Assembly (NCBI GenBank): GCA_026414565.1
Contig: JAOAIT010000045.1
Location: 1 to 64,000, forward strand
Source: Verrucomicrobiia bacterium
GTDB lineage: Bacteria; Verrucomicrobiota; Verrucomicrobiia; Limisphaerales; Fontisphaeraceae
Direction of reading: 5' to 3'
Length of the DNA: 64,000 nt
Below the pieces are notes generated by a model. It saw only the letters and a list, made by a program, of their open reading frames with translations. It made no database searches and was not told the origin of the DNA. Below are positions 1 through 64,000 of the stretch, in pieces (position 1 is the stretch's first letter; the number at the start of each line of letters is the position of its first letter). The position numbers and the translations under genes were made by a program.

Positions 1-145
1 GTACCTTGGGGCGGTGGGGGGGACGAACTGGCTGCGGCTGGAGACCATTCCGGCGGCGGGGAGCAACCGGTGGGTGGAACTGCTGCAACCGGTGCAATCC
101 CCGCAGCGCTTCTACCGCCTGGGTGTCACCCTGCCCAATCCCTAA
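1..145 (+). CDS. C-terminal end of a large secreted protein (partial)
   Basis: Frame 2 is open from the window edge to a TAA at 143-145 and gives 47 residues ending in QRFYRLGVTLPNP. The pattern (hydrophobic strands, Asn-Trp, then RFYRL near the stop) matches the C-terminal module of large exported Verrucomicrobial proteins. Two other examples occur here, at the ends of the subtilase (48670-54444) and the decayed gene at 23348-23731. The function of the complete protein cannot be told from this piece. Confidence 0.6.
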   Translation, partial: YLGAVGGTNWLRLETIPAAGSNRWVELLQPVQSPQRFYRLGVTLPNP

Positions 146-257
146 GCCGGCGGCGGTGTCGCCCACTGGCCATGAGCGCGTGCTGTCCTTCCCTTTCGGG
201 CTGGACAGACGGGCGGCAACCGCTTATTGGTAATACCACAAAAACTAAACCACACTT

Positions 258-1115
258 ATGATGAAAACGAATCGTCGGCAATTTGTGCAAACCACCGCCC
301 TGGCCGCGGCGGCCCTGAGCGTGGCCCCGCAGGTTTGGGGGGCGGCCCGGAAGAAGCTTCCCATTGCGTTGCAGCTTTATTCGGTGCGGCAGGACTGCGG
401 CAAGGATTTCGACGCCGCCTTGGAGCGCGTCGCCAAAATGGGCTTCGATGGGGTGGAGTTTGCCGGCTATCACACCTACGGCGGCAAACCCAAGGAGCTG
501 CGCAAGCGGCTGGATGATCTGGGCTTGAAGGTGGCCGCCACCCACATCGGCACGGGCAGTTTCCGCGGCGACAACCTCCAGAAGACCATCGAGTTCCACC
601 AGATCATCGGCTGCAAGTTCCTCATTGTGCCGGGCGATGGTGACTTTACCAACCCCGAAAAGTGCAAGCCGCTGGCCGATTTGTTCAATCAAACCGCCGA
701 GAAGTTGAAACCCTTGAACATGTATTGCGGCTACCACAATCACACGGCGGAATTCAAAAAATTCGGTGACACCACCTTCTGGGACTTCTTTGCCGCCAAC
801 ACGAGCAAGGACGTGGTCTTGCAGCAGGACTGCGGCTGGACCGCGGCGGCCAAGCTCGATCCGGTGGAGATGATGAAAAAATATCCGGGCCGGATGAAAT
901 CCACGCACTTCAAACCCACCGTGGTGGGCAACGAGCCGGGCAAAAAGGCATTCATCGGGCAGGACTCGGTGGATTGGAAAGCCGTGATTGCGGCCTGCAT
1001 CGAATTTGGCGGATCAGAGTGGATCACCCTCGAGCAGGAAGCCTATCCGGACGGCAAATCCCCCATGGAAGCCACGGAGATTTCCTTCAAGGCGCTGAAG
1101 GCCATGGTGGGCTGA
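258..1115 (+). CDS. Exported sugar phosphate isomerase/epimerase-like protein (xylose isomerase-like TIM barrel)
   Basis: This 285-aa protein starts with a twin-arginine-type leader (NRRQFVQTTALAAAALS) with a likely cleavage after VWGA, so it is probably exported folded. The rest is a xylose-isomerase-like TIM barrel: ALQLYSVR near the first strand, GFDGVEFAGY, and candidate metal ligands in YHNHTAEF, QQDCGW, KSTHFK and TLEQEAYPDG. Proteins of this type in Verrucomicrobia and Planctomycetes are usually found with Gfo/Idh/MocA oxidoreductases and are thought to act on sugar derivatives; the substrate is unknown. It is a single-gene unit, followed 25 nt later by a strong terminator. The ATG at 258 puts the arginine pair at residues 6-7. 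Confidence 0.85.
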   Translation: MMKTNRRQFVQTTALAAAALSVAPQVWGAARKKLPIALQLYSVRQDCGKDFDAALERVAKMGFDGVEFAGYHTYGGKPKELRKRLDDLGLKVAATHIGTGSFRGDNLQKTIEFHQIIGCKFLIVPGDGDFTNPEKCKPLADLFNQTAEKLKPLNMYCGYHNHTAEFKKFGDTTFWDFFAANTSKDVVLQQDCGWTAAAKLDPVEMMKKYPGRMKSTHFKPTVVGNEPGKKAFIGQDSVDWKAVIAACIEFGGSEWITLEQEAYPDGKSPMEATEISFKALKAMVG

Positions 1116-1140
1116 TTGTCCCGCAAATAACTTCGGACAA

Positions 1141-1179
1141 CGGCATGCCGAAAAATGCGGCATGCCGTTTGTCTTTTTT
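1141..1179 (+). terminator. Rho-independent terminator after the isomerase-like gene
   Basis: Two copies of the self-complementary decamer CGGCATGCCG (1141-1150 and 1158-1167) are separated by a 7-nt loop and followed by TTTGTCTTTTTT. They form a 10-bp stem with a T-tract and isolate the gene at 258-1115 from the regulator downstream. Confidence 0.85.
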
Positions 1180-1260
1180 ACAATCCCGGGCAATTTATCA
1201 TGGAAGCGCCGCCGGGTCAGGGAAGCGGCACAAGCCATCATTTTGGGACAAATTCTTATT

Positions 1261-1275
1261 TGCTAATCATTATCA
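1261..1275. promoter_or_regulatory. PerR/Fur-box-like operator
   Basis: TGCTAATCATTATCA is a 15-bp near-palindrome (TAATCATTA core plus outer T-A and G-C pairs, one mismatched pair). It agrees at 11 of 14 defined positions with the PerR box TTATAATNATTATAA known from Bacillus. It lies 27 nt upstream of the regulator start in an otherwise GC-rich region. It probably allows autoregulation and peroxide control of the regulator-katG pair; binding is inferred. Confidence 0.6.
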
Positions 1276-1302
1276 TTTGATACACTTTACCATCGCTGTG
1301 TG

Positions 1303-1815
1303 ATGCAAATAGCGAGTAAAGAGCAGGCGCATGCGCGCTTTCTGGCCCTCTTGCGCCAGGCCGGTCTCCCGGTGACCACCCAACGGCGGGCGGTTTTCGA
1401 GGCCATGCTGGAGCGACAGGATCATCCCACCGCGGAGCAGGTTTATCAGGTGGTGCTCCAAAAGCTGCCCCACATCTCGCGCATGACCGTGCATCGCATC
1501 CTCAACACCTTTGTGGCACTGGGCGTGGTGGATAAAACCTGCCATCCCGGTTCGGCGGCCCGTTTCGATTCCAAGACCCATCCTCACCATCACCTGGTGT
1601 GTCTGGATTGCGGGGCCATCATGGACGTGGAGGATCCGCGGCTCGATCGCATGCCCCGGCCGCGCATTCCCGCCGGCGATTTTGTCATCGAAGATTACCA
1701 GGTCCAGTTTCGCGGCCGTTGTGCCCGCTGCCAGCAAAAGGCCCGAGCCCTTCAGCGACGGCCCAGAATCAACGCTTCCGCGGCGCCGCCGCGAAATGCT
1801 GGATCAACAACCTGA
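1303..1815 (+). CDS. perR: PerR-like peroxide-sensing Fur-family repressor
   Basis: This 170-aa Fur-family protein has an N-terminal winged helix (about residues 10-75; TTQRRAVFEAML, TVHRILNTF) and a C-terminal metal and dimer domain. Two CXXC pairs (Cys100/103 and Cys140/143) would hold structural zinc. The sensing-site residues match PerR rather than Fur: His41 in DHPTAEQ, Asp89 in RFDS, His95/His97 in HPHHH, and Asp108 in IMDV, where PerR uses Asp and Fur usually Glu. It sits directly upstream of katG with a PerR-box-like site in front. A GTG lies one codon before the ATG chosen here. PerR versus a general Fur role rests on motif reading and context. Confidence 0.82.
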   Translation: MQIASKEQAHARFLALLRQAGLPVTTQRRAVFEAMLERQDHPTAEQVYQVVLQKLPHISRMTVHRILNTFVALGVVDKTCHPGSAARFDSKTHPHHHLVCLDCGAIMDVEDPRLDRMPRPRIPAGDFVIEDYQVQFRGRCARCQQKARALQRRPRINASAAPPRNAGSTT

Positions 1816-4044
<2,229 letters not shown>

Positions 4045-4069
4045 GCGGCGCCAGGCCGTAGATTGCAGG

Positions 4070-4120
4070 CGGCGGGCGGAGTTGACCGGCAAGGTTAAAC
4101 CCGCCCGCCGTTTTCCTTTT
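4070..4120 (+). terminator. Terminator after katG
   Basis: CGGCGGGCGG (4070-4079) pairs perfectly with CCGCCCGCCG (4101-4110) across a 21-nt loop, followed by TTTTCCTTTT. The loop contains the 3' end of the convergent methyltransferase gene. Confidence 0.7.
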
Positions 4121-4712
4121 CCAGCCACGCCATAAAATGGAGGGAGCGGTCAAAAAACCACGTGGCGGGTGGGGGATAAAGGTGCAATTGGCGCAGGCAG
4201 GTGACCGGGCGTAGGCGGAGTTCAGCCCAGGCGGCCTGCCAGCGGCCCCAGGGCCAATAATGATAGGGCAGGGCCACGCCATGACGGGCGTTGCCCACCC
4301 AGTCCATGAAGCGCAAGGTGGGTCCCGCCAGCCAGCCTTCCAGGCAGTGGTCTTTAATGAGAAGACCCCGGCGTGCCACACGCACGGCCTCACGCAATAA
4401 AATCATCGGGTCTTCCGTATGATGGAGCACGTCCACAAACAGGGCCACGTCATACTGGCCGTCGGCGCAGGGGATGCGTCGGCCGTCGAAGGCCTTTACG
4501 GAAATGTAGGTTTGCGGACGGATCAGCACATCCAACCCCTCAATCCGTACGTCGGGGCGTTGGTCTAAAATGGCGCGGGCCACCCGGCCGTCGCCACAGC
4601 CAATGTCCAACACCGTCGCCCCGTGGGGCAACAGCGCGGCCAGATGCCCGGCGAGCACGCGCACCCGACGTGCAAAAACCAGGCGCCCGTGCAATGTGTC
4701 CAGACAGCTCAT
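4095..4712 (-). CDS. Class I SAM-dependent methyltransferase (type 11)
   Basis: This 205-aa protein has the Rossmann motif I VLDIGCGDGRVARAIL at about residues 36-51 and a post-motif region YDVALFVDVLHHTEDP typical of Methyltransf_11 proteins. It overlaps the upstream glycosyltransferase by 4 nt, so the two are translationally coupled. The pairing of a GT2 with a small methyltransferase suggests lipid or cell-surface glycoconjugate modification, but the acceptor is unknown. Confidence 0.85.
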   Translation of the reverse strand: MSCLDTLHGRLVFARRVRVLAGHLAALLPHGATVLDIGCGDGRVARAILDQRPDVRIEGLDVLIRPQTYISVKAFDGRRIPCADGQYDVALFVDVLHHTEDPMILLREAVRVARRGLLIKDHCLEGWLAGPTLRFMDWVGNARHGVALPYHYWPWGRWQAAWAELRLRPVTCLRQLHLYPPPATWFFDRSLHFMAWLEKENGGRV

Positions 4713-5881
4713 CGGCGTTTAAGGCCCAGCACGCTCAGGAAAAAGCTGGAAAATATGGTTTGGATGCCCAGCACCAGGGCCAGCAGCGCCGGGATGATGG
4801 TGCGCAAAGTCTCGGTGGGCTGCAGCGGCCCAAAGTGCGTCTGGCCCCAGCTCCAGACGGCATAGGCGGAGCCTCCCAGCCCGAGCAGGGTCAGCACCAG
4901 ACCGGCGGTCAGCCCCACCTCCAACGTGATGATGCGGTAGAGCTTTTCCAGTCGGGCGTCGGGCGGCAGCAAGCCCTCGCTGATGGCAAAAACCTTGGTG
5001 AATACGGCAAACAGCACCGCTTGATACCCCATGAGCACCATCATCGCCGCATACAGCAGCGTATGCACATCAAAGGTCACACTGCCCACCGTGCGCGGGC
5101 CGGGCAGCAGCCAGGCCATGAGCAGCACGCCCAACAACATCAACAGAGCACCGGGAATGAGAAACAGCCAGCGCGGACTGTAGAGCAGCATGAAGCGCAA
5201 GTGGCGCCAGCCATCCCGCCAGCGACGCAGGTGCGGCGGGCGGCCGCGGCCATCCGGCGACAGTGTGACGGGCACCTCGGTGATTTTAAGCCCCAGCAGG
5301 GCGGCCTTGACCACCATTTCACTGGCAAACTCCATGCCCGTGGTGCGCAGGGCCATGCGCTCGGCCGCCTCCCTGGTGAAGCCGCGCATGCCGCAATGAA
5401 AATCACGCGCGGGCGCCTTGAAAAACAACCGGCCCAGCCCCGTGAGCACGGGGTTGCCCAAATAACGATTGAGCCAGGGCATGGCGCCGGGCTGAATGCC
5501 GCCGCTGAAGCGGTTGCCCATGACCAGATCGTAGCCTTCGCGCAGTTTCTCGACAAACGGCCAGATGGCGGACCAGTCATAGCTGTCGTCGGAATCCGCC
5601 ATGATCACATAACGTCCCCGGGCTGCCGCCATGGCCCCCATCAACGCCGCCCCATAGCCCCGCGTGGGCACGTCCACCACCCGCGCACCCAAATTGCGGG
5701 CAATATCCTGGGAACCGTCGGTGCTGCCGTTGTCGCCCACGATGATTTCCCCCGCCAGGCCGTGTCGCGCGAGCGCCGCCTGCGCTTTGCGGATGCAATG
5801 CCCCAGTGTTTTGGCCTCATTCAAGCAGGGCATGATGAGGCTGACTTCGGGCTGAGCATGGTTTTCGGTTGCATTCGGCAC
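4709..5881 (-). CDS. Membrane glycosyltransferase family 2 (dolichol-phosphate mannosyltransferase-like)
   Basis: This 390-aa protein has an N-terminal GT-A domain: SLIMPCLNEAKTLG, GEIIVGDNGSTDGSQ and the DXD-like MADSDDSYDW. Hydrophobic segments follow in the C-terminal third (LFLIPGALLMLLGVLLMAWL, HTLLYAAMMVLMGYQAVLFAVF, ALLALVLGIQTIFSSFFL). This is the layout of polyprenyl-phosphate glycosyltransferases that load a sugar onto a lipid carrier at the inner membrane. It is first in a two-gene operon with the methyltransferase and diverges from the oxidoreductase gene at 5987. Confidence 0.87.
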   Translation of the reverse strand: MPNATENHAQPEVSLIMPCLNEAKTLGHCIRKAQAALARHGLAGEIIVGDNGSTDGSQDIARNLGARVVDVPTRGYGAALMGAMAAARGRYVIMADSDDSYDWSAIWPFVEKLREGYDLVMGNRFSGGIQPGAMPWLNRYLGNPVLTGLGRLFFKAPARDFHCGMRGFTREAAERMALRTTGMEFASEMVVKAALLGLKITEVPVTLSPDGRGRPPHLRRWRDGWRHLRFMLLYSPRWLFLIPGALLMLLGVLLMAWLLPGPRTVGSVTFDVHTLLYAAMMVLMGYQAVLFAVFTKVFAISEGLLPPDARLEKLYRIITLEVGLTAGLVLTLLGLGGSAYAVWSWGQTHFGPLQPTETLRTIIPALLALVLGIQTIFSSFFLSVLGLKRR

Positions 5882-5986
5882 GGCCAGAAATATGGGTCAC
5901 CTGCGGGCGGGTAGGCAAACAGGAAATGTGCCGTCAAGGCCGTGTTTAAGGCTTGCGCGGTTGGGGTGACCGTGTCAAATAGCGCC

Positions 5987-7219
5987 ATGCAAAAACCATT
6001 ACCTGAAGCTTCCATTACTTTGACGCGTCGTCGTTTTTTGTCCGGTGTGGGCGCTGCCACCGTGACCTTCAGCCTGGTGGCGCCCCGGTGGGTTTCCGCC
6101 GCTGAAGCCGGCCCCAAAATCAAGGTGGGGTTGATTGGCGCCGGCGGGCGGGGCCAATGGATTTTGAAATATTTCAAGGATCACGGCGGCTATGAGATCG
6201 CCGCTGTCTTTGATTATTTTGAGGACCGCGCCAAGGCCGCGGGCGACAAGTATCAAGTGCCGGAAAACATGCGGTTCAGCGGTCTCTACGGCTACCGCAA
6301 ACTGTTGGAAAACGGGGTGGACGCCGTCATCATCCAATCCCCGCCTTATTTCCATCCCGAACAGGCCGCCGATGCGGTGGAGGCCGGCAAGCATGTGTAC
6401 CTGGCCAAGCCGCTGGCCGTGGACGTGCCCGGCTGTCTTTCCATTGCCGCCAGCGGCCAGAAGGCCACCCAGAAGAAGCTGGCTTTTCTGGTGGACTTCC
6501 AGACCCGCGCCCATCCTTCCTACCAGCAGGCCATCAAGCTGGTGCATGAGGGCAAAATCGGCCGGATTGTCTGCGGCGAGGCCAATTATCAGTGCAGCTT
6601 GATGTTTGCCAGCATGGATGCGCGCTTTCGCAAGGACCCGAAGAATCCGGAGGAGCGGCTGCGCGCCTGGGCCATTGACCGGGTGCTGTCGGGCGACGTC
6701 ATCACCGAACAGAACATCCACGCCCTGGATGTGGCCTCATGGGTTCTCAACGCGGAACCCATCAAGGCCTACGGTACCGGCGGCAAGGCGCGGCCTTTCC
6801 TGGGGGATTGTTGGGATCATTTCGCCTGCATCTTCTACTATCCGCAGGGGATCATCCTCAGCTTCAGCTCCAAACAGGTGGGCAAGGGGTGGGATGACAT
6901 CCAATGCCGCATCTACGGCACGGAGGGCACGCTGGACACGCATTACGGCGGCCCCGTGCGATTGCACTGCGACGATGCCTACAATGGCGGCACCACCAAC
7001 ACCATTTATGAGCTGGGCGTGCAAAACAACGTGAAGACCTTTTACGACTGCATCGTCCAAGGCGACTTTTCCAACCCCACTGTGGCCCCCAGTGTGCGCA
7101 GCAATCTGGTGACCATTCTGGGCCGCACGGCGGCCTATAAGAACACTGAAGTCACCTGGGCGCAGATGATGAAAGCCCGCGAGAAGTGGACGTTTGATAC
7201 CAAGGGCCTGAAGGCTTGA
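5987..7219 (+). CDS. Tat-exported Gfo/Idh/MocA family oxidoreductase
   Basis: A twin-arginine leader (LTRRRFLSGVGAATVTFSLVAP) precedes an NAD(P)-binding Rossmann fold (GLIGAGGRGQ, AAVFDYFEDRA), then the family's lysine loop in the form LAKPLAVDVPG where EKP is more usual, then the C-terminal beta-sheet domain. The ATG at 5987 is preferred over a GTG at 5942 because it places the arginine motif at the usual distance from the N-terminus. Exported members are greatly expanded in Planctomycetes and Verrucomicrobia and probably act on sugars in the periplasm with a bound cofactor. The substrate is not predictable. Confidence 0.88.
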   Translation: MQKPLPEASITLTRRRFLSGVGAATVTFSLVAPRWVSAAEAGPKIKVGLIGAGGRGQWILKYFKDHGGYEIAAVFDYFEDRAKAAGDKYQVPENMRFSGLYGYRKLLENGVDAVIIQSPPYFHPEQAADAVEAGKHVYLAKPLAVDVPGCLSIAASGQKATQKKLAFLVDFQTRAHPSYQQAIKLVHEGKIGRIVCGEANYQCSLMFASMDARFRKDPKNPEERLRAWAIDRVLSGDVITEQNIHALDVASWVLNAEPIKAYGTGGKARPFLGDCWDHFACIFYYPQGIILSFSSKQVGKGWDDIQCRIYGTEGTLDTHYGGPVRLHCDDAYNGGTTNTIYELGVQNNVKTFYDCIVQGDFSNPTVAPSVRSNLVTILGRTAAYKNTEVTWAQMMKAREKWTFDTKGLKA

Positions 7220-7232
7220 GCGTGACCCCGCC

Positions 7233-8375
7233 TCAGGCGGCCTGCTCCCCGCGGTACACCCGCGGCACGCGGTAACTGATGTTGGTGAGCACTTCCCACG
7301 GGATGGTGCCAAACCATCCGGCCAGTTGGGCGGCGGTGATTTCCTTGTTGCCCTGGCGGCCCAGCAGCACCACTTCTTCGCCGGCTTTCACCTGGGGCAG
7401 GGGGGTGACATCCACCAGCGTTTGATCCATGGTCACTCGGCCGAGCACGGGACACAGACGCCCTCTAATCAACATCGCCGCCCGCTGACTGGCGGCCCGC
7501 ATGTAGCCATCGCCATAACCGCAGCCCACCACCGCCACCCGCATCGGCCGGGGCGTGATATAGGTGTGCCCGTAGCTCAACGGTGTGCCTTGGGGCACTT
7601 CCCGCACCAGCGTGACCCGGCTCTTCCATTGCAGCGCGGGCTTCAGGTGTCTGGCCAGGACGGAGGCGGGCCTGCGTTTGCCGGGGGGAATGATGCCATA
7701 GACCAACAGACCGGGACGAACCAGGTTGAAGTGCGCCTCCGGTTCCCACAAGACCCCCCCGCTATTGCAGGCGTGGACATACGGCACCACCACTCCGCCG
7801 GCCTCAATGGCCCGGAGAACCATGCTGAAACGCTCCCGCTGCTGCCGCGTGAACTCGGCATCGTCCTCGGCGGAGCTGAAATGAGTCATCAGCCCTGCCA
7901 GGCGCACACCGGGCAGCCGGGCGATGCTGCGCGCCAATTGCGCTGCTTCCTCCGGGCGTGCCCCCAGCCGCCCCATGCCGGTGTCCACTTTGAGATGCAC
8001 TTCCACGGTCTTGTTCTGCCGCCGGGCCTCGCGGGAAAACGCGCGGGCTTCGGCCAGCGTGGAAAGGGTGGGCATGATGCCATCCCGCACGGCGATGGGA
8101 ATTTCCTCGGGCAGACAGGCACCCAGCATCAGCACGGGCCAGCCCCGGCCGACCAGCCGCACACTGCGGGCCTCGGTCAGATTGGCCACCCCAAAAATGT
8201 CGGTGCCGCTTTGCATGAGCAGGGCGGCTATTTGTTTCAGCCCGTGCCCGTAGGCATCGGCTTTTACCACGGTGAGGATGCGGGTGTGCGGGCCGACGCG
8301 ATGCCGCAGCCACGCCAGATTCGAGCGCAGGGCATCGAAATCCACTTCCGCCCAGCAACGGTAGGGCGCATTCAT
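7233..8375 (-). CDS. alr: Alanine racemase
   Basis: This 380-aa PLP enzyme makes D-alanine for peptidoglycan. The PLP lysine is Lys38 in TVVKADAYGHG, and the fold-type III barrel continues through HLKVDTGMGRLG. The second catalytic base is in LSYGHTY, and the C-terminal beta domain has GRVTMDQTLVDV. The start was set at the ATG that overlaps the tsaB stop by 4 nt; the open frame continues upstream only as an antisense shadow of tsaB. It is the last gene of the minus-strand operon. Confidence 0.95.
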   Translation of the reverse strand: MNAPYRCWAEVDFDALRSNLAWLRHRVGPHTRILTVVKADAYGHGLKQIAALLMQSGTDIFGVANLTEARSVRLVGRGWPVLMLGACLPEEIPIAVRDGIMPTLSTLAEARAFSREARRQNKTVEVHLKVDTGMGRLGARPEEAAQLARSIARLPGVRLAGLMTHFSSAEDDAEFTRQQRERFSMVLRAIEAGGVVVPYVHACNSGGVLWEPEAHFNLVRPGLLVYGIIPPGKRRPASVLARHLKPALQWKSRVTLVREVPQGTPLSYGHTYITPRPMRVAVVGCGYGDGYMRAASQRAAMLIRGRLCPVLGRVTMDQTLVDVTPLPQVKAGEEVVLLGRQGNKEITAAQLAGWFGTIPWEVLTNISYRVPRVYRGEQAA

Positions 8376-9028
8376 AAATCTTTGAGCACGCGCGGCGGCG
8401 GGGCTTTGGCAAAGCGCGCCTCGCGCAAATAAATGGGGGTCAGGACGCCAGCCTCCGTGACCGCCTCCGCCGAGGCGGCCAGTCGCGCCAGCTCCTTCGC
8501 CCGGGGATGCCATTCCATGGCGCCGGGACACCAGCCGGTAATGTCCGGCCCCCATACCTTGGCCCCGGCGGCCAACTGTCCGCGCACCGCATTCTGTGGG
8601 AGCAACTGGGGCGGATGAATTTCCTGCCAACCCGTCTCCGCCAGCCGATAACCCGCCCAACAGGCCTCGCCGCGTTGGGCGTCCACCGCCAGAAACACCT
8701 CGCCACGCTGTCCACTGCGCCAAAGTCCCTCCGCCATGACGTGAAAACTGCTGATTCCCCAAAGCCTGACGGGGCGCACCGCCTGCCATCCCTGGGCGGC
8801 CGCAATCGCCATGCGAATGCCGGTATAACTGCCCGGTCCCAGACCAATCGCCAGCCCCTCCACCGCTGCGCGCTCCCAACCGGCTTGTTCCAGGGCTGCC
8901 TGAATCAGGGCAAACAGGCGCGTATGCCGCGCATGGGCTTCTGTGACTTCCACCGGCGGGCCGCCGGCTGAGTCCCATGCCGCCACGGAGCGGACCCCTG
9001 CCGACAGTTCAAGCGCCAAAATCTTCAT
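8372..9028 (-). CDS. tsaB: tRNA threonylcarbamoyladenosine biosynthesis protein TsaB
   Basis: This 218-aa ASKHA-fold protein begins MKILALELSAG and carries the GLAIGLGPGSYTGIRMA motif typical of TsaB/YeaZ. TsaB dimerises with TsaD and works with TsaE to form t6A37 in ANN-decoding tRNAs. It overlaps both neighbours (tsaE by 20 nt, alr by 4 nt), so it is translated from a polycistronic message. tsaD is not in the window. Confidence 0.9.
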   Translation of the reverse strand: MKILALELSAGVRSVAAWDSAGGPPVEVTEAHARHTRLFALIQAALEQAGWERAAVEGLAIGLGPGSYTGIRMAIAAAQGWQAVRPVRLWGISSFHVMAEGLWRSGQRGEVFLAVDAQRGEACWAGYRLAETGWQEIHPPQLLPQNAVRGQLAAGAKVWGPDITGWCPGAMEWHPRAKELARLAASAEAVTEAGVLTPIYLREARFAKAPPPRVLKDL

Positions 9029-9506
9029 GAATAATCCGCCGCTCCTTTTCGCTCTGGAATTGCAGCCATGCCAGCCGGCAGGGACGTGGCAATCCAGCTA
9101 CTTCAGCCGGCACGAGGGAGCCGCTGCCGGAGGAAACTCCCTGCTGCCAAGAGCATATAACCTCCGGCAGCCAGCGTTCAATCCATTCCACCACCACGAT
9201 GCCCTGGGGCGCGAGGAGGTATTCCTCCAAGCCTGCCGCCACGATTTCCGGGGGATCATTCAGGCGATACAGATCCAGGTGGAAAAGCGGATACCGTCCC
9301 CCGTGGTATTCCACCATCAGCGCAAAACTGGGCGAGTGCACCCGGTCAGGACAACCAAGGCCCTGGGCCAGACCGCGCACAAGCTGGGTTTTGCCGGCAC
9401 CCAGGTCTCCGGTCAGACCGAGAACCCAGCCGGGCCCCAGCTCCCTGGCCCAGGCTTCTCCCAGGGCCTCCGTTTCCGCGGGACTATGCGAAATGTTCGT
9501 AACCAT
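9009..9506 (-). CDS. tsaE: tRNA t6A biosynthesis ATPase TsaE
   Basis: This 165-aa P-loop protein has Walker A GDLGAGKT at residues 33-40, HSPSFALMVEY, and the FHLDLYRL segment diagnostic for TsaE/YjeE. The ATG at 9504-9506 is chosen because it gives the normal family length; the open frame runs further upstream only as a shadow inside thiL. It overlaps the thiL 3' end by 23 nt. The C-terminal tail past about residue 140 is less conserved in appearance. Confidence 0.9.
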   Translation of the reverse strand: MVTNISHSPAETEALGEAWARELGPGWVLGLTGDLGAGKTQLVRGLAQGLGCPDRVHSPSFALMVEYHGGRYPLFHLDLYRLNDPPEIVAAGLEEYLLAPQGIVVVEWIERWLPEVICSWQQGVSSGSGSLVPAEVAGLPRPCRLAWLQFQSEKERRIIHEDFGA

Positions 9507-10416
9507 GCAGTTCCAGGGGTTGCACACTCTTGCGGCGCCGGATGCGGATGCCCGGCTCGGCCGTGATCTTGCCAATGCAGGTGAGCTTGAGTTGCGGGAA
9601 GGCCGCCTTCCAGGCGTCCACCAGGGCCACGGCTTTCTGCGGAGGCACGGCAAAAAGCAGCTCGAAATCCTCGCCATCGGATAACGCCGCCTCCAGGGGA
9701 GGTTTGGCTCCCGGTTGCTCACGAAAGCGCAGCCGGGCGGCGCGGCTGATGGGAATGGCCTCGGCCAACAGCTCCGCCCCCAGGTTGCCGGCCTGGAGTA
9801 AATGACGCAAATCGCCCGCCAGCCCGTCACTCAAGTCAATCATGGCACGCGGGGAAAAATGCTCCGCCAGCCAGCGGGCCTCCTTGAGCCGTGGCTCAAA
9901 ATCCAGGTGTTTGCCGGACAGCGAGCCGCCCAGCTCGCCGGTCACAAAGAGGGCGTCGCCCACCTGTGCGCCCCGCCGGTGCACTACGCGACTGGATTCC
10001 ACCCGCCCCAGCAGGGCCACTGAAATCCAGATGCCCGAAGTGCTGGTGGTGGTCTCGCCGCCCACAATCGCCACCTGGTGCCTTTCCGCGCAGGCGCGCA
10101 ATCCTTGATACATGGCCTCGATGCGACTTACCTCGTGCTGGGGAGGCAACCCCAAAGTAATCAGCGCGTGCAGCGGTGTGCCGGCCATGGCGGCGATGTC
10201 ACTTAAACAACGGGCGAGGGCCTTGTGGCCCACTTTCTCCGAGGGCGTCTCCGGCGTGAAATGCACGTGCTCGACCACGGCATCGGTCTTCAACAGGAAA
10301 TACTGGCCCGGCACCCCTAAATCAAGCACGGCGCAATCATCGCCCACCCCGGTGATGACGCCGGCCGGCACAGGCAGGCCACGAGTCAGGCAGGCAATGA
10401 GTTCAAATTCATTCAT
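9484..10416 (-). CDS. thiL: Thiamine-monophosphate kinase
   Basis: This 310-aa member of the PurM/AIR-synthase-like family phosphorylates thiamine monophosphate to the diphosphate. It begins MNEFELIACL and has GVGDDCAVLDLG, the nucleotide/metal motif of ThiL. GDALFVTGELGGSLSGKHL and IDLSDGLAGDL follow in the expected order. The start is the ATG overlapping the CPBP protease stop as ATGA, not the ATG seven codons earlier. The thiL-tsaE adjacency is a common bacterial arrangement. Confidence 0.94.
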   Translation of the reverse strand: MNEFELIACLTRGLPVPAGVITGVGDDCAVLDLGVPGQYFLLKTDAVVEHVHFTPETPSEKVGHKALARCLSDIAAMAGTPLHALITLGLPPQHEVSRIEAMYQGLRACAERHQVAIVGGETTTSTSGIWISVALLGRVESSRVVHRRGAQVGDALFVTGELGGSLSGKHLDFEPRLKEARWLAEHFSPRAMIDLSDGLAGDLRHLLQAGNLGAELLAEAIPISRAARLRFREQPGAKPPLEAALSDGEDFELLFAVPPQKAVALVDAWKAAFPQLKLTCIGKITAEPGIRIRRRKSVQPLELHGYEHFA

Positions 10417-11207
10417 GGCACCAGAATCCGCAGCCATTCAAAATACGGGTCCAGATTCCACTGGCATGCCAGCACCAGAAAATTGGCCGCATTAAACAGG
10501 GCATGCACCAGAATGGGCGCCCAGAGATTGTCCGTGGCTTCGTACACCGCCACCAGGGCCAGCGCCAGCACAAACAGCGGCGCCATGGTCATCAAGTTGC
10601 TGTGATACAAGGCAAACAGCAAGGAAGTGCCGAACAAGGCGGCCCGTGGATACCCCGCCTGCTTCACCGTGGGATAGAGGATGCCGCGAAACAGGGCTTC
10701 CTCAACCACGGGAGCCACCAGGATGGTCATGACGGCCAGGCTGGCCAGTTCAAGCCCCGGCGGCTGTTGTTGGATGTATTGGACGGCCAGTTGTGACTCG
10801 GGCCGGCCTCCCAGTCGTTCAATCCAAAGCCCTGAAAATTTGCTGAGCATCCAGGTGGCCGGCAGCACCAGCAGGGTGGTGAGGCAACTCAATCCCACCA
10901 CCCGCAAGGCCGGGCCGTGACGCCACCCGAAGGCCTCGCTCCAGGTCATCCGGTTGACCCGTAAAAATACCGTCAACATCGCCAACAAAGCTCCATGCAC
11001 GAAGACAAGGTTTCCGGCCAGGGTGAGGAGCCGCTGAAAATTTTGCGTGCTTTCCTGAAACCATGAGTTGATTACCGCCACCACCACGTAGCCCAGGCAA
11101 AGGCTGAAAAACATCCCCACCACCAGGTAGGGGACGGTCTCCGGCTGCCAGCGTCGCTCACTCAGCACGCCGCCTTCATAGCGCACCAGCGCCAGTGCGC
11201 CAAACAA
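10413..11207 (-). CDS. CPBP-family intramembrane metalloprotease
   Basis: A multi-pass membrane protein with the CPBP (CAAX protease/bacteriocin-processing) motifs: EEALFRG (EExxxR), FALYHSN and HALFNAAN. About six to seven hydrophobic segments are visible. No ATG is available near the N-terminus. A TTG at 11207 is used here; GTG codons at 11186 and 11168 are alternatives, the last having a GAAGG 4 nt upstream. It is the first gene of the five-gene operon. Substrates of such enzymes in Verrucomicrobia are unknown. Confidence 0.8.
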   Translation of the reverse strand: MFGALALVRYEGGVLSERRWQPETVPYLVVGMFFSLCLGYVVVAVINSWFQESTQNFQRLLTLAGNLVFVHGALLAMLTVFLRVNRMTWSEAFGWRHGPALRVVGLSCLTTLLVLPATWMLSKFSGLWIERLGGRPESQLAVQYIQQQPPGLELASLAVMTILVAPVVEEALFRGILYPTVKQAGYPRAALFGTSLLFALYHSNLMTMAPLFVLALALVAVYEATDNLWAPILVHALFNAANFLVLACQWNLDPYFEWLRILVP

Positions 11208-11270
11208 GTTTTTAACAATGTTCGGGCTTGTCGGACGTGGCCGGGAGCGGCAAGCTTTGCGCCCGTAACT

Positions 11271-12599
11271 ATGACGCAACAGGTGAATCTGGGCATGATT
11301 GGGGGTGGGACGGTGGGCAGCGGCGTGTACCATGCCTTGTCCCGCAACCGGGCGTTGATGGAATCCCGCCTGGGCATCCGGCTCAACTGGGTGGGGGTGG
11401 CGGTCAAGGAGTTTGACGAGCCGCGGCCCTATCCCATTCCGCGTTCGCTGCTGACCACCGATTGGATGCAAGTCGTCAAAGACCCGCGGGTGAACATCGT
11501 CATCGAGCTGGTGGGCGGCACCACCATTGCCAAAACCATGGTGCTGACTGCCTTGAGCCTGGGCAAGCCGGTCATCACGGCCAACAAAGCCCTGCTCAGC
11601 GCCCACGGCGAGGAGCTGTTTGCCGCGGCCCAGAAATACGGGGCCAACCTTTACTACGAGGCCAGCGTGTGCGGCGGCATCCCCATCATCAAGGCCCTGC
11701 GTGAGGGATTCGTGGGCAACCGCATCACCCATCTCTACGGCATCGTCAATGGCACCTGCAATTACATCCTCACCCGCATGCAGCATGAGGGCGCCGAGTT
11801 TGCGCAGGTGCTCCAGGAAGCCCAGCGGCTGGGGTATGCCGAGGCGGACCCTTCCCTGGATATTGATGGGCATGATGCCCGTCACAAGATCGGCATCCTT
11901 GCCTCACTGGCACACGGGTTTTGGGTGCGGCCCGACACCATCCACGTGGAGGGCATCCGTCAGGTGACCCAGGCCGACATTCGTTTTGCCGCGCAGTTGG
12001 GCTACACCATCAAGCTGCTGGGCATCATCAAAGCCGTGCCGGGCCGGGGCAAGGCCGGCGAAGGCGGGGCGCGAATCCAGGTTGCGGTGCATCCCACCTT
12101 GGTGCCGAATCGCCACGTGCTGGCCAGCGTTAATGATGTCTTCAACGCGGTTTTCGTGCGCGGGGATGTGGTGGGCGATACCTTGTTTTATGGGCGCGGC
12201 GCTGGCAAGGATGCCACCGCCAGCGCGGTCTTGAGCGACATTGCGGATGCCGCCCTCGAAATCAAACACGGCACGCGCCATCGCATCCCGCCTTTCGTGC
12301 CCCATGCCAACGGCAGCGCGGTGGTGCCCATGGAGCAAACCATCAGCCGTTATTACCTGCGGTTGAGCGTGGTGGACCGCCCCGGTGTGCTGGCGCGTAT
12401 TTCGAGCATCCTGGGCCAGGCCAACATCGGCATCATGTCGGTCATCCAGCCCGAGGCTCGCGAGGGCCAGAGCGTCCCTCTGATTCTTATGATCCACGAT
12501 GCGCCCAACGCCGCCATGACCAAGGCGCTGGCCCAGATCGCGCGGCTCAAAGTGGTCAAAGCCCCGCCGGTCATGTTCCGCGTGGAAACGTTTGATTGA
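11271..12599 (+). CDS. hom: Homoserine dehydrogenase
   Basis: This 442-aa enzyme reduces aspartate semialdehyde to homoserine. It has the Rossmann motif MIGGGTVGSGVYHAL, the catalytic-domain signature YGIVNGTCNYILTRM and YAEADPSLDIDGHDA. A C-terminal ACT domain starts near residue 358 (YYLRLSVVDRPGVLARISS) and probably gives threonine feedback control. The ATG at 11271 puts the dinucleotide motif at residue 9. It diverges from the CPBP operon with a 63-bp gap and overlaps the next gene if that gene's TTG start is used. Confidence 0.96.
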   Translation: MTQQVNLGMIGGGTVGSGVYHALSRNRALMESRLGIRLNWVGVAVKEFDEPRPYPIPRSLLTTDWMQVVKDPRVNIVIELVGGTTIAKTMVLTALSLGKPVITANKALLSAHGEELFAAAQKYGANLYYEASVCGGIPIIKALREGFVGNRITHLYGIVNGTCNYILTRMQHEGAEFAQVLQEAQRLGYAEADPSLDIDGHDARHKIGILASLAHGFWVRPDTIHVEGIRQVTQADIRFAAQLGYTIKLLGIIKAVPGRGKAGEGGARIQVAVHPTLVPNRHVLASVNDVFNAVFVRGDVVGDTLFYGRGAGKDATASAVLSDIADAALEIKHGTRHRIPPFVPHANGSAVVPMEQTISRYYLRLSVVDRPGVLARISSILGQANIGIMSVIQPEAREGQSVPLILMIHDAPNAAMTKALAQIARLKVVKAPPVMFRVETFD

Positions 12600-12612
12600 C
12601 CCCGCCCCGTTG

Positions 12613-14307
12613 ATGGTGCCCTTGTCCCCCGACTCATTCACCCGCTGCCTGCAGTCCTGGCTGTGGGGGAGGGGACGTTCATCACCGCAGACCTGTCCCC
12701 CCGGCGGAATCGTTTCCCTGTGGCTGGCCGAAGCCGGGCAGGCCGCCAAGACACCGAAAACTGGGGGGGGAACGCGTGGATTTCCCAAGCTCGCCCCCCT
12801 CTTGGCCGCGCTCGTGGCGTTGATTCCCATCGTGCCCTCGGCCGCTCCTGCCGGCTTCGTCACATCCAACCTAAAGCCGCCCAATCCGCCTCGGGAATTT
12901 CGGGGTTTGTGGGTGGCTTCCGTGTCCAATATTGATTGGCCCTCCAAACCGGGGCTGCCTGCGGCCCAGCAGCAGGCCGAGTTGCGGGCGTTGCTGGATC
13001 GGGCGGTGCAACTGCGCCTCAACGCGGTCATCTTGCAGGTGCGCCCGGCCTGCGACGCCTTGTACGCCTCCAAACTTGAGCCGTGGAGCGAATACCTGAC
13101 CGGCCGCATGGGGCAGCCTCCCGCACCGGAGTATGATCCTCTGGCTTTCGCAGTGAGCGAGGCCCATGCGCGGGGACTCGAACTGCACGCTTGGGTCAAT
13201 CCCTTCCGGGCACGCCATGCTTCCGGCAACTCTCCTGTTTCCCCGCAACACATCAGCCAGGCGCGCCCCGAACTGGTGCGATCATACGGCCGGCAGCTTT
13301 GGCTGGACCCGGGGGAGCCGGCGGCCCGCGAACATTCCTTGCGGGTGTTGCTGGATATCGTCCAGCGTTACGACATTGATGGCCTGCACATGGACGATTA
13401 CTTCTATCCTTATAAGGAAAAAGAGGCTTCCGGCAGGCTCCTGGACTTTCCTGATAATAAAAGTTGGGAACGCTATCAGCGGGGCGGGGGCAAATTAAAC
13501 CGCGACGACTGGCGCCGCCAAAACATCAATCAGTTTGTGGAAACCTTGTATCTGCGCGTCAAAGCCGCCAAACCGTGGGTCAAGGTGGGCATCAGTCCTT
13601 TCGGCATCTGGCGCAACCGCGTGCCCCCGGCCATTACCGGCCTGGATGCGTATGAGCAGTTGTATGCTGATTCCCGCCTGTGGCTGCGCGAGGGATGGGT
13701 GGATTATTTCGCGCCCCAGCTTTATTGGAGCCACGACGCGGACGGGCAGAGTTTTTCCGTCCTGCTGCAATGGTGGCGGCAGCAGAACGTCAAGCACCGC
13801 CACCTATGGCCGGGCCTCAACGTGTATCGCGTGGGCAAAGGCTGGCCAGCGGAGGAATTGTTGCGCCAGGTGCAGGCCGCGCGCCAGTCGCCTAACGGCG
13901 GGCATCTGCTCTGGAGTGCCACCCCGCTGCTGGCGGGGCAGGGGGGCGCAGCAGAGGTTTTGAGTCAGCGCGCCTACACCGGCCGCGCCCTGCCGCCCGC
14001 CTGCTCTTGGTTGGAGGCCAAAACTCCCGCTCGTCCGCGTCTTTATGCAGGCGGCAATCCCACCCTTAATTCGGTGATGATTTCCCTGGATTTGCCCAAG
14101 GGGGCCGCCACCCCACGTTGGTGGGTGGTGCAAACACGGCGGCAAGGCACCTGGGATGTGCAAATGTGGCCGGGCGGCAAACGCACGTTGGAATGGAGTG
14201 GCAACCCGTTGCCGGAGGTAATCGCCGTACGCGGAATGGATGGCACAGGACGCTTGAGCTTGCCCGCAGTGCTCGAGAGGGACTCTTCGGCTGGACGCAC
14301 GCCCTAA
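12613..14307 (+). CDS. Exported GHL10 (YngK-like) family glycoside hydrolase-like protein
   Basis: The core begins NPPREFRGLWVASVSNIDWPSKPGL, the hallmark of the GHL10/DUF4015-type TIM barrel. It continues with VILQVRPACDALY, ELHAWVNPFRA, DGLHMDDYFYPY and PQLYWSHD, segments that carry the acidic residues expected in the barrel. A hydrophobic stretch (LAPLLAALVALIPIVPSAAPA) looks like a signal sequence but lies about 60 residues from this ATG, so the true start may be an unseen non-ATG codon nearer to it. A TTG at 12592 would overlap hom by 8 nt. Related proteins are thought to bind or cleave peptidoglycan or glycans; activity is unproven here. Confidence 0.8.
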   Translation: MVPLSPDSFTRCLQSWLWGRGRSSPQTCPPGGIVSLWLAEAGQAAKTPKTGGGTRGFPKLAPLLAALVALIPIVPSAAPAGFVTSNLKPPNPPREFRGLWVASVSNIDWPSKPGLPAAQQQAELRALLDRAVQLRLNAVILQVRPACDALYASKLEPWSEYLTGRMGQPPAPEYDPLAFAVSEAHARGLELHAWVNPFRARHASGNSPVSPQHISQARPELVRSYGRQLWLDPGEPAAREHSLRVLLDIVQRYDIDGLHMDDYFYPYKEKEASGRLLDFPDNKSWERYQRGGGKLNRDDWRRQNINQFVETLYLRVKAAKPWVKVGISPFGIWRNRVPPAITGLDAYEQLYADSRLWLREGWVDYFAPQLYWSHDADGQSFSVLLQWWRQQNVKHRHLWPGLNVYRVGKGWPAEELLRQVQAARQSPNGGHLLWSATPLLAGQGGAAEVLSQRAYTGRALPPACSWLEAKTPARPRLYAGGNPTLNSVMISLDLPKGAATPRWWVVQTRRQGTWDVQMWPGGKRTLEWSGNPLPEVIAVRGMDGTGRLSLPAVLERDSSAGRTP

Positions 14308-14333
14308 TCCATCCGCCGGTGATGTGAGCGGGT

Positions 14334-15887
14334 TTAGGGGTTCGCGGGGGCGGGCAACGCCGCCGGCGGGGTTTGTTCTTCCAAGGGGGTGGTTTCCACC
14401 GAGGCCATTTGTTTCACTGGCTCCCGGCAGACGCCGCCATTGAGGCTGATGTTCAGCCCGAGTATGGCCGTAAACACCACCAGATCGCCATTGAGCGTCC
14501 CAAAGAATACCATGAAGAAAATGACCCGGGCGGTAAAATAGGCCAGGAAAAAGGTGTTGATCAATTTCAGCTCGGCAGGGCCGTTTTTCCAATTCTTGTA
14601 CAACACCCACAGGCCGGCAATGCAAAACCACAGAAAGGCGGCTGCTCCCCAGATGCCGAAAGGGACAATGACGGAAAGCGGACCGTTGTGGTAATCCCCG
14701 GCAATAAGGGCAAACTCGTAGGTGGGCGCCAGCCCCCGCAGGACTGATTGTTCCATCAAATACATCTCGGTGGGGTCCACTGCATAACCTTTGCCTAGCA
14801 GCAGATGGTTGGGCAGCTCGGCCAGCAACAGCTTCCACATCGAAAGCCGCCACTCCGATGAGGTCTGGGCGTTGAACGCGGCCGCCGGCGCCACCTTCAG
14901 CCCGGGAATGATGCTCAAACTGCGCTGCACAGCCAGTGGCAGCCGCTGCACATTCGGCAACACCACCATCGCGGTCAACGCCGTCACCACCACGAAAATC
15001 AGGAAGATTTTGGAGCGATAAAGCCGCTCCAGTTTGAACTGAATCAACAGAATCAGACCAAACAGAATGACGTAGGTCCGAAACCCGCCCAGGAGCGTCA
15101 GCCCCATGACCACCAGAATAAAGAGCAGTCGCCAAGGATGGCCGAAAACCTCTTTGGCTCCATAACGGGCCAGCATGTAACAAAACACGGCATGGCCCGC
15201 CCAGCTCAGGCCGGTGACGCGCACGAAATGTGTCTCCGTCAAAATATAATCCGAAGCGGCCTGGTGCATGGCCAGGTCCGGCGGAAAGATGGCATACAAA
15301 AACCAGTACTTGGGGCCCAACAGGTAGGCCACATTGCTGAACAGCGCCGTCAGCTCGGAAAGAAAGAAAATGCCCACGAAGAAGCCGGCCCGCGATGCCG
15401 GAATGCGCTGGCTGACCAGTGCAAAATAAACCAGCACTGCCGCCAGCGTGGTGTAATACCGTTTGCCGCCATAAACCCCGCTGCCCAGCACCCGGAAACC
15501 GATGCCGCCGGTGAGTTTGGCGGTGATCAAGACAACCAGCGTCAACGCGATCAGGGCATAAGCCACCGGCGGCACGTGCAGGTACGTGCTCTCCTTTTCC
15601 AGGGCCCGCCGCAGCACGGCAAAACCAAAGCTCAACACCGCCATCAACATCCACAAATAAGGCTGGCCCGGCAGAAAAAAGATCATCAGAGTGGCCTTGA
15701 TGCTGAAAATCAACAAGGCATGATGCCAGCGCAGCAGCAGCGGCGTGAACAGCATCATCAAGACGGCCGCCACCACCAAAAAAGTCAAAAACTCGGACGG
15801 CGTCGCCAGCACAAAACCCAGCACCACGGCCATGAGCAGGCTCAGGCCGTAGAACATGATCATTTGTGGCAACGACGCGGACGTCAT
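14334..15887 (-). CDS. O-antigen ligase/polymerase-like multi-pass membrane protein
   Basis: This 517-aa protein has about 10-12 hydrophobic segments and a large extracytoplasmic loop in the C-terminal half containing WRLSMWKLLLAELPNHLLLGKGYAVDP, which resembles the Wzy_C/O-antigen ligase region (RxxxW...P.LGxG). It ends with a short hydrophilic Pro/Ala-rich tail. The ATG at 15885-15887 has a GGGTGGC upstream, and the longer open frame has no signal. It stands alone, convergent with the GHL10 gene. The role (ligase versus polymerase) cannot be decided. Confidence 0.75.
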   Translation of the reverse strand: MTSASLPQMIMFYGLSLLMAVVLGFVLATPSEFLTFLVVAAVLMMLFTPLLLRWHHALLIFSIKATLMIFFLPGQPYLWMLMAVLSFGFAVLRRALEKESTYLHVPPVAYALIALTLVVLITAKLTGGIGFRVLGSGVYGGKRYYTTLAAVLVYFALVSQRIPASRAGFFVGIFFLSELTALFSNVAYLLGPKYWFLYAIFPPDLAMHQAASDYILTETHFVRVTGLSWAGHAVFCYMLARYGAKEVFGHPWRLLFILVVMGLTLLGGFRTYVILFGLILLIQFKLERLYRSKIFLIFVVVTALTAMVVLPNVQRLPLAVQRSLSIIPGLKVAPAAAFNAQTSSEWRLSMWKLLLAELPNHLLLGKGYAVDPTEMYLMEQSVLRGLAPTYEFALIAGDYHNGPLSVIVPFGIWGAAAFLWFCIAGLWVLYKNWKNGPAELKLINTFFLAYFTARVIFFMVFFGTLNGDLVVFTAILGLNISLNGGVCREPVKQMASVETTPLEEQTPPAALPAPANP

Positions 15888-15980
15888 GCAGCCACCCACT
15901 ATGCGCCTAGACTGCCCAACCCGCAATGCAGAAGTGGACCCTGGCTCGGCTGCCCACCAAAAAAAATTGCAAAAATGGGC

Positions 15981-16008
15981 TTGCATGTTGGCAGGGCGTT
16001 GTTAATTT
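15981..16008 (+). promoter_or_regulatory. Candidate sigma70 promoter for rpmB
   Basis: TTGCAT (15981-15986) and TAATTT (16003-16008) are separated by 16 bp in an AT-rich pocket upstream of rpmB. An AGG ribosome site lies before the ATG. Elements are recognisable but not consensus. Confidence 0.4.
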
Positions 16009-16038
16009 CCCGTCTCTTTGTTAAAAACAGGATTTGAT

Positions 16039-16305
16039 ATGTCGCGAGTTTGTGAATTGACCGGCAAGCGTGCTGCCAAGGGCAGCATCATCTGGCGCAG
16101 TGGTAAAGCCAAGAAAAAGGGCGGTATCGGCACCCACGTTACCGCCATTACCAAACGCCGTTTCCTGCCCAATTTGCAACGGGTGAAGGCGGTCATTGAT
16201 GGCGAAGTCCGCTACGTCAAAGTGGCCACCAGCGCCATCAAGAAGGGTTTGATCACCAAACCCCCCAAACGCAACTGGAAGAAGGCCGAACCGGCCAAGG
16301 CCTAA
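16039..16305 (+). CDS. rpmB: 50S ribosomal protein L28
   Basis: This 88-aa basic protein starts MSRVCELTGKRAAKG and has THVTAITKRRFLPNLQ and the VKVATSAIKKGLITKPPKR C-terminal segment, all typical of L28. The ATG at 16039 has an ACAGGA site 6 nt upstream; an ATG seven codons earlier would add residues not found in the family. It is monocistronic, with its own terminator. Confidence 0.96.
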   Translation: MSRVCELTGKRAAKGSIIWRSGKAKKKGGIGTHVTAITKRRFLPNLQRVKAVIDGEVRYVKVATSAIKKGLITKPPKRNWKKAEPAKA

Positions 16306-16326
16306 AGGCCTCCCCGCAATTTGAGC

Positions 16327-16364
16327 AAGCACGGCGTTCCGGGAGGGACGCCGTGCTTTCATTT
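16327..16364 (+). terminator. Terminator after rpmB
   Basis: AAGCACGGCGT (16327-16337) pairs perfectly over 11 bp with ACGCCGTGCTT (16348-16358) around a 10-nt loop, followed by a short T-rich stretch (TTCATTTC). Confidence 0.7.
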
Positions 16365-16413
16365 CTGCCGTTGCGTTTATGGGGCGGCCCCGGGCACAAT
16401 ACCCGGGCGCAGC

Positions 16414-17547
16414 ATGGAACATTCCAAACCCACCCTGTTCGAGCGCGGGATGGTGGCGTTCATCGCGGCTTGGCAGCGCCGCCGTGAGCCTGCCAGTGGC
16501 TGGCAGCGCATGAAGCGGGGATTCCACTGGCTGTTGGTTGGTGCAAACGTTCTTTACCTGGCCAGTCTTTTGAGCCTCTGGGCGCTGACAGGATGGGTGG
16601 GCGAGCGCCATTACCTCACCGCTTTCTGCCTCTTTGTGCCCCCCCAGGCCTGGCTGTTGCCGCTGCTCCTATTGACGCCCTTGACCTGGCTGGCCGCCCG
16701 CCCCTGGCTGTGGTTGCATTTGCCGGCGGTCTTGTGGGTGGCTTTTGGATTTTTTGACTTTCACTGGCACTCCCCCCAACCAGCTTCCAATCCCGTTTTG
16801 CGGGTGATGACCAATAATTACGGCCAGAACAACCGCCAGAGTTTTACCGCTTTCCTGCAGCAGGAGCAGCCGGATGTCATTGCCCTGCAGGAAGCCGTTG
16901 GCCAGGCGGGTCGGCTTACTCGGGCCTACACCAATTACCAGGGGCGCGCCTACGGCGAATTTGTGTTGCTAAGCCGGCACCCCATTCTTAACGCGGGGCC
17001 CGTCCCGGTGTACGATCCCTTTGGCTGGCCCATCGGCGCCTGGTTTGAGCTTAACGTGCATTCGCGGACGGTCGTGGTGTACAACGTCCACCTCCCCAGC
17101 CCACGGCGCGAGTTATATCGCCTGCGGGGCCTGGGATTGCTGGTGGCCCTGGCCGGGGAAACTGCCGGCGAAGGCCGCAGCGTCCAATTCCAGGAAGACG
17201 TCGCCAAAGCCTGGCGCCAGCGCCTGGACATGGCCCAGCGGCTCATGGTCCACCTGGAAAAGGAGAAGCGCCCCTTCGTTTTGGCCGGTGATTTTAACAT
17301 GCCCAGCCGCGGCTGGTTGCACCGGCAATTTCGTGCCCGATACACCGATGCCTTCGCCGAAGCGGGGCGGGGGTACGGCCTCACTTTTCCCGGCTACAGC
17401 TCCAATCCCCTGACCGGCTTTGGCCCGTGGCTGCGGCTGGACTACATCTTTTGCGGTGGGGACTTCCGGCCCGTGCAATGCGTCACGGAACGCGGCCGCC
17501 GCAGCCAGCATCGCGCGGTGGCGGCCCAACTGGAATGGGCCCATTAG
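16414..17547 (+). CDS. Membrane-anchored endonuclease/exonuclease/phosphatase-family protein
   Basis: This 377-aa protein begins with three hydrophobic segments (residues about 40-125) and then an EEP domain: RVMTNNYGQNNRQS, VIALQEAVG (metal Glu), YNVHLPSP, VLAGDFNMP (Asp/Asn), and a C-terminal SQHRAV carrying the catalytic His. This architecture matches inner-membrane EEP proteins with a periplasmic phosphodiesterase domain. The start at MEHSKP avoids a 31-residue extension lying within the rpmB terminator. The substrate (lipid, nucleic acid or other phosphoester) is unknown. Confidence 0.82.
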   Translation: MEHSKPTLFERGMVAFIAAWQRRREPASGWQRMKRGFHWLLVGANVLYLASLLSLWALTGWVGERHYLTAFCLFVPPQAWLLPLLLLTPLTWLAARPWLWLHLPAVLWVAFGFFDFHWHSPQPASNPVLRVMTNNYGQNNRQSFTAFLQQEQPDVIALQEAVGQAGRLTRAYTNYQGRAYGEFVLLSRHPILNAGPVPVYDPFGWPIGAWFELNVHSRTVVVYNVHLPSPRRELYRLRGLGLLVALAGETAGEGRSVQFQEDVAKAWRQRLDMAQRLMVHLEKEKRPFVLAGDFNMPSRGWLHRQFRARYTDAFAEAGRGYGLTFPGYSSNPLTGFGPWLRLDYIFCGGDFRPVQCVTERGRRSQHRAVAAQLEWAH

Positions 17548-17563
17548 TGCGGCCGAAGGCCGC

Positions 17564-18457
17564 TCATTTGCGGCCTTTGGGATCCAAATTTTCTTTGAGA
17601 TCCTCGGCGGTGACCACACTCTGCACCCCCCCGGGCGGAATGGGGGCCTTGGCAATCCACAGCAATGCGTTCAAGACCACTTTGCGGAAATCATCGTGGC
17701 CCCAGTTGTTGTGAAAATGACCGCCGGTGAAGCCAAAACCGCGCCCTCCATCAGGCCGCTCATAGGCCCACATGACATGCTGCGGCTCCCCTTTGGCCAC
17801 CGCTTCGCGCACGGCCGGATTGCCACTGTGCGGCCCGTCAGGCCGGTTCATGGTGGATGGCGGCGGCACCGCGCTGAGAATGGGGGTCACGCCCTTCATG
17901 CCTTCCTGAAAGCGCATGTGAAAGTACCACTCGTCACGTATCTTGAAGGGCCGTACGCCGTCGGTTATCGGATGCTTGGGAATGACCTTGAAATCGGCGT
18001 CCCAGTGCGGATTGACAGACCAATGCGTTTCAAAATAGCCGCCCATCCAGTTCAAAAATTCCGGCCCGCCATTATCCTTCGGCACCTCAACGGCATAATG
18101 GCAGCAGCCGAAGCCCACACCGCGCTTCATCAGCTCGCCCAGAAAAGTCAGGCGCTGGCGATCCCGCACCGCCATGTGCCCGCCGCCTCCGTCGCAGTAG
18201 ATGAACACGGCGTCGGCGCCTTCAAAAATGCTCATATCCTTGGGCCAACCGTTGGTGTGCACCACGGCCTTGACTCCGCCCACCTGGTTGAGCAGACGTC
18301 CCAGCAGCAGGCAGCCGGCATTATGCTCATGCTCGCCCGGCCCGTGGCTGGGAGTGCCTGCCAGAAGCACAATTTTGCGTTCGGCTCCCGCACTGGAGGC
18401 GGCCCAGAGCAGGCCGGCGGCAGCGAGAGCCAGGGTCATTGCTTTGGTGATTTTCAT
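17564..18457 (-). CDS. Exported ThuA-domain protein
   Basis: This 297-aa protein has a cleavable signal (MTLALAAAGLLWAASSAGA) and a ThuA trehalose-utilisation/glutamine-amidotransferase-like fold: KIVLLAGTPSHGPGEHEHNAGC near the start, DAVFIYCDGGGGH, GVGFGCCHYAVE, and the C-terminal GRGFGFTGGHFHNNW. It is the last gene of a minus-strand group with the DUF5722 protein. Such proteins are common in Verrucomicrobial carbohydrate loci; the biochemical role is not established. Confidence 0.88.
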   Translation of the reverse strand: MKITKAMTLALAAAGLLWAASSAGAERKIVLLAGTPSHGPGEHEHNAGCLLLGRLLNQVGGVKAVVHTNGWPKDMSIFEGADAVFIYCDGGGGHMAVRDRQRLTFLGELMKRGVGFGCCHYAVEVPKDNGGPEFLNWMGGYFETHWSVNPHWDADFKVIPKHPITDGVRPFKIRDEWYFHMRFQEGMKGVTPILSAVPPPSTMNRPDGPHSGNPAVREAVAKGEPQHVMWAYERPDGGRGFGFTGGHFHNNWGHDDFRKVVLNALLWIAKAPIPPGGVQSVVTAEDLKENLDPKGRK

Positions 18458-18517
18458 AGGCTTTAATTTAGAGGTTCGCGTGGGTTTGCAAAGTCTTTTG
18501 TCGGGCCTCGCCTCAGC

Positions 18518-19798
18518 TCAAGGCCGACGGGGCAGAGCGTCCCAACTTTTCAAGCCAATCAAGGGCAGGGCAAAGTCGAAGGCTTCCCGCCATTGGGGCG
18601 TATCGGCCAGCCGGAAACACTCGTAAATGCGCTTTTTCTCATAGGGATCCGCCACGCTGCCCGGCCGATGGCTCCACAAGCCCAGCAGCAGGCCGCCCTC
18701 ATGGGCGTGATCCACATGCCGGTGCAAAATGAAGGCATCAATACCTTCCAACTGCTCCACGATTTTGTAGGCATAACAATACGCCGCCGCCTGGAGCAGT
18801 TCCCCTTCCTCGCCCTTGGGGGTGTGAAAACCTTGTTCGCTCAAGATCACCCGTCGCCTCTGGCCGCGATACAACAGGGCGGGTTGTTGCAGAAAATCCG
18901 TCAACACATCCAGGTTTTTGAACGTGATTCGGGGCGTGTCGGGACGGGGCAGGGCAGTTTTATCCAGCCAGAACCGGGGTTCAAAGAGGTTTTCCGGGTA
19001 AGGATGATAGGCCACGTGCCAGTCAAAATCGCCGCGCTGGCGGGCGCGGCGGGCAAACGCTTCCAAAAAGGGCCGCCCGCCAAACGCTTGTTGCTCGTCA
19101 CCCGCGCTGTAACGGATGCTCCAGTGATGATCGAGAGACAAATACACCCGCGGCCAGCCGGCCTGACGCCGAATGGCCTGGTGAAACAGGCGCACGGTGT
19201 CCTCGTAATAATCCGTGAACTTTTCCAGCGAAACCCGCCCCATATTGCACCACCACCAATGGCTGGTCACTTCATTGCCAATAATGTAACCAGCCACCCG
19301 GCCATGGGCCTGATTTGTGCCTGACCAGCGGTGGGCCAGATATTCCATACAGGCCGAGTACCATTGCCGGCCTTCAGGAGTGACGGTGTTGAAAGCCCCA
19401 AGACGATTGGGGGCATTGGTGACGTAATTGGGATGCAGCGCCAGCTTGTCCACCTCCGGCCGGCCGGAGGCATAACTCAACACGATCAGATACACCACCA
19501 CCCCGTGATCCGAGAGCGGCTTGATCTGCCGGTCCAGGCTTTCCAAATAACCTTTGTGAAAGTGATACGTTTGTCCCCCATGATTCCACTGGGGATTGTC
19601 GGGCTGCCGCCGCAAATCCACCAGCGCTGTCAGGTTGATGTTAATGGCGGCGTGTTTGACCCCCAAGGCCAGCGCGTCCTCCACCATTTGCACCTGCAGT
19701 CCCTTCTTGGAGGCAGCCTGCGGAAATTCCATCGCGTTTCCGCCGGCAGCCATCCACATCAGCAAACCTGCCCACAACCATCGTCCCTTGCCATGCAT
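18518..19798 (-). CDS. Exported DUF5722-like glycoside hydrolase-fold protein
   Basis: This 426-aa protein has a short signal (LWAGLLMWMAAGGNA). Next comes the segment KKGLQVQMVEDALALGVKHAAININLTALV that I associate with DUF5722, then TIM-barrel-like elements: AGYIIGNEVTSHWWW (Asn-Glu as in clan GH-A acid/bases), HVAYHPYP and VILSEQGFHTP (possible nucleophile). The motif order suggests a retaining GH-A-type glycosidase, but this is inference. It lies 60 nt upstream of thuA and 70 nt downstream of the kinase-like gene. Confidence 0.7.
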   Translation of the reverse strand: MHGKGRWLWAGLLMWMAAGGNAMEFPQAASKKGLQVQMVEDALALGVKHAAININLTALVDLRRQPDNPQWNHGGQTYHFHKGYLESLDRQIKPLSDHGVVVYLIVLSYASGRPEVDKLALHPNYVTNAPNRLGAFNTVTPEGRQWYSACMEYLAHRWSGTNQAHGRVAGYIIGNEVTSHWWWCNMGRVSLEKFTDYYEDTVRLFHQAIRRQAGWPRVYLSLDHHWSIRYSAGDEQQAFGGRPFLEAFARRARQRGDFDWHVAYHPYPENLFEPRFWLDKTALPRPDTPRITFKNLDVLTDFLQQPALLYRGQRRRVILSEQGFHTPKGEEGELLQAAAYCYAYKIVEQLEGIDAFILHRHVDHAHEGGLLLGLWSHRPGSVADPYEKKRIYECFRLADTPQWREAFDFALPLIGLKSWDALPRRP

Positions 19799-19868
19799 CG
19801 CTCATTGGACGATGCCGGCCCCGCATTTTTTCAGGCGCCGCGTTTTTCCCCAACTTCACCCGGCCGGC

Positions 19869-20597
19869 TTATATGGGCGGCGGAGGCGGCTCCTGCCGGT
19901 GGCGCACCAGCCAGCCAATCAACTGCACGGCCTCCTTCAAGTCCACCAGGTCCGTGTTGATGACCAGGTGGTAATGCTGCGTGTCCTCCACGTCCTTGCC
20001 AAAATGTTTCTTCACATAGGCCGCCCGTGAGCGGTCCTCCTGCTCAATAAGCTCCCGGGCCTCCTTGGGACTGACCCGCCGCTGGGCGCAGACACGCTCA
20101 ATGCGCCGTTCCAGCGAGCCTACCAGCCGCACATGCACCACATTGTCCAGCCGTGCGGCAATTAAATGGGCGCCGCGTCCCAAAATGATGGCGTGGCCCA
20201 AGGTGGCCAGATGCAAAATGGTCTGGCACGTTTGATGAAAAAGGGTCCAGGATGGGGGATGCAACCCCAGCAGCTCCTCCATGATGTCATCCAACAGGGG
20301 ACGCCGGTCTTCCGGCATGTACTCCGCCAGCCGCTGCGGCAGGTGATGGTCCTCCAGCACTTTCTCCACCAGGTTGCGGTCAAACACCGTCCACGGCGGT
20401 CCCGGTTCTTTTTCCTGTTGTTGCAACCATGTGGCCAGCATCTCCGCCACCGCACGCCCCCCGGAGCCGGCCTGGCGGGACAGCGTAATGGATGCCAGAC
20501 GCCGCCGAATCATTTTGCCCGGCTCCGCCCCGGGCAGGGGGGTGACTTGCGCGTCAATGTAACTGAGGCATTTGGCCAGGTTGGCAGTATCACTCAT
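19869..20597 (-). CDS. Cytidylate kinase-like family protein
   Basis: This 242-aa protein has a P-loop-like SRQAGSGGRAVAEML at about residues 40-54, VFDRNLVEKVLEDHHLP, AIILGRGAHLIAARL and VRLVGSLERRIERVC. These match the AAA_26/cytidylate-kinase-like family, distinct from true Cmk. No signal peptide is seen. It is first behind a well-formed promoter and may be cotranscribed with two exported carbohydrate-related proteins, an odd partnership. The substrate is unknown. Confidence 0.85.
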   Translation of the reverse strand: MSDTANLAKCLSYIDAQVTPLPGAEPGKMIRRRLASITLSRQAGSGGRAVAEMLATWLQQQEKEPGPPWTVFDRNLVEKVLEDHHLPQRLAEYMPEDRRPLLDDIMEELLGLHPPSWTLFHQTCQTILHLATLGHAIILGRGAHLIAARLDNVVHVRLVGSLERRIERVCAQRRVSPKEARELIEQEDRSRAAYVKKHFGKDVEDTQHYHLVINTDLVDLKEAVQLIGWLVRHRQEPPPPPI

Positions 20598-20729
20598 AGG
20601 CGTGCTGGGAATGGAGGGGTTGTCATTGTGGCATCATGCACCGCAAGTTTCAGCTTGCCGACCGCAGCCCTGAACTGCCTGCCACGGGCAATGCCCGGCC
20701 CAGCGGCAGCATTTCAAGGTTTCATATAA

Positions 20730-20758
20730 ACTATACGCTTACGTAATAATGGGGTCAA
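20730..20758 (-). promoter_or_regulatory. Sigma70-type promoter for the kinase-like/DUF5722/thuA group
   Basis: On the minus strand TTGACC (20753-20758) and TATAGT (20730-20735) are separated by exactly 17 bp in an AT-rich island. The transcript would have an untranslated leader of about 125 nt before the ATG at 20597. The rest of 20598-20856 shows no gene. Confidence 0.55.
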
Positions 20759-20856
20759 ATCGCCCGGGCATGACACCCCCGCACTAGCCCGCCCGCTCAA
20801 GCATCGTTCAGGCCGGCCAGATGCCGTGCAAACACCAGGAAATTTGCAGCGGTTGC

Positions 20857-22215
20857 TTAGACGGCCGGGGCCGTGCGGCCCGGCATGGCCACCGGCGCAA
20901 CAGGCAGCGGCCCAAACTCATATTTCTCCGGCCCCAACCGCACTTTGGAGTTGAGCATGGCTTCCCAGGTGACGGCTTTGCCACTGTACACACACTCACG
21001 ACCCATGATGGCCATGAGGGTGCTCTCGGCCACGGCGCGCGCTTCATTGATCGGGTTGCCGGCGCGGATGCTGGCGATCAGGTTTTGATGCTCCGCCTCG
21101 TAAGGGTTCACATCGGCATCCCGAAACCGCCACAGGTTGTCGCCCTCGGAGCGGATGAAATTATGGCAGTTGCTGTAGCCCTTGGTTCCCACCACGGCCT
21201 CCTCCACTTTGCCATCGCAACCGTTAATCTGGCGGCTGAAACTGAACACCCGCGCGCCGTTGGCGTATTCAAACTCGACGGCAAAATGATCATAAATGTT
21301 GCCGTATTTGGCATCGGTGCGCACCTGGCGACCGCCGCAGCCCACCACGGCACGAATCGGGTGGGCGTTGAGCACCCAATTCATGATATCCAAGTTGTGC
21401 ACGTGTTGCTCCACGATGTGATCCCCGGACAGCCAGGTGAAGTAATTCCAGTTCCGAAGCTGCCATTCCATGTCGCTCATGTTGGGCTTGCGGTCAATGA
21501 CCCAGATTTCCCCGCCGCACCAATAGGCCCGGCCGTAGAGGATTTCCCCAATTGCCCCGTCCTGCAGGCGCTTGATGGTTTCCCGATAGCTCTTCTGATG
21601 CCGCCGCTGGGTGCCTGCCGCGATGCCCAAGCCCTTCTGTTTGGCCAGCTCGCCCGCCTCGATGACCATCCGCACGCCCGGGCCGTCCACCGCCACCGGT
21701 TTTTCCATGAACACGTGTTTGCCTGCCCGAATGGCGTCCATGAGCTGCTGGGGACGGAAGTGCGGGGGGGTGGCCAGGATCACATAATTGATCTCCGGAA
21801 TGGCCAGCAACTTTTTATACCCGTCAAAGCCCGTGAAACACCTTTCCTGCGGAATGTTGACTTCAAGTTTGGAAAGGTTCTCCCGGCAGCGCTCCAAGCG
21901 ATCCTCAAAAACATCCGCCAGTGCGACGACCTGCACGTCCTTGCGTTGCAATGGGCCGGTCTGGGCCACATCCTCGGTATGGTAGCCGCTGGAGGGGTAA
22001 ATGACCTTGGTTTGCGCCCCCAAAACGTTTAACACAGCGCCGGTGCCTCGGCCCCCGCACCCGATAACGCCAATGCGGATGGGGTCATCCGGGGCGGCGT
22101 GGCTGGTAATGGCGAAGGGCACTTGCGTTACTGTGGCGGCTCCGGCCAGGGCAAGGGACGAACGCTTGAGAAATTGGCGGCGCGAAGCAGGTTGCTCGGT
22201 TTTCTGAGTGCTCAT
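20857..22215 (-). CDS. Tat-exported Gfo/Idh/MocA family oxidoreductase
   Basis: The leader (PASRRQFLKRSSLALAGAATV) has a clear twin-arginine motif. The dinucleotide fold follows (GVIGCGGRGTGAV), then VFMEKPVAVDGPG with the family EKP lysine loop and AAGTQRRHQKSY, then the C-terminal domain. Total length is 452 aa from the ATG at 22215, chosen over one nine codons earlier because of the Tat spacing. It is close in type to the 5987-7219 protein but clearly diverged. It stands alone on the minus strand. Confidence 0.9.
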   Translation of the reverse strand: MSTQKTEQPASRRQFLKRSSLALAGAATVTQVPFAITSHAAPDDPIRIGVIGCGGRGTGAVLNVLGAQTKVIYPSSGYHTEDVAQTGPLQRKDVQVVALADVFEDRLERCRENLSKLEVNIPQERCFTGFDGYKKLLAIPEINYVILATPPHFRPQQLMDAIRAGKHVFMEKPVAVDGPGVRMVIEAGELAKQKGLGIAAGTQRRHQKSYRETIKRLQDGAIGEILYGRAYWCGGEIWVIDRKPNMSDMEWQLRNWNYFTWLSGDHIVEQHVHNLDIMNWVLNAHPIRAVVGCGGRQVRTDAKYGNIYDHFAVEFEYANGARVFSFSRQINGCDGKVEEAVVGTKGYSNCHNFIRSEGDNLWRFRDADVNPYEAEHQNLIASIRAGNPINEARAVAESTLMAIMGRECVYSGKAVTWEAMLNSKVRLGPEKYEFGPLPVAPVAMPGRTAPAV

Positions 22216-22467
22216 ATTTCGTTGATGTGCTTTGGGAAACATTATGGTGTCGCCTCATTAAATTGCAACGGTTATCCTCTGCTGCTTCAACCTCCTCATC
22301 CTGCCGGCCTTGGGTAATTATTCTTAATAATAATACGGCCTGAAAATTGCTTTAGTTCATCCGATGCGGTAGGCACAGGGCAATTTGTGGACATGCCATG
22401 TATTCATTAGTCATAATAACCGCCCTGCGCCAGGTCCACGCCGCAAGTTAAAGAAAGGCAAGTAGTT

Positions 22468-22791
22468 ATGAAGACCGAGCGCACGCGATGGGGGTGCGTG
22501 GCCCGGGGTGTTTTGGCGGCGGTTGGCCGGCTGTGGCTGGCTTTGCTGTCCGTCTTGATACCCAAAGGCCACCCACCACTTTTCTCACGATTGGAATTAC
22601 CCTGCCCAGACCTCTTCATGGGTTGGGGTACAACCATGGCCACCGTTTCGCCGTGGGTGGAGGGTCAGCAGCCGGTGTATGCCGTGGCTGCCGCCCGTTT
22701 TCCACGGGGCGGAGCTGCCTTCATGGCCAAACAACGGGGGGGTGCTCCACTGACCTGGCATCCTCATAACGACAGGGGCATACGGCCCTAA
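22468..22791 (+). CDS. Uncertain ORF with a signal-like N-terminus in a sparse region
   Basis: A 107-codon ORF preceded by AAAGAAAGG nine nt before the ATG. The N-terminus (basic start, then a Leu/Ala/Val-rich stretch to about residue 31) looks like a signal sequence. The rest shows no domain and uses rarer codons such as ATA, TTA, CCA and TCA more than its neighbours. It may be a small exported protein or the remains of one. The whole interval 22216-22881 otherwise holds only this ORF and the promoter of the next gene. Confidence 0.25.
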   Translation: MKTERTRWGCVARGVLAAVGRLWLALLSVLIPKGHPPLFSRLELPCPDLFMGWGTTMATVSPWVEGQQPVYAVAAARFPRGGAAFMAKQRGGAPLTWHPHNDRGIRP

Positions 22792-22805
22792 GCCAATTAA
22801 CGTGG

Positions 22806-22858
22806 CCGACGCAAATTAGTCTTGTGGTTTTTACCGCAAACGCTATATAGTGCGTCGG
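22806..22858 (+). promoter_or_regulatory. Promoter flanked by an inverted repeat, upstream of a lone pseudopilin
   Basis: TTGTGG (22822-22827) and TATATA/TATAGT (22844-22851; spacing 16 or 18 bp) form a promoter. It is bracketed by a perfect 8-bp inverted repeat, CCGACGCA at 22806-22813 and TGCGTCGG at 22851-22858. The repeat could be a split operator or a transcript-end hairpin; the regulator is unknown. Confidence 0.45.
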
Positions 22859-22881
22859 TGCCACCCAACCCAAACATCGTT

Positions 22882-23232
22882 ATGAGGCGAAAAACACCAG
22901 CTCGTAGTGGGTTCACTCTGGTGGAAATCATGATCGTGGTGGCCATCATCGGGCTGCTTTTGGCCATTGCGGTGCCTAATTTCCTGAAGAGCCGCCAGTT
23001 GGCTCAAAGCCGGGCCTGTATTAATAACCTGCGGCAAATCCAGGCTTCCAAGCAGGTCTGGGGTGTGGAAAAAAGCAAGGCGCCAACAGATGTGCCCACC
23101 GATGATGACTTGATTGGCCCAACCTTGTATCTGAAGGTTAAACCGGCATGTCCCGCAGGAGGCGTCTACACATACAACGCCTTGGGTCAGCCGGTTACTT
23201 GCAGTGTGGAGGGCCATACCCTCGAATGGTGA
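22882..23232 (+). CDS. Prepilin-like protein (type IV pilin/GspG-type pseudopilin)
   Basis: This 116-aa protein starts with a basic leader and a type III signal: cleavage after Gly10 in RSGFTLVEIMIVVAIIGLLLA, with Glu15 at position +5 of the mature protein and an approximately 20-residue hydrophobic helix. The short mature domain contains RACINNLRQIQASKQVW and two Cys, as in compact GspG-like pseudopilins. It has its own promoter and no pilus genes beside it. Confidence 0.85.
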   Translation: MRRKTPARSGFTLVEIMIVVAIIGLLLAIAVPNFLKSRQLAQSRACINNLRQIQASKQVWGVEKSKAPTDVPTDDDLIGPTLYLKVKPACPAGGVYTYNALGQPVTCSVEGHTLEW

Positions 23233-23347
23233 TTAACCAGGCCGGCGCCTGGCAGGAATCAGCCCAGGTGGGGAGGGAGTGTGTCGCCACCTCCGCCTGC
23301 CCCGTTTGCCTCGGGGCGTCAGCGGCACGGGAGGTGGCCATCGCAGC

Positions 23348-23731
23348 TTATTCCCAGCGTAGGCGATAAAAACCTGTCGGGCGAGGTCTTGCCGAATGGC
23401 TGAAGCTGACCGCCTGGCCATTGTCTTGCACGGTCATAATTGGCGCCCATGTGACTACCGGCAGCAAAGGCGATTACCCCAGTACATAACTTTTACCATT
23501 GACGGTCTCGGGCAGGGCAAAGGAGAACGAGCTTTGCTTGTACCTTAAGCCCACCGTTGGAATTACCAACAAGGGCGGCGCCGCCCCGCCTTCGGCTTCC
23601 ACCCGCGCGTTGGCCATCGCCACGCCGATTTGGCGGTTGACACAAGGGCCGGCCTCGCCTGCAAGGCATAACCGTTGCCCAGAGGGGGCGGCGGTCAAAC
23701 CGATCATGGAAAGATAGAAGACAAGCACCAA
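23348..23731 (-). pseudogene. Decayed C-terminus of a large secreted protein
   Basis: On the minus strand an ORF ending at 23474 reads SSFSFALPETVNGKSYVLG and then a TAA. Directly after the stop, in the same frame, the sequence continues PVVTWAPIMTVQDNGQAVSF and ends at 23348 with TGFYRLRWE. Together these match the beta-rich C-terminal module (strand, 'GKSYVL', 'TVQDNG', 'FYRLR' at the terminus) of big exported Verrucomicrobial proteins, broken by a stop and perhaps a small deletion. No catalytic region remains upstream. The interval 23233-23844 holds nothing else recognisable except the terminator at 23789-23816. Confidence 0.6.
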
Positions 23732-23788
23732 TAAGGTGCATGGTTAAAGGCTTTTCATTACCCCCCATCACGTTTTTAGGCCTTCGTC

Positions 23789-23816
23789 AAAAAAATACCG
23801 TGGGAAAAACCACCGG
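23789..23816 (-). terminator. Probable terminator after the MFS transporter gene
   Basis: On the minus strand a GC-rich hairpin with one bulge and a T-rich loop (23798-23816) is followed by TATTTTTTT. It lies 29 nt past the MFS stop codon. Confidence 0.4.
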
Positions 23817-23844
23817 CCGGAAAGGGTAACGAAAAAGTTGTACT

Positions 23845-25044
23845 TCAGGCGCGGCGCCATCGCAGCCAAAGCAGCCCGCCAAGGCCCGCCAATAACAACA
23901 AGCCCACGGCATAAGTGCCAGTGTGCGGTGACTGGGGAAATGCGTACAACGAAAGCGCTCCCAGGGCTGGCCCAACACAAATGCCCAGGCCGATGGCCGC
24001 CTCATGCAATCCTCCGTGCTCACCCTGGCTCGCTTCGCCTACATCCATCGCGTAAAACAGGGAAGAGTAATAAATCAGGCCCGTGGCCAGGCCGAAAAGA
24101 ATCTGGGCCAGAACCACCAGCCAGAGTTGGGGCGCCAGCAGGAGGAGCAGGAAGCCGGTGATCAACGCCACATACGAACCGGCCAGCCAGCGAAAACGAT
24201 AGTGCCAGCCATTCCACTTCCACAGCACCGCAAAGGCCAGCAGCCGCATGAAAAACCAGACCGAGCAAAAAATGCCCGATTGCGTGGGGGTTAACTGAAA
24301 ATGCCGGGCGAGATCCGGGATTATCAACACAATGGTGTTGATGGCCATGTAGGCAAAGGGATTGGCCAGCCACGCCATCTTGAGAAAAGTCTCCGGCGGC
24401 ACTGGCTGCGCCAGGGCCGCAGCCTCCGGCTGATGGGCAGGAGGAAGGGATTCAGCCGTCTTCTCCGCTCCCGCAACCACGGACGGGGCGGGCGATTGCC
24501 GCGCCAGCCAGGCTACCGTGCCAATTTGCAACGCCAGCACGGCCAGGGGCACGCCGTACAGGCCCGCCAGCCCCACATGATCAAAAATTGCCCCACCCGT
24601 GAAATATCCCAGTGCCGCGGTGCCCGCCCACGTGAGATTATAGATGCCCACCATCCGCGGCAGGCCCCGATCATCCTCGCCATCGCAAACCAGCGCCTCT
24701 AGGGCGGGCCAGGTCAGGCTCATACCCGCCGTCCACGTCATCAAGGCGCCCACCTGGAAACCAAACCCGGGCTGCCAGCCCGCCACGGCCAAGCTGGCCA
24801 GCATGATGCTCAGCCCCAGCCCCAACGTGGGCAGGTAACCCAGCCGCTGCGCCAGCCGGCCCCCCCGCCAGGAGAAGAACAAATACATCAGCCCGTGCAC
24901 CGCCCCCAGCGCCAGCGTCTCCTTTCGCCCAAAGTGAAATTGGTTGCGAAACAGAAATAGCAGGTAGTTGAAAAAGAACGTCGTGGCAAAGGAGTTCAGT
25001 CCGGCCAGGACAAAAAAGGTCGTCTTATATTGGCGTAGGTGCAT
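23845..25044 (-). CDS. Major facilitator superfamily transporter
   Basis: This 399-aa protein has about 12 hydrophobic segments and an MFS loop 2-3-like segment (WRGGRLAQRLGYLPTLGLGL). The central loop (residues about 195-225) is hydrophilic, as expected between the two six-helix halves. The substrate is not predictable. It is the last gene of the fmdB-nudix-MFS operon, 18 nt after the nudix stop. Confidence 0.88.
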   Translation of the reverse strand: MHLRQYKTTFFVLAGLNSFATTFFFNYLLFLFRNQFHFGRKETLALGAVHGLMYLFFSWRGGRLAQRLGYLPTLGLGLSIMLASLAVAGWQPGFGFQVGALMTWTAGMSLTWPALEALVCDGEDDRGLPRMVGIYNLTWAGTAALGYFTGGAIFDHVGLAGLYGVPLAVLALQIGTVAWLARQSPAPSVVAGAEKTAESLPPAHQPEAAALAQPVPPETFLKMAWLANPFAYMAINTIVLIIPDLARHFQLTPTQSGIFCSVWFFMRLLAFAVLWKWNGWHYRFRWLAGSYVALITGFLLLLLAPQLWLVVLAQILFGLATGLIYYSSLFYAMDVGEASQGEHGGLHEAAIGLGICVGPALGALSLYAFPQSPHTGTYAVGLLLLAGLGGLLWLRWRRA

Positions 25045-25062
25045 GAAAAAAACCTCAGCGTC

Positions 25063-25527
25063 TCAACCGTCAATTTCCGCCAGGGCTTTCTGGCAGTACC
25101 ACTTGATGGCGGGACGCAACGGCGGCGTCAGGGATTCCAGATCTTCCACGCTGCACCAGCGGATGGCATGATGCTCGGCGGCGGCCAGGCGCACTTCGCC
25201 CCTCCCGTTTTTAGGGCGTGCCCAATAGATCATGCCAATATGCTCATGTGTTTCCGTGATGCGATGGATGTCCAGAAATCGGGGGGCGATCAAGGCCCGC
25301 GTGCCCGGCCCCGTGGTGGGTGGGCGCTCGCCCAAAAGTTCAATTTCCAAACCGCTTTCCTCCTCGGCTTCACGCAGCGCTGCCTGTTCGGGGTCTTCAT
25401 CCAGTTCAATGTGCCCCCCCAGAGGCAGCCACTGCCCCAGGTTGCGATGCAGCACCAACAGCACCTGCCCTCGATGCACCACGAAAATGGACACCGTGAA
25501 ATCTATGCGCTCGTGAATGTGGGCCAT
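25063..25527 (-). CDS. NUDIX hydrolase
   Basis: This 154-aa protein contains the complete Nudix box GGHIELDEDPEQAALREAEEES at about residues 37-58 (GX5EX7REXXEE), preceded by FTVSIFVVHRGQVLLVLHR. It probably hydrolyses a nucleoside diphosphate derivative. It lies 9 nt after the fmdB-like gene on the same strand. Confidence 0.93.
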   Translation of the reverse strand: MAHIHERIDFTVSIFVVHRGQVLLVLHRNLGQWLPLGGHIELDEDPEQAALREAEEESGLEIELLGERPPTTGPGTRALIAPRFLDIHRITETHEHIGMIYWARPKNGRGEVRLAAAEHHAIRWCSVEDLESLTPPLRPAIKWYCQKALAEIDG

Positions 25528-25536
25528 GGCGGGTGG

Positions 25537-26046
25537 TTAATAGTCGTACAACCCACCATCCCGCGCGTAACCTCCCCCGCCGCCCATGCCCCCCATGCCC
25601 GCCTCATCCTCCGGCCCCAGCGCGGCGTCGAGGACATCGCCCATGTCTTCCTCAATCTTTTCCGGGTCTTCGCCTTTTTCGAGCCGCTTGATGGCCACGT
25701 CCAGCTCCTTGGGCATCAGCCCCGGCGGCAGGGCGTCCTTCATCTTCCTCATCACATGGGCCATGTGGCGCGGGTTGTTTTCGTCCAGATAATCCATGTC
25801 CCGCTCAATCTCCGACATGACCTTTTCCATCCGCGCCTCATCAATATCAGGCATCGGCGGCCCATCCTCTTCCGGCGTCGCGGCAGGCTCTTTCAGCCCG
25901 CGCGGTGTGGCAAAACGGCTCATCACGCGCTCCATCTGCTTGTTGCCACACTTGGGACAGGTGGGCAGCCCCTCCGGATTGATCCGCTTGGAGAGGAAGC
26001 TGAAAATCTTCCGGCACTTGGGACAGGCAAATTCGTATATCGGCAT
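25537..26046 (-). CDS. FmdB-type zinc-ribbon protein with an acidic, glycine-rich extension
   Basis: It begins MPIYEFACPKCRKIFSF and CPKCGNKQMERVMS, a standard FmdB/CxxC zinc ribbon of about 45 residues. It then extends to 169 aa with a charged helical region (DEARMEKVMSEIERDMDYLDENNPRHMAHVMRKM quoted in part: IERDMDYLDENNPRHM) and a tail GMGGGGGYARDGGLYDY. The extension is more than twice the length of minimal FmdB proteins. The start at MPIYEF was chosen over a GTG two codons earlier. The function of the family is unknown. Confidence 0.82.
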   Translation of the reverse strand: MPIYEFACPKCRKIFSFLSKRINPEGLPTCPKCGNKQMERVMSRFATPRGLKEPAATPEEDGPPMPDIDEARMEKVMSEIERDMDYLDENNPRHMAHVMRKMKDALPPGLMPKELDVAIKRLEKGEDPEKIEEDMGDVLDAALGPEDEAGMGGMGGGGGYARDGGLYDY

Positions 26047-26161
26047 AACCAATTTGCATCCTTCACCTATTCAAACCGCCGGAGTATAACGCCACCCCCT
26101 CCACGTGGCAATCCTCCGCCGGCCCGGCGCCAGCCCCGCCCGGGGGGCTGCGGAAAACTCT

Positions 26162-26189
26162 TTGACTCAGAAAGGAAATACATTAACAT
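26162..26189 (+). promoter_or_regulatory. Sigma70-type promoter for pgk-tpiA-secG
   Basis: TTGACT (26162-26167) and TAACAT (26184-26189) are 16 bp apart in an AT-rich block, 40 nt before the pgk ATG. Confidence 0.5.
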
Positions 26190-26228
26190 GCTGGTTCTGT
26201 TTAATTTGAACTTTAACCTTGAATTGGT

Positions 26229-27482
26229 ATGGCAAAGCTGACCGTCAAAGACCTTGAGGTGCGCGGCAAGCGCGTATTCGTGCGGGTGGATTTTAACGTG
26301 CCCATGGAAGAGAAGGGGGGACAAATGGTGGTGACGGATGTCACCCGCATCCAGGAAACCCTCCCCACCCTCCGTTTGTTGAAGGAGAAAGGGGCCAAAA
26401 TCATCCTGGCGTCGCACCTCGGCCGGCCCAAGGGCAAGAAGGATCCCACCATGTCGCTGCGCCCCGTCGCGGCCAAGCTGAGCGAGATGATCGGCCAGCC
26501 CGTGGCTTTCGTGGAGGACTGCATCGGCCAGGCCGTGGCTGCGGCCGTGGCGGGCATGAAGGAGGGCGACTTGTTGCTGCTGGAAAACGTGCGCTTTTAC
26601 GCCGAGGAAGAAGCCAATGACCCGGCGTTCGCGGAAAAGATGGCCGCCGTGGCGGATGTCTATGTGAACGACGCCTTTGGCTCGGCCCACCGCGCCCACG
26701 CCTCCACTGAGGGCGTGGCCCGGGTGGTGGCCGCCCGCGGTGGCAAATGCGCCGCCGGACTCCTCATGGAGCGCGAATTGAAGTTTTTGGGCGATGAACT
26801 GGAAAACCCGGCCCGGCCATTCGTGGTGATTCTGGGCGGGGCCAAGGTTTCTGACAAAATCAAGGTCATTGACCGCCTGCTGGAAAAGGCCGACAGCCTC
26901 CTCATTGGTGGCGCCATGGCCTACACTTTCCGCCTGGCGCAGGGGTATCAAACCGGCAAATCCCTCGTGGAACCGGACAAGGTGGACGTGGCCAAAGCCG
27001 CGCTCGCCAAAGCCCAGGCCAAAGGCGTCAAATTCCTGCTGCCCGTGGACGACGTCGTCGCCACGCCGGTCAAGACCGACAAGCTCGACAAGAAGGGCAA
27101 GCCGGTCATTGAGTACCAGGGCGCGCAGGTCAACACCGACATGAACTGCCCGGCGGAAAAAGCGGGTCTCGACATCGGCCCGGCCACCATCAAGGCCTAC
27201 TCCGAAGTGATTGCCGGGGCCAAAACCATCTTGTGGAACGGCCCCATGGGCCTCTTCGAAAACAAGGAATTTGCCAAAGGCACCAACGCCATCGCCCAGG
27301 CGGTGGCCGATGCCACCCAGCGAGGCGCCAAGAGCATCATCGGCGGCGGCGACAGCGTCAAAGCCCTGAACAAAGCCGGCCTGGGCGGCAAGGTGACTTT
27401 CATGAGCACCGGCGGCGGCGCCAGCCTCGAATTCCTGGAGGGTGCCGTGCTGCCCGGCGTCGCCGCGCTGAGCGACAAATAA
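26229..27482 (+). CDS. pgk: Phosphoglycerate kinase
   Basis: This 417-aa cytoplasmic glycolytic enzyme makes ATP from 1,3-bisphosphoglycerate. Signatures: [48 protein letters not shown] and [13 protein letters not shown] near the nucleotide site. Length and order are normal. It heads a pgk-tpiA-secG operon, a very common bacterial order. Confidence 0.98.
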
Positions 27483-27543
27483 CCTGGCGACGAAAAAGGA
27501 TGCTCACATCTTAGCCAACACCAAGGGTAAGGGACTGATTTAT

Positions 27544-28308
27544 ATGGATAAAGAACGCAAATTGATCATTGCCGGCAATTGGAAGATGAACAAGACTGTG
27601 GCCGAGGCTCTGGACCTCGTCAACGGTCTCAAGCGCGAGCTGAGCAATGTCAAGGAAGTGGATATTGTGGTGTGCCCGCCGTTCACCGCCCTGAGCGAGG
27701 TCTCCAAGGCCATCTTGGATTCCAACATTCGCCTCGGCGCCCAGAACATGAGCGAGCACAACGTGGGCGCCTACACCGGCGAAATTGCCGCGGTCATGCT
27801 CAAGGAATTCAGCGTGCGTTATGTCATCCTCGGCCACAGCGAGCGCCGCCAGTATCAAAAGGAGACCGATGACCTCATCGCCCGCAAGGCCTTGGCGGCC
27901 CACGCCGCCTCGCTCAAGCCCATCATCTGCGTGGGCGAAACCTTGCAAGAGCGCGAGGCCGGGCTGACCGAAAAGGTCTTGGAAACCCAAGTCCGGGGCA
28001 GCCTGGCCGGCCTGACCCGGGAGCAGATGGTGGAAACCATCATCGCTTACGAACCGGTTTGGGCCATCGGCACCGGCAAAACAGCCACCACTGAGCAGGC
28101 CCAGCAGGCCCATGCCTTCATCCGCAGCCTGCTGGCCAAACTGTATGACGAAACCACCGCGCGCAAGGTGCGCATCCAATACGGCGGCAGCGTCAAGCCC
28201 AGCAACGCCCGCGAGCTGATGAGCCAGCCCGACGTGGACGGCGCCCTGGTGGGCGGGGCCTCTCTGGAGGTCCGCAGCTTTAGCGACATCATTAAAAACA
28301 GCATTTAA
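27544..28308 (+). CDS. tpiA: Triosephosphate isomerase
   Basis: This 254-aa TIM barrel interconverts DHAP and glyceraldehyde-3-phosphate. The catalytic Lys is in AGNWKMNK, the His in [10 protein letters not shown], and the Glu in [14 protein letters not shown]; the phosphate loop is [13 protein letters not shown]. It starts 61 nt after pgk and ends 12 nt before secG. Confidence 0.98.
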
Positions 28309-28320
28309 TTGGGACAAGCT

Positions 28321-28743
28321 ATGCTTTCGCTATTTGTCACCCTCCTCACCATCGTTCTGTTTCTGAACTGCCTCTTCTTGATCTTGTTGATCCTGATGCA
28401 ACTGCCCAAGAAAGAGGCCGGCCTGGGACAGGCCTTCGGCTCCGCCGCCACCGACACCTTGTTTGGTGCCGGCAGCGGCAACGTGCTGACCAAGGCCACC
28501 AAGTATGCCGCCGGGCTGTTCTTCGCCCTGGCTATCATCTTGAGCATTTTAGGCCCCCGCACGGATGAATCCAGAGTGCGCATGAAACGGATGCGTCAGG
28601 CCACTTCCTCCCCCGTGGCTGCGCAACCGGCCGCGCCCGCGCCGGCGGCGCCGCAATTGCCGTCCGGCCTGACCTTGTTGGGCACCAATACCGCTCCCGC
28701 TCAGCCTGCGCCCGCTTCCAATGCGGCGCCGGCCAAGCCGTGA
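28321..28743 (+). CDS. secG: Preprotein translocase subunit SecG
   Basis: This 140-aa membrane protein has two hydrophobic helices (MLSLFVTLLTIVLFLNCLFL and YAAGLFFALAIILSIL) joined by the SecG-typical LQ(L)PKKEAGLGQAFGSAATDTLFGAGSGNVLTKAT loop (quoted in part: GLGQAFGSAATDTLFGAGSG). The C-terminal 60 residues are Ala/Pro-rich and longer than in short SecG proteins. The ATG at 28321 is used; a TTG at 28309 would abut the tpiA stop. Confidence 0.92.
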   Translation: MLSLFVTLLTIVLFLNCLFLILLILMQLPKKEAGLGQAFGSAATDTLFGAGSGNVLTKATKYAAGLFFALAIILSILGPRTDESRVRMKRMRQATSSPVAAQPAAPAPAAPQLPSGLTLLGTNTAPAQPAPASNAAPAKP

Positions 28744-28790
28744 GCGGCTCTCAAGCACTCGCTATAGAAAGGTTGAAGTTAGAAAAAAAA

Positions 28791-28826
28791 CGGCGTCGTG
28801 CACATCGCACGACGCCGGATTTTTTT
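28791..28826. terminator. Bidirectional terminator between secG and the convergent exported-protein gene
   Basis: A perfect 11-bp stem CGGCGTCGTGC/GCACGACGCCG (28791-28801 and 28807-28817) with loop ACATC is flanked by an A8 run on the left and T7 on the right, so it can serve both strands. Confidence 0.92.
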
Positions 28827-28855
28827 CGCCATTCAGGCTGAACCAAACCGGTGGC

Positions 28856-30826
28856 TTATTTGAATCCCGGCGGATTGGGCGTATAAGCCTTGATCAACAA
28901 GCCTTCCGGGGTGGCTGCGCCGGTATAAACCGTGATGCCCACATACCTGCTCACCTTTTCAAAAGGCGGCAGCAGGGTGAAATCAAACCATTCCTGGAAG
29001 GCCTTGCTGTCATCGGCAAAGCCAAGCCGTCCCCCCAGCGGCGTCATGGCCAGCAGCTCGCCGATGCGTGAGCCCTCCTTCCGCAACACGTTGAACAAGA
29101 AGCGCATGGTTTCGGTTTGATCTTCGTAGTGGAACATGCCGGTATTCAAGCCCCCCGCCTTCTGGGCGGCCTCATTCAAGCCGGCCACGCCGGAAAGCGG
29201 GCGGGCCGCCTTGGCATTGCGCAGAAACTGCTCCAACACGCCGTTATCATAGGAGAACACCAGATACTTGCCGCTGGCGCACAGATTCAGGCTCCGCTCC
29301 CCAATGCGCTCGCCCCGGAAATTCATCTGCGGGGTGGGAGGGAAGGTGTAAATGGTCACACCCTGAAACTCCCGGGTCTTTAACTGCGTGGGCTCAGCAT
29401 CCCGCCGGCCCCCGCGCGGACCGCGCATTTGCGCGAAGTTATTAAACAGCCCCTTGACGGTTTCCAACAGTTTCTCCGGCGCGGGCGAGCCGATCAGCAC
29501 CAGCCCGGGCGCCGTGGACAGGGCCTCCAACGTCTGGCCGGTGGGTTTGAATTCGTAGGTGATGATGTCGTCCCCCAGCAGCTCAATCAGTCCTTTGCGC
29601 AGCGTGAAGTTGGGATTCTGCTGTTTCAGTCCGCTTTCAAAAAAGGCCAGCGCCCCCAGCAGACCGGGATTGATATCATTAAGCGTCTGCTCAATGGTGC
29701 TCCAGCCCTCGCTGAAATTGTAGCGGATGCGTGTGTATTTGACGGCATCACGAGGGACAAAGGGCGGGGGCGTTGTGTCACCGGCCATGGGCGACAACAA
29801 CTTGAACAGCCCTTTGCGGGCTTTTTCCGGCACCCCCAGGAAGAATTGCACGGTTGCGCCTTGTTTGTCCCCCTGCAGGGCTACAGCGGCGGTCTCCGCG
29901 CCATTCAAGCCCAGCGCATTGACCACCTGCACCGGGTTGACACCCATGGGGTTGTTGGCACCCCCTCCGGCCGCGGGATCCACTCCCTTCATGGCCAGCT
30001 CCACCAGCAGTTTCACGTTGACCCAGCCGAAGTACTGCGCGTCGCGGAAGAGCCGCGCATAATCCGCTTTGAAAGTGGGCACCTCCGCCAATGCCTTGCC
30101 CCCTTGGCCGGTTTGCAGCTCCACAATCTTGCGAATCTCACTCAACGACGTGCCCACGATAAACAGAGTGTCGGACTGGCCCAGCGTGAGGTGGACCGGC
30201 CGGTTTTCCGCTCGTGTGGCCTGCCGCCGCGGCGGCGCGCCTGGGCGATTCGGCGTGATGGTTTCCCAGCCGGCATTTGGATCAGGAAACACGCGCTCGA
30301 TTACCGTTCGTAAATCATCCGTCATGAGCGTAAAGGTGGTAAATTCGGCTCCGCCCACTTTTTCCTCTTTCAAGGGTTTGTCGGCCTCCTGCCATTTCTT
30401 GCGCAGCGCCGCCAGATTCTGTTTCAACTGGCTGCTCTTGCTGCCGGTATCCATGAGCATCAGGAAGGCGGGCATTTTATCGCTGGTCCCCTGCCAGCCC
30501 GCCGCGGTGATGGCGAGGGTGATCTGCCCCTGCGCCAAACCTTCGTAGTCAGCAAACTTGATCCCCAATTCTTTCTCCAGCGGCTCGACCACGTCCTTGC
30601 GGAACTTGCCTTTGAGTTTGTCCATGAAAGGCTTCATGGCGGGGTCGTCGAGAAATTTACCGCCCGGCGAATTATTGTACCACGCATCCGCTGCCGGATA
30701 GTTCGGCACCGTCAAAACCGCCAGGGTGGTGTCGGGAAGAAGTTTTTCCGGCGGAGGCACCTCGGCCGCTTGCACCGACCAAACCACCAAAGCCCCCGCT
30801 ATTGCCAGCCAGTGAGGAATTTTCAT
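28856..30826 (-). CDS. Exported protein of unknown function
   Basis: This 656-aa protein has a cleavable signal (IPHWLAIAGALVVWSVQA, cut before AEVPPPE). The start ATLAVLTVPNYPAADAW-like region (read as TTLAVLTVPNYPAADAW) and repeated 'GLAQGQITLAI' and 'FGWVNVKLLVEL' segments recall the DUF3352-type proteins of Planctomycetes and Verrucomicrobia, but the assignment is tentative. No catalytic motif or membrane segment is seen after the signal. The ATG at 30826 follows a 55-codon open extension without a signal. It ends against the shared terminator with secG and diverges from the leuA leader. Confidence 0.7.
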   Translation of the reverse strand: MKIPHWLAIAGALVVWSVQAAEVPPPEKLLPDTTLAVLTVPNYPAADAWYNNSPGGKFLDDPAMKPFMDKLKGKFRKDVVEPLEKELGIKFADYEGLAQGQITLAITAAGWQGTSDKMPAFLMLMDTGSKSSQLKQNLAALRKKWQEADKPLKEEKVGGAEFTTFTLMTDDLRTVIERVFPDPNAGWETITPNRPGAPPRRQATRAENRPVHLTLGQSDTLFIVGTSLSEIRKIVELQTGQGGKALAEVPTFKADYARLFRDAQYFGWVNVKLLVELAMKGVDPAAGGGANNPMGVNPVQVVNALGLNGAETAAVALQGDKQGATVQFFLGVPEKARKGLFKLLSPMAGDTTPPPFVPRDAVKYTRIRYNFSEGWSTIEQTLNDINPGLLGALAFFESGLKQQNPNFTLRKGLIELLGDDIITYEFKPTGQTLEALSTAPGLVLIGSPAPEKLLETVKGLFNNFAQMRGPRGGRRDAEPTQLKTREFQGVTIYTFPPTPQMNFRGERIGERSLNLCASGKYLVFSYDNGVLEQFLRNAKAARPLSGVAGLNEAAQKAGGLNTGMFHYEDQTETMRFLFNVLRKEGSRIGELLAMTPLGGRLGFADDSKAFQEWFDFTLLPPFEKVSRYVGITVYTGAATPEGLLIKAYTPNPPGFK

Positions 30827-30989
30827 GGTATTGCTTGTTAAACCGTAGCGTCTGTCTGGATATGGGTATGCCATGCCTGCTGCCAAATGGCCAGCCCAAA
30901 TCGCATCTCTTCCTGTGACCCCTCTCCTGGCCGCCAGGTTACCGAAAAATGATTTGACGCCCCGGCGCTTTCGGGTTACCCCTATCTCC

Positions 30990-31064
30990 ATGAGCAGAAA
31001 CCTGAACCTGCGACTGTCGAAGGCGCTGCTGCTGTTGTGTGGCAGCGTGGCGGGCGGGTTTTAG
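30990..31064 (+). CDS. Leucine-rich leader peptide of leuA
   Basis: A 24-codon ORF, MSRNLNLRLSKALLLLCG followed by SVAGGF and TAG. Seven of 24 codons are Leu (positions 5, 7, 9, 13, 14, 15, 16), including CTG CTG CTG TTG at 31026-31037. It lies 107 nt upstream of leuA and overlaps the pairing segments of an attenuator, so it is best read as a leucine-sensing leader peptide. No clear Shine-Dalgarno sequence precedes it, in common with many genes here. Confidence 0.7.
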   Translation: MSRNLNLRLSKALLLLCGSVAGGF

Positions 31065-31121
31065 GTCAATCCAACAGGAATCTGAACCCCGCTGCCACAC
31101 TGGCGGTGGGGTTTTTGTTTT
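31037..31121 (+). promoter_or_regulatory. Transcription attenuator of leuA (antiterminator and terminator)
   Basis: The terminator stem is CCCCGCTGCCA (31087-31097) with TGGCGGTGGGG (31101-31111), 11 pairs including two G-U, loop CAC, then TTTTTGTTTT (31112-31121). The 5' strand overlaps CGCTGCCACAC (31090-31100), which is a perfect complement of GTGTGGCAGCG (31037-31047) directly after the Leu run. A second possible pairing joins GCGGGTT (31054-31060) with AACCCCGC (31085-31092) with one bulged C. Stalling at Leu codons would free these segments and block the terminator; full translation would cover them. Confidence 0.75.
31087..31121 (+). terminator. Intrinsic terminator of the leuA attenuator
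   Basis: An 11-bp stem (two G-U pairs) with a 3-nt loop and a nine-of-ten T-tract, located 23 nt after the leader-peptide stop and 50 nt before leuA. Its position between leader peptide and structural gene makes it a conditional terminator. Confidence 0.85.
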
Positions 31122-31171
31122 GGCAGACAACGGACACATCACCAGCGGGCAGCGAATAAAACACCGACACC

Positions 31172-32746
31172 ATGAAAAACCAACGCATCCTCATCTTCGA
31201 TACCACGCTCCGTGACGGGGAGCAGTGCCCCGGCGCCTCCATGAATTTGCGCCAGAAACTCGAGGTGGCCCGTCAGCTTGCCCGCTTGAAGGTGGACGTG
31301 ATCGAGGCCGGTTTTCCCGTCATCAGCGAGGGCGACTTCGCCGCCGTTAATGCCATTGCCAAAGAAGTCAAAGGCCCCATCATCGCCGGCCTGGCCCGCT
31401 GCACTCCCAAGGACATTGACGCCGCAGGCGCTGCGCTCAAACCCGCCGGCAAACGCGCCCGCATTCATGTCTTCCTGGCCACCAGCAAAATCCACCGTGA
31501 ATTCAAGCTCGGCAAGGCCCAGGATGAAATCCTCCGCCTGGCGGTGGAGGGAGTCACCCGGGCCCGGGGCTACGTTGAAAACGTGGAGTTCTCCCCCGAG
31601 GATGCTTCCCGCACCGAGCCGGAATTCCTCATCGAGGTTTGCCGCGCCGTGGTCAAGGCTGGCGCCACCACCGTCAACATCCCGGATACCGTGGGCTGGG
31701 CCGTGCCGGACCAGTTTGCCGCGCTGATCGCCCAGTTGCACGCCGCCGTGCCGGAGTTTCAATCCGGCCAGGCCATCATCAGCGTGCATTGTCACAATGA
31801 CCTGGGGCTGGCCGTGGCCAACTCCCTGGCCGCCATCCGCGCCGGCGCCCGGCAGGTGGAGTGCACCATCAACGGCATCGGCGAACGCGCCGGCAACGCT
31901 TCCCTCGAAGAAATTGTCATGGCCCTCAAGACGCGCGCCGACTTCTTCGCGGGCTACACCGTCGGCGTCAATACGCGCGAAATCGTCAAAACTTCCCGCC
32001 TTGTGGCCCGCATGAGCGGCCTCATCGTCCAGCGCAACAAGGCCATCGTGGGCGAAAATGCCTTCGCCCATTCCGCGGGCATCCACCAGGATGGCATCCT
32101 CAAAAAACGCGAGACCTACGAAATCATGGACCCCATGGAAGTGGGCTGGGGCCAGACCGAGCTGCCTCTCACCAAGCACAGCGGCCGCGCCGCTGTCTCC
32201 GCCCGCCTCAAACACCTGGGCTTCAAAATGAGCGATGCCGACATCAATTCGCTCTTCCAGCGCTTCAAGGAAATCGGGGACCGCAAAAAGTTTGTGTACG
32301 ATGAGGACTTGATTGCCCTGGTGGAAGGGCATATCGCCGAGGTGCCGGAAACTTGGTCCCTGGATTATCTCCACGTCACCACCGGCAACGCCACCATGCC
32401 CACCGCCACTGTCCGCCTGCGCAAACCTGGCGCCAAAGGTAAAGTCGAGCATTTCCAGGATGCCGCCATCGGCGATGGCCCCGTGGACGCCGCGCTCAAG
32501 GCCATTGACCGCATCACCAAAACCGGCGGCACGCTGATGGATTATACCCTGCGCGCCGTTTCTCAGGGCAAAGACGCTGTGGGCGAGGTGACGGTCAAGG
32601 TGGATTTCGGTGACAAAAAGGTTATCACTGGCAAGGGCGCCAGCACCGACATCATCGAAGCCAGCGCCCGCGCTTACCTGAACGCCGTCAACCGCTTCCT
32701 GTGCCAGGACAGCCATCGGCAGCAGCGCGAAAGCAGCCAGCCCTGA
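31172..32746 (+). CDS. leuA: 2-isopropylmalate synthase
   Basis: This 524-aa enzyme carries out the first committed step of leucine synthesis. It begins [21 protein letters not shown] (metal and acetyl-CoA site Asp/Arg). It has [13 protein letters not shown], the metal motif [14 protein letters not shown], and the C-terminal regulatory domain with [13 protein letters not shown] and [18 protein letters not shown], the part that usually binds leucine. It therefore probably has both feedback inhibition and transcriptional attenuation. No leuB/C/D genes are adjacent. Confidence 0.96.
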
Positions 32747-32846
32747 TGGTTTTGGGCGGCTGACCGAGCCGCGGACATCACGCAGCCAGACCGAAAAAAC
32801 ATCTAAAGTCAACTTGCGCCAGCACGGAACGATGCCATGTTTGTAT

Positions 32847-32865
32847 CAGATATGTATAATATCTG
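32847..32865 (+). promoter_or_regulatory. Palindromic operator containing a consensus -10 box, at the UbiB-like gene
   Basis: CAGATAT-GTATA-ATATCTG (32847-32865) is a perfect 7-bp inverted repeat. A consensus TATAAT (32855-32860) sits in its centre, eight nt before the ATG at 32869. Transcription from this -10 would begin within about two nt of the start codon and give a leaderless message. The -35 region is weak, which fits activator-dependent or repressor-controlled use. Confidence 0.5.
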
Positions 32866-32868
32866 TTT

Positions 32869-34131
32869 ATGAACTGGATAAGTTTCATCGGTTTGCTCCG
32901 CGATATCTACGGCCCCAGCCTGCCTCCGCTGGAAAGGTTTGAGCGCCGCGGTCTTTTAGCCGTCAAAATCGGCCAGACTTTCGCCCTGCGCATTGATTTC
33001 CTGGGTGAGGCCAAATGCCGTCACCTCGCCCAGCTTTATCGCCGTACCACCCCCATCCCGGCGGAGGATGTTGAGGCACTAATTGACCGCCATTGCCCTC
33101 CAAATTGGCGCAGGCATTTCCTGCGCATTGAACCCCGGCCGCTGGCGGCCGCCTCCGTGGGGCAGGTGCATCGCGCCGTGTTACGGGATGGCCAGGAGGT
33201 GGTGGTAAAAATGATCAAGGGGGATTTCAAGGAGCGTTTCAAGGCCGACGTTCGGCGTCTGAAAAAATTGATGCGCCTGTCCACCTGGGCTTATCCGAAG
33301 TTGCGCCGCGTAGCCGATCCTGTGGGCATCCTCGAACACATTGAAGAGTACACCCTGGCCGAACTCGATTTGCGCAACGAAATCAGCCATGCCCGGCGGC
33401 TGCGTCAACTGCGCGAACAACATGCCCACTGGCCCCTGCTGGCGCCCTTGCGCTTCCCGCACCTTTATGAGGAGCTTTCCGGCGAAAATGTGCTCGTCAT
33501 GGAATATTTGCATGGGCGCACGCTGGACGAGTTGCTGGCGGTGGGCGAGCTGCCGTATGAGGAGCTGCTCAAACTGTTTTTGGTCCATGGGGCTTACATG
33601 TTTGGCTTGGGCGTGTTTCATGGCGATCTGCATCCCGGCAACATCATCTGGCAGGACGGCCATCTTTACTTTGTGGATACCGGAGCGCTCAGCGAGGTGA
33701 GCGACACTTTCCGGCTGGGGTTGTTTGCCTTTTTTGAAGCCCTGGCCGGCGAAGATTATGTGGGCGCGGCGTGTGCCATCCATCGGATGTCGCGGCGCGC
33801 CCTGCCGGCGGCGCAATGGGAGGCCTACCTGCGGCAATTCCTTGATCTCTACCGCGATTTCGCCGATAAAACCGTCAGCGAGGTGAGTTTGACCCGGCAA
33901 ATGATGCGCACCATTCAGTTGGCGGTGCATAGTGGGATGGAGTTTGAGCGCGGCATGTATCCCATCATCAAAAGTTTGATGTATTTGGACGGGATGGTCT
34001 TGAAATGCAATCCAAAGGCGGTTTTAATGCGCGACATGCGCCCGCATCTGGCCACGTTCAAGCGATTATTTGCCACCATGGAGCGGCCCTCCCGCCCTTC
34101 GCCTCAGCCGCCGGTCAGACTGGCCGTCTGA
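32869..34131 (+). CDS. ABC1/UbiB-family atypical protein kinase-like protein
   Basis: This 420-aa protein has the UbiB-defining KIGQ motif (residues 33-36), the alanine-rich loop AAASVGQVHRAV, VVVKMIKGD with the ATP-lysine, NEISHARRL, and the catalytic loop FHGDLHPGNI with FVDTGAL (metal Asp). No transmembrane helices are obvious at the C-terminus. Members assist ubiquinone or other isoprenoid-lipid pathways by an ATPase activity. The next gene, 12 nt downstream, is a CrtI-type desaturase, so the pair may serve an isoprenoid pathway together. Confidence 0.9.
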   Translation: MNWISFIGLLRDIYGPSLPPLERFERRGLLAVKIGQTFALRIDFLGEAKCRHLAQLYRRTTPIPAEDVEALIDRHCPPNWRRHFLRIEPRPLAAASVGQVHRAVLRDGQEVVVKMIKGDFKERFKADVRRLKKLMRLSTWAYPKLRRVADPVGILEHIEEYTLAELDLRNEISHARRLRQLREQHAHWPLLAPLRFPHLYEELSGENVLVMEYLHGRTLDELLAVGELPYEELLKLFLVHGAYMFGLGVFHGDLHPGNIIWQDGHLYFVDTGALSEVSDTFRLGLFAFFEALAGEDYVGAACAIHRMSRRALPAAQWEAYLRQFLDLYRDFADKTVSEVSLTRQMMRTIQLAVHSGMEFERGMYPIIKSLMYLDGMVLKCNPKAVLMRDMRPHLATFKRLFATMERPSRPSPQPPVRLAV

Positions 34132-34143
34132 AATGGATTCCGC

Positions 34144-35631
34144 ATGGCTCGTACCATCGTCATCATTGGTGCCGGCCCGGGTGGTTTGACCGCCGGCATG
34201 TTACTGGCCCGTCAGGGCTTCAAGGTGGAGATCTTCGAAAAAAGCTATGTCGTGGGCGGGCGCAACGCCCCTCTGCGCCTGGATGGTTTCACCTTTGATA
34301 CCGGCCCCACCTTCCTGATGATGACGCGGGTGTTGGAGGAGGTCTTTGCCGACTGCGGGCGCAAGCTCGACGACTGCTTGAAGCTCATCCCGATAGACCC
34401 TTTCTACCGGCTCCGCTTTGATGGCCGCACCGATTTCTTTCCCACCATGGACACGGAACGGATGGTGGCCGAAATTGAGCGGCTATTCCCGGGGGACGGC
34501 GCCAATTACCTGCGTTATCGCGAGCGGGAGGGCAAGAAACTGGACTTGGTGTATCCCTGCCTCCAACATCCTTACATGCGCTGGTGGCATTTCCTGAATC
34601 CCAATTTCATCAAGGCCATTCCCCGCCTGGACGCCTTCACCTCGGTCTATGACCGCTTGCGGACTTACTTCAAGCATGAGCACATGCGCATTGCCATGAC
34701 TTTCCAGGCCAAATATCTGGGGATGTCCCCCTGGCAGTGCCCAGCCACGTTCACTATTTTGTCTCTCATTGAACACAAGTATGGGATCTATCACCCCATC
34801 GGCGGTTTGAATGCCATCTCGCAGGCCATGGCCAAATGTGTGCAGGAGGATGGCGGCCAAATTCACTTGGGGCAGCCCGTCCAGGAAATCCTGGTGGAAA
34901 ACCGCCGGGCGGTCGGAGTCCGGCTGGCCTCGGGCGAAAAGGTGGCCGCCGACGCCGTCATCGTTAATCCCGACTTTGCCTGGGCCATGTCCAACCTGGT
35001 GCGCCCGGAGCATCGGCGCAAATATACCGATGAACGTCTGGCCCGCATGGAATATTCCTGCTCCACCTTCATGTTGTACTTGGGGCTGGACAAACTCTAC
35101 GACATCCCCCATCACAACATCATCTTCGCCCAGGACTACGAAAAAAACGTGCAGGACATCGTGCAGAACGGACGGCTTTCCGAGGACCCTTCCTTTTATT
35201 TGCAGAACGCCAGCCGCGTGGACCCCACCCTGGCGCCGCCCGGCCAGTCCACCCTCTATGTGCTGGCGCCGGTGCCCAACCGCCAGGCCCCCATTGATTG
35301 GGAAAAAGAAAAACCGCGCTTCCGCGAACTGCTCCTGCGCCAGATTGAGACCAAAACCGAGCTGAAAGATTTGCGCCAGCACATTGTGGTGGAGCACGTC
35401 ATCTCCCCCCTCGAATGGCAGCAGGATTACCACATCTACCGCGGGGCCACCTTCAACCTCAGCCACAAGCTGGGCCAGATGCTAATTTTCCGCCCTCACA
35501 ACGCCTTCGAGGAATTTGACGCCTGCTATCTGGTGGGCGGCGGGACGCATCCCGGCAGCGGCCTGCCGACGATTTACCAATCCGGCCGCATTGCCGCGGA
35601 CTTGATCAGCCGGCGTTGGGCAAAGAATTAA
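34144..35631 (+). CDS. Phytoene desaturase-like FAD oxidoreductase (CrtI family)
   Basis: This 495-aa protein starts with a dinucleotide fold (TIVIIGAGPGGLTAGMLLARQG) and FEKSYVVGGRNAPLRLDGFTFDTGPTF, the layout of CrtI/CrtN-type carotenoid desaturases. The C-terminal FAD motif appears as YLVGGGTHPGSGLPTIYQSGR (quoted in part: VGGGTHPGSGLPTIYQSG), strongly CrtI-like. It is probably cotranscribed with the UbiB-like gene. The exact substrate (phytoene, diapophytoene or squalene-derived) is not decidable, and no crtB is in the window. Confidence 0.87.
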   Translation: MARTIVIIGAGPGGLTAGMLLARQGFKVEIFEKSYVVGGRNAPLRLDGFTFDTGPTFLMMTRVLEEVFADCGRKLDDCLKLIPIDPFYRLRFDGRTDFFPTMDTERMVAEIERLFPGDGANYLRYREREGKKLDLVYPCLQHPYMRWWHFLNPNFIKAIPRLDAFTSVYDRLRTYFKHEHMRIAMTFQAKYLGMSPWQCPATFTILSLIEHKYGIYHPIGGLNAISQAMAKCVQEDGGQIHLGQPVQEILVENRRAVGVRLASGEKVAADAVIVNPDFAWAMSNLVRPEHRRKYTDERLARMEYSCSTFMLYLGLDKLYDIPHHNIIFAQDYEKNVQDIVQNGRLSEDPSFYLQNASRVDPTLAPPGQSTLYVLAPVPNRQAPIDWEKEKPRFRELLLRQIETKTELKDLRQHIVVEHVISPLEWQQDYHIYRGATFNLSHKLGQMLIFRPHNAFEEFDACYLVGGGTHPGSGLPTIYQSGRIAADLISRRWAKN

Positions 35632-35691
35632 TGCTCTGGACGCCTGCCTGGCTTGCTTTTCGCGCCACTTAGTCGTTTCATTGCGTCTGCC

Positions 35692-36678
35692 ATGAAACTT
35701 AATCCACTGCTTTGGTGCGGGCTTTGGGTGGCAAGTCTTGGACTAACGCCCCCCGCCCGCGCCGGCATGACCATCACGCGACTGGCAGGGCCGCCGCAAG
35801 GGGCGCAGGTGTTGATCGCCGTGACTAACTACAACACCAGCGGCAACACCTCCATCCGGCATCTGCTGCGGGACGGACGGAGTTTGAAGCACGACACGGT
35901 GCTCCAAAGGTATTATTTCAACCGAGATCGTGATTTGGGACAGACTTTCCGCATCGGCTCCCAGGCCGTGCGGGTGGAGGCGCTGACCTTGCGCACCGGC
36001 TTTGGCACCAACCCTTTCCGGCCCGGTGCCGCCGACGCTGAATTGTTCGTGCAATGGTTGGAGGTGGAGGGACAGCCCACCACCAACCACCACGGCACCA
36101 CTACTGCTCCTCCCGGGACTCGCTGGCAGACTTTCAATCCCAATGATCCCCTCACCGATGATTACCTGGAGGGTGAAACATTCAAAAACCTCCGCGTGGT
36201 GCGGGGGGGATTCATGCCTGATTTGCGACCCTTTAAAGCCAACCCCGAAGGTGCACCCGGCAATGGCCAGTTCTTCCGGTTCACCTTTACCGGCGACGAC
36301 CACCTGGTCCTGCAGCCCAACCGCACTTATGGTTTCCTGGTGGGCTTTGTCGCCCCGGCGGCGGATCGGGCCATGGCCCTCGCCAATGAGTTTCGCGGAC
36401 ACTATCCAGGAGGCCACGGCCTCCGTCGCGAAGGCAGCGCGGATACCCCCGCGTTTTTTAATCCCGCCGAGTCCACGCCCTACACGCGCGCCCTCTTGGT
36501 GGGCGACACCAACAACGCCGCCGCCATGGCAGTGGCTTTGGAAAAAGCCTGCTTTCCGGTGAACTTCGCAGAGCGGGTGGCGGATATGTCCTTTGGCACC
36601 ATGGGCATGCCCGACGTGTGCACCTACCGCGACCTGGTTTTTTATCTCGAAGGTGTGGTGCTTGATATGACGCCCTGA
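35692..36678 (+). CDS. Exported protein of unknown function
   Basis: This 328-aa protein has a signal peptide (LLWCGLWVASLGLTPPARA). The mature part is rich in Thr, Asn and Gly with predicted beta strands, including LGQTFRIGSQAVRVEALTLR and YGFLVGFVAPAADRAMALAN, and has two Cys near the C-terminus. It may be a beta-sandwich surface or binding protein. The family is not recognised. The ATG at 35692 is chosen because the signal follows it directly. Confidence 0.7.
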   Translation: MKLNPLLWCGLWVASLGLTPPARAGMTITRLAGPPQGAQVLIAVTNYNTSGNTSIRHLLRDGRSLKHDTVLQRYYFNRDRDLGQTFRIGSQAVRVEALTLRTGFGTNPFRPGAADAELFVQWLEVEGQPTTNHHGTTTAPPGTRWQTFNPNDPLTDDYLEGETFKNLRVVRGGFMPDLRPFKANPEGAPGNGQFFRFTFTGDDHLVLQPNRTYGFLVGFVAPAADRAMALANEFRGHYPGGHGLRREGSADTPAFFNPAESTPYTRALLVGDTNNAAAMAVALEKACFPVNFAERVADMSFGTMGMPDVCTYRDLVFYLEGVVLDMTP

Positions 36679-36783
36679 GCCGGACGATGCTGTGCAAAGG
36701 CCTGTGAATGCAGCCCGCGTTGCGATCGGGATTTTTGCATAAGTTGCTGGCCTTGCCACCGCTTTCGGGCTTACACTTCCTGC

Positions 36784-38697
36784 ATGGCCTACCATCCCTT
36801 TTTAAGGGCCGCTGCGCTGTCGGCGGCGGCCATGCTGATCGTTCAATTCCCAGCAGCCGCGGCGACCGGCGGCGCGCGCATGCCACCCCCGCGGCTGGTT
36901 TTTCCCGAAGATGCTTCCGTCCTCAATGTCAAACGCGATTTTAATGCCCGTGGCGACGGACGGACTGATGATACCGAGGCGTTGCAGCGCGCCCTCGACG
37001 CCAGTTCTCAACGCGGCGGCGGACAGGCCACCAAGTTGCTCTATTTGCCCAACGGCACCTACCGCCTGACCAGCAATCTGGTGGTGCACGCAGCCGTGGG
37101 GCCGTGGGTCTATGGTGAGTCGCGTGACGGCGTCATCTTACGGCTGGATGACGGCGTGCCCACCAACATCACCTCGGTCTTGCGCACGCATCCCAGCGAT
37201 ACCAAACCGACCTCCGCCGATTTTTTCATGCGGAACTTTTGCAATTTCACCCTTGATGTGGGGCGAAACCCGCACGTGGACGGCGTGCGCTGGTACGGCA
37301 ATAACAGCAGCCTGCTTAAATACATCCGCATCATCGGCACCGGCAGCGTGGGGGTCAACGCCGGATTCCTCGGCCAAAACGGCCCCAGCCTCGTGCAGGA
37401 TGTGGTGGTGGAAGGCTCATTTGAGACCGGCGTGCGCTGCGCCTGGAGTTGGGGACAGACGCTTTCGCGCCTCACGGTACGCAACGCGCGCAAGGTGGGC
37501 GTCCACGTCAACGCCACCGCCGTGGGCATTGAGGACCTGGTGGTGGAAAACACGCCCGTGGCGCTGCACAATGAATACCCCAACAACTGGACATGGTGGG
37601 GCGGGGTGGTGGCCCTGACGGGCGGGCGCTTCACCGGCAGCGATCCCACGCAACCAGCCATCACCAACACCAGCGTGCTGTACGCCCGCAACGTGTCCGC
37701 CACGGGCTTCAAACAGGTGCTTGTCAGCACCACCCCCGGGGGCAGCCGCCTTGGGGCTGAGCTGGAGGAATACACATCCCACCCCGCAAAAAAACTGTTC
37801 CCCGATTCGCCAGACACCGCCCTTAAACTGCCCATCCAGCCGGAGCCGCAAGTGCCGTGGGAAACCAATCTCAGCCGGTGGGTGTGCGTGAATGATTTTG
37901 GCGCGGTGCCGGGGGACAACAAGGACGACACCCCGGCGTTTCAGGCCGCCATGGACGCCGCGGCTAAAGACGGCAAAACCACGGTGTACTTTCGCGGGAT
38001 TGGCGGACGGGACCCGAATTGGTACACGCTAAATGGCGAGGTGCGCCTGCCCGCCTCTGTGCGGCACGTCATCGGCCTGGGCTTCGGGCGCATCATTGGC
38101 GGCAACGCCGGACGCTTCCTCGTGGACGATGCCTCGGCCCCGGTGGTCAAGTTTCAGCACATTCACGCTTTTGGCGGACGCCCGGCCGCCGTGGAAAACC
38201 GCTCCACCTCCCGCGTGCTGGTGGTGGAAAGCTGCGACTTGCGCATCGTGGGCGGCGGCAGGGGCGACATCTTTGTCACCGATTGCCCGTCCCACATCGA
38301 GCTTAAATCGCCCGGCCAGCACCTCTGGGCGCGCCAGCTCAACCCCGAGGGCGACAGCGACACCGGCCTGGTGCGCAACCACGGCGGGCTTTTGTGGGCG
38401 TTGGGCATCAAGCACGAGGGGCGCGGCGTGCGCTTTCTCACCGATCAAGGTGGCGCCACTGAAATCTTGGGGCTGTTCAACTACGCCCCGGATGTCGCCA
38501 CCAATGATTTCCGGCCCATGTTTGACATCAAGGACGCCGCCTTCAGCGCGATGGGCGTGCGCGAGATTTCCTTTGGCAAAACTTACCCCGTCAAAGTCCG
38601 CGAAACCCGTGGTGCCGAGACGCGCACCGAACAGGGGGGCGGCTGGATTGGTTGGGCGTTGTACAGCGGGCGCACCCTGCCGGCACGCCAACCGTGA
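36784..38697 (+). CDS. Exported pectate-lyase-superfamily protein with two GH55-like beta-helix repeats
   Basis: This 637-aa protein has a signal (LRAAALSAAAMLIVQFPAAAA) followed by two beta-helix units. Each starts with the Pectate_lyase_3 signature: NVKRDFNARGDGRTDDTEALQ at about residue 45, and CVNDFGAVPGDNKDDTPAFQ at about residue 370. The double arrangement is that of GH55-type exo-beta-1,3-glucanases, although a catalytic residue cannot be pinned down. It is likely to act on extracellular polysaccharide. Confidence 0.85.
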   Translation: MAYHPFLRAAALSAAAMLIVQFPAAAATGGARMPPPRLVFPEDASVLNVKRDFNARGDGRTDDTEALQRALDASSQRGGGQATKLLYLPNGTYRLTSNLVVHAAVGPWVYGESRDGVILRLDDGVPTNITSVLRTHPSDTKPTSADFFMRNFCNFTLDVGRNPHVDGVRWYGNNSSLLKYIRIIGTGSVGVNAGFLGQNGPSLVQDVVVEGSFETGVRCAWSWGQTLSRLTVRNARKVGVHVNATAVGIEDLVVENTPVALHNEYPNNWTWWGGVVALTGGRFTGSDPTQPAITNTSVLYARNVSATGFKQVLVSTTPGGSRLGAELEEYTSHPAKKLFPDSPDTALKLPIQPEPQVPWETNLSRWVCVNDFGAVPGDNKDDTPAFQAAMDAAAKDGKTTVYFRGIGGRDPNWYTLNGEVRLPASVRHVIGLGFGRIIGGNAGRFLVDDASAPVVKFQHIHAFGGRPAAVENRSTSRVLVVESCDLRIVGGGRGDIFVTDCPSHIELKSPGQHLWARQLNPEGDSDTGLVRNHGGLLWALGIKHEGRGVRFLTDQGGATEILGLFNYAPDVATNDFRPMFDIKDAAFSAMGVREISFGKTYPVKVRETRGAETRTEQGGGWIGWALYSGRTLPARQP

Positions 38698-38782
38698 GCC
38701 CCACACACCCCGCGGCTGAAACCAGGAAGTTTTTGCTAGACCCCGGCGCGGGGGAATTGCAACTTGGCGGGGCGCAGCGACT

Positions 38783-39934
38783 ATGATTAACGAGAACATC
38801 CTGCAAGAAATCGCCCGGCAGCATGGCACGCCGGTGATTGTGGTGGATCATGAAATAATCCGGCAAAATTACGCCCGCTTCAAAAGCCATCTGCCCAAGG
38901 TGCAGGCGTACTACGCCGTAAAAGCCAATTCCGCCCCGGAAATTGTGCGCACGCTTTTCCAGGAGGGGGCCAGCTTCGATGTGGCTTCCCTGGCGGAATT
39001 CATGCTCGTTTACGACAACATCCGCCACTGGTCGCCGGACCGCCAGCAGGATTTCATTTGGGACAAGATCATTTATGCCAATCCCATCAAGGCCAAGGAC
39101 ACGCTAAAAGCCTTGAATCCTTACAAACCCCTGGTGACGTTTGACAACCTCGCAGAGCTGGAAAAAATCAAAACCTACGCCCCCCAGGCCGGAGTGGTGG
39201 TGCGCTTGCGGGTGCCCAACACCGGCAGCATGGTCGAGCTCTCCAGCAAGTTTGGCTGCGACTCCGGCGAGGCGGTGGACCTTATCGAGGCCGCGCATCG
39301 CCTGGGCCTGGTGGTGGAGGGCTTGAGCTTTCACGTGGGCAGCCAGTGCACCAATTTCCTCAACTTCGTCCAGGCCCTGGAAATGGCCGCCGCGGTGATG
39401 AAAGAAAGCCGCTCCCGTGGCCATGAGCTGAAGATTCTGGACATTGGCGGCGGCTTCCCCGCGCCGTATCATAAGCATGTTAAGCCTTTCGAGGAACTGG
39501 CGCAGCGCATCCACGCCGAGATTGACCGCCTGTTCTCCCCCGACATCCAAATCATCGCCGAGCCGGGCCGCTTCCTGGTGGCCACCGCCGCCGTGAGCTT
39601 GGCCACGATCGTGGGCAAAGCGGTGCGCGACGGCAAAACGTGCTACTACATTGACGACAGCGTTTATCACACCTTCTCCGGCATCATCTTCGATCATTGC
39701 CAGTACCACCTCAAGGCCTTCAAAAAAGGCGAGCCGGAGATTTGCGCGGTCTTTGGTCAGACTTGCGACGGCCTGGACTGCATCAGCCAGTCCGAACTGC
39801 TGCCCCCCCTGGAGCTGGATGACTGGGTGTACGCGGAGAATGTGGGCGCCTACACCAACGCCTCCGCGACGCACTTCAACGGCTTCGCGCCAGCGCGCCT
39901 GGTGCACCTCAATTACCGCCCTCAGCCTTCGTAA
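38783..39934 (+). CDS. Ornithine/lysine decarboxylase, alanine-racemase-fold (group IV)
   Basis: This 383-aa PLP enzyme carries the cofactor lysine at Lys47 in YYAVKANSAP. It has SFHVGSQCTN, ILDIGGGFPAPY, IAEPGRFLV and the ODC-type CDGLDCISQSE with the active-site cysteine. The C-terminal ENVGAYTNASATHFNGF is also typical. These favour ornithine (or lysine) decarboxylase over diaminopimelate decarboxylase, so it probably makes putrescine or cadaverine. Its last 26 nt overlap the 3' end of the convergent gene. Confidence 0.88.
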   Translation: MINENILQEIARQHGTPVIVVDHEIIRQNYARFKSHLPKVQAYYAVKANSAPEIVRTLFQEGASFDVASLAEFMLVYDNIRHWSPDRQQDFIWDKIIYANPIKAKDTLKALNPYKPLVTFDNLAELEKIKTYAPQAGVVVRLRVPNTGSMVELSSKFGCDSGEAVDLIEAAHRLGLVVEGLSFHVGSQCTNFLNFVQALEMAAAVMKESRSRGHELKILDIGGGFPAPYHKHVKPFEELAQRIHAEIDRLFSPDIQIIAEPGRFLVATAAVSLATIVGKAVRDGKTCYYIDDSVYHTFSGIIFDHCQYHLKAFKKGEPEICAVFGQTCDGLDCISQSELLPPLELDDWVYAENVGAYTNASATHFNGFAPARLVHLNYRPQPS

Positions 39935-40829
39935 AGTTCTGCCAGGCCTTTTGCACCGTGGCCCACTCGAGGTCAGGCAGGGCCTGCAAACGCAGGCGTG
40001 CCGTGGCCGGCTTTTGTGCCGGCAGATCCCGCCCAAACAGCGAAAAATAAAGCGAATAATGCCCCTCTGTCTCATAGGGCATGGCCATCGCAAAACACTC
40101 CACCGGATCACCAAAAATGACCACCCCCGGTTGCCGCCCGGGGGCCTGCCGGATGGCAATCGGCAGGACGAAAGGAGACCGAAGCGTCCACTCCACCGGG
40201 TGCGGCTCCAACTTCCATCGCCCATCTTGGATTAACCCGGCCAGCTCCGGCCGGCGTGGAAACATCTGCCAATCCCCCGCCTCTCGCGCAGCGCGGGTCA
40301 GTTGGGGCGGCCCGCCGTCAGCCGGTGCCGTCCACACCCAGGCATTGGAGTAGGCAGGCGCAAAATAAGACGCCACAAACACCTCAAATCCTTTGAGCGG
40401 TTGTCGGGGTACAATGGTCAACTCCAAGTCCACCGTCCGGGCATCGCGCCAGAGGTAGCGGCCGGTAAAATCAAAGGGCCGCTCCGCTTCGGCCGGGCAG
40501 AAAACCTTGACCGACCCGTCGGCCTGCAGGCGGCTCTCATGCGGCCAGTCCCACCCGCCACCGCCGTAGCGCCGCCCGTCAGAAAAAACTCGATACACCG
40601 CCAGCCAGCCCATGGAACGGGCGAGCGTGCGGTTGTTGGTGTCCTGCACGGGTACCAGACCAAACGTTTTCCCGTTGGCCTGCAACTGGCCGCGCCAAAA
40701 GCCCGTATCGAAAGCAAAACCATTGGTGGACGCTTGAAACGCAGGCGCGCCGGACGCGAGGGCTGCCGACAGGGCCAGGACAAACATGGCCGGGAAACGA
40801 GGCGAGGTCAACCAGTGCGTGTTTTTCAT
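39909..40829 (-). CDS. Exported protein of unknown function
   Basis: This 306-aa protein has a signal peptide (FPAMFVLALSAALASGAPA) and a mature domain rich in Trp, Arg and aromatic residues (FDTGFWRGQLQANGKTFGLV, RYGGGGWDWPHESRL), suggesting a beta-sandwich carbohydrate-related protein. The family is not recognised. The stop lies inside the 3' end of the decarboxylase gene on the other strand (26-nt tail-to-tail overlap). Confidence 0.7.
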   Translation of the reverse strand: MKNTHWLTSPRFPAMFVLALSAALASGAPAFQASTNGFAFDTGFWRGQLQANGKTFGLVPVQDTNNRTLARSMGWLAVYRVFSDGRRYGGGGWDWPHESRLQADGSVKVFCPAEAERPFDFTGRYLWRDARTVDLELTIVPRQPLKGFEVFVASYFAPAYSNAWVWTAPADGGPPQLTRAAREAGDWQMFPRRPELAGLIQDGRWKLEPHPVEWTLRSPFVLPIAIRQAPGRQPGVVIFGDPVECFAMAMPYETEGHYSLYFSLFGRDLPAQKPATARLRLQALPDLEWATVQKAWQNFTKAEGGN

Positions 40830-40865
40830 GGGTGCCCCCAACTATGCCCCAATCGGAGCGGCCCC

Positions 40866-42062
40866 TCAAGCGGTTAACGCGGCGTCCCAGTCCTTCCACA
40901 CCGGCTCATAGCCCAGGCGCCGGATGAACTCGGCCACTTCCTCCGCCGAGCGTTCATCCGCAATCTGGAATTGCCCGGTGGCTCCGGCGCCTGCGCCCGC
41001 CCATTCGCTGGCGCCCGCCGCCAGCTCGCGGATGCGTCCGCGCTCGGTGAGGTGCAATTTGTCGCGGCCCGCGCCCGTATAGCCGCCCGGCTCGGTATGG
41101 CTGCCGGCGCTGACCAGGGTGATCCCCAGCGGCAGCAGGCCGTTGCGCAGGGCAGGGGATTCACGGGTGGACAGCACCAGACCTACATCCGGCAGCAGCA
41201 AACGGAAAGCACAGACCAACTGCACCAGGTCCCGGTCCCGCATTTGCGTCCGCGGTTGAAACTCGCCGGCACAAGGCCGCAGCCGCGGAAAAGATATCGT
41301 AAGAAACGCCTTCCAACAGTGTTTCAGCAGATACAGCGCATGCGCGGCGGCCGCAATCGCCTCATAACGCCAGTCGGCCAGCCCGTACAGCGGCCCGATG
41401 CCCAACCGCCGGAACCCGGCGGCATAGGCGCGCTCCGGCGTGCACAGCCGGTAATTGAAGTCGCGCTTGGGGCCGCTGACATGCATCTCCTGGTAAACCT
41501 CACGATTGTACGTCTCCTGATAGACCACCAGCCCATCGGCGCCCGCGTTGACCATCCGGCGATAGTCCTCCACTTCCAGCGGGCCCACTTCGAGTGAGAC
41601 ACTCGGCGTGCGCGCATGCACCTCGCGCACACACGCCTCCAGATAATCCACGGGGATGTACTTGGGATGCTCTCCGGCCACCAGCAACACATTCCGGAAA
41701 CCTTGGGCCAGCAAAGCCTCTGTTTCCCGGCAGACCTCCTCCACACTCAAGGTGACTCGCAAAATGGGGTTGTCCCGGGAAAAGCCACAATAAAGACAGT
41801 TATTGATGCACTCGTTGGACAGATAGAGCGGTGCGAACAGCCGAATGACCTTGCCAAACCGTTGCTGCGTCAGCCGTTGCGCCCGCCGGGCCATGGCCTC
41901 CAAAAAATGCTCACCAGCGGCCGGTGAGAGAAGCGCCGCAAAATCCGCCAGCTCAAGGCGCCCCACACTCAGCGCCGCCTGCACCCGCGCCGTCGGAGCT
42001 TTCTGTGCGACAGCCGTCATTGTTTCCAGCGGCAATGTCGCAAATGTCTCAACAAAACTCAT
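40866..42062 (-). CDS. thiH: 2-iminoacetate synthase ThiH (radical SAM)
   Basis: This 398-aa radical SAM enzyme cleaves tyrosine to dehydroglycine for the thiamine thiazole. The cluster motif CX3CX2C is Cys85-Cys89-Cys92 (ECINNCLYCGF). ThiH-like segments include GFRNVLLVAGEHPKYIP, VYQETYNREVYQEMH and IGPLYGLADWRYE. It ends with the ThiH C-terminal region that differs from BioB and HydG. ThiG/ThiS/ThiF are not adjacent, and the only other thiamine gene here is thiL 30 kb away. No TPP riboswitch is seen in the 215 nt upstream. Confidence 0.9.
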   Translation of the reverse strand: MSFVETFATLPLETMTAVAQKAPTARVQAALSVGRLELADFAALLSPAAGEHFLEAMARRAQRLTQQRFGKVIRLFAPLYLSNECINNCLYCGFSRDNPILRVTLSVEEVCRETEALLAQGFRNVLLVAGEHPKYIPVDYLEACVREVHARTPSVSLEVGPLEVEDYRRMVNAGADGLVVYQETYNREVYQEMHVSGPKRDFNYRLCTPERAYAAGFRRLGIGPLYGLADWRYEAIAAAAHALYLLKHCWKAFLTISFPRLRPCAGEFQPRTQMRDRDLVQLVCAFRLLLPDVGLVLSTRESPALRNGLLPLGITLVSAGSHTEPGGYTGAGRDKLHLTERGRIRELAAGASEWAGAGAGATGQFQIADERSAEEVAEFIRRLGYEPVWKDWDAALTA

Positions 42063-42277
42063 TTTTCCACGGAAGGAATTGCGCCTTCCTTATTCGCAGC
42101 GGGCGGCTTGAGCGCCACCCCGTGGGGCAGCTTACCTTCCCCTAAAAAATTGTCCAGCCGGCCGGAAAGGTCAAATCGAAGGCTGGCCGGCCTTGGCCGT
42201 GGCTTGGGGCCGTTCAAGTGCTTCTTGTCCGGGACACCGGCAGAGGACACCGCCAGCAGGAGGATGGCTTTTGAGAT

Positions 42278-43165
42278 TCAATGTTTTTTGGCATCCCCGC
42301 GCAGGATCTCCACCAGTTCAAAGGGGCGGGAGAACCCGTTCGCCACGGCAATCTCCCGCAGGGTTTGGTTCGTTGAGGCTTGGATTTTATGTTCGCCCAA
42401 TCGCTGCAAGGCAGTGTCCAGCGCGATTTTTTCATCCTGGCAAAACTGGGCAAGGGTCTTCCACCCCACGCCGCCTCCGCCTCCTCCTGCTCCGCCGCCG
42501 CCCCCCTGGCGCCCCTTGCCACGCCCGCCGGGGGTGGCCACCATGACATCATATATTTGTTGGGCGGAGCGGTTGTGGCGTTGGGCCAGCTCCTGCACTT
42601 GTACCTCAGGCGATTCCACGCTCAGGCCTGCCGCCGCCAGACGTTGGGTGGCTACCTCCAGGGCCACCCCTGCCTGGCGGGCCAGTTCGGCCAGGGAAAG
42701 CAGTTCGGCATGGGGGATCGGGGCGCGCCGGCCGGGCGTTTCCCAGCTCTCTTTGAGGGCTTCATTCCAGGCCAGCAACTGCTTGAACGGCGGCCAGGCA
42801 AAATGCGTCCCCACCGCCACCCCCGCGCAAAGAAGAAGGGCGGTGGCCCATTCCCAGCGAAATCCAAGCCGCCCCGCCAGACGATCCTTGAAATACCCCA
42901 CCATGGGCCGCCAGTTCAGGAGAAGATGGACCACGGACACTCCCAGGAACAGTGCGCTGAAACAGACATGCAGAGCCGTCCATTGTTTTTTGGTCAGCCC
43001 CAGCAAAGTCCAGTTGGTCCAATTGGCCACCCGTCCCGGTGGCGACACGAACAGCATGATGCCGGTAACCACCAGAATGATAAAACCGGCCAGGACAAGA
43101 ACTGACGTTAGCGCCCGCCAGCTAAAAGAGGCGCGTTTCATTGAGGACATCGCTGGATCAGCCAT
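42278..43165 (-). CDS. DUF4405-like membrane protein with a duplicated helical C-terminal unit
   Basis: The N-terminal part has three hydrophobic segments (about residues 19-40, 62-83 and 104-121) with His66 and His80 spaced like haem or quinone ligands in DUF4405/cytochrome-b-like proteins. The cytoplasmic or periplasmic rest contains two copies of a roughly 52-residue unit (157-208 and 236-288), each 'LAE.....ALE.A.QRL' then '.L.E.A...' and '.I..'. They are separated by a 22-residue linker almost entirely of glycine (213-234). The region 42063-42277 downstream holds no gene. Function unknown. Confidence 0.72.
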   Translation of the reverse strand: MADPAMSSMKRASFSWRALTSVLVLAGFIILVVTGIMLFVSPPGRVANWTNWTLLGLTKKQWTALHVCFSALFLGVSVVHLLLNWRPMVGYFKDRLAGRLGFRWEWATALLLCAGVAVGTHFAWPPFKQLLAWNEALKESWETPGRRAPIPHAELLSLAELARQAGVALEVATQRLAAAGLSVESPEVQVQELAQRHNRSAQQIYDVMVATPGGRGKGRQGGGGGAGGGGGGVGWKTLAQFCQDEKIALDTALQRLGEHKIQASTNQTLREIAVANGFSRPFELVEILRGDAKKH

Positions 43166-43398
43166 ATACAGATAGAGTCTTGGCCGGCACAAAGGTTACA
43201 AGCCGTTTAGTGGGTGATTCCATGCTTTAATCTTGTGCGGGAATGCCTGATGCCCCAACCGCGTTCGTAGGGGTAATCCCGCCAGTGCTTTGTCCCGTCC
43301 CGGACCTGCCCCATGCCCTCCCGCTGCCTCCATCGGAAAATGGTACCTGTTGCAGATAAGGTTATTTGATGGTAGTTTGCCCTGACTTAAGGCAAGGC

Positions 43399-45420
43399 AT
43401 GTTTGACGACGAGAATAATCGGAAGGGCGACAACGAGGGCGATCGGAAGGGCGGAGATTTCAAAGTTTCGCCGCGCACGTGGCTGGTCTGGATCATCATT
43501 CTGGCCACCATTCCGCTATTGATGATGCTCAAAGAGCGCTCCGACGGCGTACAGCAGCCCCTGCGGCGGGCGGAATTTTTCTCGTTGGTCCGCAGCAACT
43601 ACATCGTGCAGGGCACCCTCGTGCGGGATGCCCAGTACGATAACATGTATGAAGTCGTGGGGAAATACCGGATCGAACGCAACGGCAAAATCGAGGAGAA
43701 ACCCTTCCTCGTCAAGGACATCATCCTGAGCGAGGAGGATTTGAAGTTGCTGCTGGAGACGGACAAATTTGACACCCGCAAACCCAACACGGTGTTGACG
43801 CAATTATTGGTGGGCGTGCTGCCCATTGTGCTGATTGTCGCCTTGATTTATTTCTTTCTGATTCGCCAGATTCGCATGGCGGGCCGGGGGGCCTTAAGCT
43901 TCGGCAAAAGCAAGGCCCGCATGCTGAGCAAGGAAAAAAACAAGACCACCTTCAAGGATGTCGCCGGCGTGGACGAGGCCAAAGAAGAAGTGCAGGAGCT
44001 GGTGGAGTTCTTGCGCGACCCCAAGAAATTTCAGCGCCTCGGCGGGCGCATCCCCAAGGGCATCCTCATGATTGGCGCGCCGGGCACCGGCAAAACCCTG
44101 CTGGCCAAGGCCATTGCCGGGGAGGCCGATGCCGCCTTCTTCAGCATCAGCGGCTCGGATTTTGTCGAGATGTTCGTGGGCGTGGGCGCCAGCCGGGTGC
44201 GCGACATGTTCGAGCAGGCCCGCAAAAACACCCCCTGCCTGGTGTTCATCGACGAAATTGACGCCGTGGGCCGCAGCCGCGGGCACGGCCTGGGCGGCGG
44301 CAATGACGAGCGGGAGCAGACCCTCAACGCACTGCTCGTGGAGATGGACGGTTTTGACACCACCGACGGCATCATCATCATCGCGGCCACCAACCGGCCG
44401 GATGTTCTGGACCCGGCCCTGCTGCGCCCGGGGCGTTTTGACCGGCAAATTGTCATCAACCTCCCCGATGTGCGCGGGCGCGAAGCGATTTTGAAAGTCC
44501 ATGCCAAGAAGGTGAAACTTGATCCCAGCGTGGATTTGGCGGTGATTGCCCGCGGCACGCCGGGCTATTCCGGGGCCGAGCTGGCCAACTTGTTGAACGA
44601 GGCGGCCCTGCTGGCTGCCCGCGCCGGCAAGAAAGCCATCACCATGGCTGAGCTGGAAGAGGCACGGGTCAAGGTGCGCTGGGGCCGCGAGCGGCGCAGT
44701 CTGGCCATGAGCGAGGAGGAGAAACGCAGCACGGCGTGGCACGAGGCTGGCCATGCGCTGGTCAACGTGCTCCTGCCCCACACGCATCCGCTGCACAAGG
44801 TGACCATCATCCCGCGGGGACAATCCCTGGGCGCCACCATGTCCCTGCCACGGGAGGACACGTTCAGCCGGCGCAAAAAAGAGATGCTGGCCATGATTTC
44901 GGTCATCATGGCCGGCCGCATTGCCGAGGAGCTGTACACCGGCGATGTGTCCACCGGTGCTGCCAACGACATTCAACAGGCCACCAGCATTGCGCGGGCC
45001 ATGGTCTGCCAGTTCGGCATGAGCGAGAAGCTGGGCATGATTCAATTTGGCGAGGAAGACGGCTACGTCTTCCTGGGCCGTGAAATGGTGCGCAGCAAGG
45101 GCTATAGCGAGCAGACCGCCCGGGAAATTGATCAGGAGATCAAGCGCATCATTGATGATTGCTACAAAGTGGCCAAGGACCTGATCTGGCAGCACCGGGA
45201 CAAATTGGAAATGATTGCACAGGCCCTGTTGGAGTACGAAACGCTCGATGGCAGCCAGGTGGAGGAAATTGTCCGCACCGGCCGCTTCACTCCCTCCGAG
45301 CCCCAGTACCGCGGCTCCGCCCCGGCGGGGGCTCCGGCCGACACGCCGACACCAGAGATGGCCGTGCCCAAGCCGCCTACGCTGCCGGGCCTGGGATCCC
45401 CCGCACCCGCGCCGGCCTGA
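43399..45420 (+). CDS. ftsH: ATP-dependent zinc metalloprotease FtsH
   Basis: This 673-aa membrane-anchored AAA+ protease degrades membrane and regulatory proteins. Two transmembrane helices (about residues 27-44 and 133-155) flank a periplasmic domain. Walker A is GAPGTGKT (226-233), Walker [12 protein letters not shown] (281-291), the pore loop MFVG (258-261), SRH region RPGRFDRQ, and zinc motif HEAGH (448-452). The C-terminus ends in a Pro/Ala-rich tail. The ATG at 43399 is preferred to an in-frame start 11 codons earlier. A terminator follows. Confidence 0.97.
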
Positions 45421-45453
45421 GCCGATAACCGGGGCGGTTTCGAGTCTGGTGCC

Positions 45454-45484
45454 AGCCGGGGGCGCGCCGGGCGGCTTTTTTTTT
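45454..45484 (+). terminator. Probable terminator after ftsH
   Basis: AGCCG (45454-45458) pairs with CGGCT (45472-45476) around a GC-rich, internally self-complementary loop containing GGCGCGCC, followed by a run of nine T (45476-45484). Confidence 0.65.
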
Positions 45485-45520
45485 GGCGACTGAACCCACG
45501 GGATTTGTTATACTGCCGCC

Positions 45521-46234
45521 ATGAACCGACCCGGTGCCTCACGATTGGACAGCGAGCTGACCAACCTGGAGCTGCTCGGCCTGCTTTCGTCGCGCATCAT
45601 CCATGACCTGAAAAACAAACTGGCGGTGATTTCGGGGCATGCCCAGTTTGCTGAAATGTCCAAACAGAATCCCCAGGTGGCTGCCTCCGGCATGGCCATC
45701 ATCAAACGGGTAAGCGAGGAGGCCGGCAAGCACGTGGAAGCCCTCGCCAAACTGCGGCGCACCCTGCCCACCGAACGCCATGAGTGTGAGCCGGCGGAGG
45801 CTTTGGCGGTGCTGACGGAGCTTATGGCGGGCAAGGAGGGCTGGGAATTGCGCGCCCCCAACGCCGGCACGCTGAACAAGCTGGCCGTGGAGCGGCGCTG
45901 GCTGCGTTTCATTTTGCGGCATTTTCTCTCCGTTTGTCAGGGCTCTCCCGGCGTGGTGACGGTGGACCAGGCACGCGGGGAGGTCCCCCCCGAGGGGGCG
46001 GATGTGGCGCCGCTCTTTCCTGACCGCCAGTGCTTCCGGGTGCGGATGAGTTGCAAGGCCAGTCCCACTGAAAAACCGCCGCTCAATGAGGATCCGGTGC
46101 TGCAGTTTCAGACCCTGGCTGTTTATGAGCTGATTCGGAAACTTGAAGGCGGGCTGGTCCAGCAGGCCGGTCCCGATGGCCGCGAAGAAATCGTCATCCT
46201 GATCCCCCTGGTGCAAACCTCCGCCCGCGCATGA
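45521..46234 (+). CDS. Orphan histidine-kinase-like phosphotransfer protein
   Basis: This 237-aa protein has a dimerisation/H-box-like helix LLSSRIIHDLKNKLAVISGH at about residues 21-40, with His28 as the probable phosphorylation site, and a second helix KRVSEEAGKHVEALAKLRR. The remainder looks like a degenerate GHKL ATPase domain without clear N, G1 or G2 boxes. The layout recalls both HisKA domains and ChpT-type histidine phosphotransferases. No response regulator is nearby. It overlaps the DUF4404 gene by 4 nt. Confidence 0.65.
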   Translation: MNRPGASRLDSELTNLELLGLLSSRIIHDLKNKLAVISGHAQFAEMSKQNPQVAASGMAIIKRVSEEAGKHVEALAKLRRTLPTERHECEPAEALAVLTELMAGKEGWELRAPNAGTLNKLAVERRWLRFILRHFLSVCQGSPGVVTVDQARGEVPPEGADVAPLFPDRQCFRVRMSCKASPTEKPPLNEDPVLQFQTLAVYELIRKLEGGLVQQAGPDGREEIVILIPLVQTSARA

Positions 46235-46563
46235 TCCAAGATACCATTGCCAAAATCGAGGCCCGGCTGGCTTCGACGGAACAGTTGCCGGAGGAAAAGC
46301 GGCGGGAATTGCTGGAGCTGGTGAGCCGCCTCAAGGAGGAAGTGCATTCGTTGTCTCAAACGCATGCCGATGACGCCCGGAGCATCGCCCAGTTTGCCGC
46401 CCTCTCCACCCACGAAGCCACCCGTGAGGACGTGAAACAGCCCCTGCTGGACACGGCCCTCAACGGCCTGGCCCGTTCCGTGCAGGGATTTGAATCTTCG
46501 CATCCCCGGCTGGTGGACGTGGTCAACCGCATTTGCACCACCCTGTCGAATCTGGGCATTTAG
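46231..46563 (+). CDS. DUF4404-family small helical protein
   Basis: This 110-aa, strongly helical protein matches the short DUF4404 layout: ARLASTEQLPEEKRRELLEL, then LKEEVHSLSQTHADDARSIA, and a C-terminal LARSVQGFESSHPRLVDVVN with ICTTLSNLGI at the end. The start ATG overlaps the phosphotransfer protein stop (ATGA), so the two are coupled and may interact. The function of the family is unknown. Confidence 0.8.
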   Translation: MIQDTIAKIEARLASTEQLPEEKRRELLELVSRLKEEVHSLSQTHADDARSIAQFAALSTHEATREDVKQPLLDTALNGLARSVQGFESSHPRLVDVVNRICTTLSNLGI

Positions 46564-46582
46564 GCTGCCCCTTCCGCATACC

Positions 46583-47803
46583 ATGGCTTTGACCGTTGCC
46601 TTTCTTACCCACGAGCCCTTTTATCCCCCCACCGGGGGCGGCTCTTCCGAGGCCATTTATTTGGTGCAGGAGCTGGTGCGGCGCGGGCATCGGGTGCGCC
46701 TGTTTTGCCCGCAAGTGGAGGAGCCGGAGAAGGTGGCGCGGGAGTTTCGGGTGCATTTGGAGCCTTTTACCCGCTGGCGGATGGGCCGTTACGCACGCCT
46801 GCGTAATCTCAAGTACCTGGCCTTTCCGTGGTTTCTGGAGCAGCAGGTGGCCCGGAGTGTGCAGCGGGAGCCGGTGCAGGTCATTCTTTCCCAGCACACT
46901 ATCGCTTCGGTGGCCGCCGGCAGGCTAAAAAAACGCCTGGGCATCTGCACCGTCATGAATTATCTGGATTTCTTGACGGGGTTCATGGAGGCCTGGCCGC
47001 CGTATGTGGCCCCCCCCTTTTTGCTGCGCCGCTTGGAGCATTTTGAAGTCACCCTGCCGCGGCGTTACGGGGCGGACGGAGTGCTGGCCATTAGTGACAC
47101 CATGGCCGAGCATTTGGCCCAGGCAGGCTGTCCCAGGGAGCGCATTTGTCCCATCTACTTCGGCTACGATCCGGCCGTGTTTCCCTTGCGCCCGCCGGAT
47201 CTGGTTCCGCCGCCAGAAAAGCCGGTGGTGGTGATGCATGGGTCCTTCGACCAGCATCATCTCGGCCCAATCGCGCTGGAGGGCATGGCCGAGCTCGTCC
47301 GTCGGCGACCGGAGGTGGTCCTTCGGTTTGTGGGACGTGAAACGCCAAGTTTGTTGGGTTTCGTGGAACGTTTGCGCAATCAAGTGCCCCACGCGCGGGT
47401 GGAACTGACCGGATTCACCCCCTATCACGAGGTCGCCCGGCATCTGCACACCGCCAGTGTGGGCTTGGTGCCCTACGAGGAAACCACCGGCACCCATTGC
47501 GCCTTTGTGGCCAAAATTGTCGAGTATCTGGGCGTGGGCCTGCCGGTGGTCAGCACCGCTCTCCGCAGCATCAGTCGTTATTTTGCTGATGAACCGCTGG
47601 CCCGTTTCGTGCCCTTCGCTGGCCGGCCCTTTGCCGAGGCTGTGTTGCATCAACTGCAACTGCCGCACGATCAGCAAATCGAATGGGGACAGCGCGCCAG
47701 TGCCCGGGTCCAACGCGAGCTGGCTTGGCAGGTAATCAGCCGAAAAGCCGTGAACTTTGTAGAGCGGGTTGCCGGGGATGGCTCCAACCCCCGCCAGCCG
47801 TAG
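46583..47803 (+). CDS. Glycosyltransferase family 4 protein
   Basis: This 406-aa GT-B enzyme has the N-terminal acceptor motif FLTHEPFYPPTGGGSSEAIYL. The C-terminal donor domain has VVMHGSFDQHHLGP, LRFVGRETPS, and the E-rich GLVPYEETTGTHCAFVAKIV with the GT4 EX7E-type region around YLGVGLPVVST. The start ATG is 20 nt after DUF4404, so it may be cotranscribed. It may act in surface polysaccharide synthesis; the sugar donor is unknown. Confidence 0.85.
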   Translation: MALTVAFLTHEPFYPPTGGGSSEAIYLVQELVRRGHRVRLFCPQVEEPEKVAREFRVHLEPFTRWRMGRYARLRNLKYLAFPWFLEQQVARSVQREPVQVILSQHTIASVAAGRLKKRLGICTVMNYLDFLTGFMEAWPPYVAPPFLLRRLEHFEVTLPRRYGADGVLAISDTMAEHLAQAGCPRERICPIYFGYDPAVFPLRPPDLVPPPEKPVVVMHGSFDQHHLGPIALEGMAELVRRRPEVVLRFVGRETPSLLGFVERLRNQVPHARVELTGFTPYHEVARHLHTASVGLVPYEETTGTHCAFVAKIVEYLGVGLPVVSTALRSISRYFADEPLARFVPFAGRPFAEAVLHQLQLPHDQQIEWGQRASARVQRELAWQVISRKAVNFVERVAGDGSNPRQP

Positions 47804-47824
47804 TCCTCTGCCGCCTTCCCGGCC

Positions 47825-48565
47825 TCATTGCTTGGGCGGCATGCCGGCGTAGCGGTACAGGTCCGTAATGGCCCACAAATTTAATGGATCAAACGCCTGG
47901 CCAAATTTCAACGGCCGGGCGCTGTAATCGGCCCAGATATAATTCGACATCCCCCCTTGGGAGCTGCGCGCCGTGCGCATGTGCTTGTTTTGATCAAGCT
48001 GCAGGATGTCGTCATACATGTCATAATCCATGTAATAATGGCCGGAATCATACTCTTTCTCCCCAAATACGATGGTCTGGCTGGGGTCTTTGATGGCATT
48101 TTCGCTTAACACCCGGGTGGACGTGCCGGCCCGGTAATTGGCCCAGTCGTTGGACGCATTGACTTTGAAATAATCATTCCAGCCGTTGATGATGTAACTG
48201 CGTGGGGCGGCATCCGCCGGGTATTGAGCCGCGGTATTATCCCCCTGGCCAAAGGTCTGTGGATTCATATCATCGCTGGGGCAGACCAGCAGCTTGAGAT
48301 TGTTGAAATAGGGGTACAAACGACTGGGCCAGCGCTCACGGCGGGTGCGGGGCGGATAATAGCCGTCATTGTCCTGCACATACATCTGCAACGCCAGACC
48401 AAGCTGGCGCATGCTGTTCAGACACTGGATGCGTTGGGCGGTGGCCTTGGCGCGGCCCAGCGCGGGCAACAGCATGCTGGCGAGGATGGCGATAATGGCC
48501 ACCACCACCAGAAGTTCAATCAAGGTAAAGCCCCGGCGGCTTGCGCCGGAGGCAACGCGGTTCAT
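47825..48565 (-). CDS. DUF1559-like prepilin-type protein
   Basis: This 246-aa protein has a class III signal: cleavage after Gly12 in [21 protein letters not shown], Glu at +5, and a long hydrophobic helix. It continues [20 protein letters not shown] and ends with a [20 protein letters not shown] element equivalent to the H-N-ADG motif of Verrucomicrobial/Planctomycete pseudopilins. It follows the giant subtilase on the same strand with a 104-nt gap. The start is at MNRV. Confidence 0.87.
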
Positions 48566-48669
48566 CTGAACTGGGCACACCATACCATGCCATTAGACGT
48601 CCGCCCTCGCGCGGAAGTTACGCCAAATTTTATCGGCTCCAAGTCGCGGCACGCGGCGGGGCGGCCGCT

Positions 48670-51600
48670 TCATTCGGCCGCGGTCCGCAACCGATAAAAC
48701 CGCGCCCGGGCCTCAGCCGGCTCGGACTGGGGCAGGGGCAGATTCAAGAACACGCGGTACCACGGCGCTTTGGGCAGAGGGGTGACCTGCCGGGGCAGGG
48801 GTTGGACCACGGGCTGCCAGTTTCGCAAGTCGGAGGAAGTTTCCAGGACATACGGCACGCCAGCCCCCACCAGGTACTCCAATACCAGATTGCCGGCGGC
48901 GACCTTGGGTGCCGCGGCGAATCCCAACAAATAACCCAGCCCGGGAGCACTGCTAAAGCCGCCAGTGAGATGGCTGACCTGCAGCATATAACTCACTGGT
49001 GCGGCGCCCGGATTATAGACGGCAATATTCCATTTGCCCGCCACAGGGGCATTACTGACCACGATTTGCTCGATATTGGTGCCCGCGCTGACCGAGCTGT
49101 AATCAAAACTGCCGGGGGTGGGATAGGCGGGCGACCGCGAGACCAGCAAATCCACGTTGCCGTCCAGCGGCCACAAAGTGAACACGCCGGCCGAGGCATC
49201 CGGCGGCAGGGTAACCTCGTAATAAGTCAGAGTGCCGGGACCAAGGATGCCGCTGGCGGGCGGGCCGCCGGAGGTAAGCACCGGCAGATTAAAGCCCACC
49301 ATCAGCGTGAAGGTGTTGGTCGTGCCCGGCGTTTCATTGCGCACGCCAAGGTAGTAACGGAGGCCGGGGATAATCTGGGGGGTGCTAAAGCCCAGCGCAT
49401 CCAAGATGGCGGCGCCACTCTGCACATCATTCAACAGCACCACGCTGCCGGGGGTGTTGGTGTCCGGTATGCCAATTTGATTGAACAGCAGGTCCAGCAA
49501 ACCATCACCGCTTACGGTGGTCAGGACATTCGTGGCAAGCGTGGCTACGGAGGGGACATCCACCACAAAGTAAAGGGTTTGCCCCCCGATCACGGTGGCC
49601 GTGATGGGCACCCCATTGGTCAGCGCGTTGGCCAGGGCGTTGGTATTAACAAACGCCAGGTTCAGCCGCCAATCCAACAAGGTGGCATCGGTGACGGGAT
49701 TGCCTCCCAACCGGTCCCAAATCTCTAAACGCCAGAACCCTTGCGAAGTCTCGCCAATCAGTTGATTCAGGGATTCCTCCGGCAACACAAAGAGACGATT
49801 GGTCACCGGAATCCCGTTGGTATCCTGGATCATGGTGGAATCAAATGGCGGCGGCTGAAACTTGATGGGCGTGGTGGTCAGGTTGGTGTTCTCGGTGAAA
49901 CTCAAGTAGTAATACCGGCCGCTCATGACCGTGGGGGTGTAAATCCAGGCAGTGCCCAGGTTGCCGCTCTCCTGATTCATGATCACCATCAGGTTCGTGT
50001 CGGCGCCCGGTCCGTAGTCCACCAGCAGCGTGCCGGTGCCATTGATGAAGCCGGAGTCAAAAATCAGCCGGCCTCCGTAATACACCCGCAGGCTGTCGGG
50101 AATGTCAAAGAAGTCATAGTCAATTTTCAAGGTGCCCACGGTCTGGGTGATGGTAATGATGTTGGTGATGGGATCGGGTGTGTCCCAGAACTGCTGCGGC
50201 GCCAGATAGTTGGTCACCAGATAACCCGAACCAATATTACTGGCCAATGGCCCGCCGCGGTTTTCCATCAGCACGATCCGCGTCTGGCTGGGGCTGACCA
50301 GCGTCAACACCAGATCGGCCACGCGCGGATGATCCAGGCGCACATCCACCATCACATCCGCCACCAGCCGGTTCTGCGGCACGTACACCTGCGAGTTGGT
50401 GGTCACGTCATCCATCAAAGCGCGGGAAATGCCCGGCAGGTACGCCTGGAACGGATCCGCGTTGAGATTGCGCCCCAGGGCAATGCCCAGACGCACCTTG
50501 ATCCGGCTGGGGCTGGGGTTATACACGCCGGCCACCCACAAGCCGGAGGTCAGCGGGGGCGAGTCATAGATGCTCAAATCCATCTGTCCGCCCGGCGGAG
50601 TGATGGAGAGCGACTTGTCATAGTCCAGCAGGGTGGGCGGCGCCCCGCGGCGCACATACAAATCAAAGGCCACATTGGGGCCTTCGATGATCGAGACGGT
50701 GAAGGAAACATTCGTCACGCCGGGCGGCACATTGATGGGTTCGTAGTGGTAGGCGCCGGGTTGCACCCAGAAATCGGTGTAGGTGTAGCCGAGGTCATTG
50801 GTCATCTCCATCGCCGGCTCCAGGCGCAGGGTGAGGCTGTTGACCACGCCCGTGTGATGCAGGGCATTGTCCACCATCGTCAGAATCCACATGCCCTGGC
50901 CCTCGTCACCAATAAAGTCGCGCAGACTGCCCGGCCCCTGGGTGTAACGGCTGTTGTCAATATCGCCCTCGTCACTGTCATCGTAAATAAAGGTGTAGGT
51001 CACCGGCGAGGGCGGCACCATCTCATCGCCGAAGGTGTGATTGTTCAGCACCACAAACTCATCCCCCGCCTCGCCCGCGTGGCTCAGGATGCCAATCAAA
51101 TCTCCCAGATTCTCGTGCGTGATCACATTGGTGACCACCACCCGCCTGATGGTGATGGGTTCGGTGGCAATGGCAAAGACCATGGCGCCCTGGGGATCGT
51201 CCGGCATGCCGTCCGGCACCTCCACATTAACGCTCAACCCCTGCACAATGAGGTTGCCCTCCTCATCACGCTGCGAAAACGGATTGTTGCTCGAGCTGGC
51301 AAACAGCCCATATTCCGCCGCCTGCTGATCCTCGCTCTTGACCCCCACATAAAACACCTGGCCCTCCGGCGCATTCGTGATCACGATCACTTCATTGCCG
51401 CCGCGCCGCGTGGATTTCAAGGCCGCAGCAATGGCCGCCGGATTCAAATTGGTCAGGGAGGAATCCGTGCTCACATACAAATCAATGTCGGCGTCCAATG
51501 CCCGCGGCCGGCCCAGGTTGGGCGGAATAAAGGTCAGGAAGGCCAGGTTGGTGCCGGCCGCATTGGTGCCCACGGCGCTGTTGGTGAACACATAGAAATT

Positions 51601-54444
51601 CCACTGATTCACCACCCCGTTGGTGGACGCGGCCAGAGGCGGATGGGCGCCAATGCGCTGGCGCATGAGCGCCTGGCTGTTGGTCAGCCCGATGACGATC
51701 GGCGCCGGGTCAGGCACAATCGCCGCCTCGGTCACCTGGATGGCGTTGGCATCGTGGCGCGCATCGCTGGAGATGACCAGCGCATAGTCCTGGCCAATCC
51801 CGTTGGTAAAGCTGGTGACGGCATTCACATTGACGCGCCGGGCCCGCACAATCACGGTGAAACTGCCGCCCGTCGGTTCACGAATAATCACATTCTCCAC
51901 ATTGTTCACGTAGTCAGCCTGCAGGGCGGCCAGCACATTCGAGCCGGCCTGATTGGTGGCCACCACGGGGGTGGTGAAGTCGTTGTCCGGCTCAAAGTTG
52001 TTTCCGAAGTACACCTGATGGGTGATGTTGTTGCTCACAATCAAATCCAGATCATTCACCAGCTTCACGCTGGCCACCGGATTGCCCGGCGGATCCGTCC
52101 ACGCCAGGGTGATCCGCAGGGGCTGGGTTTGCGCCGCCGCCGACAGCGTGACGGTGCGGGCCTGGCTGTCGCCGGTGGTGAGGATGCGGTTGGTGGCCTG
52201 ATCGAAGAGGGCGGCGGGCACGCTGGGGATGCTGTTGGTCAGATTCACCACGCCCCAGCCCTGGTAGTTGATGAAGCTGCGCGTGTTCAAATCATAATCC
52301 GGCAGAGAGCGCGCGCCGTTGATGATCAGGGCTTTCATCAAGGCCGGACTGTTGGTGCGGTGCAGCGTTTTTTCAAAATACTCCTGCATCAGCGCCAAAA
52401 TCCCGGAAACCATGGCGGCCGCCATGCTGGTGCCCGATTCATAACGGTACAAATCGCCCAGGGCCGCATTGAGCAGCGCCAATTCCTGATAGTAGGTGCC
52501 AAAATCCACGGCAGTGCCCACCACCACCGTCAAATCAAAGGTCACCGGGTACAGCGTGGGATTGCCAATCGCGTAAAAGTATTGCCCCGCCCCGCCGCTC
52601 ACCGTGACCGTGACATCATTAACGCCACGATAATCAGCCGGCGTGGTGTTGGTCCCCCGATTTACAAAAATCGGCAGCGCAGGCATCGGATTGGGCGAAT
52701 AGGGGCTGGGCACGATGCGGATGCGCAGACGGGTGGCAGAGTCCGGCACCCCAATGCTGAACTCATTGGTCGCGCCGGCGGGAATCGTCACATTATAAAA
52801 GTTGTTCACGAAACCACTGCCGGGGTTGGTGGGTGTTTGCCACCCGCTGGCCCGGCACGAGACGACAAATTCCCCCGGCGCCACCACATCCGGCTTGAAG
52901 CGCCCATGCTCGCCTTCCTGTCCCGGGGCCACATTGCCCCGGCTGGAATGGGCGGCCACCTCCACGGCGCTGTCGGTGTGGCCAAGCCACAAGCGATTGG
53001 TTTCGTCATTCCACACGACCTGGTTGGTGATGAACCGTTTCTGCTCCAGGCTGCCCACCGTAATCACGTTCTTGGCCGTGGCGGGGGACAAAATACTGCC
53101 AGCTCCGCCGCCTTTGCCATCCGGCGTGCCAAAGCCGTCATTGCCGGCCGCAAACACAAACAGCACGGGTTGATCGCCGGGTTGGCCGGGCAGGGCATCG
53201 CGCGTGGCGGCGTCAAAGCTGGCGCTGGCAAAGTTGTAGGAGTAGGCATCCTCGTAATACCAACTGTTATTGGAAATCAAGATATTGGTGCGCGCCGTAT
53301 TCTCCTGCAGCAGGGTGTCCGAGTAGTAATCAAACAAGGCATACTGCGCGTAAAGCCGCGCCGCAGGGGCCATGCCCCGCATGATGGCGCCATTAGTCGA
53401 GCCGGGAGGCGGTGCGGAGGGACTTCCGCTGCCATTGCCAGCGATGGAGCCGGCCACGTGAGTGCCGTGCCCATCAGTGTCCACCGTGGCGCCAAACACG
53501 CGGCCTTGCAGGGCGGGATGACTGGCGTCCACCCCCGTGTCGTTGATCCCTACCGTGACCCCGGCGCCGGTCAGCCCAAAATAATTGGGGGAAGTGGTCG
53601 AGTCGGGTGCCACCGACACCGTGACCCGCGCCAGGTCGTTGGCGCGTTTTCGGGCGCGCGCCTTCTCTATGGCCTGCACCTCCGGCAGCCGGGCCACCTC
53701 GGTGAGCCGCTCAGACGGAAGCTGCACGGTCATCTGCGGGCCAAAGGGCGTGCGTTGTTCGCGCACAATGGACGCACCCAGCCGGTTCAGCGCCTCGCGC
53801 CCCGGCGCTTCCGTGCCGGGAAACAGCACCACGTGCAACGTCATATCGCGCGGCAGGGGAGCCGCCGCCAAGGCCCCGGCCAAAAGTTCCTCTTCCAGTT
53901 TGTAGTAAGGTTCGTAAGGGGTGACCGCTTGCACCTCGGGATGATTCTCCAGCCGTCCCGCCGCCGCGGCATCACCGCGCACCAGCCAGGCTTGATTGGG
54001 AATATAGGAAACCGGCTCCACCCCGGCGGTTTTCAAGAGCGCGATAAAACGGTCATCGGCCTGCCGCCGGGCCTGCACAATGAAAGCACCTGGCTCACCC
54101 CCGGCCTTGAGGACGGGGGGAATGGGCAGCGCCAGCGGTTGCGTGGTATCCAACAGCGCGTTGCGGAGCAGCAACGCATGATCCTGCCGGGCCAGCGTGT
54201 CTATGGATTTGTCGGTGTTGCTCAGACGATGGGGAAAACGCGGATCCTCTGCTGCCGGCCGTGGGGTGACTGGCGTAGTGGCCGGGATGGCGCCTTGCGT
54301 GGCTGACGTCCCGGGATGGTGGGTCTGTGCTCCCGCGTGACTGGCTCGGGCGATGGCACCGGAACGTCCGGGCCACACCTGCCACAGGACCCATGCCATC
54401 AGCATCAGACCTGCGGCCACTAAAAATGGAGAGGCACGTTTCAT
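48670..54444 (-). CDS. Giant secreted subtilisin-like (S8, Kp43-type) protease
   Basis: This 1924-aa protein has an N-terminal signal or anchor (residues 7-24) and a propeptide region to about 270. The S8 domain shows Asp302 (NDTGVDASHP), His326 (DGHGTHVAGS), oxyanion Asn435 (AAGNDGFG) and Ser673 (SGTSMAAAM). About 140 residues with a beta-domain look are inserted between VVAPGEF and the serine. A Kp43-like beta domain follows (LVNDLDLIVSN, NVENVIIREP), then several P-domain/prepeptidase-C-like beta modules, and an FYRL-type C-terminus. It lies 166 nt after the GspK-like gene and is a plausible cargo of that system. Confidence 0.88.
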   Translation of the reverse strand: MKRASPFLVAAGLMLMAWVLWQVWPGRSGAIARASHAGAQTHHPGTSATQGAIPATTPVTPRPAAEDPRFPHRLSNTDKSIDTLARQDHALLLRNALLDTTQPLALPIPPVLKAGGEPGAFIVQARRQADDRFIALLKTAGVEPVSYIPNQAWLVRGDAAAAGRLENHPEVQAVTPYEPYYKLEEELLAGALAAAPLPRDMTLHVVLFPGTEAPGREALNRLGASIVREQRTPFGPQMTVQLPSERLTEVARLPEVQAIEKARARKRANDLARVTVSVAPDSTTSPNYFGLTGAGVTVGINDTGVDASHPALQGRVFGATVDTDGHGTHVAGSIAGNGSGSPSAPPPGSTNGAIMRGMAPAARLYAQYALFDYYSDTLLQENTARTNILISNNSWYYEDAYSYNFASASFDAATRDALPGQPGDQPVLFVFAAGNDGFGTPDGKGGGAGSILSPATAKNVITVGSLEQKRFITNQVVWNDETNRLWLGHTDSAVEVAAHSSRGNVAPGQEGEHGRFKPDVVAPGEFVVSCRASGWQTPTNPGSGFVNNFYNVTIPAGATNEFSIGVPDSATRLRIRIVPSPYSPNPMPALPIFVNRGTNTTPADYRGVNDVTVTVSGGAGQYFYAIGNPTLYPVTFDLTVVVGTAVDFGTYYQELALLNAALGDLYRYESGTSMAAAMVSGILALMQEYFEKTLHRTNSPALMKALIINGARSLPDYDLNTRSFINYQGWGVVNLTNSIPSVPAALFDQATNRILTTGDSQARTVTLSAAAQTQPLRITLAWTDPPGNPVASVKLVNDLDLIVSNNITHQVYFGNNFEPDNDFTTPVVATNQAGSNVLAALQADYVNNVENVIIREPTGGSFTVIVRARRVNVNAVTSFTNGIGQDYALVISSDARHDANAIQVTEAAIVPDPAPIVIGLTNSQALMRQRIGAHPPLAASTNGVVNQWNFYVFTNSAVGTNAAGTNLAFLTFIPPNLGRPRALDADIDLYVSTDSSLTNLNPAAIAAALKSTRRGGNEVIVITNAPEGQVFYVGVKSEDQQAAEYGLFASSSNNPFSQRDEEGNLIVQGLSVNVEVPDGMPDDPQGAMVFAIATEPITIRRVVVTNVITHENLGDLIGILSHAGEAGDEFVVLNNHTFGDEMVPPSPVTYTFIYDDSDEGDIDNSRYTQGPGSLRDFIGDEGQGMWILTMVDNALHHTGVVNSLTLRLEPAMEMTNDLGYTYTDFWVQPGAYHYEPINVPPGVTNVSFTVSIIEGPNVAFDLYVRRGAPPTLLDYDKSLSITPPGGQMDLSIYDSPPLTSGLWVAGVYNPSPSRIKVRLGIALGRNLNADPFQAYLPGISRALMDDVTTNSQVYVPQNRLVADVMVDVRLDHPRVADLVLTLVSPSQTRIVLMENRGGPLASNIGSGYLVTNYLAPQQFWDTPDPITNIITITQTVGTLKIDYDFFDIPDSLRVYYGGRLIFDSGFINGTGTLLVDYGPGADTNLMVIMNQESGNLGTAWIYTPTVMSGRYYYLSFTENTNLTTTPIKFQPPPFDSTMIQDTNGIPVTNRLFVLPEESLNQLIGETSQGFWRLEIWDRLGGNPVTDATLLDWRLNLAFVNTNALANALTNGVPITATVIGGQTLYFVVDVPSVATLATNVLTTVSGDGLLDLLFNQIGIPDTNTPGSVVLLNDVQSGAAILDALGFSTPQIIPGLRYYLGVRNETPGTTNTFTLMVGFNLPVLTSGGPPASGILGPGTLTYYEVTLPPDASAGVFTLWPLDGNVDLLVSRSPAYPTPGSFDYSSVSAGTNIEQIVVSNAPVAGKWNIAVYNPGAAPVSYMLQVSHLTGGFSSAPGLGYLLGFAAAPKVAAGNLVLEYLVGAGVPYVLETSSDLRNWQPVVQPLPRQVTPLPKAPWYRVFLNLPLPQSEPAEARARFYRLRTAAE

Positions 54445-54610
54445 AGGTCAATTTACACTATGCAGACATTGGGCGGGAGGGGGTGCAGGCGCGAAAAACA
54501 CCCTGGCCCAACCATCGCCCTGACCGCCTGAAGCCATCCAGGGCCTGTTGGCCGGCCCAACGCGCTCGCCCACTGCCGGGGAGGTATTTCAGACTCCCGC
54601 GCATAAGGCA

Positions 54611-57600
54611 CTACTCCGGCGGCAGAAAGTTGAAACTCTCAATGACCGCCCGCGGGCGCACTGTGCCCGGGGTGGTGGAAACATCCTCGATCCGCACCAC
54701 TGTGCGGGTGCCCACCTCGCCGGTGACCACATAATTGGTGCACAGCATGTAGGCCGGGTGATTGGGGGCCAGGGTCATCTGAATCGAGGCATTGGCCGGC
54801 CGCAGCGATTGCCCCCACGCATAGATCACAAATCGCGCCTCCTCCACCCGCAACAGCGAAAGCAGTTTCTGCGGCAGCATCTCATAGGCTGCATCACTCA
54901 CGCCCCCACCCGGCGATTGGCCCGGCTGGCCCCCTGCCTGCCCGGCCAGGTAGGGCGAGCTGACTGTCAGCTCGGGCACCTGCAACACATCACTGACGCG
55001 CTCAAACCGTCCCCGCGGCAGCGTGGCCCGGAAATTCATAAGCCCCTGATAAATGGCATCCAACTCCGGCGAATTGGGTTGAATCACCACATCCGCCAGC
55101 CCCGTGGAAGTGGTGGTGGCCACCAAAATGCCGCTCAACGCGGCGCTCCAGGCGGCATAGTTGGTCTGGTTGATGGGCATCAGGCCCCGGGTGGCCTCCG
55201 GATGCGGCGCCGTGGTGAACAGATCCACCAGCCGCCAGTCGTTGGTGGGATGACTGACCTGCGGCAGACGGCTCCCGGACCAGCGCCGCCACGTCTGCTC
55301 ATCGGCGGCGGTGCTCTTCAAGTAGATCGTCTGCCATGGCGTGCCCCGATGCACCCGCCCCAGCCACCCCACATTGGGAAACTTGGTGTGCGGAAAATCC
55401 CAGTCATCGGATTTGCGCACCTCCGGATCCTTGACGCGCAGATCAAAGGCGTAGGGATCGGCAGAGGGATCCTTTTGGGGATTGCCCCCCCACGGCTGAT
55501 AGCGGGTATTCAAGCGCCCAATATTCCAATTGGTGGGCGCCAGGGAAGGGGGCTTGAGCACCAAAATTTGATTCGTCACCCCCCGCGGATCCATCAAATC
55601 CTCCACCCGGTAATGCACCAGCGGATCGTTGGCCTGCCATGAGGTCAGCACATACAGCTTGCGCGTTGGCGAAAACGGGGATTGCTGCACCAGCCCGGAC
55701 AACGGCAACTGGCTGCGCTGATACCGCAACGGCGGCTGGCCCATGAAAACCCGGAAGGTGTCAATGGACTTCTCCTTGTCCATGCCCTGCGCGGCCTGAT
55801 CATTGTAGCTGCGCCAGTCGCCCGCGCTGACGCTGCGATTGCCCAGGCAAACTTCGATTTGATTGAAGATTCCCTCCGGCGGGTGGAACAGTGTGTTGCC
55901 GCCAATCCGGTTGGTCAGCCACATGCTGCCAATCGCCGAAGGCTCGCCCAAAATATCATTGTTGGAAATCAGCTCGCGGGTGATGTCAATGTAGCTGTCC
56001 AGGCCCTGCAGGTTGACATAGTCCACAATGCGGTTGGTCCCGCTGGCCGTGTCCACCAGGGCATAAAGAAATTTGTTCACAATTTTCAGCCCCCACTGCG
56101 GCGTGGTGAAGCCGGGCGTGCGATCAAAACCGGGATTGGGCACAATGGGCAGAAAACGATTGCCCGCCGTGAAATAACCGCTGTTGGGCAGAAAAACCAG
56201 GTTGGTCTGAAGCGGAATGCGAAACGCCCCCGGCCCCCAGCTTCCCGCCGGAATGGCCGTCGGCCCCAGTGCCGAAACAATGACCGGTGGATTCGGCATG
56301 CCATTGGGCAGGTTGGGGTAGCCCTGTTCATTGGTCAGCACGATCATCATGAAGTTGGTGGCCCGCATCTCCAGACTGCGCGGGAAGGCGCTGGTGTAGG
56401 AATTCCACAATTCCACCCCCACCACGTTGGAAATGCCCAGCACCCACATCTGATTGGTCTGATTGGGCAGGGAATTGGTGCTCGGGCGGCGAAATTCGAG
56501 CTTGCGGGTGACCTGAATGTAGGTTTGCAGGGCGAACTCGTTGAAATTGGGATAGCCCTTGCGCGCGCCAATGATGAGCGGCACGCCCCAAACCATGTCA
56601 TACGGTTGCAACGCGCCGCGATCCGCCGTGCTGTTCAAATCGCGCAGGGGCACGTCCAACACCGAATCATCCTTCTGCTCCTGGTAGCCCACAATGTAAA
56701 TCGCCTCCCCCTGCTTGGCGAACACAGGGCGAAATACCGTTGGATAATCGGGGTAAATGCCCACATCATTGCGGGTGGCGTCATATATGTTGGCCGTCAT
56801 CTGCAGCAGTTGATGCAACTCCTGGCTGTACAAATTCGTATGTCCCGTGGGCTCCCAGATCAAAATGTTGGTGATGGTGAAACCAAACTCGTTGCTCCGG
56901 GCGCGAAGCAACCGATCCGCCACCAGATTAAAGAACGTTGTCGCATCCCACTCCGTCAGGCTTTCCAGGTTGGTGGTGATGTTGTCGTAATTCAGGTGAA
57001 TGACATTGGTCAGTTTCAACGGCACGGTGTCCGTGCCCAGTTGCGCGAGCAGCCGGTAAAAGACGTGGCCATCGTAGGGCGGCAGGTTCTGGCTGGCGCT
57101 CAGCAAACGATTGGTGAACGCCACCGACGTCTTGGCCGGATCAAACAAATCCCACGGCGTGTAAAAACGGTTCTTACTGGGGCCGCCGGGCCAGCTTTCC
57201 TGGGGCTGATCCTGGCCGATGGATCGGTTGTCCAAATTGATGGTCTGAAGGCGATCCGCCAGCGTTTGCACCGGCCCGTTGCCGTAAGTGTCCAGGCGGT
57301 CATGGCTAAACTTGGAAGCATTCGCTCCAAACAAATCATAGGCACTGGGATAACCGGTCCGGTAATTCCCGCCCACGCGGAAACGGACAAAATCTCGCGC
57401 ATCCTCAAACGCCGTGCCAGAACTGCCTGCTGTAGGATTGATTGCGTAATTCGTATATGTCCAGGAATTGGTATTCAGGCTGTGCAGGAAGGCCGCCAGG
57501 TTGATTTCCCACGAGCCGTGCCCTTGATTCCGCAAAAACGCCTCGTCATTTACCCCCCGGCGCTTGGCCTGATTGTGATTGGCATTGAGATCCAGCAGCC

Positions 57601-58159
57601 CGCCCGACGGCATTACCAAATACGCGTAGCGATAAAGAAACCGGTTGGTCCCGCTGTGGCCCTCCCCGGGATAGGCCGTCACTCCAATCCATTCGGGATC
57701 GCCGAGGATTTCCGGCAGCGTCGGGTCATGGCGTCGGTTGCGGTTAAGATCCAGATAAAATCGTTCCTCCAGCGCGCCCGCCAGCGTGGGCAGAAACACA
57801 GGAGCGCGGGCATCATTGCTCAAGCCGAGCGTGGGATAGCCGGCCACCGGGCCAACCACATCCCAATTGGTGGAGACGATCGCCGGCAGGGTGAGCAGGT
57901 CATTGGAGGTCCCAATACGGGCCAGGATTTCTCCCAGTGCCCGCTCGCGCCCCGCCGCCGCCGCCGTTTCGGCCACCGTCAGACTGGCCGCTTGCGTCAC
58001 TTGGCCGCGCTCGCGCCGGGCAATGAGCAGAAAAGTGACGGCAATAAAGGTGATGATGGACAACATGATCAGCGTGATCAGCAGGGCCACACCGGCCTGG
58101 CGCCGGTGGGGACCGGCCATGGCTGTCCATCTCAACTTGGGGGTGGCAAACAACTTCAT
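54611..58159 (-). CDS. GspK-like large minor pseudopilin (Verru_Chthon cassette protein A-like)
   Basis: This 1182-aa protein begins with RRQAGVALLITLIMLSIITF, a pseudopilin-type hydrophobic helix that lacks the Glu at +5, as GspK proteins do. The very long mature part is rich in Asn, Thr and aromatic residues. Size, N-terminus and position as the last of four pseudopilins match the 'Verru_Chthon cassette A' family as I recall it. The start overlaps the GspJ-like stop as ATGA. In type II secretion GspK caps the pseudopilus tip with GspI and GspJ; here it would be a greatly enlarged tip protein. Confidence 0.78.
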   Translation of the reverse strand: MKLFATPKLRWTAMAGPHRRQAGVALLITLIMLSIITFIAVTFLLIARRERGQVTQAASLTVAETAAAAGRERALGEILARIGTSNDLLTLPAIVSTNWDVVGPVAGYPTLGLSNDARAPVFLPTLAGALEERFYLDLNRNRRHDPTLPEILGDPEWIGVTAYPGEGHSGTNRFLYRYAYLVMPSGGLLDLNANHNQAKRRGVNDEAFLRNQGHGSWEINLAAFLHSLNTNSWTYTNYAINPTAGSSGTAFEDARDFVRFRVGGNYRTGYPSAYDLFGANASKFSHDRLDTYGNGPVQTLADRLQTINLDNRSIGQDQPQESWPGGPSKNRFYTPWDLFDPAKTSVAFTNRLLSASQNLPPYDGHVFYRLLAQLGTDTVPLKLTNVIHLNYDNITTNLESLTEWDATTFFNLVADRLLRARSNEFGFTITNILIWEPTGHTNLYSQELHQLLQMTANIYDATRNDVGIYPDYPTVFRPVFAKQGEAIYIVGYQEQKDDSVLDVPLRDLNSTADRGALQPYDMVWGVPLIIGARKGYPNFNEFALQTYIQVTRKLEFRRPSTNSLPNQTNQMWVLGISNVVGVELWNSYTSAFPRSLEMRATNFMMIVLTNEQGYPNLPNGMPNPPVIVSALGPTAIPAGSWGPGAFRIPLQTNLVFLPNSGYFTAGNRFLPIVPNPGFDRTPGFTTPQWGLKIVNKFLYALVDTASGTNRIVDYVNLQGLDSYIDITRELISNNDILGEPSAIGSMWLTNRIGGNTLFHPPEGIFNQIEVCLGNRSVSAGDWRSYNDQAAQGMDKEKSIDTFRVFMGQPPLRYQRSQLPLSGLVQQSPFSPTRKLYVLTSWQANDPLVHYRVEDLMDPRGVTNQILVLKPPSLAPTNWNIGRLNTRYQPWGGNPQKDPSADPYAFDLRVKDPEVRKSDDWDFPHTKFPNVGWLGRVHRGTPWQTIYLKSTAADEQTWRRWSGSRLPQVSHPTNDWRLVDLFTTAPHPEATRGLMPINQTNYAAWSAALSGILVATTTSTGLADVVIQPNSPELDAIYQGLMNFRATLPRGRFERVSDVLQVPELTVSSPYLAGQAGGQPGQSPGGGVSDAAYEMLPQKLLSLLRVEEARFVIYAWGQSLRPANASIQMTLAPNHPAYMLCTNYVVTGEVGTRTVVRIEDVSTTPGTVRPRAVIESFNFLPPE

Positions 58160-59007
58160 GGGCGTGGAGCGGCCAGCACGGGAATGCGCTGGCGGAACAA
58201 ATGGGTTTGGGCGGTGCGTCGCTCATGTTCCAGGAAGGCGCGCGCCTGCGCCGGGTCCATGACCTTGATGCGTTCCACCAGGTGCTGCTCGAGCACCGCC
58301 AGTTTCAGCTCAATAAAAGCCGGCAGGGCCTCCCCCCAGAAAGCCGCCACATTCGCATCCACCCATTGGTTGGTGGAGGAGGGAGGGCGTTGGCCCTGGG
58401 CATCATAGACGTGAACTTCCAACTGCACCACCCCATCCGCAATCCGGTGCATGTAAGGGCTGTTGGGCAGCCGCCCCACTTCATTGGTAAACATGCGGTA
58501 AAAGGCCCGCGTGCCCGCAGGCGAGTTGGTCTCCGCGTAAAAACGATAGAGCGTCCCCACCCCGTTCTCGGCCGGATCCACCAAGTAACCAATGCCCTTG
58601 TAGGTGGTGTTTTCCTGCAGGATGAAAAAGAAGGCTTCGAGATCATTGTCCAGCGTGCCGCCGCCCGGCAGGCGCTGGTTGAGGGGATTGGCACCCAGGA
58701 TGCGCGAGGCAAAAAAATGGAAACCGTTACCATCCTGCCCCGTCGCCACTGCCTGTTGCACCTCGCGGGTCATCATTTCCATCATGATCCGGCCGCTTTC
58801 CAGCACGTCGGTTTGATTATTCGCCGAGCGCAGGGCGCGGGAGGTCTGCGAAAACATGGCCAGCAGGCCCACAATGATCATGGCCAGGATGCCCACCGCC
58901 ACCATCATTTCCACCAGGGAGAAGGCCCGGGCAGAGCGGCCCTGCCGGCATTGTGACAACCGCGCCAGTGGGCGCTTGCACATCCTCTGGATCATCGAAA
59001 AGGTCAT
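58156..59007 (-). CDS. GspJ-like minor pseudopilin (Verru_Chthon cassette protein C-like)
   Basis: This 283-aa protein has a class III signal with Ala rather than Gly before the cut (SARA|FSLVEMMVAVGILAM, Ala28/Phe29) and Glu33 at +5. The following LESGRIMMEMMTREVQQAV helix is typical of GspJ. Its start overlaps the GspI-like stop as ATGA; the open frame continues upstream only as a shadow. Confidence 0.83.
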   Translation of the reverse strand: MTFSMIQRMCKRPLARLSQCRQGRSARAFSLVEMMVAVGILAMIIVGLLAMFSQTSRALRSANNQTDVLESGRIMMEMMTREVQQAVATGQDGNGFHFFASRILGANPLNQRLPGGGTLDNDLEAFFFILQENTTYKGIGYLVDPAENGVGTLYRFYAETNSPAGTRAFYRMFTNEVGRLPNSPYMHRIADGVVQLEVHVYDAQGQRPPSSTNQWVDANVAAFWGEALPAFIELKLAVLEQHLVERIKVMDPAQARAFLEHERRTAQTHLFRQRIPVLAAPRP

Positions 59008-59627
59008 GGCCGAAACAGAAAGATGGTTTCTCCCGCCACATTGGTTTCCATCAGCGTCCCGCTGACCATGAACCGATAGGTGCGCGGACTGCCGCTGGCC
59101 ATGCGCCGCCCGGGCGTCCCGTCGGGGCGCAGCGGCCATTCAAACCGCAGGGTGACCTCATGCAAATAGTCCGCCAACTGCGGCGGCGACGACGGCGGCG
59201 GCGGAAAGGGCCGCACTTCACAGGTCAAACGATAACGAAATGCCACCGGCGCACTGGCCGCCGAACGCTCCGCCGCCGACCCGCTCAAGCCGCGCACAAT
59301 GGCGGTGTTGACCTGCTCGGGGATGCTCAACATCCCGATGACCAGCAGGGGGTCATTCACATTTTTTCCGTTCACACTTTCCACCTGTCCCGCCAGTTGG
59401 ATGTCGCCCGGCGCGCCCAGCCGGATGGCCTGCATGAAATAACGGGCGTCCTGGTCAATGATGGTCTCCTCGCGATTGTCTTGCGTCACCCGCATGCCGG
59501 TGGGCATGACGCCAATGATGGCCACCAGGGCAATGGCAATCACCCCCAGGCAGATGGCGATCTCCACCATGTTGAACCCGCGCTGGCGCTGGCGCTGACG
59601 TCGGCTCTGGTATCCTGTGGTTTGCAT
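59004..59627 (-). CDS. GspI-like minor pseudopilin (Verru_Chthon cassette protein B-like)
   Basis: This 207-aa protein has cleavage after Gly17 in RQRGFNMVEIAICLGVIAIA with Glu22 at +5, then AIIGVMPTGMRVTQDNREET, which resembles cassette B proteins. It lies 13 nt downstream of the GspH-like gene and overlaps the GspJ-like start. Confidence 0.83.
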   Translation of the reverse strand: MQTTGYQSRRQRQRQRGFNMVEIAICLGVIAIALVAIIGVMPTGMRVTQDNREETIIDQDARYFMQAIRLGAPGDIQLAGQVESVNGKNVNDPLLVIGMLSIPEQVNTAIVRGLSGSAAERSAASAPVAFRYRLTCEVRPFPPPPSSPPQLADYLHEVTLRFEWPLRPDGTPGRRMASGSPRTYRFMVSGTLMETNVAGETIFLFRP

Positions 59628-59640
59628 GCCAATGAAGCGG

Positions 59641-60507
59641 TCAGGGCTGCACTCCCGGCAGCTCCGGACGTACCATCTTCCCGCGGCCGGTCATCCAATC
59701 TATATGGATGATGTTGTAATTGTTGATGCTGTTATTGGGCGGGTTTTCGATGACCTGGGGCGCCTGCCAGAGAAGCTCCTGGGTGACCGGATCCCGCGGC
59801 GGAATCACCGCCCCGCGGGCCAGCGGAATATCCACGTCCGTGGCGGTCGGCAAAGGACGCCCCTGCGCATCAAAGCGCACCAGTTGCCCCTGATGATTGA
59901 AGGCTATATACGGCATGGGCACCAGCCGGCTGGTGGCCTCCGGAAACGGGATGGAGGTGGTGGGAAACGGCGTGATGGCGCCCTGGCCCGTCGTGTATTT
60001 CCAAATCGGAATAAACACCCCTTCCGGCAGGCTGACCCAATCCCGCAAATACGCGGGGGTGTTTTGTCCGGGCTGATCCCCGGCCTGCCGCCGGGCAAAC
60101 AGGGCGTAGCCGGTATATTGCAAATCCAGCAGCTCCCGCGCCCGGGTTTGCTCGGGGCCGGTAAAAGCGCCGCCCAGGCTGTAATATTGGTGGGGCAGAA
60201 AGACCATGAACACGGTCGTCCGATGACGAATGGCCAGCCGGCGGGCATAACCAACGTCATCCAAAAGCTGCCGGGTGGCTGCGTTCATGGTATCGCTCTT
60301 GGCGATCTTGCGAATGGCCGGCAGGGAGACCGCCGTTAACAAGCCAATGATGGCAATGACCATCAGCAGCTCCGCCAAAGTGAAAGCCATCATCAGCCAC
60401 GGCGCACCCCCTGTGGGCCTTCGGCCTCTGGCCGCCGCCCGGACTGCGGCATGATGATGGATGATGGCGGTTTTCATGGCGGTCGTTTCCGGGCCGGTTA
60501 TTTCCAT
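59641..60507 (-). CDS. GspH-like minor pseudopilin (Verru_Chthon cassette protein D-like)
   Basis: This 288-aa protein has the helix AFTLAELLMVIAIIGLLTAV with a cut after Ala41 and Glu46 at +5, followed by QLLDDVGYARRLAIRHRTTV, the GspH/FimT-type second helix. The leader is unusually long (41 residues) if translation begins at 60507, which overlaps the upstream gene by 10 nt. A second ATG at 60477 gives a 31-residue leader. Confidence 0.8.
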   Translation of the reverse strand: MEITGPETTAMKTAIIHHHAAVRAAARGRRPTGGAPWLMMAFTLAELLMVIAIIGLLTAVSLPAIRKIAKSDTMNAATRQLLDDVGYARRLAIRHRTTVFMVFLPHQYYSLGGAFTGPEQTRARELLDLQYTGYALFARRQAGDQPGQNTPAYLRDWVSLPEGVFIPIWKYTTGQGAITPFPTTSIPFPEATSRLVPMPYIAFNHQGQLVRFDAQGRPLPTATDVDIPLARGAVIPPRDPVTQELLWQAPQVIENPPNNSINNYNIIHIDWMTGRGKMVRPELPGVQP

Positions 60508-61130
60508 CCCAGCACGTTGTCCTTGTTGTCCGGATGATTGGGATCCGGATTGGCTTTGCCATCCGGCCCTCGGGACCAGATCATAACGTTGAGCCGTATG
60601 GCGCCCGCGGGGTTGTACACCGGATCTTTGGCCACATCATCAAAGTCATTGTCCAGCGTGATGATGTACTGATTGCCCCATGGATCATTGTAGTTGCCGT
60701 TGGGGGTCACTCCCGGCGCGCCATTGTCGCTCGCCGGTTTCACATCTAGGTACACCGTCTGGCGGGGATTGCGCGGATGCCCCTGATTGCTGGCCCGGTT
60801 GGCAGGATTCACGTTGCGCAGCACATCCACCACCTCGTTGTTGTTGGGGCCGCCCCCCAGAAAATCGGCTGCCCCATAGGTGGTGTCCACCGTATTGGTG
60901 GTGGGGTAGATGCTGTAATCCTTCTCATACATCAAAATGGCCGCTTTCAAACCGGCCATCTCCGTCTTGGCCAGCGCCTTTTTGGCTTTGCCTTTGGCCG
61001 CCACCACCGCCGAGAGGATCAGTCCCGCCAGGATGGCGATGATGGCGATCACCGTTAACAGCTCAATCAGCGTAAAGGCCCGAGGGGCGCGTCGGTAGGC
61101 TTTCATAAAAATTGGTCTTGAAGTCCTCAT
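60498..61130 (-). CDS. GspG-like major pseudopilin (second copy)
   Basis: This 210-aa protein has the signal APRA|FTLIELLTVIAIIAI (Ala18/Phe19, Glu23) followed by KTEMAGLKAAILMYEKDYSIYPTT (quoted in part: AAILMYEKDYSIYP) and NYNDPWGNQYIITLDNDF, the GspG core with a DPWGN calcium-site region. It starts 3 nt after the first GspG-like gene. A second ATG at 61106 is possible. Confidence 0.85.
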   Translation of the reverse strand: MRTSRPIFMKAYRRAPRAFTLIELLTVIAIIAILAGLILSAVVAAKGKAKKALAKTEMAGLKAAILMYEKDYSIYPTTNTVDTTYGAADFLGGGPNNNEVVDVLRNVNPANRASNQGHPRNPRQTVYLDVKPASDNGAPGVTPNGNYNDPWGNQYIITLDNDFDDVAKDPVYNPAGAIRLNVMIWSRGPDGKANPDPNHPDNKDNVLGWK

Positions 61131-61133
61131 GGT

Positions 61134-61772
61134 TTAGCGTCGTTCCCAATTCGAAATACGCACCACTTTCCCGCGGATTACCAGCTCCGCCCACAAATCA
61201 TAGGAGTTCTTGTTGTGATCGGGGTTGGTGGATTTGTACCGCCATACGTTGATGGTGGGATGGCTGGGCACCGGCGGCGTCCCAAAACCCTGCGGCCATT
61301 CGCCGGGGGTCTTGAGCAGTTTGACTCCGCCAATGTCCACCGTCTCCGGGATGGTATCGCCAAAAAAGCTGCGAATGGTCTGCCCGGGCTTGGCGGTGTG
61401 CACGATGCCCCCCACGCCCAGCTTCCCCATGTCAATCGGTTGCTGGTGGATGTCCGTAAAACGCGACCCGTCCCACAGCACCCCGGTCAGCTCATAGAAT
61501 AACTGATGGACCGCGGTGTTGCCGGAGGGGTTGTCAGGGGGATATAGCCCATGCTTGGCGTGATAAGCCTCGATGGCCGCTTCGATCTGCCGCAGTTGCG
61601 CCTCCGCCCGGCTGCGCAGGGATCGATCTTTGGCCACCGGCAGAATCGTCAGGGCAATGGCCGCCAACACCCCGATGACCGCCAGCACCATCAAGATCTC
61701 CACCAACGTGAATCCCTGCCGGATGCGGGTCCGGTTCTGCTTCGCTCTTGCCAACGTCAGCATCGCTTTCAT
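61134..61772 (-). CDS. GspG-like major pseudopilin (first copy)
   Basis: This 212-aa protein has the signal RQGFTLVEILMVLAVIGVLA (cut after Gly20, Glu25 at +5), then QLRQIEAAIEAYHAKHGLYP, typical of GspG. The C-terminal half (YDLWAELVIRGKVVRISNWE) keeps the last beta strands. The ATG overlaps the TGA of the 76-aa Pro-rich ORF (ATGA at 61769-61772). Confidence 0.85.
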   Translation of the reverse strand: MKAMLTLARAKQNRTRIRQGFTLVEILMVLAVIGVLAAIALTILPVAKDRSLRSRAEAQLRQIEAAIEAYHAKHGLYPPDNPSGNTAVHQLFYELTGVLWDGSRFTDIHQQPIDMGKLGVGGIVHTAKPGQTIRSFFGDTIPETVDIGGVKLLKTPGEWPQGFGTPPVPSHPTINVWRYKSTNPDHNKNSYDLWAELVIRGKVVRISNWERR

Positions 61773-61999
61773 GCGCTGTTTTTTTTGCGCCGGACTATAC
61801 CCTGAGGCCCCGGCGGTCGGCCATGCTTATTTGCGGCCGCGGCTTTCTTTTCCAGCCTGGGCTCCGCCGTCTCGCTCGGGGGCCAGCAGGCGGGCCGGGG
61901 CAGGGGAGGCAGCATCGGCAAATCCTCAGCGCCCTCCGGCAGCTCACCCGTTGCGGGGGCCGGAGGTGGTGGCAATAACTGGCTGATTTTGCGGGCCAT
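61769..61999 (-). CDS. Small proline-rich basic protein coupling antitoxin and pseudopilin genes
   Basis: A 76-codon ORF (MARKISQLLPPPPAPATGEL at the start, basic RRKKNSA at the end) with no recognised domain. Two facts favour a real gene. It has a GGAAAAG ribosome site 6-7 nt before its ATG, directly after the antitoxin stop. Its TGA overlaps the GspG-like ATG as ATGA. It is unusually Pro-rich and could be disordered. No homologue is recognised. Confidence 0.45.
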   Translation of the reverse strand: MARKISQLLPPPPAPATGELPEGAEDLPMLPPLPRPACWPPSETAEPRLEKKAAAANKHGRPPGPQGIVRRKKNSA

Positions 62000-62008
62000 G
62001 GCTTTTCC

Positions 62009-62323
62009 TTATCCGCGCAAGTAGCGCATGCCGGGCGCATTTTCATTCTGGCGGGCGGCCATTTCCTGCTCCAACCGCTCGCTGATCCACTGTTTCATCA
62101 TGCTCTGATAGTTGAGGTAACGCGAGCGCGCCAGCCGTTTGATGCGCGAAAGCATCCGCGGATCCATCCGCAACGTAATGGTGACTGACTCGGATAATTC
62201 CGAACCCGCCGCCACCGCGGCCTCCATCAGCCGCAAATCAATGCGGTTCTCCGCCCAGAACGCCGCCTCCGCCTGTTCACTGTCAAACAGCGGAACCTCT
62301 TCCCAATCCGTAATCGTGTTCAT
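62009..62323 (-). CDS. CopG-type antitoxin (BrnA-like)
   Basis: This 104-aa protein has a charged N-terminal half (TDWEEVPLFDSEQAEAAFWA) and a C-terminal ribbon-helix-helix segment SVTITLRMDPRMLSRIKRLA with YLNYQSMMKQWISERLEQEM. It lies 17 nt after the BrnT-like toxin, in the toxin-first order of BrnTA modules. The RHH domain would bind DNA for autoregulation. Confidence 0.8.
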   Translation of the reverse strand: MNTITDWEEVPLFDSEQAEAAFWAENRIDLRLMEAAVAAGSELSESVTITLRMDPRMLSRIKRLARSRYLNYQSMMKQWISERLEQEMAARQNENAPGMRYLRG

Positions 62324-62340
62324 GAAGATCGTGGCCCAGC

Positions 62341-62628
62341 TTATGCCGACAGCAGTTGGCTGGCTTTTTTCTGGTAAAAGAAGCGCTCCTCCGCCGTAAA
62401 GGGCCGTGCAAAAATGACCCGCGTCACCTTGCCGTTGGTCCGATATACACTGAAAATCCCCTGTCCGCTGGCCGACAAACCCAGATTGAAATACCGCGCC
62501 TGCGCCGAAAAACGGGGGGTGTCCGGCAGCAGCTTGACGGCGAAGGGATCCTCGAAAGACTCCTCAATCGCCACCGTGCTTAAGGGCGGCTCAATGGCAA
62601 ACGCCGGCTGAAACCAATCGAAATCCAT
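62341..62628 (-). CDS. BrnT-like toxin
   Basis: This 95-aa protein contains ATVAIEESFEDPFAVKLLPD-like (TVAIEESFEDPFAVKLLPD) and YFNLGLSASGQGIFSVYRTN followed by KVTRVIFARPFTAEERFFYQ. This is the order of conserved segments in BrnT RNase toxins (F.D, G.S..G..L.V..., RIISAR.A...ER..Y). It is first in the operon, with a palindromic operator just upstream. The start MDFDWF is preferred over an upstream ATG. Confidence 0.75.
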   Translation of the reverse strand: MDFDWFQPAFAIEPPLSTVAIEESFEDPFAVKLLPDTPRFSAQARYFNLGLSASGQGIFSVYRTNGKVTRVIFARPFTAEERFFYQKKASQLLSA

Positions 62629-62649
62629 AATGCATTCAATGTATATCCA

Positions 62650-62662
62650 AACGCAATGCGTT
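62650..62662. promoter_or_regulatory. Palindromic operator of the toxin-antitoxin/pseudopilin operon
   Basis: AACGCA-A-TGCGTT is a perfect 6+1+6 palindrome 21 nt upstream of the toxin ATG. On the minus strand a TATACA box (62640-62645) lies just downstream of it and a weak -35 lies about 17-18 bp further up, so the palindrome fills the spacer. This is the expected place for CopG-type autorepression. The rest of 62663-62905 shows no gene. Confidence 0.5.
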
Positions 62663-62905
62663 GTATTGACGATGTAAATACGCACATCTTCCCGTACCTG
62701 TCAAGTCTTGGCTTTTCAGCCATATTCATTTTCCGCCCCAGGTTTGAAGGATTGAAGTTGTACTCCTAACGAATGCCCTCGCTCCCTGTCTTCTGAAGCT
62801 GGATTAGGCATTTTCAGAAAAGGGAGGGAAATTTTAAGCTGTGATTATGCTTGCCTTCGGGGCATAAGAAGCGGATATGTCTCTTGAGCACCATGGCTAA
62901 AGCTT

Positions 62906-64000
62906 ATGAAAACTTTCCGTCCCTTTTCCCTCTCGCGTTGTGACCAATGCCCCTTGTCACGCCGCCATTTTCTGGGCTTGGCGGGAGCCGCTTGCGCCGG
63001 CTTGGCGGCCTCGGCCGCCCTGCCGCAATGGAGCCAGGCAGCCGCTACGCCAACGCCCAAAATGAAGTTGCGCCTGGTCTTTGCTTTGCATGCCCCCGTG
63101 CAACCCGGCCCGGACTGGCCCAACAAGGGCTTCGACTTCCGGCCTTTCATGCAAAAGGTGGAGCGCACCCTGACCCGCCAGTGCCGTGACTTCGAATTTC
63201 TGACGTCCACCGCCACGGGCCCCGAACAGGCCGCCAAAATACTGGAAGAGGACAAGTCCAGCGGCGTGCAGGGGTATGTGGTGTTTCAAATGAATTGTTG
63301 GAATCGGGTGGTGCAAACCCTCGCCGGCTCGGGCAAACCCACCTTGTACGCCGATTTCCAGTACGGCGGCAGCGGTGGCTTCCTGGTCTATAACGCCGCC
63401 TTCCTGCGGGCCCAAACCCCCAACGTCGGCTTTGTGGCCAGCAGCAACCTCGAGGATCTGGTGGACGCCGTGGCCTGTTTCCGGGTGTTGCAAAAAGGCG
63501 GCACCGCTGCCGATTTCGTGGCCGCCACGGCCAGATTGCGCCAGCAGGCCACCCGCCGCGAAGCACGCGCCTCCGTGCGGGATGACCGGCCGGCCCTGTT
63601 GCCCATTGATGAATGCGTGCGGCGCATGCGCCAGTCCAAAATCCTTGCCGTCCGCGATCAATCCGCCGGCCCCGAGGGGACCTGCATGGAGATTCCCGTC
63701 CAGCGCATCAGTTTTGCCGAGCTGAACGAGGCCTGGAAAAACGCCAATAAGGAGGAGGCGCGTCTAATCGCCTACCGCTGGAGCAAAGGAGCTGCCAAGG
63801 TGGCCGGGGTGGACTGGAGCACCCTTGAGACCAGCGCCGCCATGTACCTGGCGCAAAAGGAGGTCATGAAACGCCACCAGGCCAACGCCATCACCATCAA
63901 TTGCCTCGGGGGCTTTTATGGCGGCCACATCCACGCCTATCCCTGCCTGGGCTTTTATGAGCTCCTCAATGAAGGGCTGATTGGCGCCTGCGAGTGTGAC
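62906..64000 (+). CDS. Tat-exported L-fucose isomerase-like protein (partial, runs off the window)
   Basis: This open frame of 365 codons has no stop before the window edge. It has a twin-arginine leader (CPLSRRHFLGLAGAACAGLA) and a mature part that ends within NCLGGFYGGHIHAYPCLGFY and ALIGACECD-like sequence (read as GLIGACECD). The PCL...EGLIGACECD pattern is that of the C-terminal domain of L-fucose/arabinose isomerase-like proteins, where the Glu and Asp bind metal. An exported member is unusual compared with the cytoplasmic sugar isomerases. The ATG was chosen for Tat spacing. Confidence 0.75.
   Translation, partial: MKTFRPFSLSRCDQCPLSRRHFLGLAGAACAGLAASAALPQWSQAAATPTPKMKLRLVFALHAPVQPGPDWPNKGFDFRPFMQKVERTLTRQCRDFEFLTSTATGPEQAAKILEEDKSSGVQGYVVFQMNCWNRVVQTLAGSGKPTLYADFQYGGSGGFLVYNAAFLRAQTPNVGFVASSNLEDLVDAVACFRVLQKGGTAADFVAATARLRQQATRREARASVRDDRPALLPIDECVRRMRQSKILAVRDQSAGPEGTCMEIPVQRISFAELNEAWKNANKEEARLIAYRWSKGAAKVAGVDWSTLETSAAMYLAQKEVMKRHQANAITINCLGGFYGGHIHAYPCLGFYELLNEGLIGACECD

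Follow-up and report, generated by a model that had tools for sequence, protein, structure and literature searches.

A giant minor pilin, probably of the GspK superfamily, adjoins a giant S8 protease in a pilin operon conserved across the order Limisphaerales

The closest described counterparts of the protein reported here are minor pilins of type IV filaments and of type II secretion systems (T2SS). GspK, the T2SS minor pseudopilin (PF21687, PF03934; 3CI0_K, 5VTM_X), stands last in the H-I-J-K series and is described, together with ComZ, as carrying a module inserted into the pilin sheet (PMC8179133); PilX and GspK are both reported to lack Glu5 and to be located at the tip (PMC7541494). Type IVa pili likewise have a tip complex, made up of PilX and PilY1. 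CofB-CofJ is a precedent for a modular tip pilin with a secreted partner (PMC8179133), and TcpF is encoded in the operon of TcpB (PMC9565799). Within the same bacterial class as our locus, Verru_Chthon cassette protein A (TIGR02600, a model of 1296 positions) is of similar length and also adjoins B-, C- and D-like pilins; no paper on Verru_Chthon, TIGR02600 or Verrucomicrobia GspK pseudopilins was found in the open-access library searched.

The window, a 64,000-nucleotide stretch of DNA from a Verrucomicrobiia bacterium, carries on its minus strand an open reading frame (ORF, 54611-58159) for a 1182-aa pilin-like protein, hereafter the giant. With GspK it has in common the Glu-less helix, the final place in the pilin series and, via intermediates, a second helical domain and the strand that follows; however, it is about three times longer, contains an insert of ~680 aa, goes with PilT-family machinery and occurs in a genome that has its own GspK besides. 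With PilX/PilY1 it would share a Glu-less tip pilin, a large tip mass and a PilT-type machine, but it is one polypeptide, not two, and the PilY1 propeller domain was not found in it (no Pfam family at E ≤ 1). Likewise, a large modular tip pilin would be common to this locus and to CofB/TcpB with secreted CofJ/TcpF, whereas the modules give no sign of kinship and the candidate partner here is a subtilase. Modular pilins such as S. sanguinis PilB and Thermus ComZ also have a module added to the pilin, although the giant is larger and its insert is without Pfam match. The N-terminal part of Verru_Chthon protein A is similar to that of the giant, but the middles cannot be aligned, the neighbouring genes differ and the model misses the window protein.

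A related-locus search seeded with an alignment confirmed 266 loci, 80 of which are referred to as named loci, while seeding with the giant as a single protein confirmed none. Thirty relatives' loci formed a second set, of which 12 recur among the 80. One step took 63 of the 80 named loci, and L116 and L154 were omitted because of frame breaks. The range highlighted in the original prediction, 54611-59007, was found to hold the giant ORF and, for the rest, a J-like gene. The features are given below, with counts for named loci first and relatives' loci second, taken only from loci with enough flank.

48670..54444, minus strand: S8 subtilase, 1924 aa (PF00082, 1.8e-37), possible cargo or partner
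54611..58159, minus strand: the giant, probable GspK-superfamily minor pilin, 1182 aa (ORF, family searches, AF2 model)
54614..55405, minus strand: C-terminal core of the giant, residues 919-1182, with helices similar to GspK domain 2 and the final three strands
55406..57439, minus strand: insert of the giant, residues 241-918, ~680 aa, beta-rich at ~475-725 (DSSP of the AF2 model)
57440..58159, minus strand: N-terminal core of the giant, residues 1-240, with prepilin leader, Glu-less helix (22-85 in the model), first strands and GGLLDLN motif
58156..59007, minus strand: J-like minor pilin, sub-cut-off match to Verru_Chthon C (68/69 and 28/30 loci)
59004..59627, minus strand: I-like minor pilin, sub-cut-off match to Verru_Chthon B (66/66 and 30/30 loci)
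59641..60507, minus strand: H-like minor pilin, sub-cut-off match to Verru_Chthon D (62/62 and 30/30 loci)
60498..61130, minus strand: G-like pilin 2 (T2SSG, 3e-5; 56/56 and 30/30 loci)
61134..61772, minus strand: G-like pilin 1 (54/54 and 30/30 loci)
62009..62323, minus strand: CopG-type antitoxin-like gene at the operon head (PF12441, 9e-11; 50/52 and 26/29 loci)
62341..62685, minus strand: BrnT-toxin-like gene at the operon head (PF04365, 7e-4, below cut-off; 50/52 and 26/29 loci)

The giant ORF is not due to chance, since it was matched in 55 of the 58 genomes searched (relatives from the order Limisphaerales, its own genome included) and in all 40 of those that were at least 90% complete. 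Its predicted oversize was borne out by comparison with a normal GspK of 373 aa encoded elsewhere in the same genome, roughly one third of the size of the giant. The N-terminus reads RRQAG, followed after the cleavage site by VALLITLIM. Among 64 aligned family members, position +5 after cleavage was Ile in 42, Val in 13, Thr in 8 and Leu in 1, and never Glu, in agreement with the Glu-less pilin helix originally proposed; all 23 reference GspKs (those of length 330-380 among 30 fetched frames) also lacked Glu at this position, and the five upstream pilins retained it (FTLVE, FTLIE, FTLAE, FNMVE, FSLVE). The AF2 model was confident (pLDDT 82.4, pTM 0.79), with a helix at 22-85, strands at either end and a separate beta-rich middle, and on this model the giant is a modular type IV pilin composed of a pilin module and an additional module. 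Profile matches, from which the insert boundaries were taken, indicate that a pilin/GspK core (residues ~1-240 and 919-1182) is probably interrupted by the insert, which is the least conserved third of the protein (mean identity to the window protein of 0.38, versus 0.46 and 0.48 in the flanks).

Profile comparison of the giant's helix gave 67.6% with GspK and 0.2-8.1% with the operon's five other pilin families. Helix likeness alone is weak evidence, since GspK also scored 51.7% and 32.6% against G1 and G2. Kinship beyond the helix follows from intermediate K-like proteins of 787-853 aa (the I-family, with a profile built from 10 of 20 I-type loci), which bridge both: in hhalign they matched GspK domain 2 at 87.9-91.7% and giant residues 919-1167 at 99.7% (E = 1e-25). 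When the helix was left out on both sides, the I-family matched GspK at 91.7% (score 59.3), compared with a best of 10.7% (score 33.0) among 40 block-shuffled controls. Against Pfam, ten I-type proteins gave only matches below cut-off, such as HHH_3 once (0.007) and PilX_N three times (0.02-0.7).

Direct hhalign comparison of the giant with GspK beyond the helix was not significant (0.4-0.5%); the two best non-helix matches, also not significant, lay in the same order and at the same motifs. The C-terminal part alone gave 2.2% and other stretches 0.1-0.3%, and in a profile joined from both ends of the giant nothing but the helix match rose (79.3%), which was no gain over a control join (82.1%). 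No family in Pfam and NCBIfam matched the giant at E ≤ 1, the GspK models PF03934, PF21687 and NF037980 included, and PDB sequence searches returned one chance match for A2 (0.035) and none for A4. Fold searches of the whole model with Foldseek and VIA-align did not place GspK among the 50 matches listed per search. Foldseek listed only weak beta-sandwich matches, to arrestins, transglutaminases and GH2 enzymes, of which none reached E ≤ 0.001, and the best Z among the matches listed by VIA-align was 4.5. Residues 906-1182 similarly gave no GspK among the 50 matches listed per search, which comprised cystatin-like and other three-strand folds with Z up to 4.0. The absence of GspK from these listed matches does not show that the folds differ.

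Collectively, these results make the giant a probable pilin of the GspK superfamily into which ~680 residues are inserted. The T2SS GspK of the genome is a different protein, encoded by a gene of its own (L052:9171-10292; PF21687, E = 4e-20; PDB matches to XcpX at 1e-7 and GspK at 5e-6); across the order, PF21687 matches were present in 57 of 58 genomes (56 over cut-off), always away from the giants. The GspK-like identity first assigned to the protein is supported for the helix and, through the intermediates, for the second domain, and is not supported in the sense of a T2SS GspK proper.

The pilin genes run G1-G2-H-I-J-K, with the giant as the final pilin; its last place in the G-H-I-J-K order was upheld by the J-like gene upstream of it at the frequencies listed above. 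Both the operon-final giant and the adjoining protease are conserved across the order Limisphaerales. The S8 subtilase has a hydrophobic N-terminus, P-domains (PF01483) and a PPC domain (PF04151). S8-like sequence lay directly downstream of the giant in 63/63 named and 29/29 relatives' loci, these being the loci with 1.5 kb of downstream DNA (out of 80 and 30, respectively). Most complete downstream frames (52/56) were 1800-3200 residues long, and strict patterns detected all three catalytic motifs in only 38 of the 56; gene, signal-peptide and motif calls (S8 motifs, I-type loci, Verru_Chthon neighbours and others) were made with simple in-house scripts. A C-terminal module ending in FYR was observed in the S8 proteins and is a candidate binding signal.

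A protease in every K-like cassette was considered and rejected: no S8 gene was flagged in any of 12 I-type loci of other orders, so that the link is not a general one. The check originally proposed, whether cargo genes beside the cassette in other genomes have a domain in common, came out positive within the order; in other orders of the class the neighbours differ.

A filament bearing an enzyme at its tip is suggested by the fact that the giant and the giant protease adjoin in a pilus cluster order-wide. We see about an even chance that the giant is the tip pilin of a type IV filament which exports or displays the co-operonic S8 protease. As a GspK/PilX-type minor pilin it would form the tip subunit, its Glu-less helix letting it sit above the other subunits, beside J, I and H, with the insert projecting from the filament end. 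PilB- and PilC-like proteins would assemble the filament, and a PilT-family ATPase would probably retract it. The protease would reach the periplasm by Sec export and would most likely be bound there by the insert encoded in the preceding gene; the filament would then push it through a secretin or display it outside, in a manner comparable to TcpB-TcpF and CofB-CofJ.

Co-operonic genes can share one trait without physical contact. The giant could instead mediate adhesion or sense the environment at the tip of a type IV pilus, analogous to a fused PilX-PilY1, with the S8 protease secreted separately and either only co-regulated, or trimming the pilus or releasing it from surfaces; we regard this as a real, if minority, possibility. 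It is in keeping with the ligand binding reported for most published modular tip pilins (PMC8179133), with four short paralogues that lack the pilin helix and cover residues ~399-1107 of the giant, as if this region were functional by itself, and with the K-like cassettes of other orders in which no S8 gene was flagged. However, shared regulation requires less tight linkage than that seen between the giant and S8-like sequence, which was found at every locus counted.

Machinery genes were found upstream of the operon, with GspF/PilC genes in 37/52 named and 18/29 relatives' loci, GspE/PilB genes in 35/47 and 12/20, and a PilT-family gene in 30/39 and 2/3 of the loci reaching far enough. At L042 the PilT gene scored over the PilT/PilU cut-off (440 versus 319 bits), while the usual PilT motif AIRN was not found in it; the PilB gene scored just under its cut-off (646 versus 676 bits; as GspE, 626 versus 630), and the PilC gene was below its cut-offs. 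In the window itself the machine genes are not adjacent to the operon; similar genes are clustered on another contig of the same genome (GspE/PilB 72%, PilT 82%). Because most testable named loci have a PilT-family gene together with the operon, a type IV filament capable of retraction is more probable than a T2SS.

That the operon encodes a dedicated type II secretion pseudopilus, with the giant as a large GspK recruiting the protease, is accordingly unlikely in our estimation. The gene order, the GspK-like helix and domain, the adjoining protease, four secretin matches in the window genome and a PilB-like ATPase nearly as close to GspE would all fit such a system, but the classic GspK cluster stands at a separate place in the genome, the giant lacks a match to any of the GspK family models, and the PilT-family gene points the other way. 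A modular pilin off the tip, either within the filament shaft or retained in the inner membrane, is highly improbable, as a subunit that lacks Glu5 and carries 680 inserted residues would be difficult to accommodate inside the filament, even though the tip place is deduced only from the missing Glu5 and gene order, and modular pilins in the filament body are not excluded according to PMC8179133.

The comparison with Verru_Chthon cassettes extends to the N-terminus, where giant residues 15-193 matched the Verru_Chthon_A family profile at 95.3% in hhalign, and to the operon neighbours, which matched TIGR02598, TIGR02599 and TIGR02596, all below cut-off. TIGR02600 had no match in the window's own genome and exceeded its cut-off in 8 of 113 genomes of the class, all outside the order; in the 13 genomes of the order with a match, the matches listed were confined to model positions 1 to ~60. 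A wider and rather doubtful extension of the tip-pilin reading would make the retractile filament an order-wide export and display device dedicated to one giant subtilase, borne on a giant GspK-derived tip with an insert that co-evolved with its cargo, and the sister Verru_Chthon cassettes exchangeable, cargo-specific tips. The tip-pilin reading would mean that a giant protease is carried on a filament in an order that is widespread. It would also give a testable function to Verrucomicrobia cassettes named only Verru_Chthon (TIGR02596 to TIGR02600) and tie GspK to ever larger tip pilins via growing inserts (~360, 800 and 1200+ residues).

Twenty Verru_Chthon loci over cut-off were fetched, and one more, G095 C46, was left out as lying at a contig edge. 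Large secreted proteins flanked these cassettes in 12 of 37 adjacent genes, compared with 5 of 68 controls (Fisher p = 0.0016). In the wider extension above, the cargo of the sister-lineage cassettes would be other large enzymes and secreted proteins (glycoside hydrolase, CBM9, PEP-CTERM).

An open reading frame of 1182 residues encodes the giant GspK-like pilin, with five small pilin genes lying upstream in the same direction and a subtilase (S8) gene downstream:

48670–54444, minus strand: S8 protease, 1924 aa (Pfam matches to Peptidase_S8, P-domain and PPC)
54611–58159, minus strand: giant GspK-like pilin, 1182 residues
58156–59007, minus strand: J-like pilin gene
59004–59627, minus strand: I-like pilin gene
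59641–60507, minus strand: H-like pilin gene
60498–61130, minus strand: G-like pilin gene 2 (G2)
61134–61772, minus strand: G-like pilin gene 1 (G1)
62009–62323, minus strand: CopG-antitoxin-like gene, head of the pilin operon
62341–62685, minus strand: BrnT-toxin-like gene, head of the pilin operon

At E ≤ 1 neither Pfam nor NCBIfam had a family that matched the giant. Its neighbours matched generic pilin models and, with scores below cut-off only, proteins B, C and D of the Verru_Chthon cassette. Residue +5 is Glu in all five small pilins and Ile in the giant, and Glu was found there in none of 64 aligned giant family members (aligned parts of 1177 to 1445 residues), which bears out the Glu-less pilin helix of the original prediction. 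Beyond the protease lies a lone DUF1559-type pilin (47825–48583); the sister genome (L032) has one at the same place, and among the other loci compared by tblastn a match was seen in L091 only.

The window's genome also encodes a separate GspK of normal size (373 aa, L052:9171–10292, contig C55), which has PDB matches to XcpX and GspK and is preceded in its cluster by GspF-like (341 of 424 bits), H-, I- and J-like genes. PF21687 occurred in 57 of 58 genomes of the order, at places other than the giants; in many of them, matches were also seen in longer open frames of about 440–700 aa.

Compared directly with a profile of 23 GspK sequences, the giant matched over the helix only (67.6%); with the remaining pilin families its top scores were 8.1% (J), 7.9% (G2), 4.7% (G1), 1.9% (I) and 0.2% (H). 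The helix alone is weak evidence for GspK, because the GspK profile itself also scored 51.7% with G1 and 32.6% with G2. A bridge profile was built from 787–853-aa K-like proteins of other orders of the class (I-type; 10 of 20 fetched loci used). This family matched GspK over the helix (95.2%) and domain 2 (87.9%, E 3e-6); with helix regions removed the match was 91.7% (score 59.3), where the top-scoring of 40 block-shuffled controls reached 10.7% (score 33.0) and the seven other families in the comparison at most 2.1%. The same family matched giant residues 919–1167 at 99.7% (E 1e-25), its second-ranked, N-terminal match reaching only 0.3%, and the N-terminal part of the giant was matched by the Verru_Chthon A family at 95.3%. 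Motif order was also alike: a DLFT segment, G.(I/L)N or SVNQ, F..(V/L)G(E/D) or similar, and then a strand (for example RFVVYAYGQ or STFEV). Since the intermediates match both GspK and the giant in this way, the latter is probably, by a transitive argument from sequence, a pilin of the GspK superfamily that carries a large insertion; we consider this anatomy and superfamily, taken jointly, very likely.

AlphaFold2 modelling with 64 sequences (mean pLDDT 82.4, pTM 0.79) predicted a helix at residues 22–85, strands at both ends and a beta-rich middle (475–725). Among the matches that Foldseek and VIA-align listed for the whole model none was confident, and residues 906–1182 folded alone (pLDDT 83.1, pTM 0.75) retrieved, among the matches listed, only small cystatin-like sheets (Z 4.0). 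The predicted resemblance to GspK after residue 100 was hence upheld in part, as kinship by sequence profiles through intermediates; the fold searches speak neither for nor against GspK. A modular, GspK-like tip pilin is of a known kind. An excerpt of PMC8179133 describes modules inserted in the pilin sheet of GspK and ComZ. For the related TIGR02600 family the catalogue gives no more than a name, and titles and abstract openings of the open-access literature contained no description of the giant family, of its pairing with the protease or of the linking intermediates.

Four relatives encode solitary proteins of 815–862 aa that match only giant residues 399–1107 or so; a hydrophobic N-terminus replaces the pilin helix, and the C-terminal module is a different one:

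L053:8464–11052, short paralogue
L054:8735–11206, short paralogue
L055:8397–10922, short paralogue
L056:8837–11284, short paralogue, adjoining a second GspE/GspF/pilin cluster

From these helix-less sequences it follows that the middle and domain-2 region can apparently exist as a separate, probably secreted protein.

Single-copy in its own genome, the giant turned up in 55 of the 58 genomes searched (its own and those of relatives), and in every one of the 40 with a completeness of at least 90%. When named genomes were scanned with a profile as guide, 266 relatives were confirmed and 80 of them kept. Their labels include Limisphaerales, Limisphaera, Pedosphaera and Verrucomicrobia subdivision 3, from which the host order is read as Limisphaerales; two labelled Akkermansia and one Proteobacteria are presumably misnamed MAGs.

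Neighbours were counted by tblastn with the window genes, at loci with enough flank. S8-like sequence lay 3' of the giant, on the same strand and within 1.5 kb, at 63/63 named loci (of 80) and 29/29 relatives' loci (of 30). Small pilins near the giant were similarly constant in both sets (J, 68/69 and 28/30; I, 66/66 and 30/30; H, 62/62 and 30/30; G2, 56/56 and 30/30; G1, 54/54 and 30/30), although the sets are not independent, 12 of the 30 relatives' loci recurring among the named ones (exact 200-base test). The CopG/BrnT-like pair headed the operon at 50/52 named and 26/29 relatives' loci and recurred outside the order in three or more I-type cassettes (L229, L231, L234); its fixation within a pilus operon suggests domesticated regulators. 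The S8 proteases of the order tend to close with a C-terminal module (the final 70 residues of the window's own protease) that carries a FYR-like motif at its end. A loose pattern picked this motif up within the last 40 residues in 52 of 56 complete frames, 32 of them with FYR itself; a similar end occurs among the short paralogues, and the module is a possible sorting signal.

The 12 I-type loci of other orders had no S8 gene flagged in the neighbourhood of their cassettes. Around 20 Verru_Chthon cassettes (L237–L256), 12 of 37 adjoining genes were large (≥450 aa) with a signal-peptide-like start, compared with 5/68 more distant genes (p = 0.0016), and ten cassettes had such a neighbour. A domain scan of ten selected neighbours found, in the seven beside Verru_Chthon cassettes, CBM9 (three), LamG with alginate lyase, GH5, PATR repeats and PEP-CTERM (one each), and, in the three near I-type loci, Ig-like domains in one and no match in two. 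In these genomes of other orders, therefore, large secreted proteins tend to accompany the cassette, and in Limisphaerales the pairing is fixed, with a single protease.

Excerpts of PMC7541494 place the Glu-less minor pilin (GspK, PilX), as is thought, at the tip in T2SS and type IVa pili, with GspK proposed to contact substrates and PilY1 suggested as analogous to a T2SS substrate; complexes of XcpX/GspK with I and J homologues are described in part of PMC6211770. CofB is an adapter for secreted CofJ (PMC8179133, excerpt), and the tip pilin TcpB is bound by TcpF, a TCP-operon product, with a TcpB-dependent secretion mechanism proposed (PMC9565799, excerpt). A position of the giant at the filament tip seems likely. 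By analogy with CofB–CofJ and TcpB–TcpF, its insert would serve to carry the S8 protease or to display it, a partnership to which we give an even chance.

Farther upstream of the operon, GspF/PilC-like (37/52 named, 18/29 relatives' loci), GspE/PilB-like (35/47, 12/20) and PilT-like genes (30/39, 2/3) were found. At one such locus (L042) the PilT gene cleared the PilT/PilU cut-off (440 vs 319 bits), the PilB-like gene fell just under both cut-offs (PilB 646 of 676, GspE 626 of 630) and the PilC/GspF-like gene was under its own; AIRN, the textbook PilT motif, was absent from this PilT. Judged from the gene families, the accompanying PilT-family ATPase favours a retractile type IV filament over a T2SS. 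The window's genome has genes of this kind on another contig, C18, with GspE/PilB-like (4313–5998, 72% identical), PilT-like (6083–7168, 82% identical) and second GspE-like (7245–8909) genes, and four secretin matches were found in this genome.
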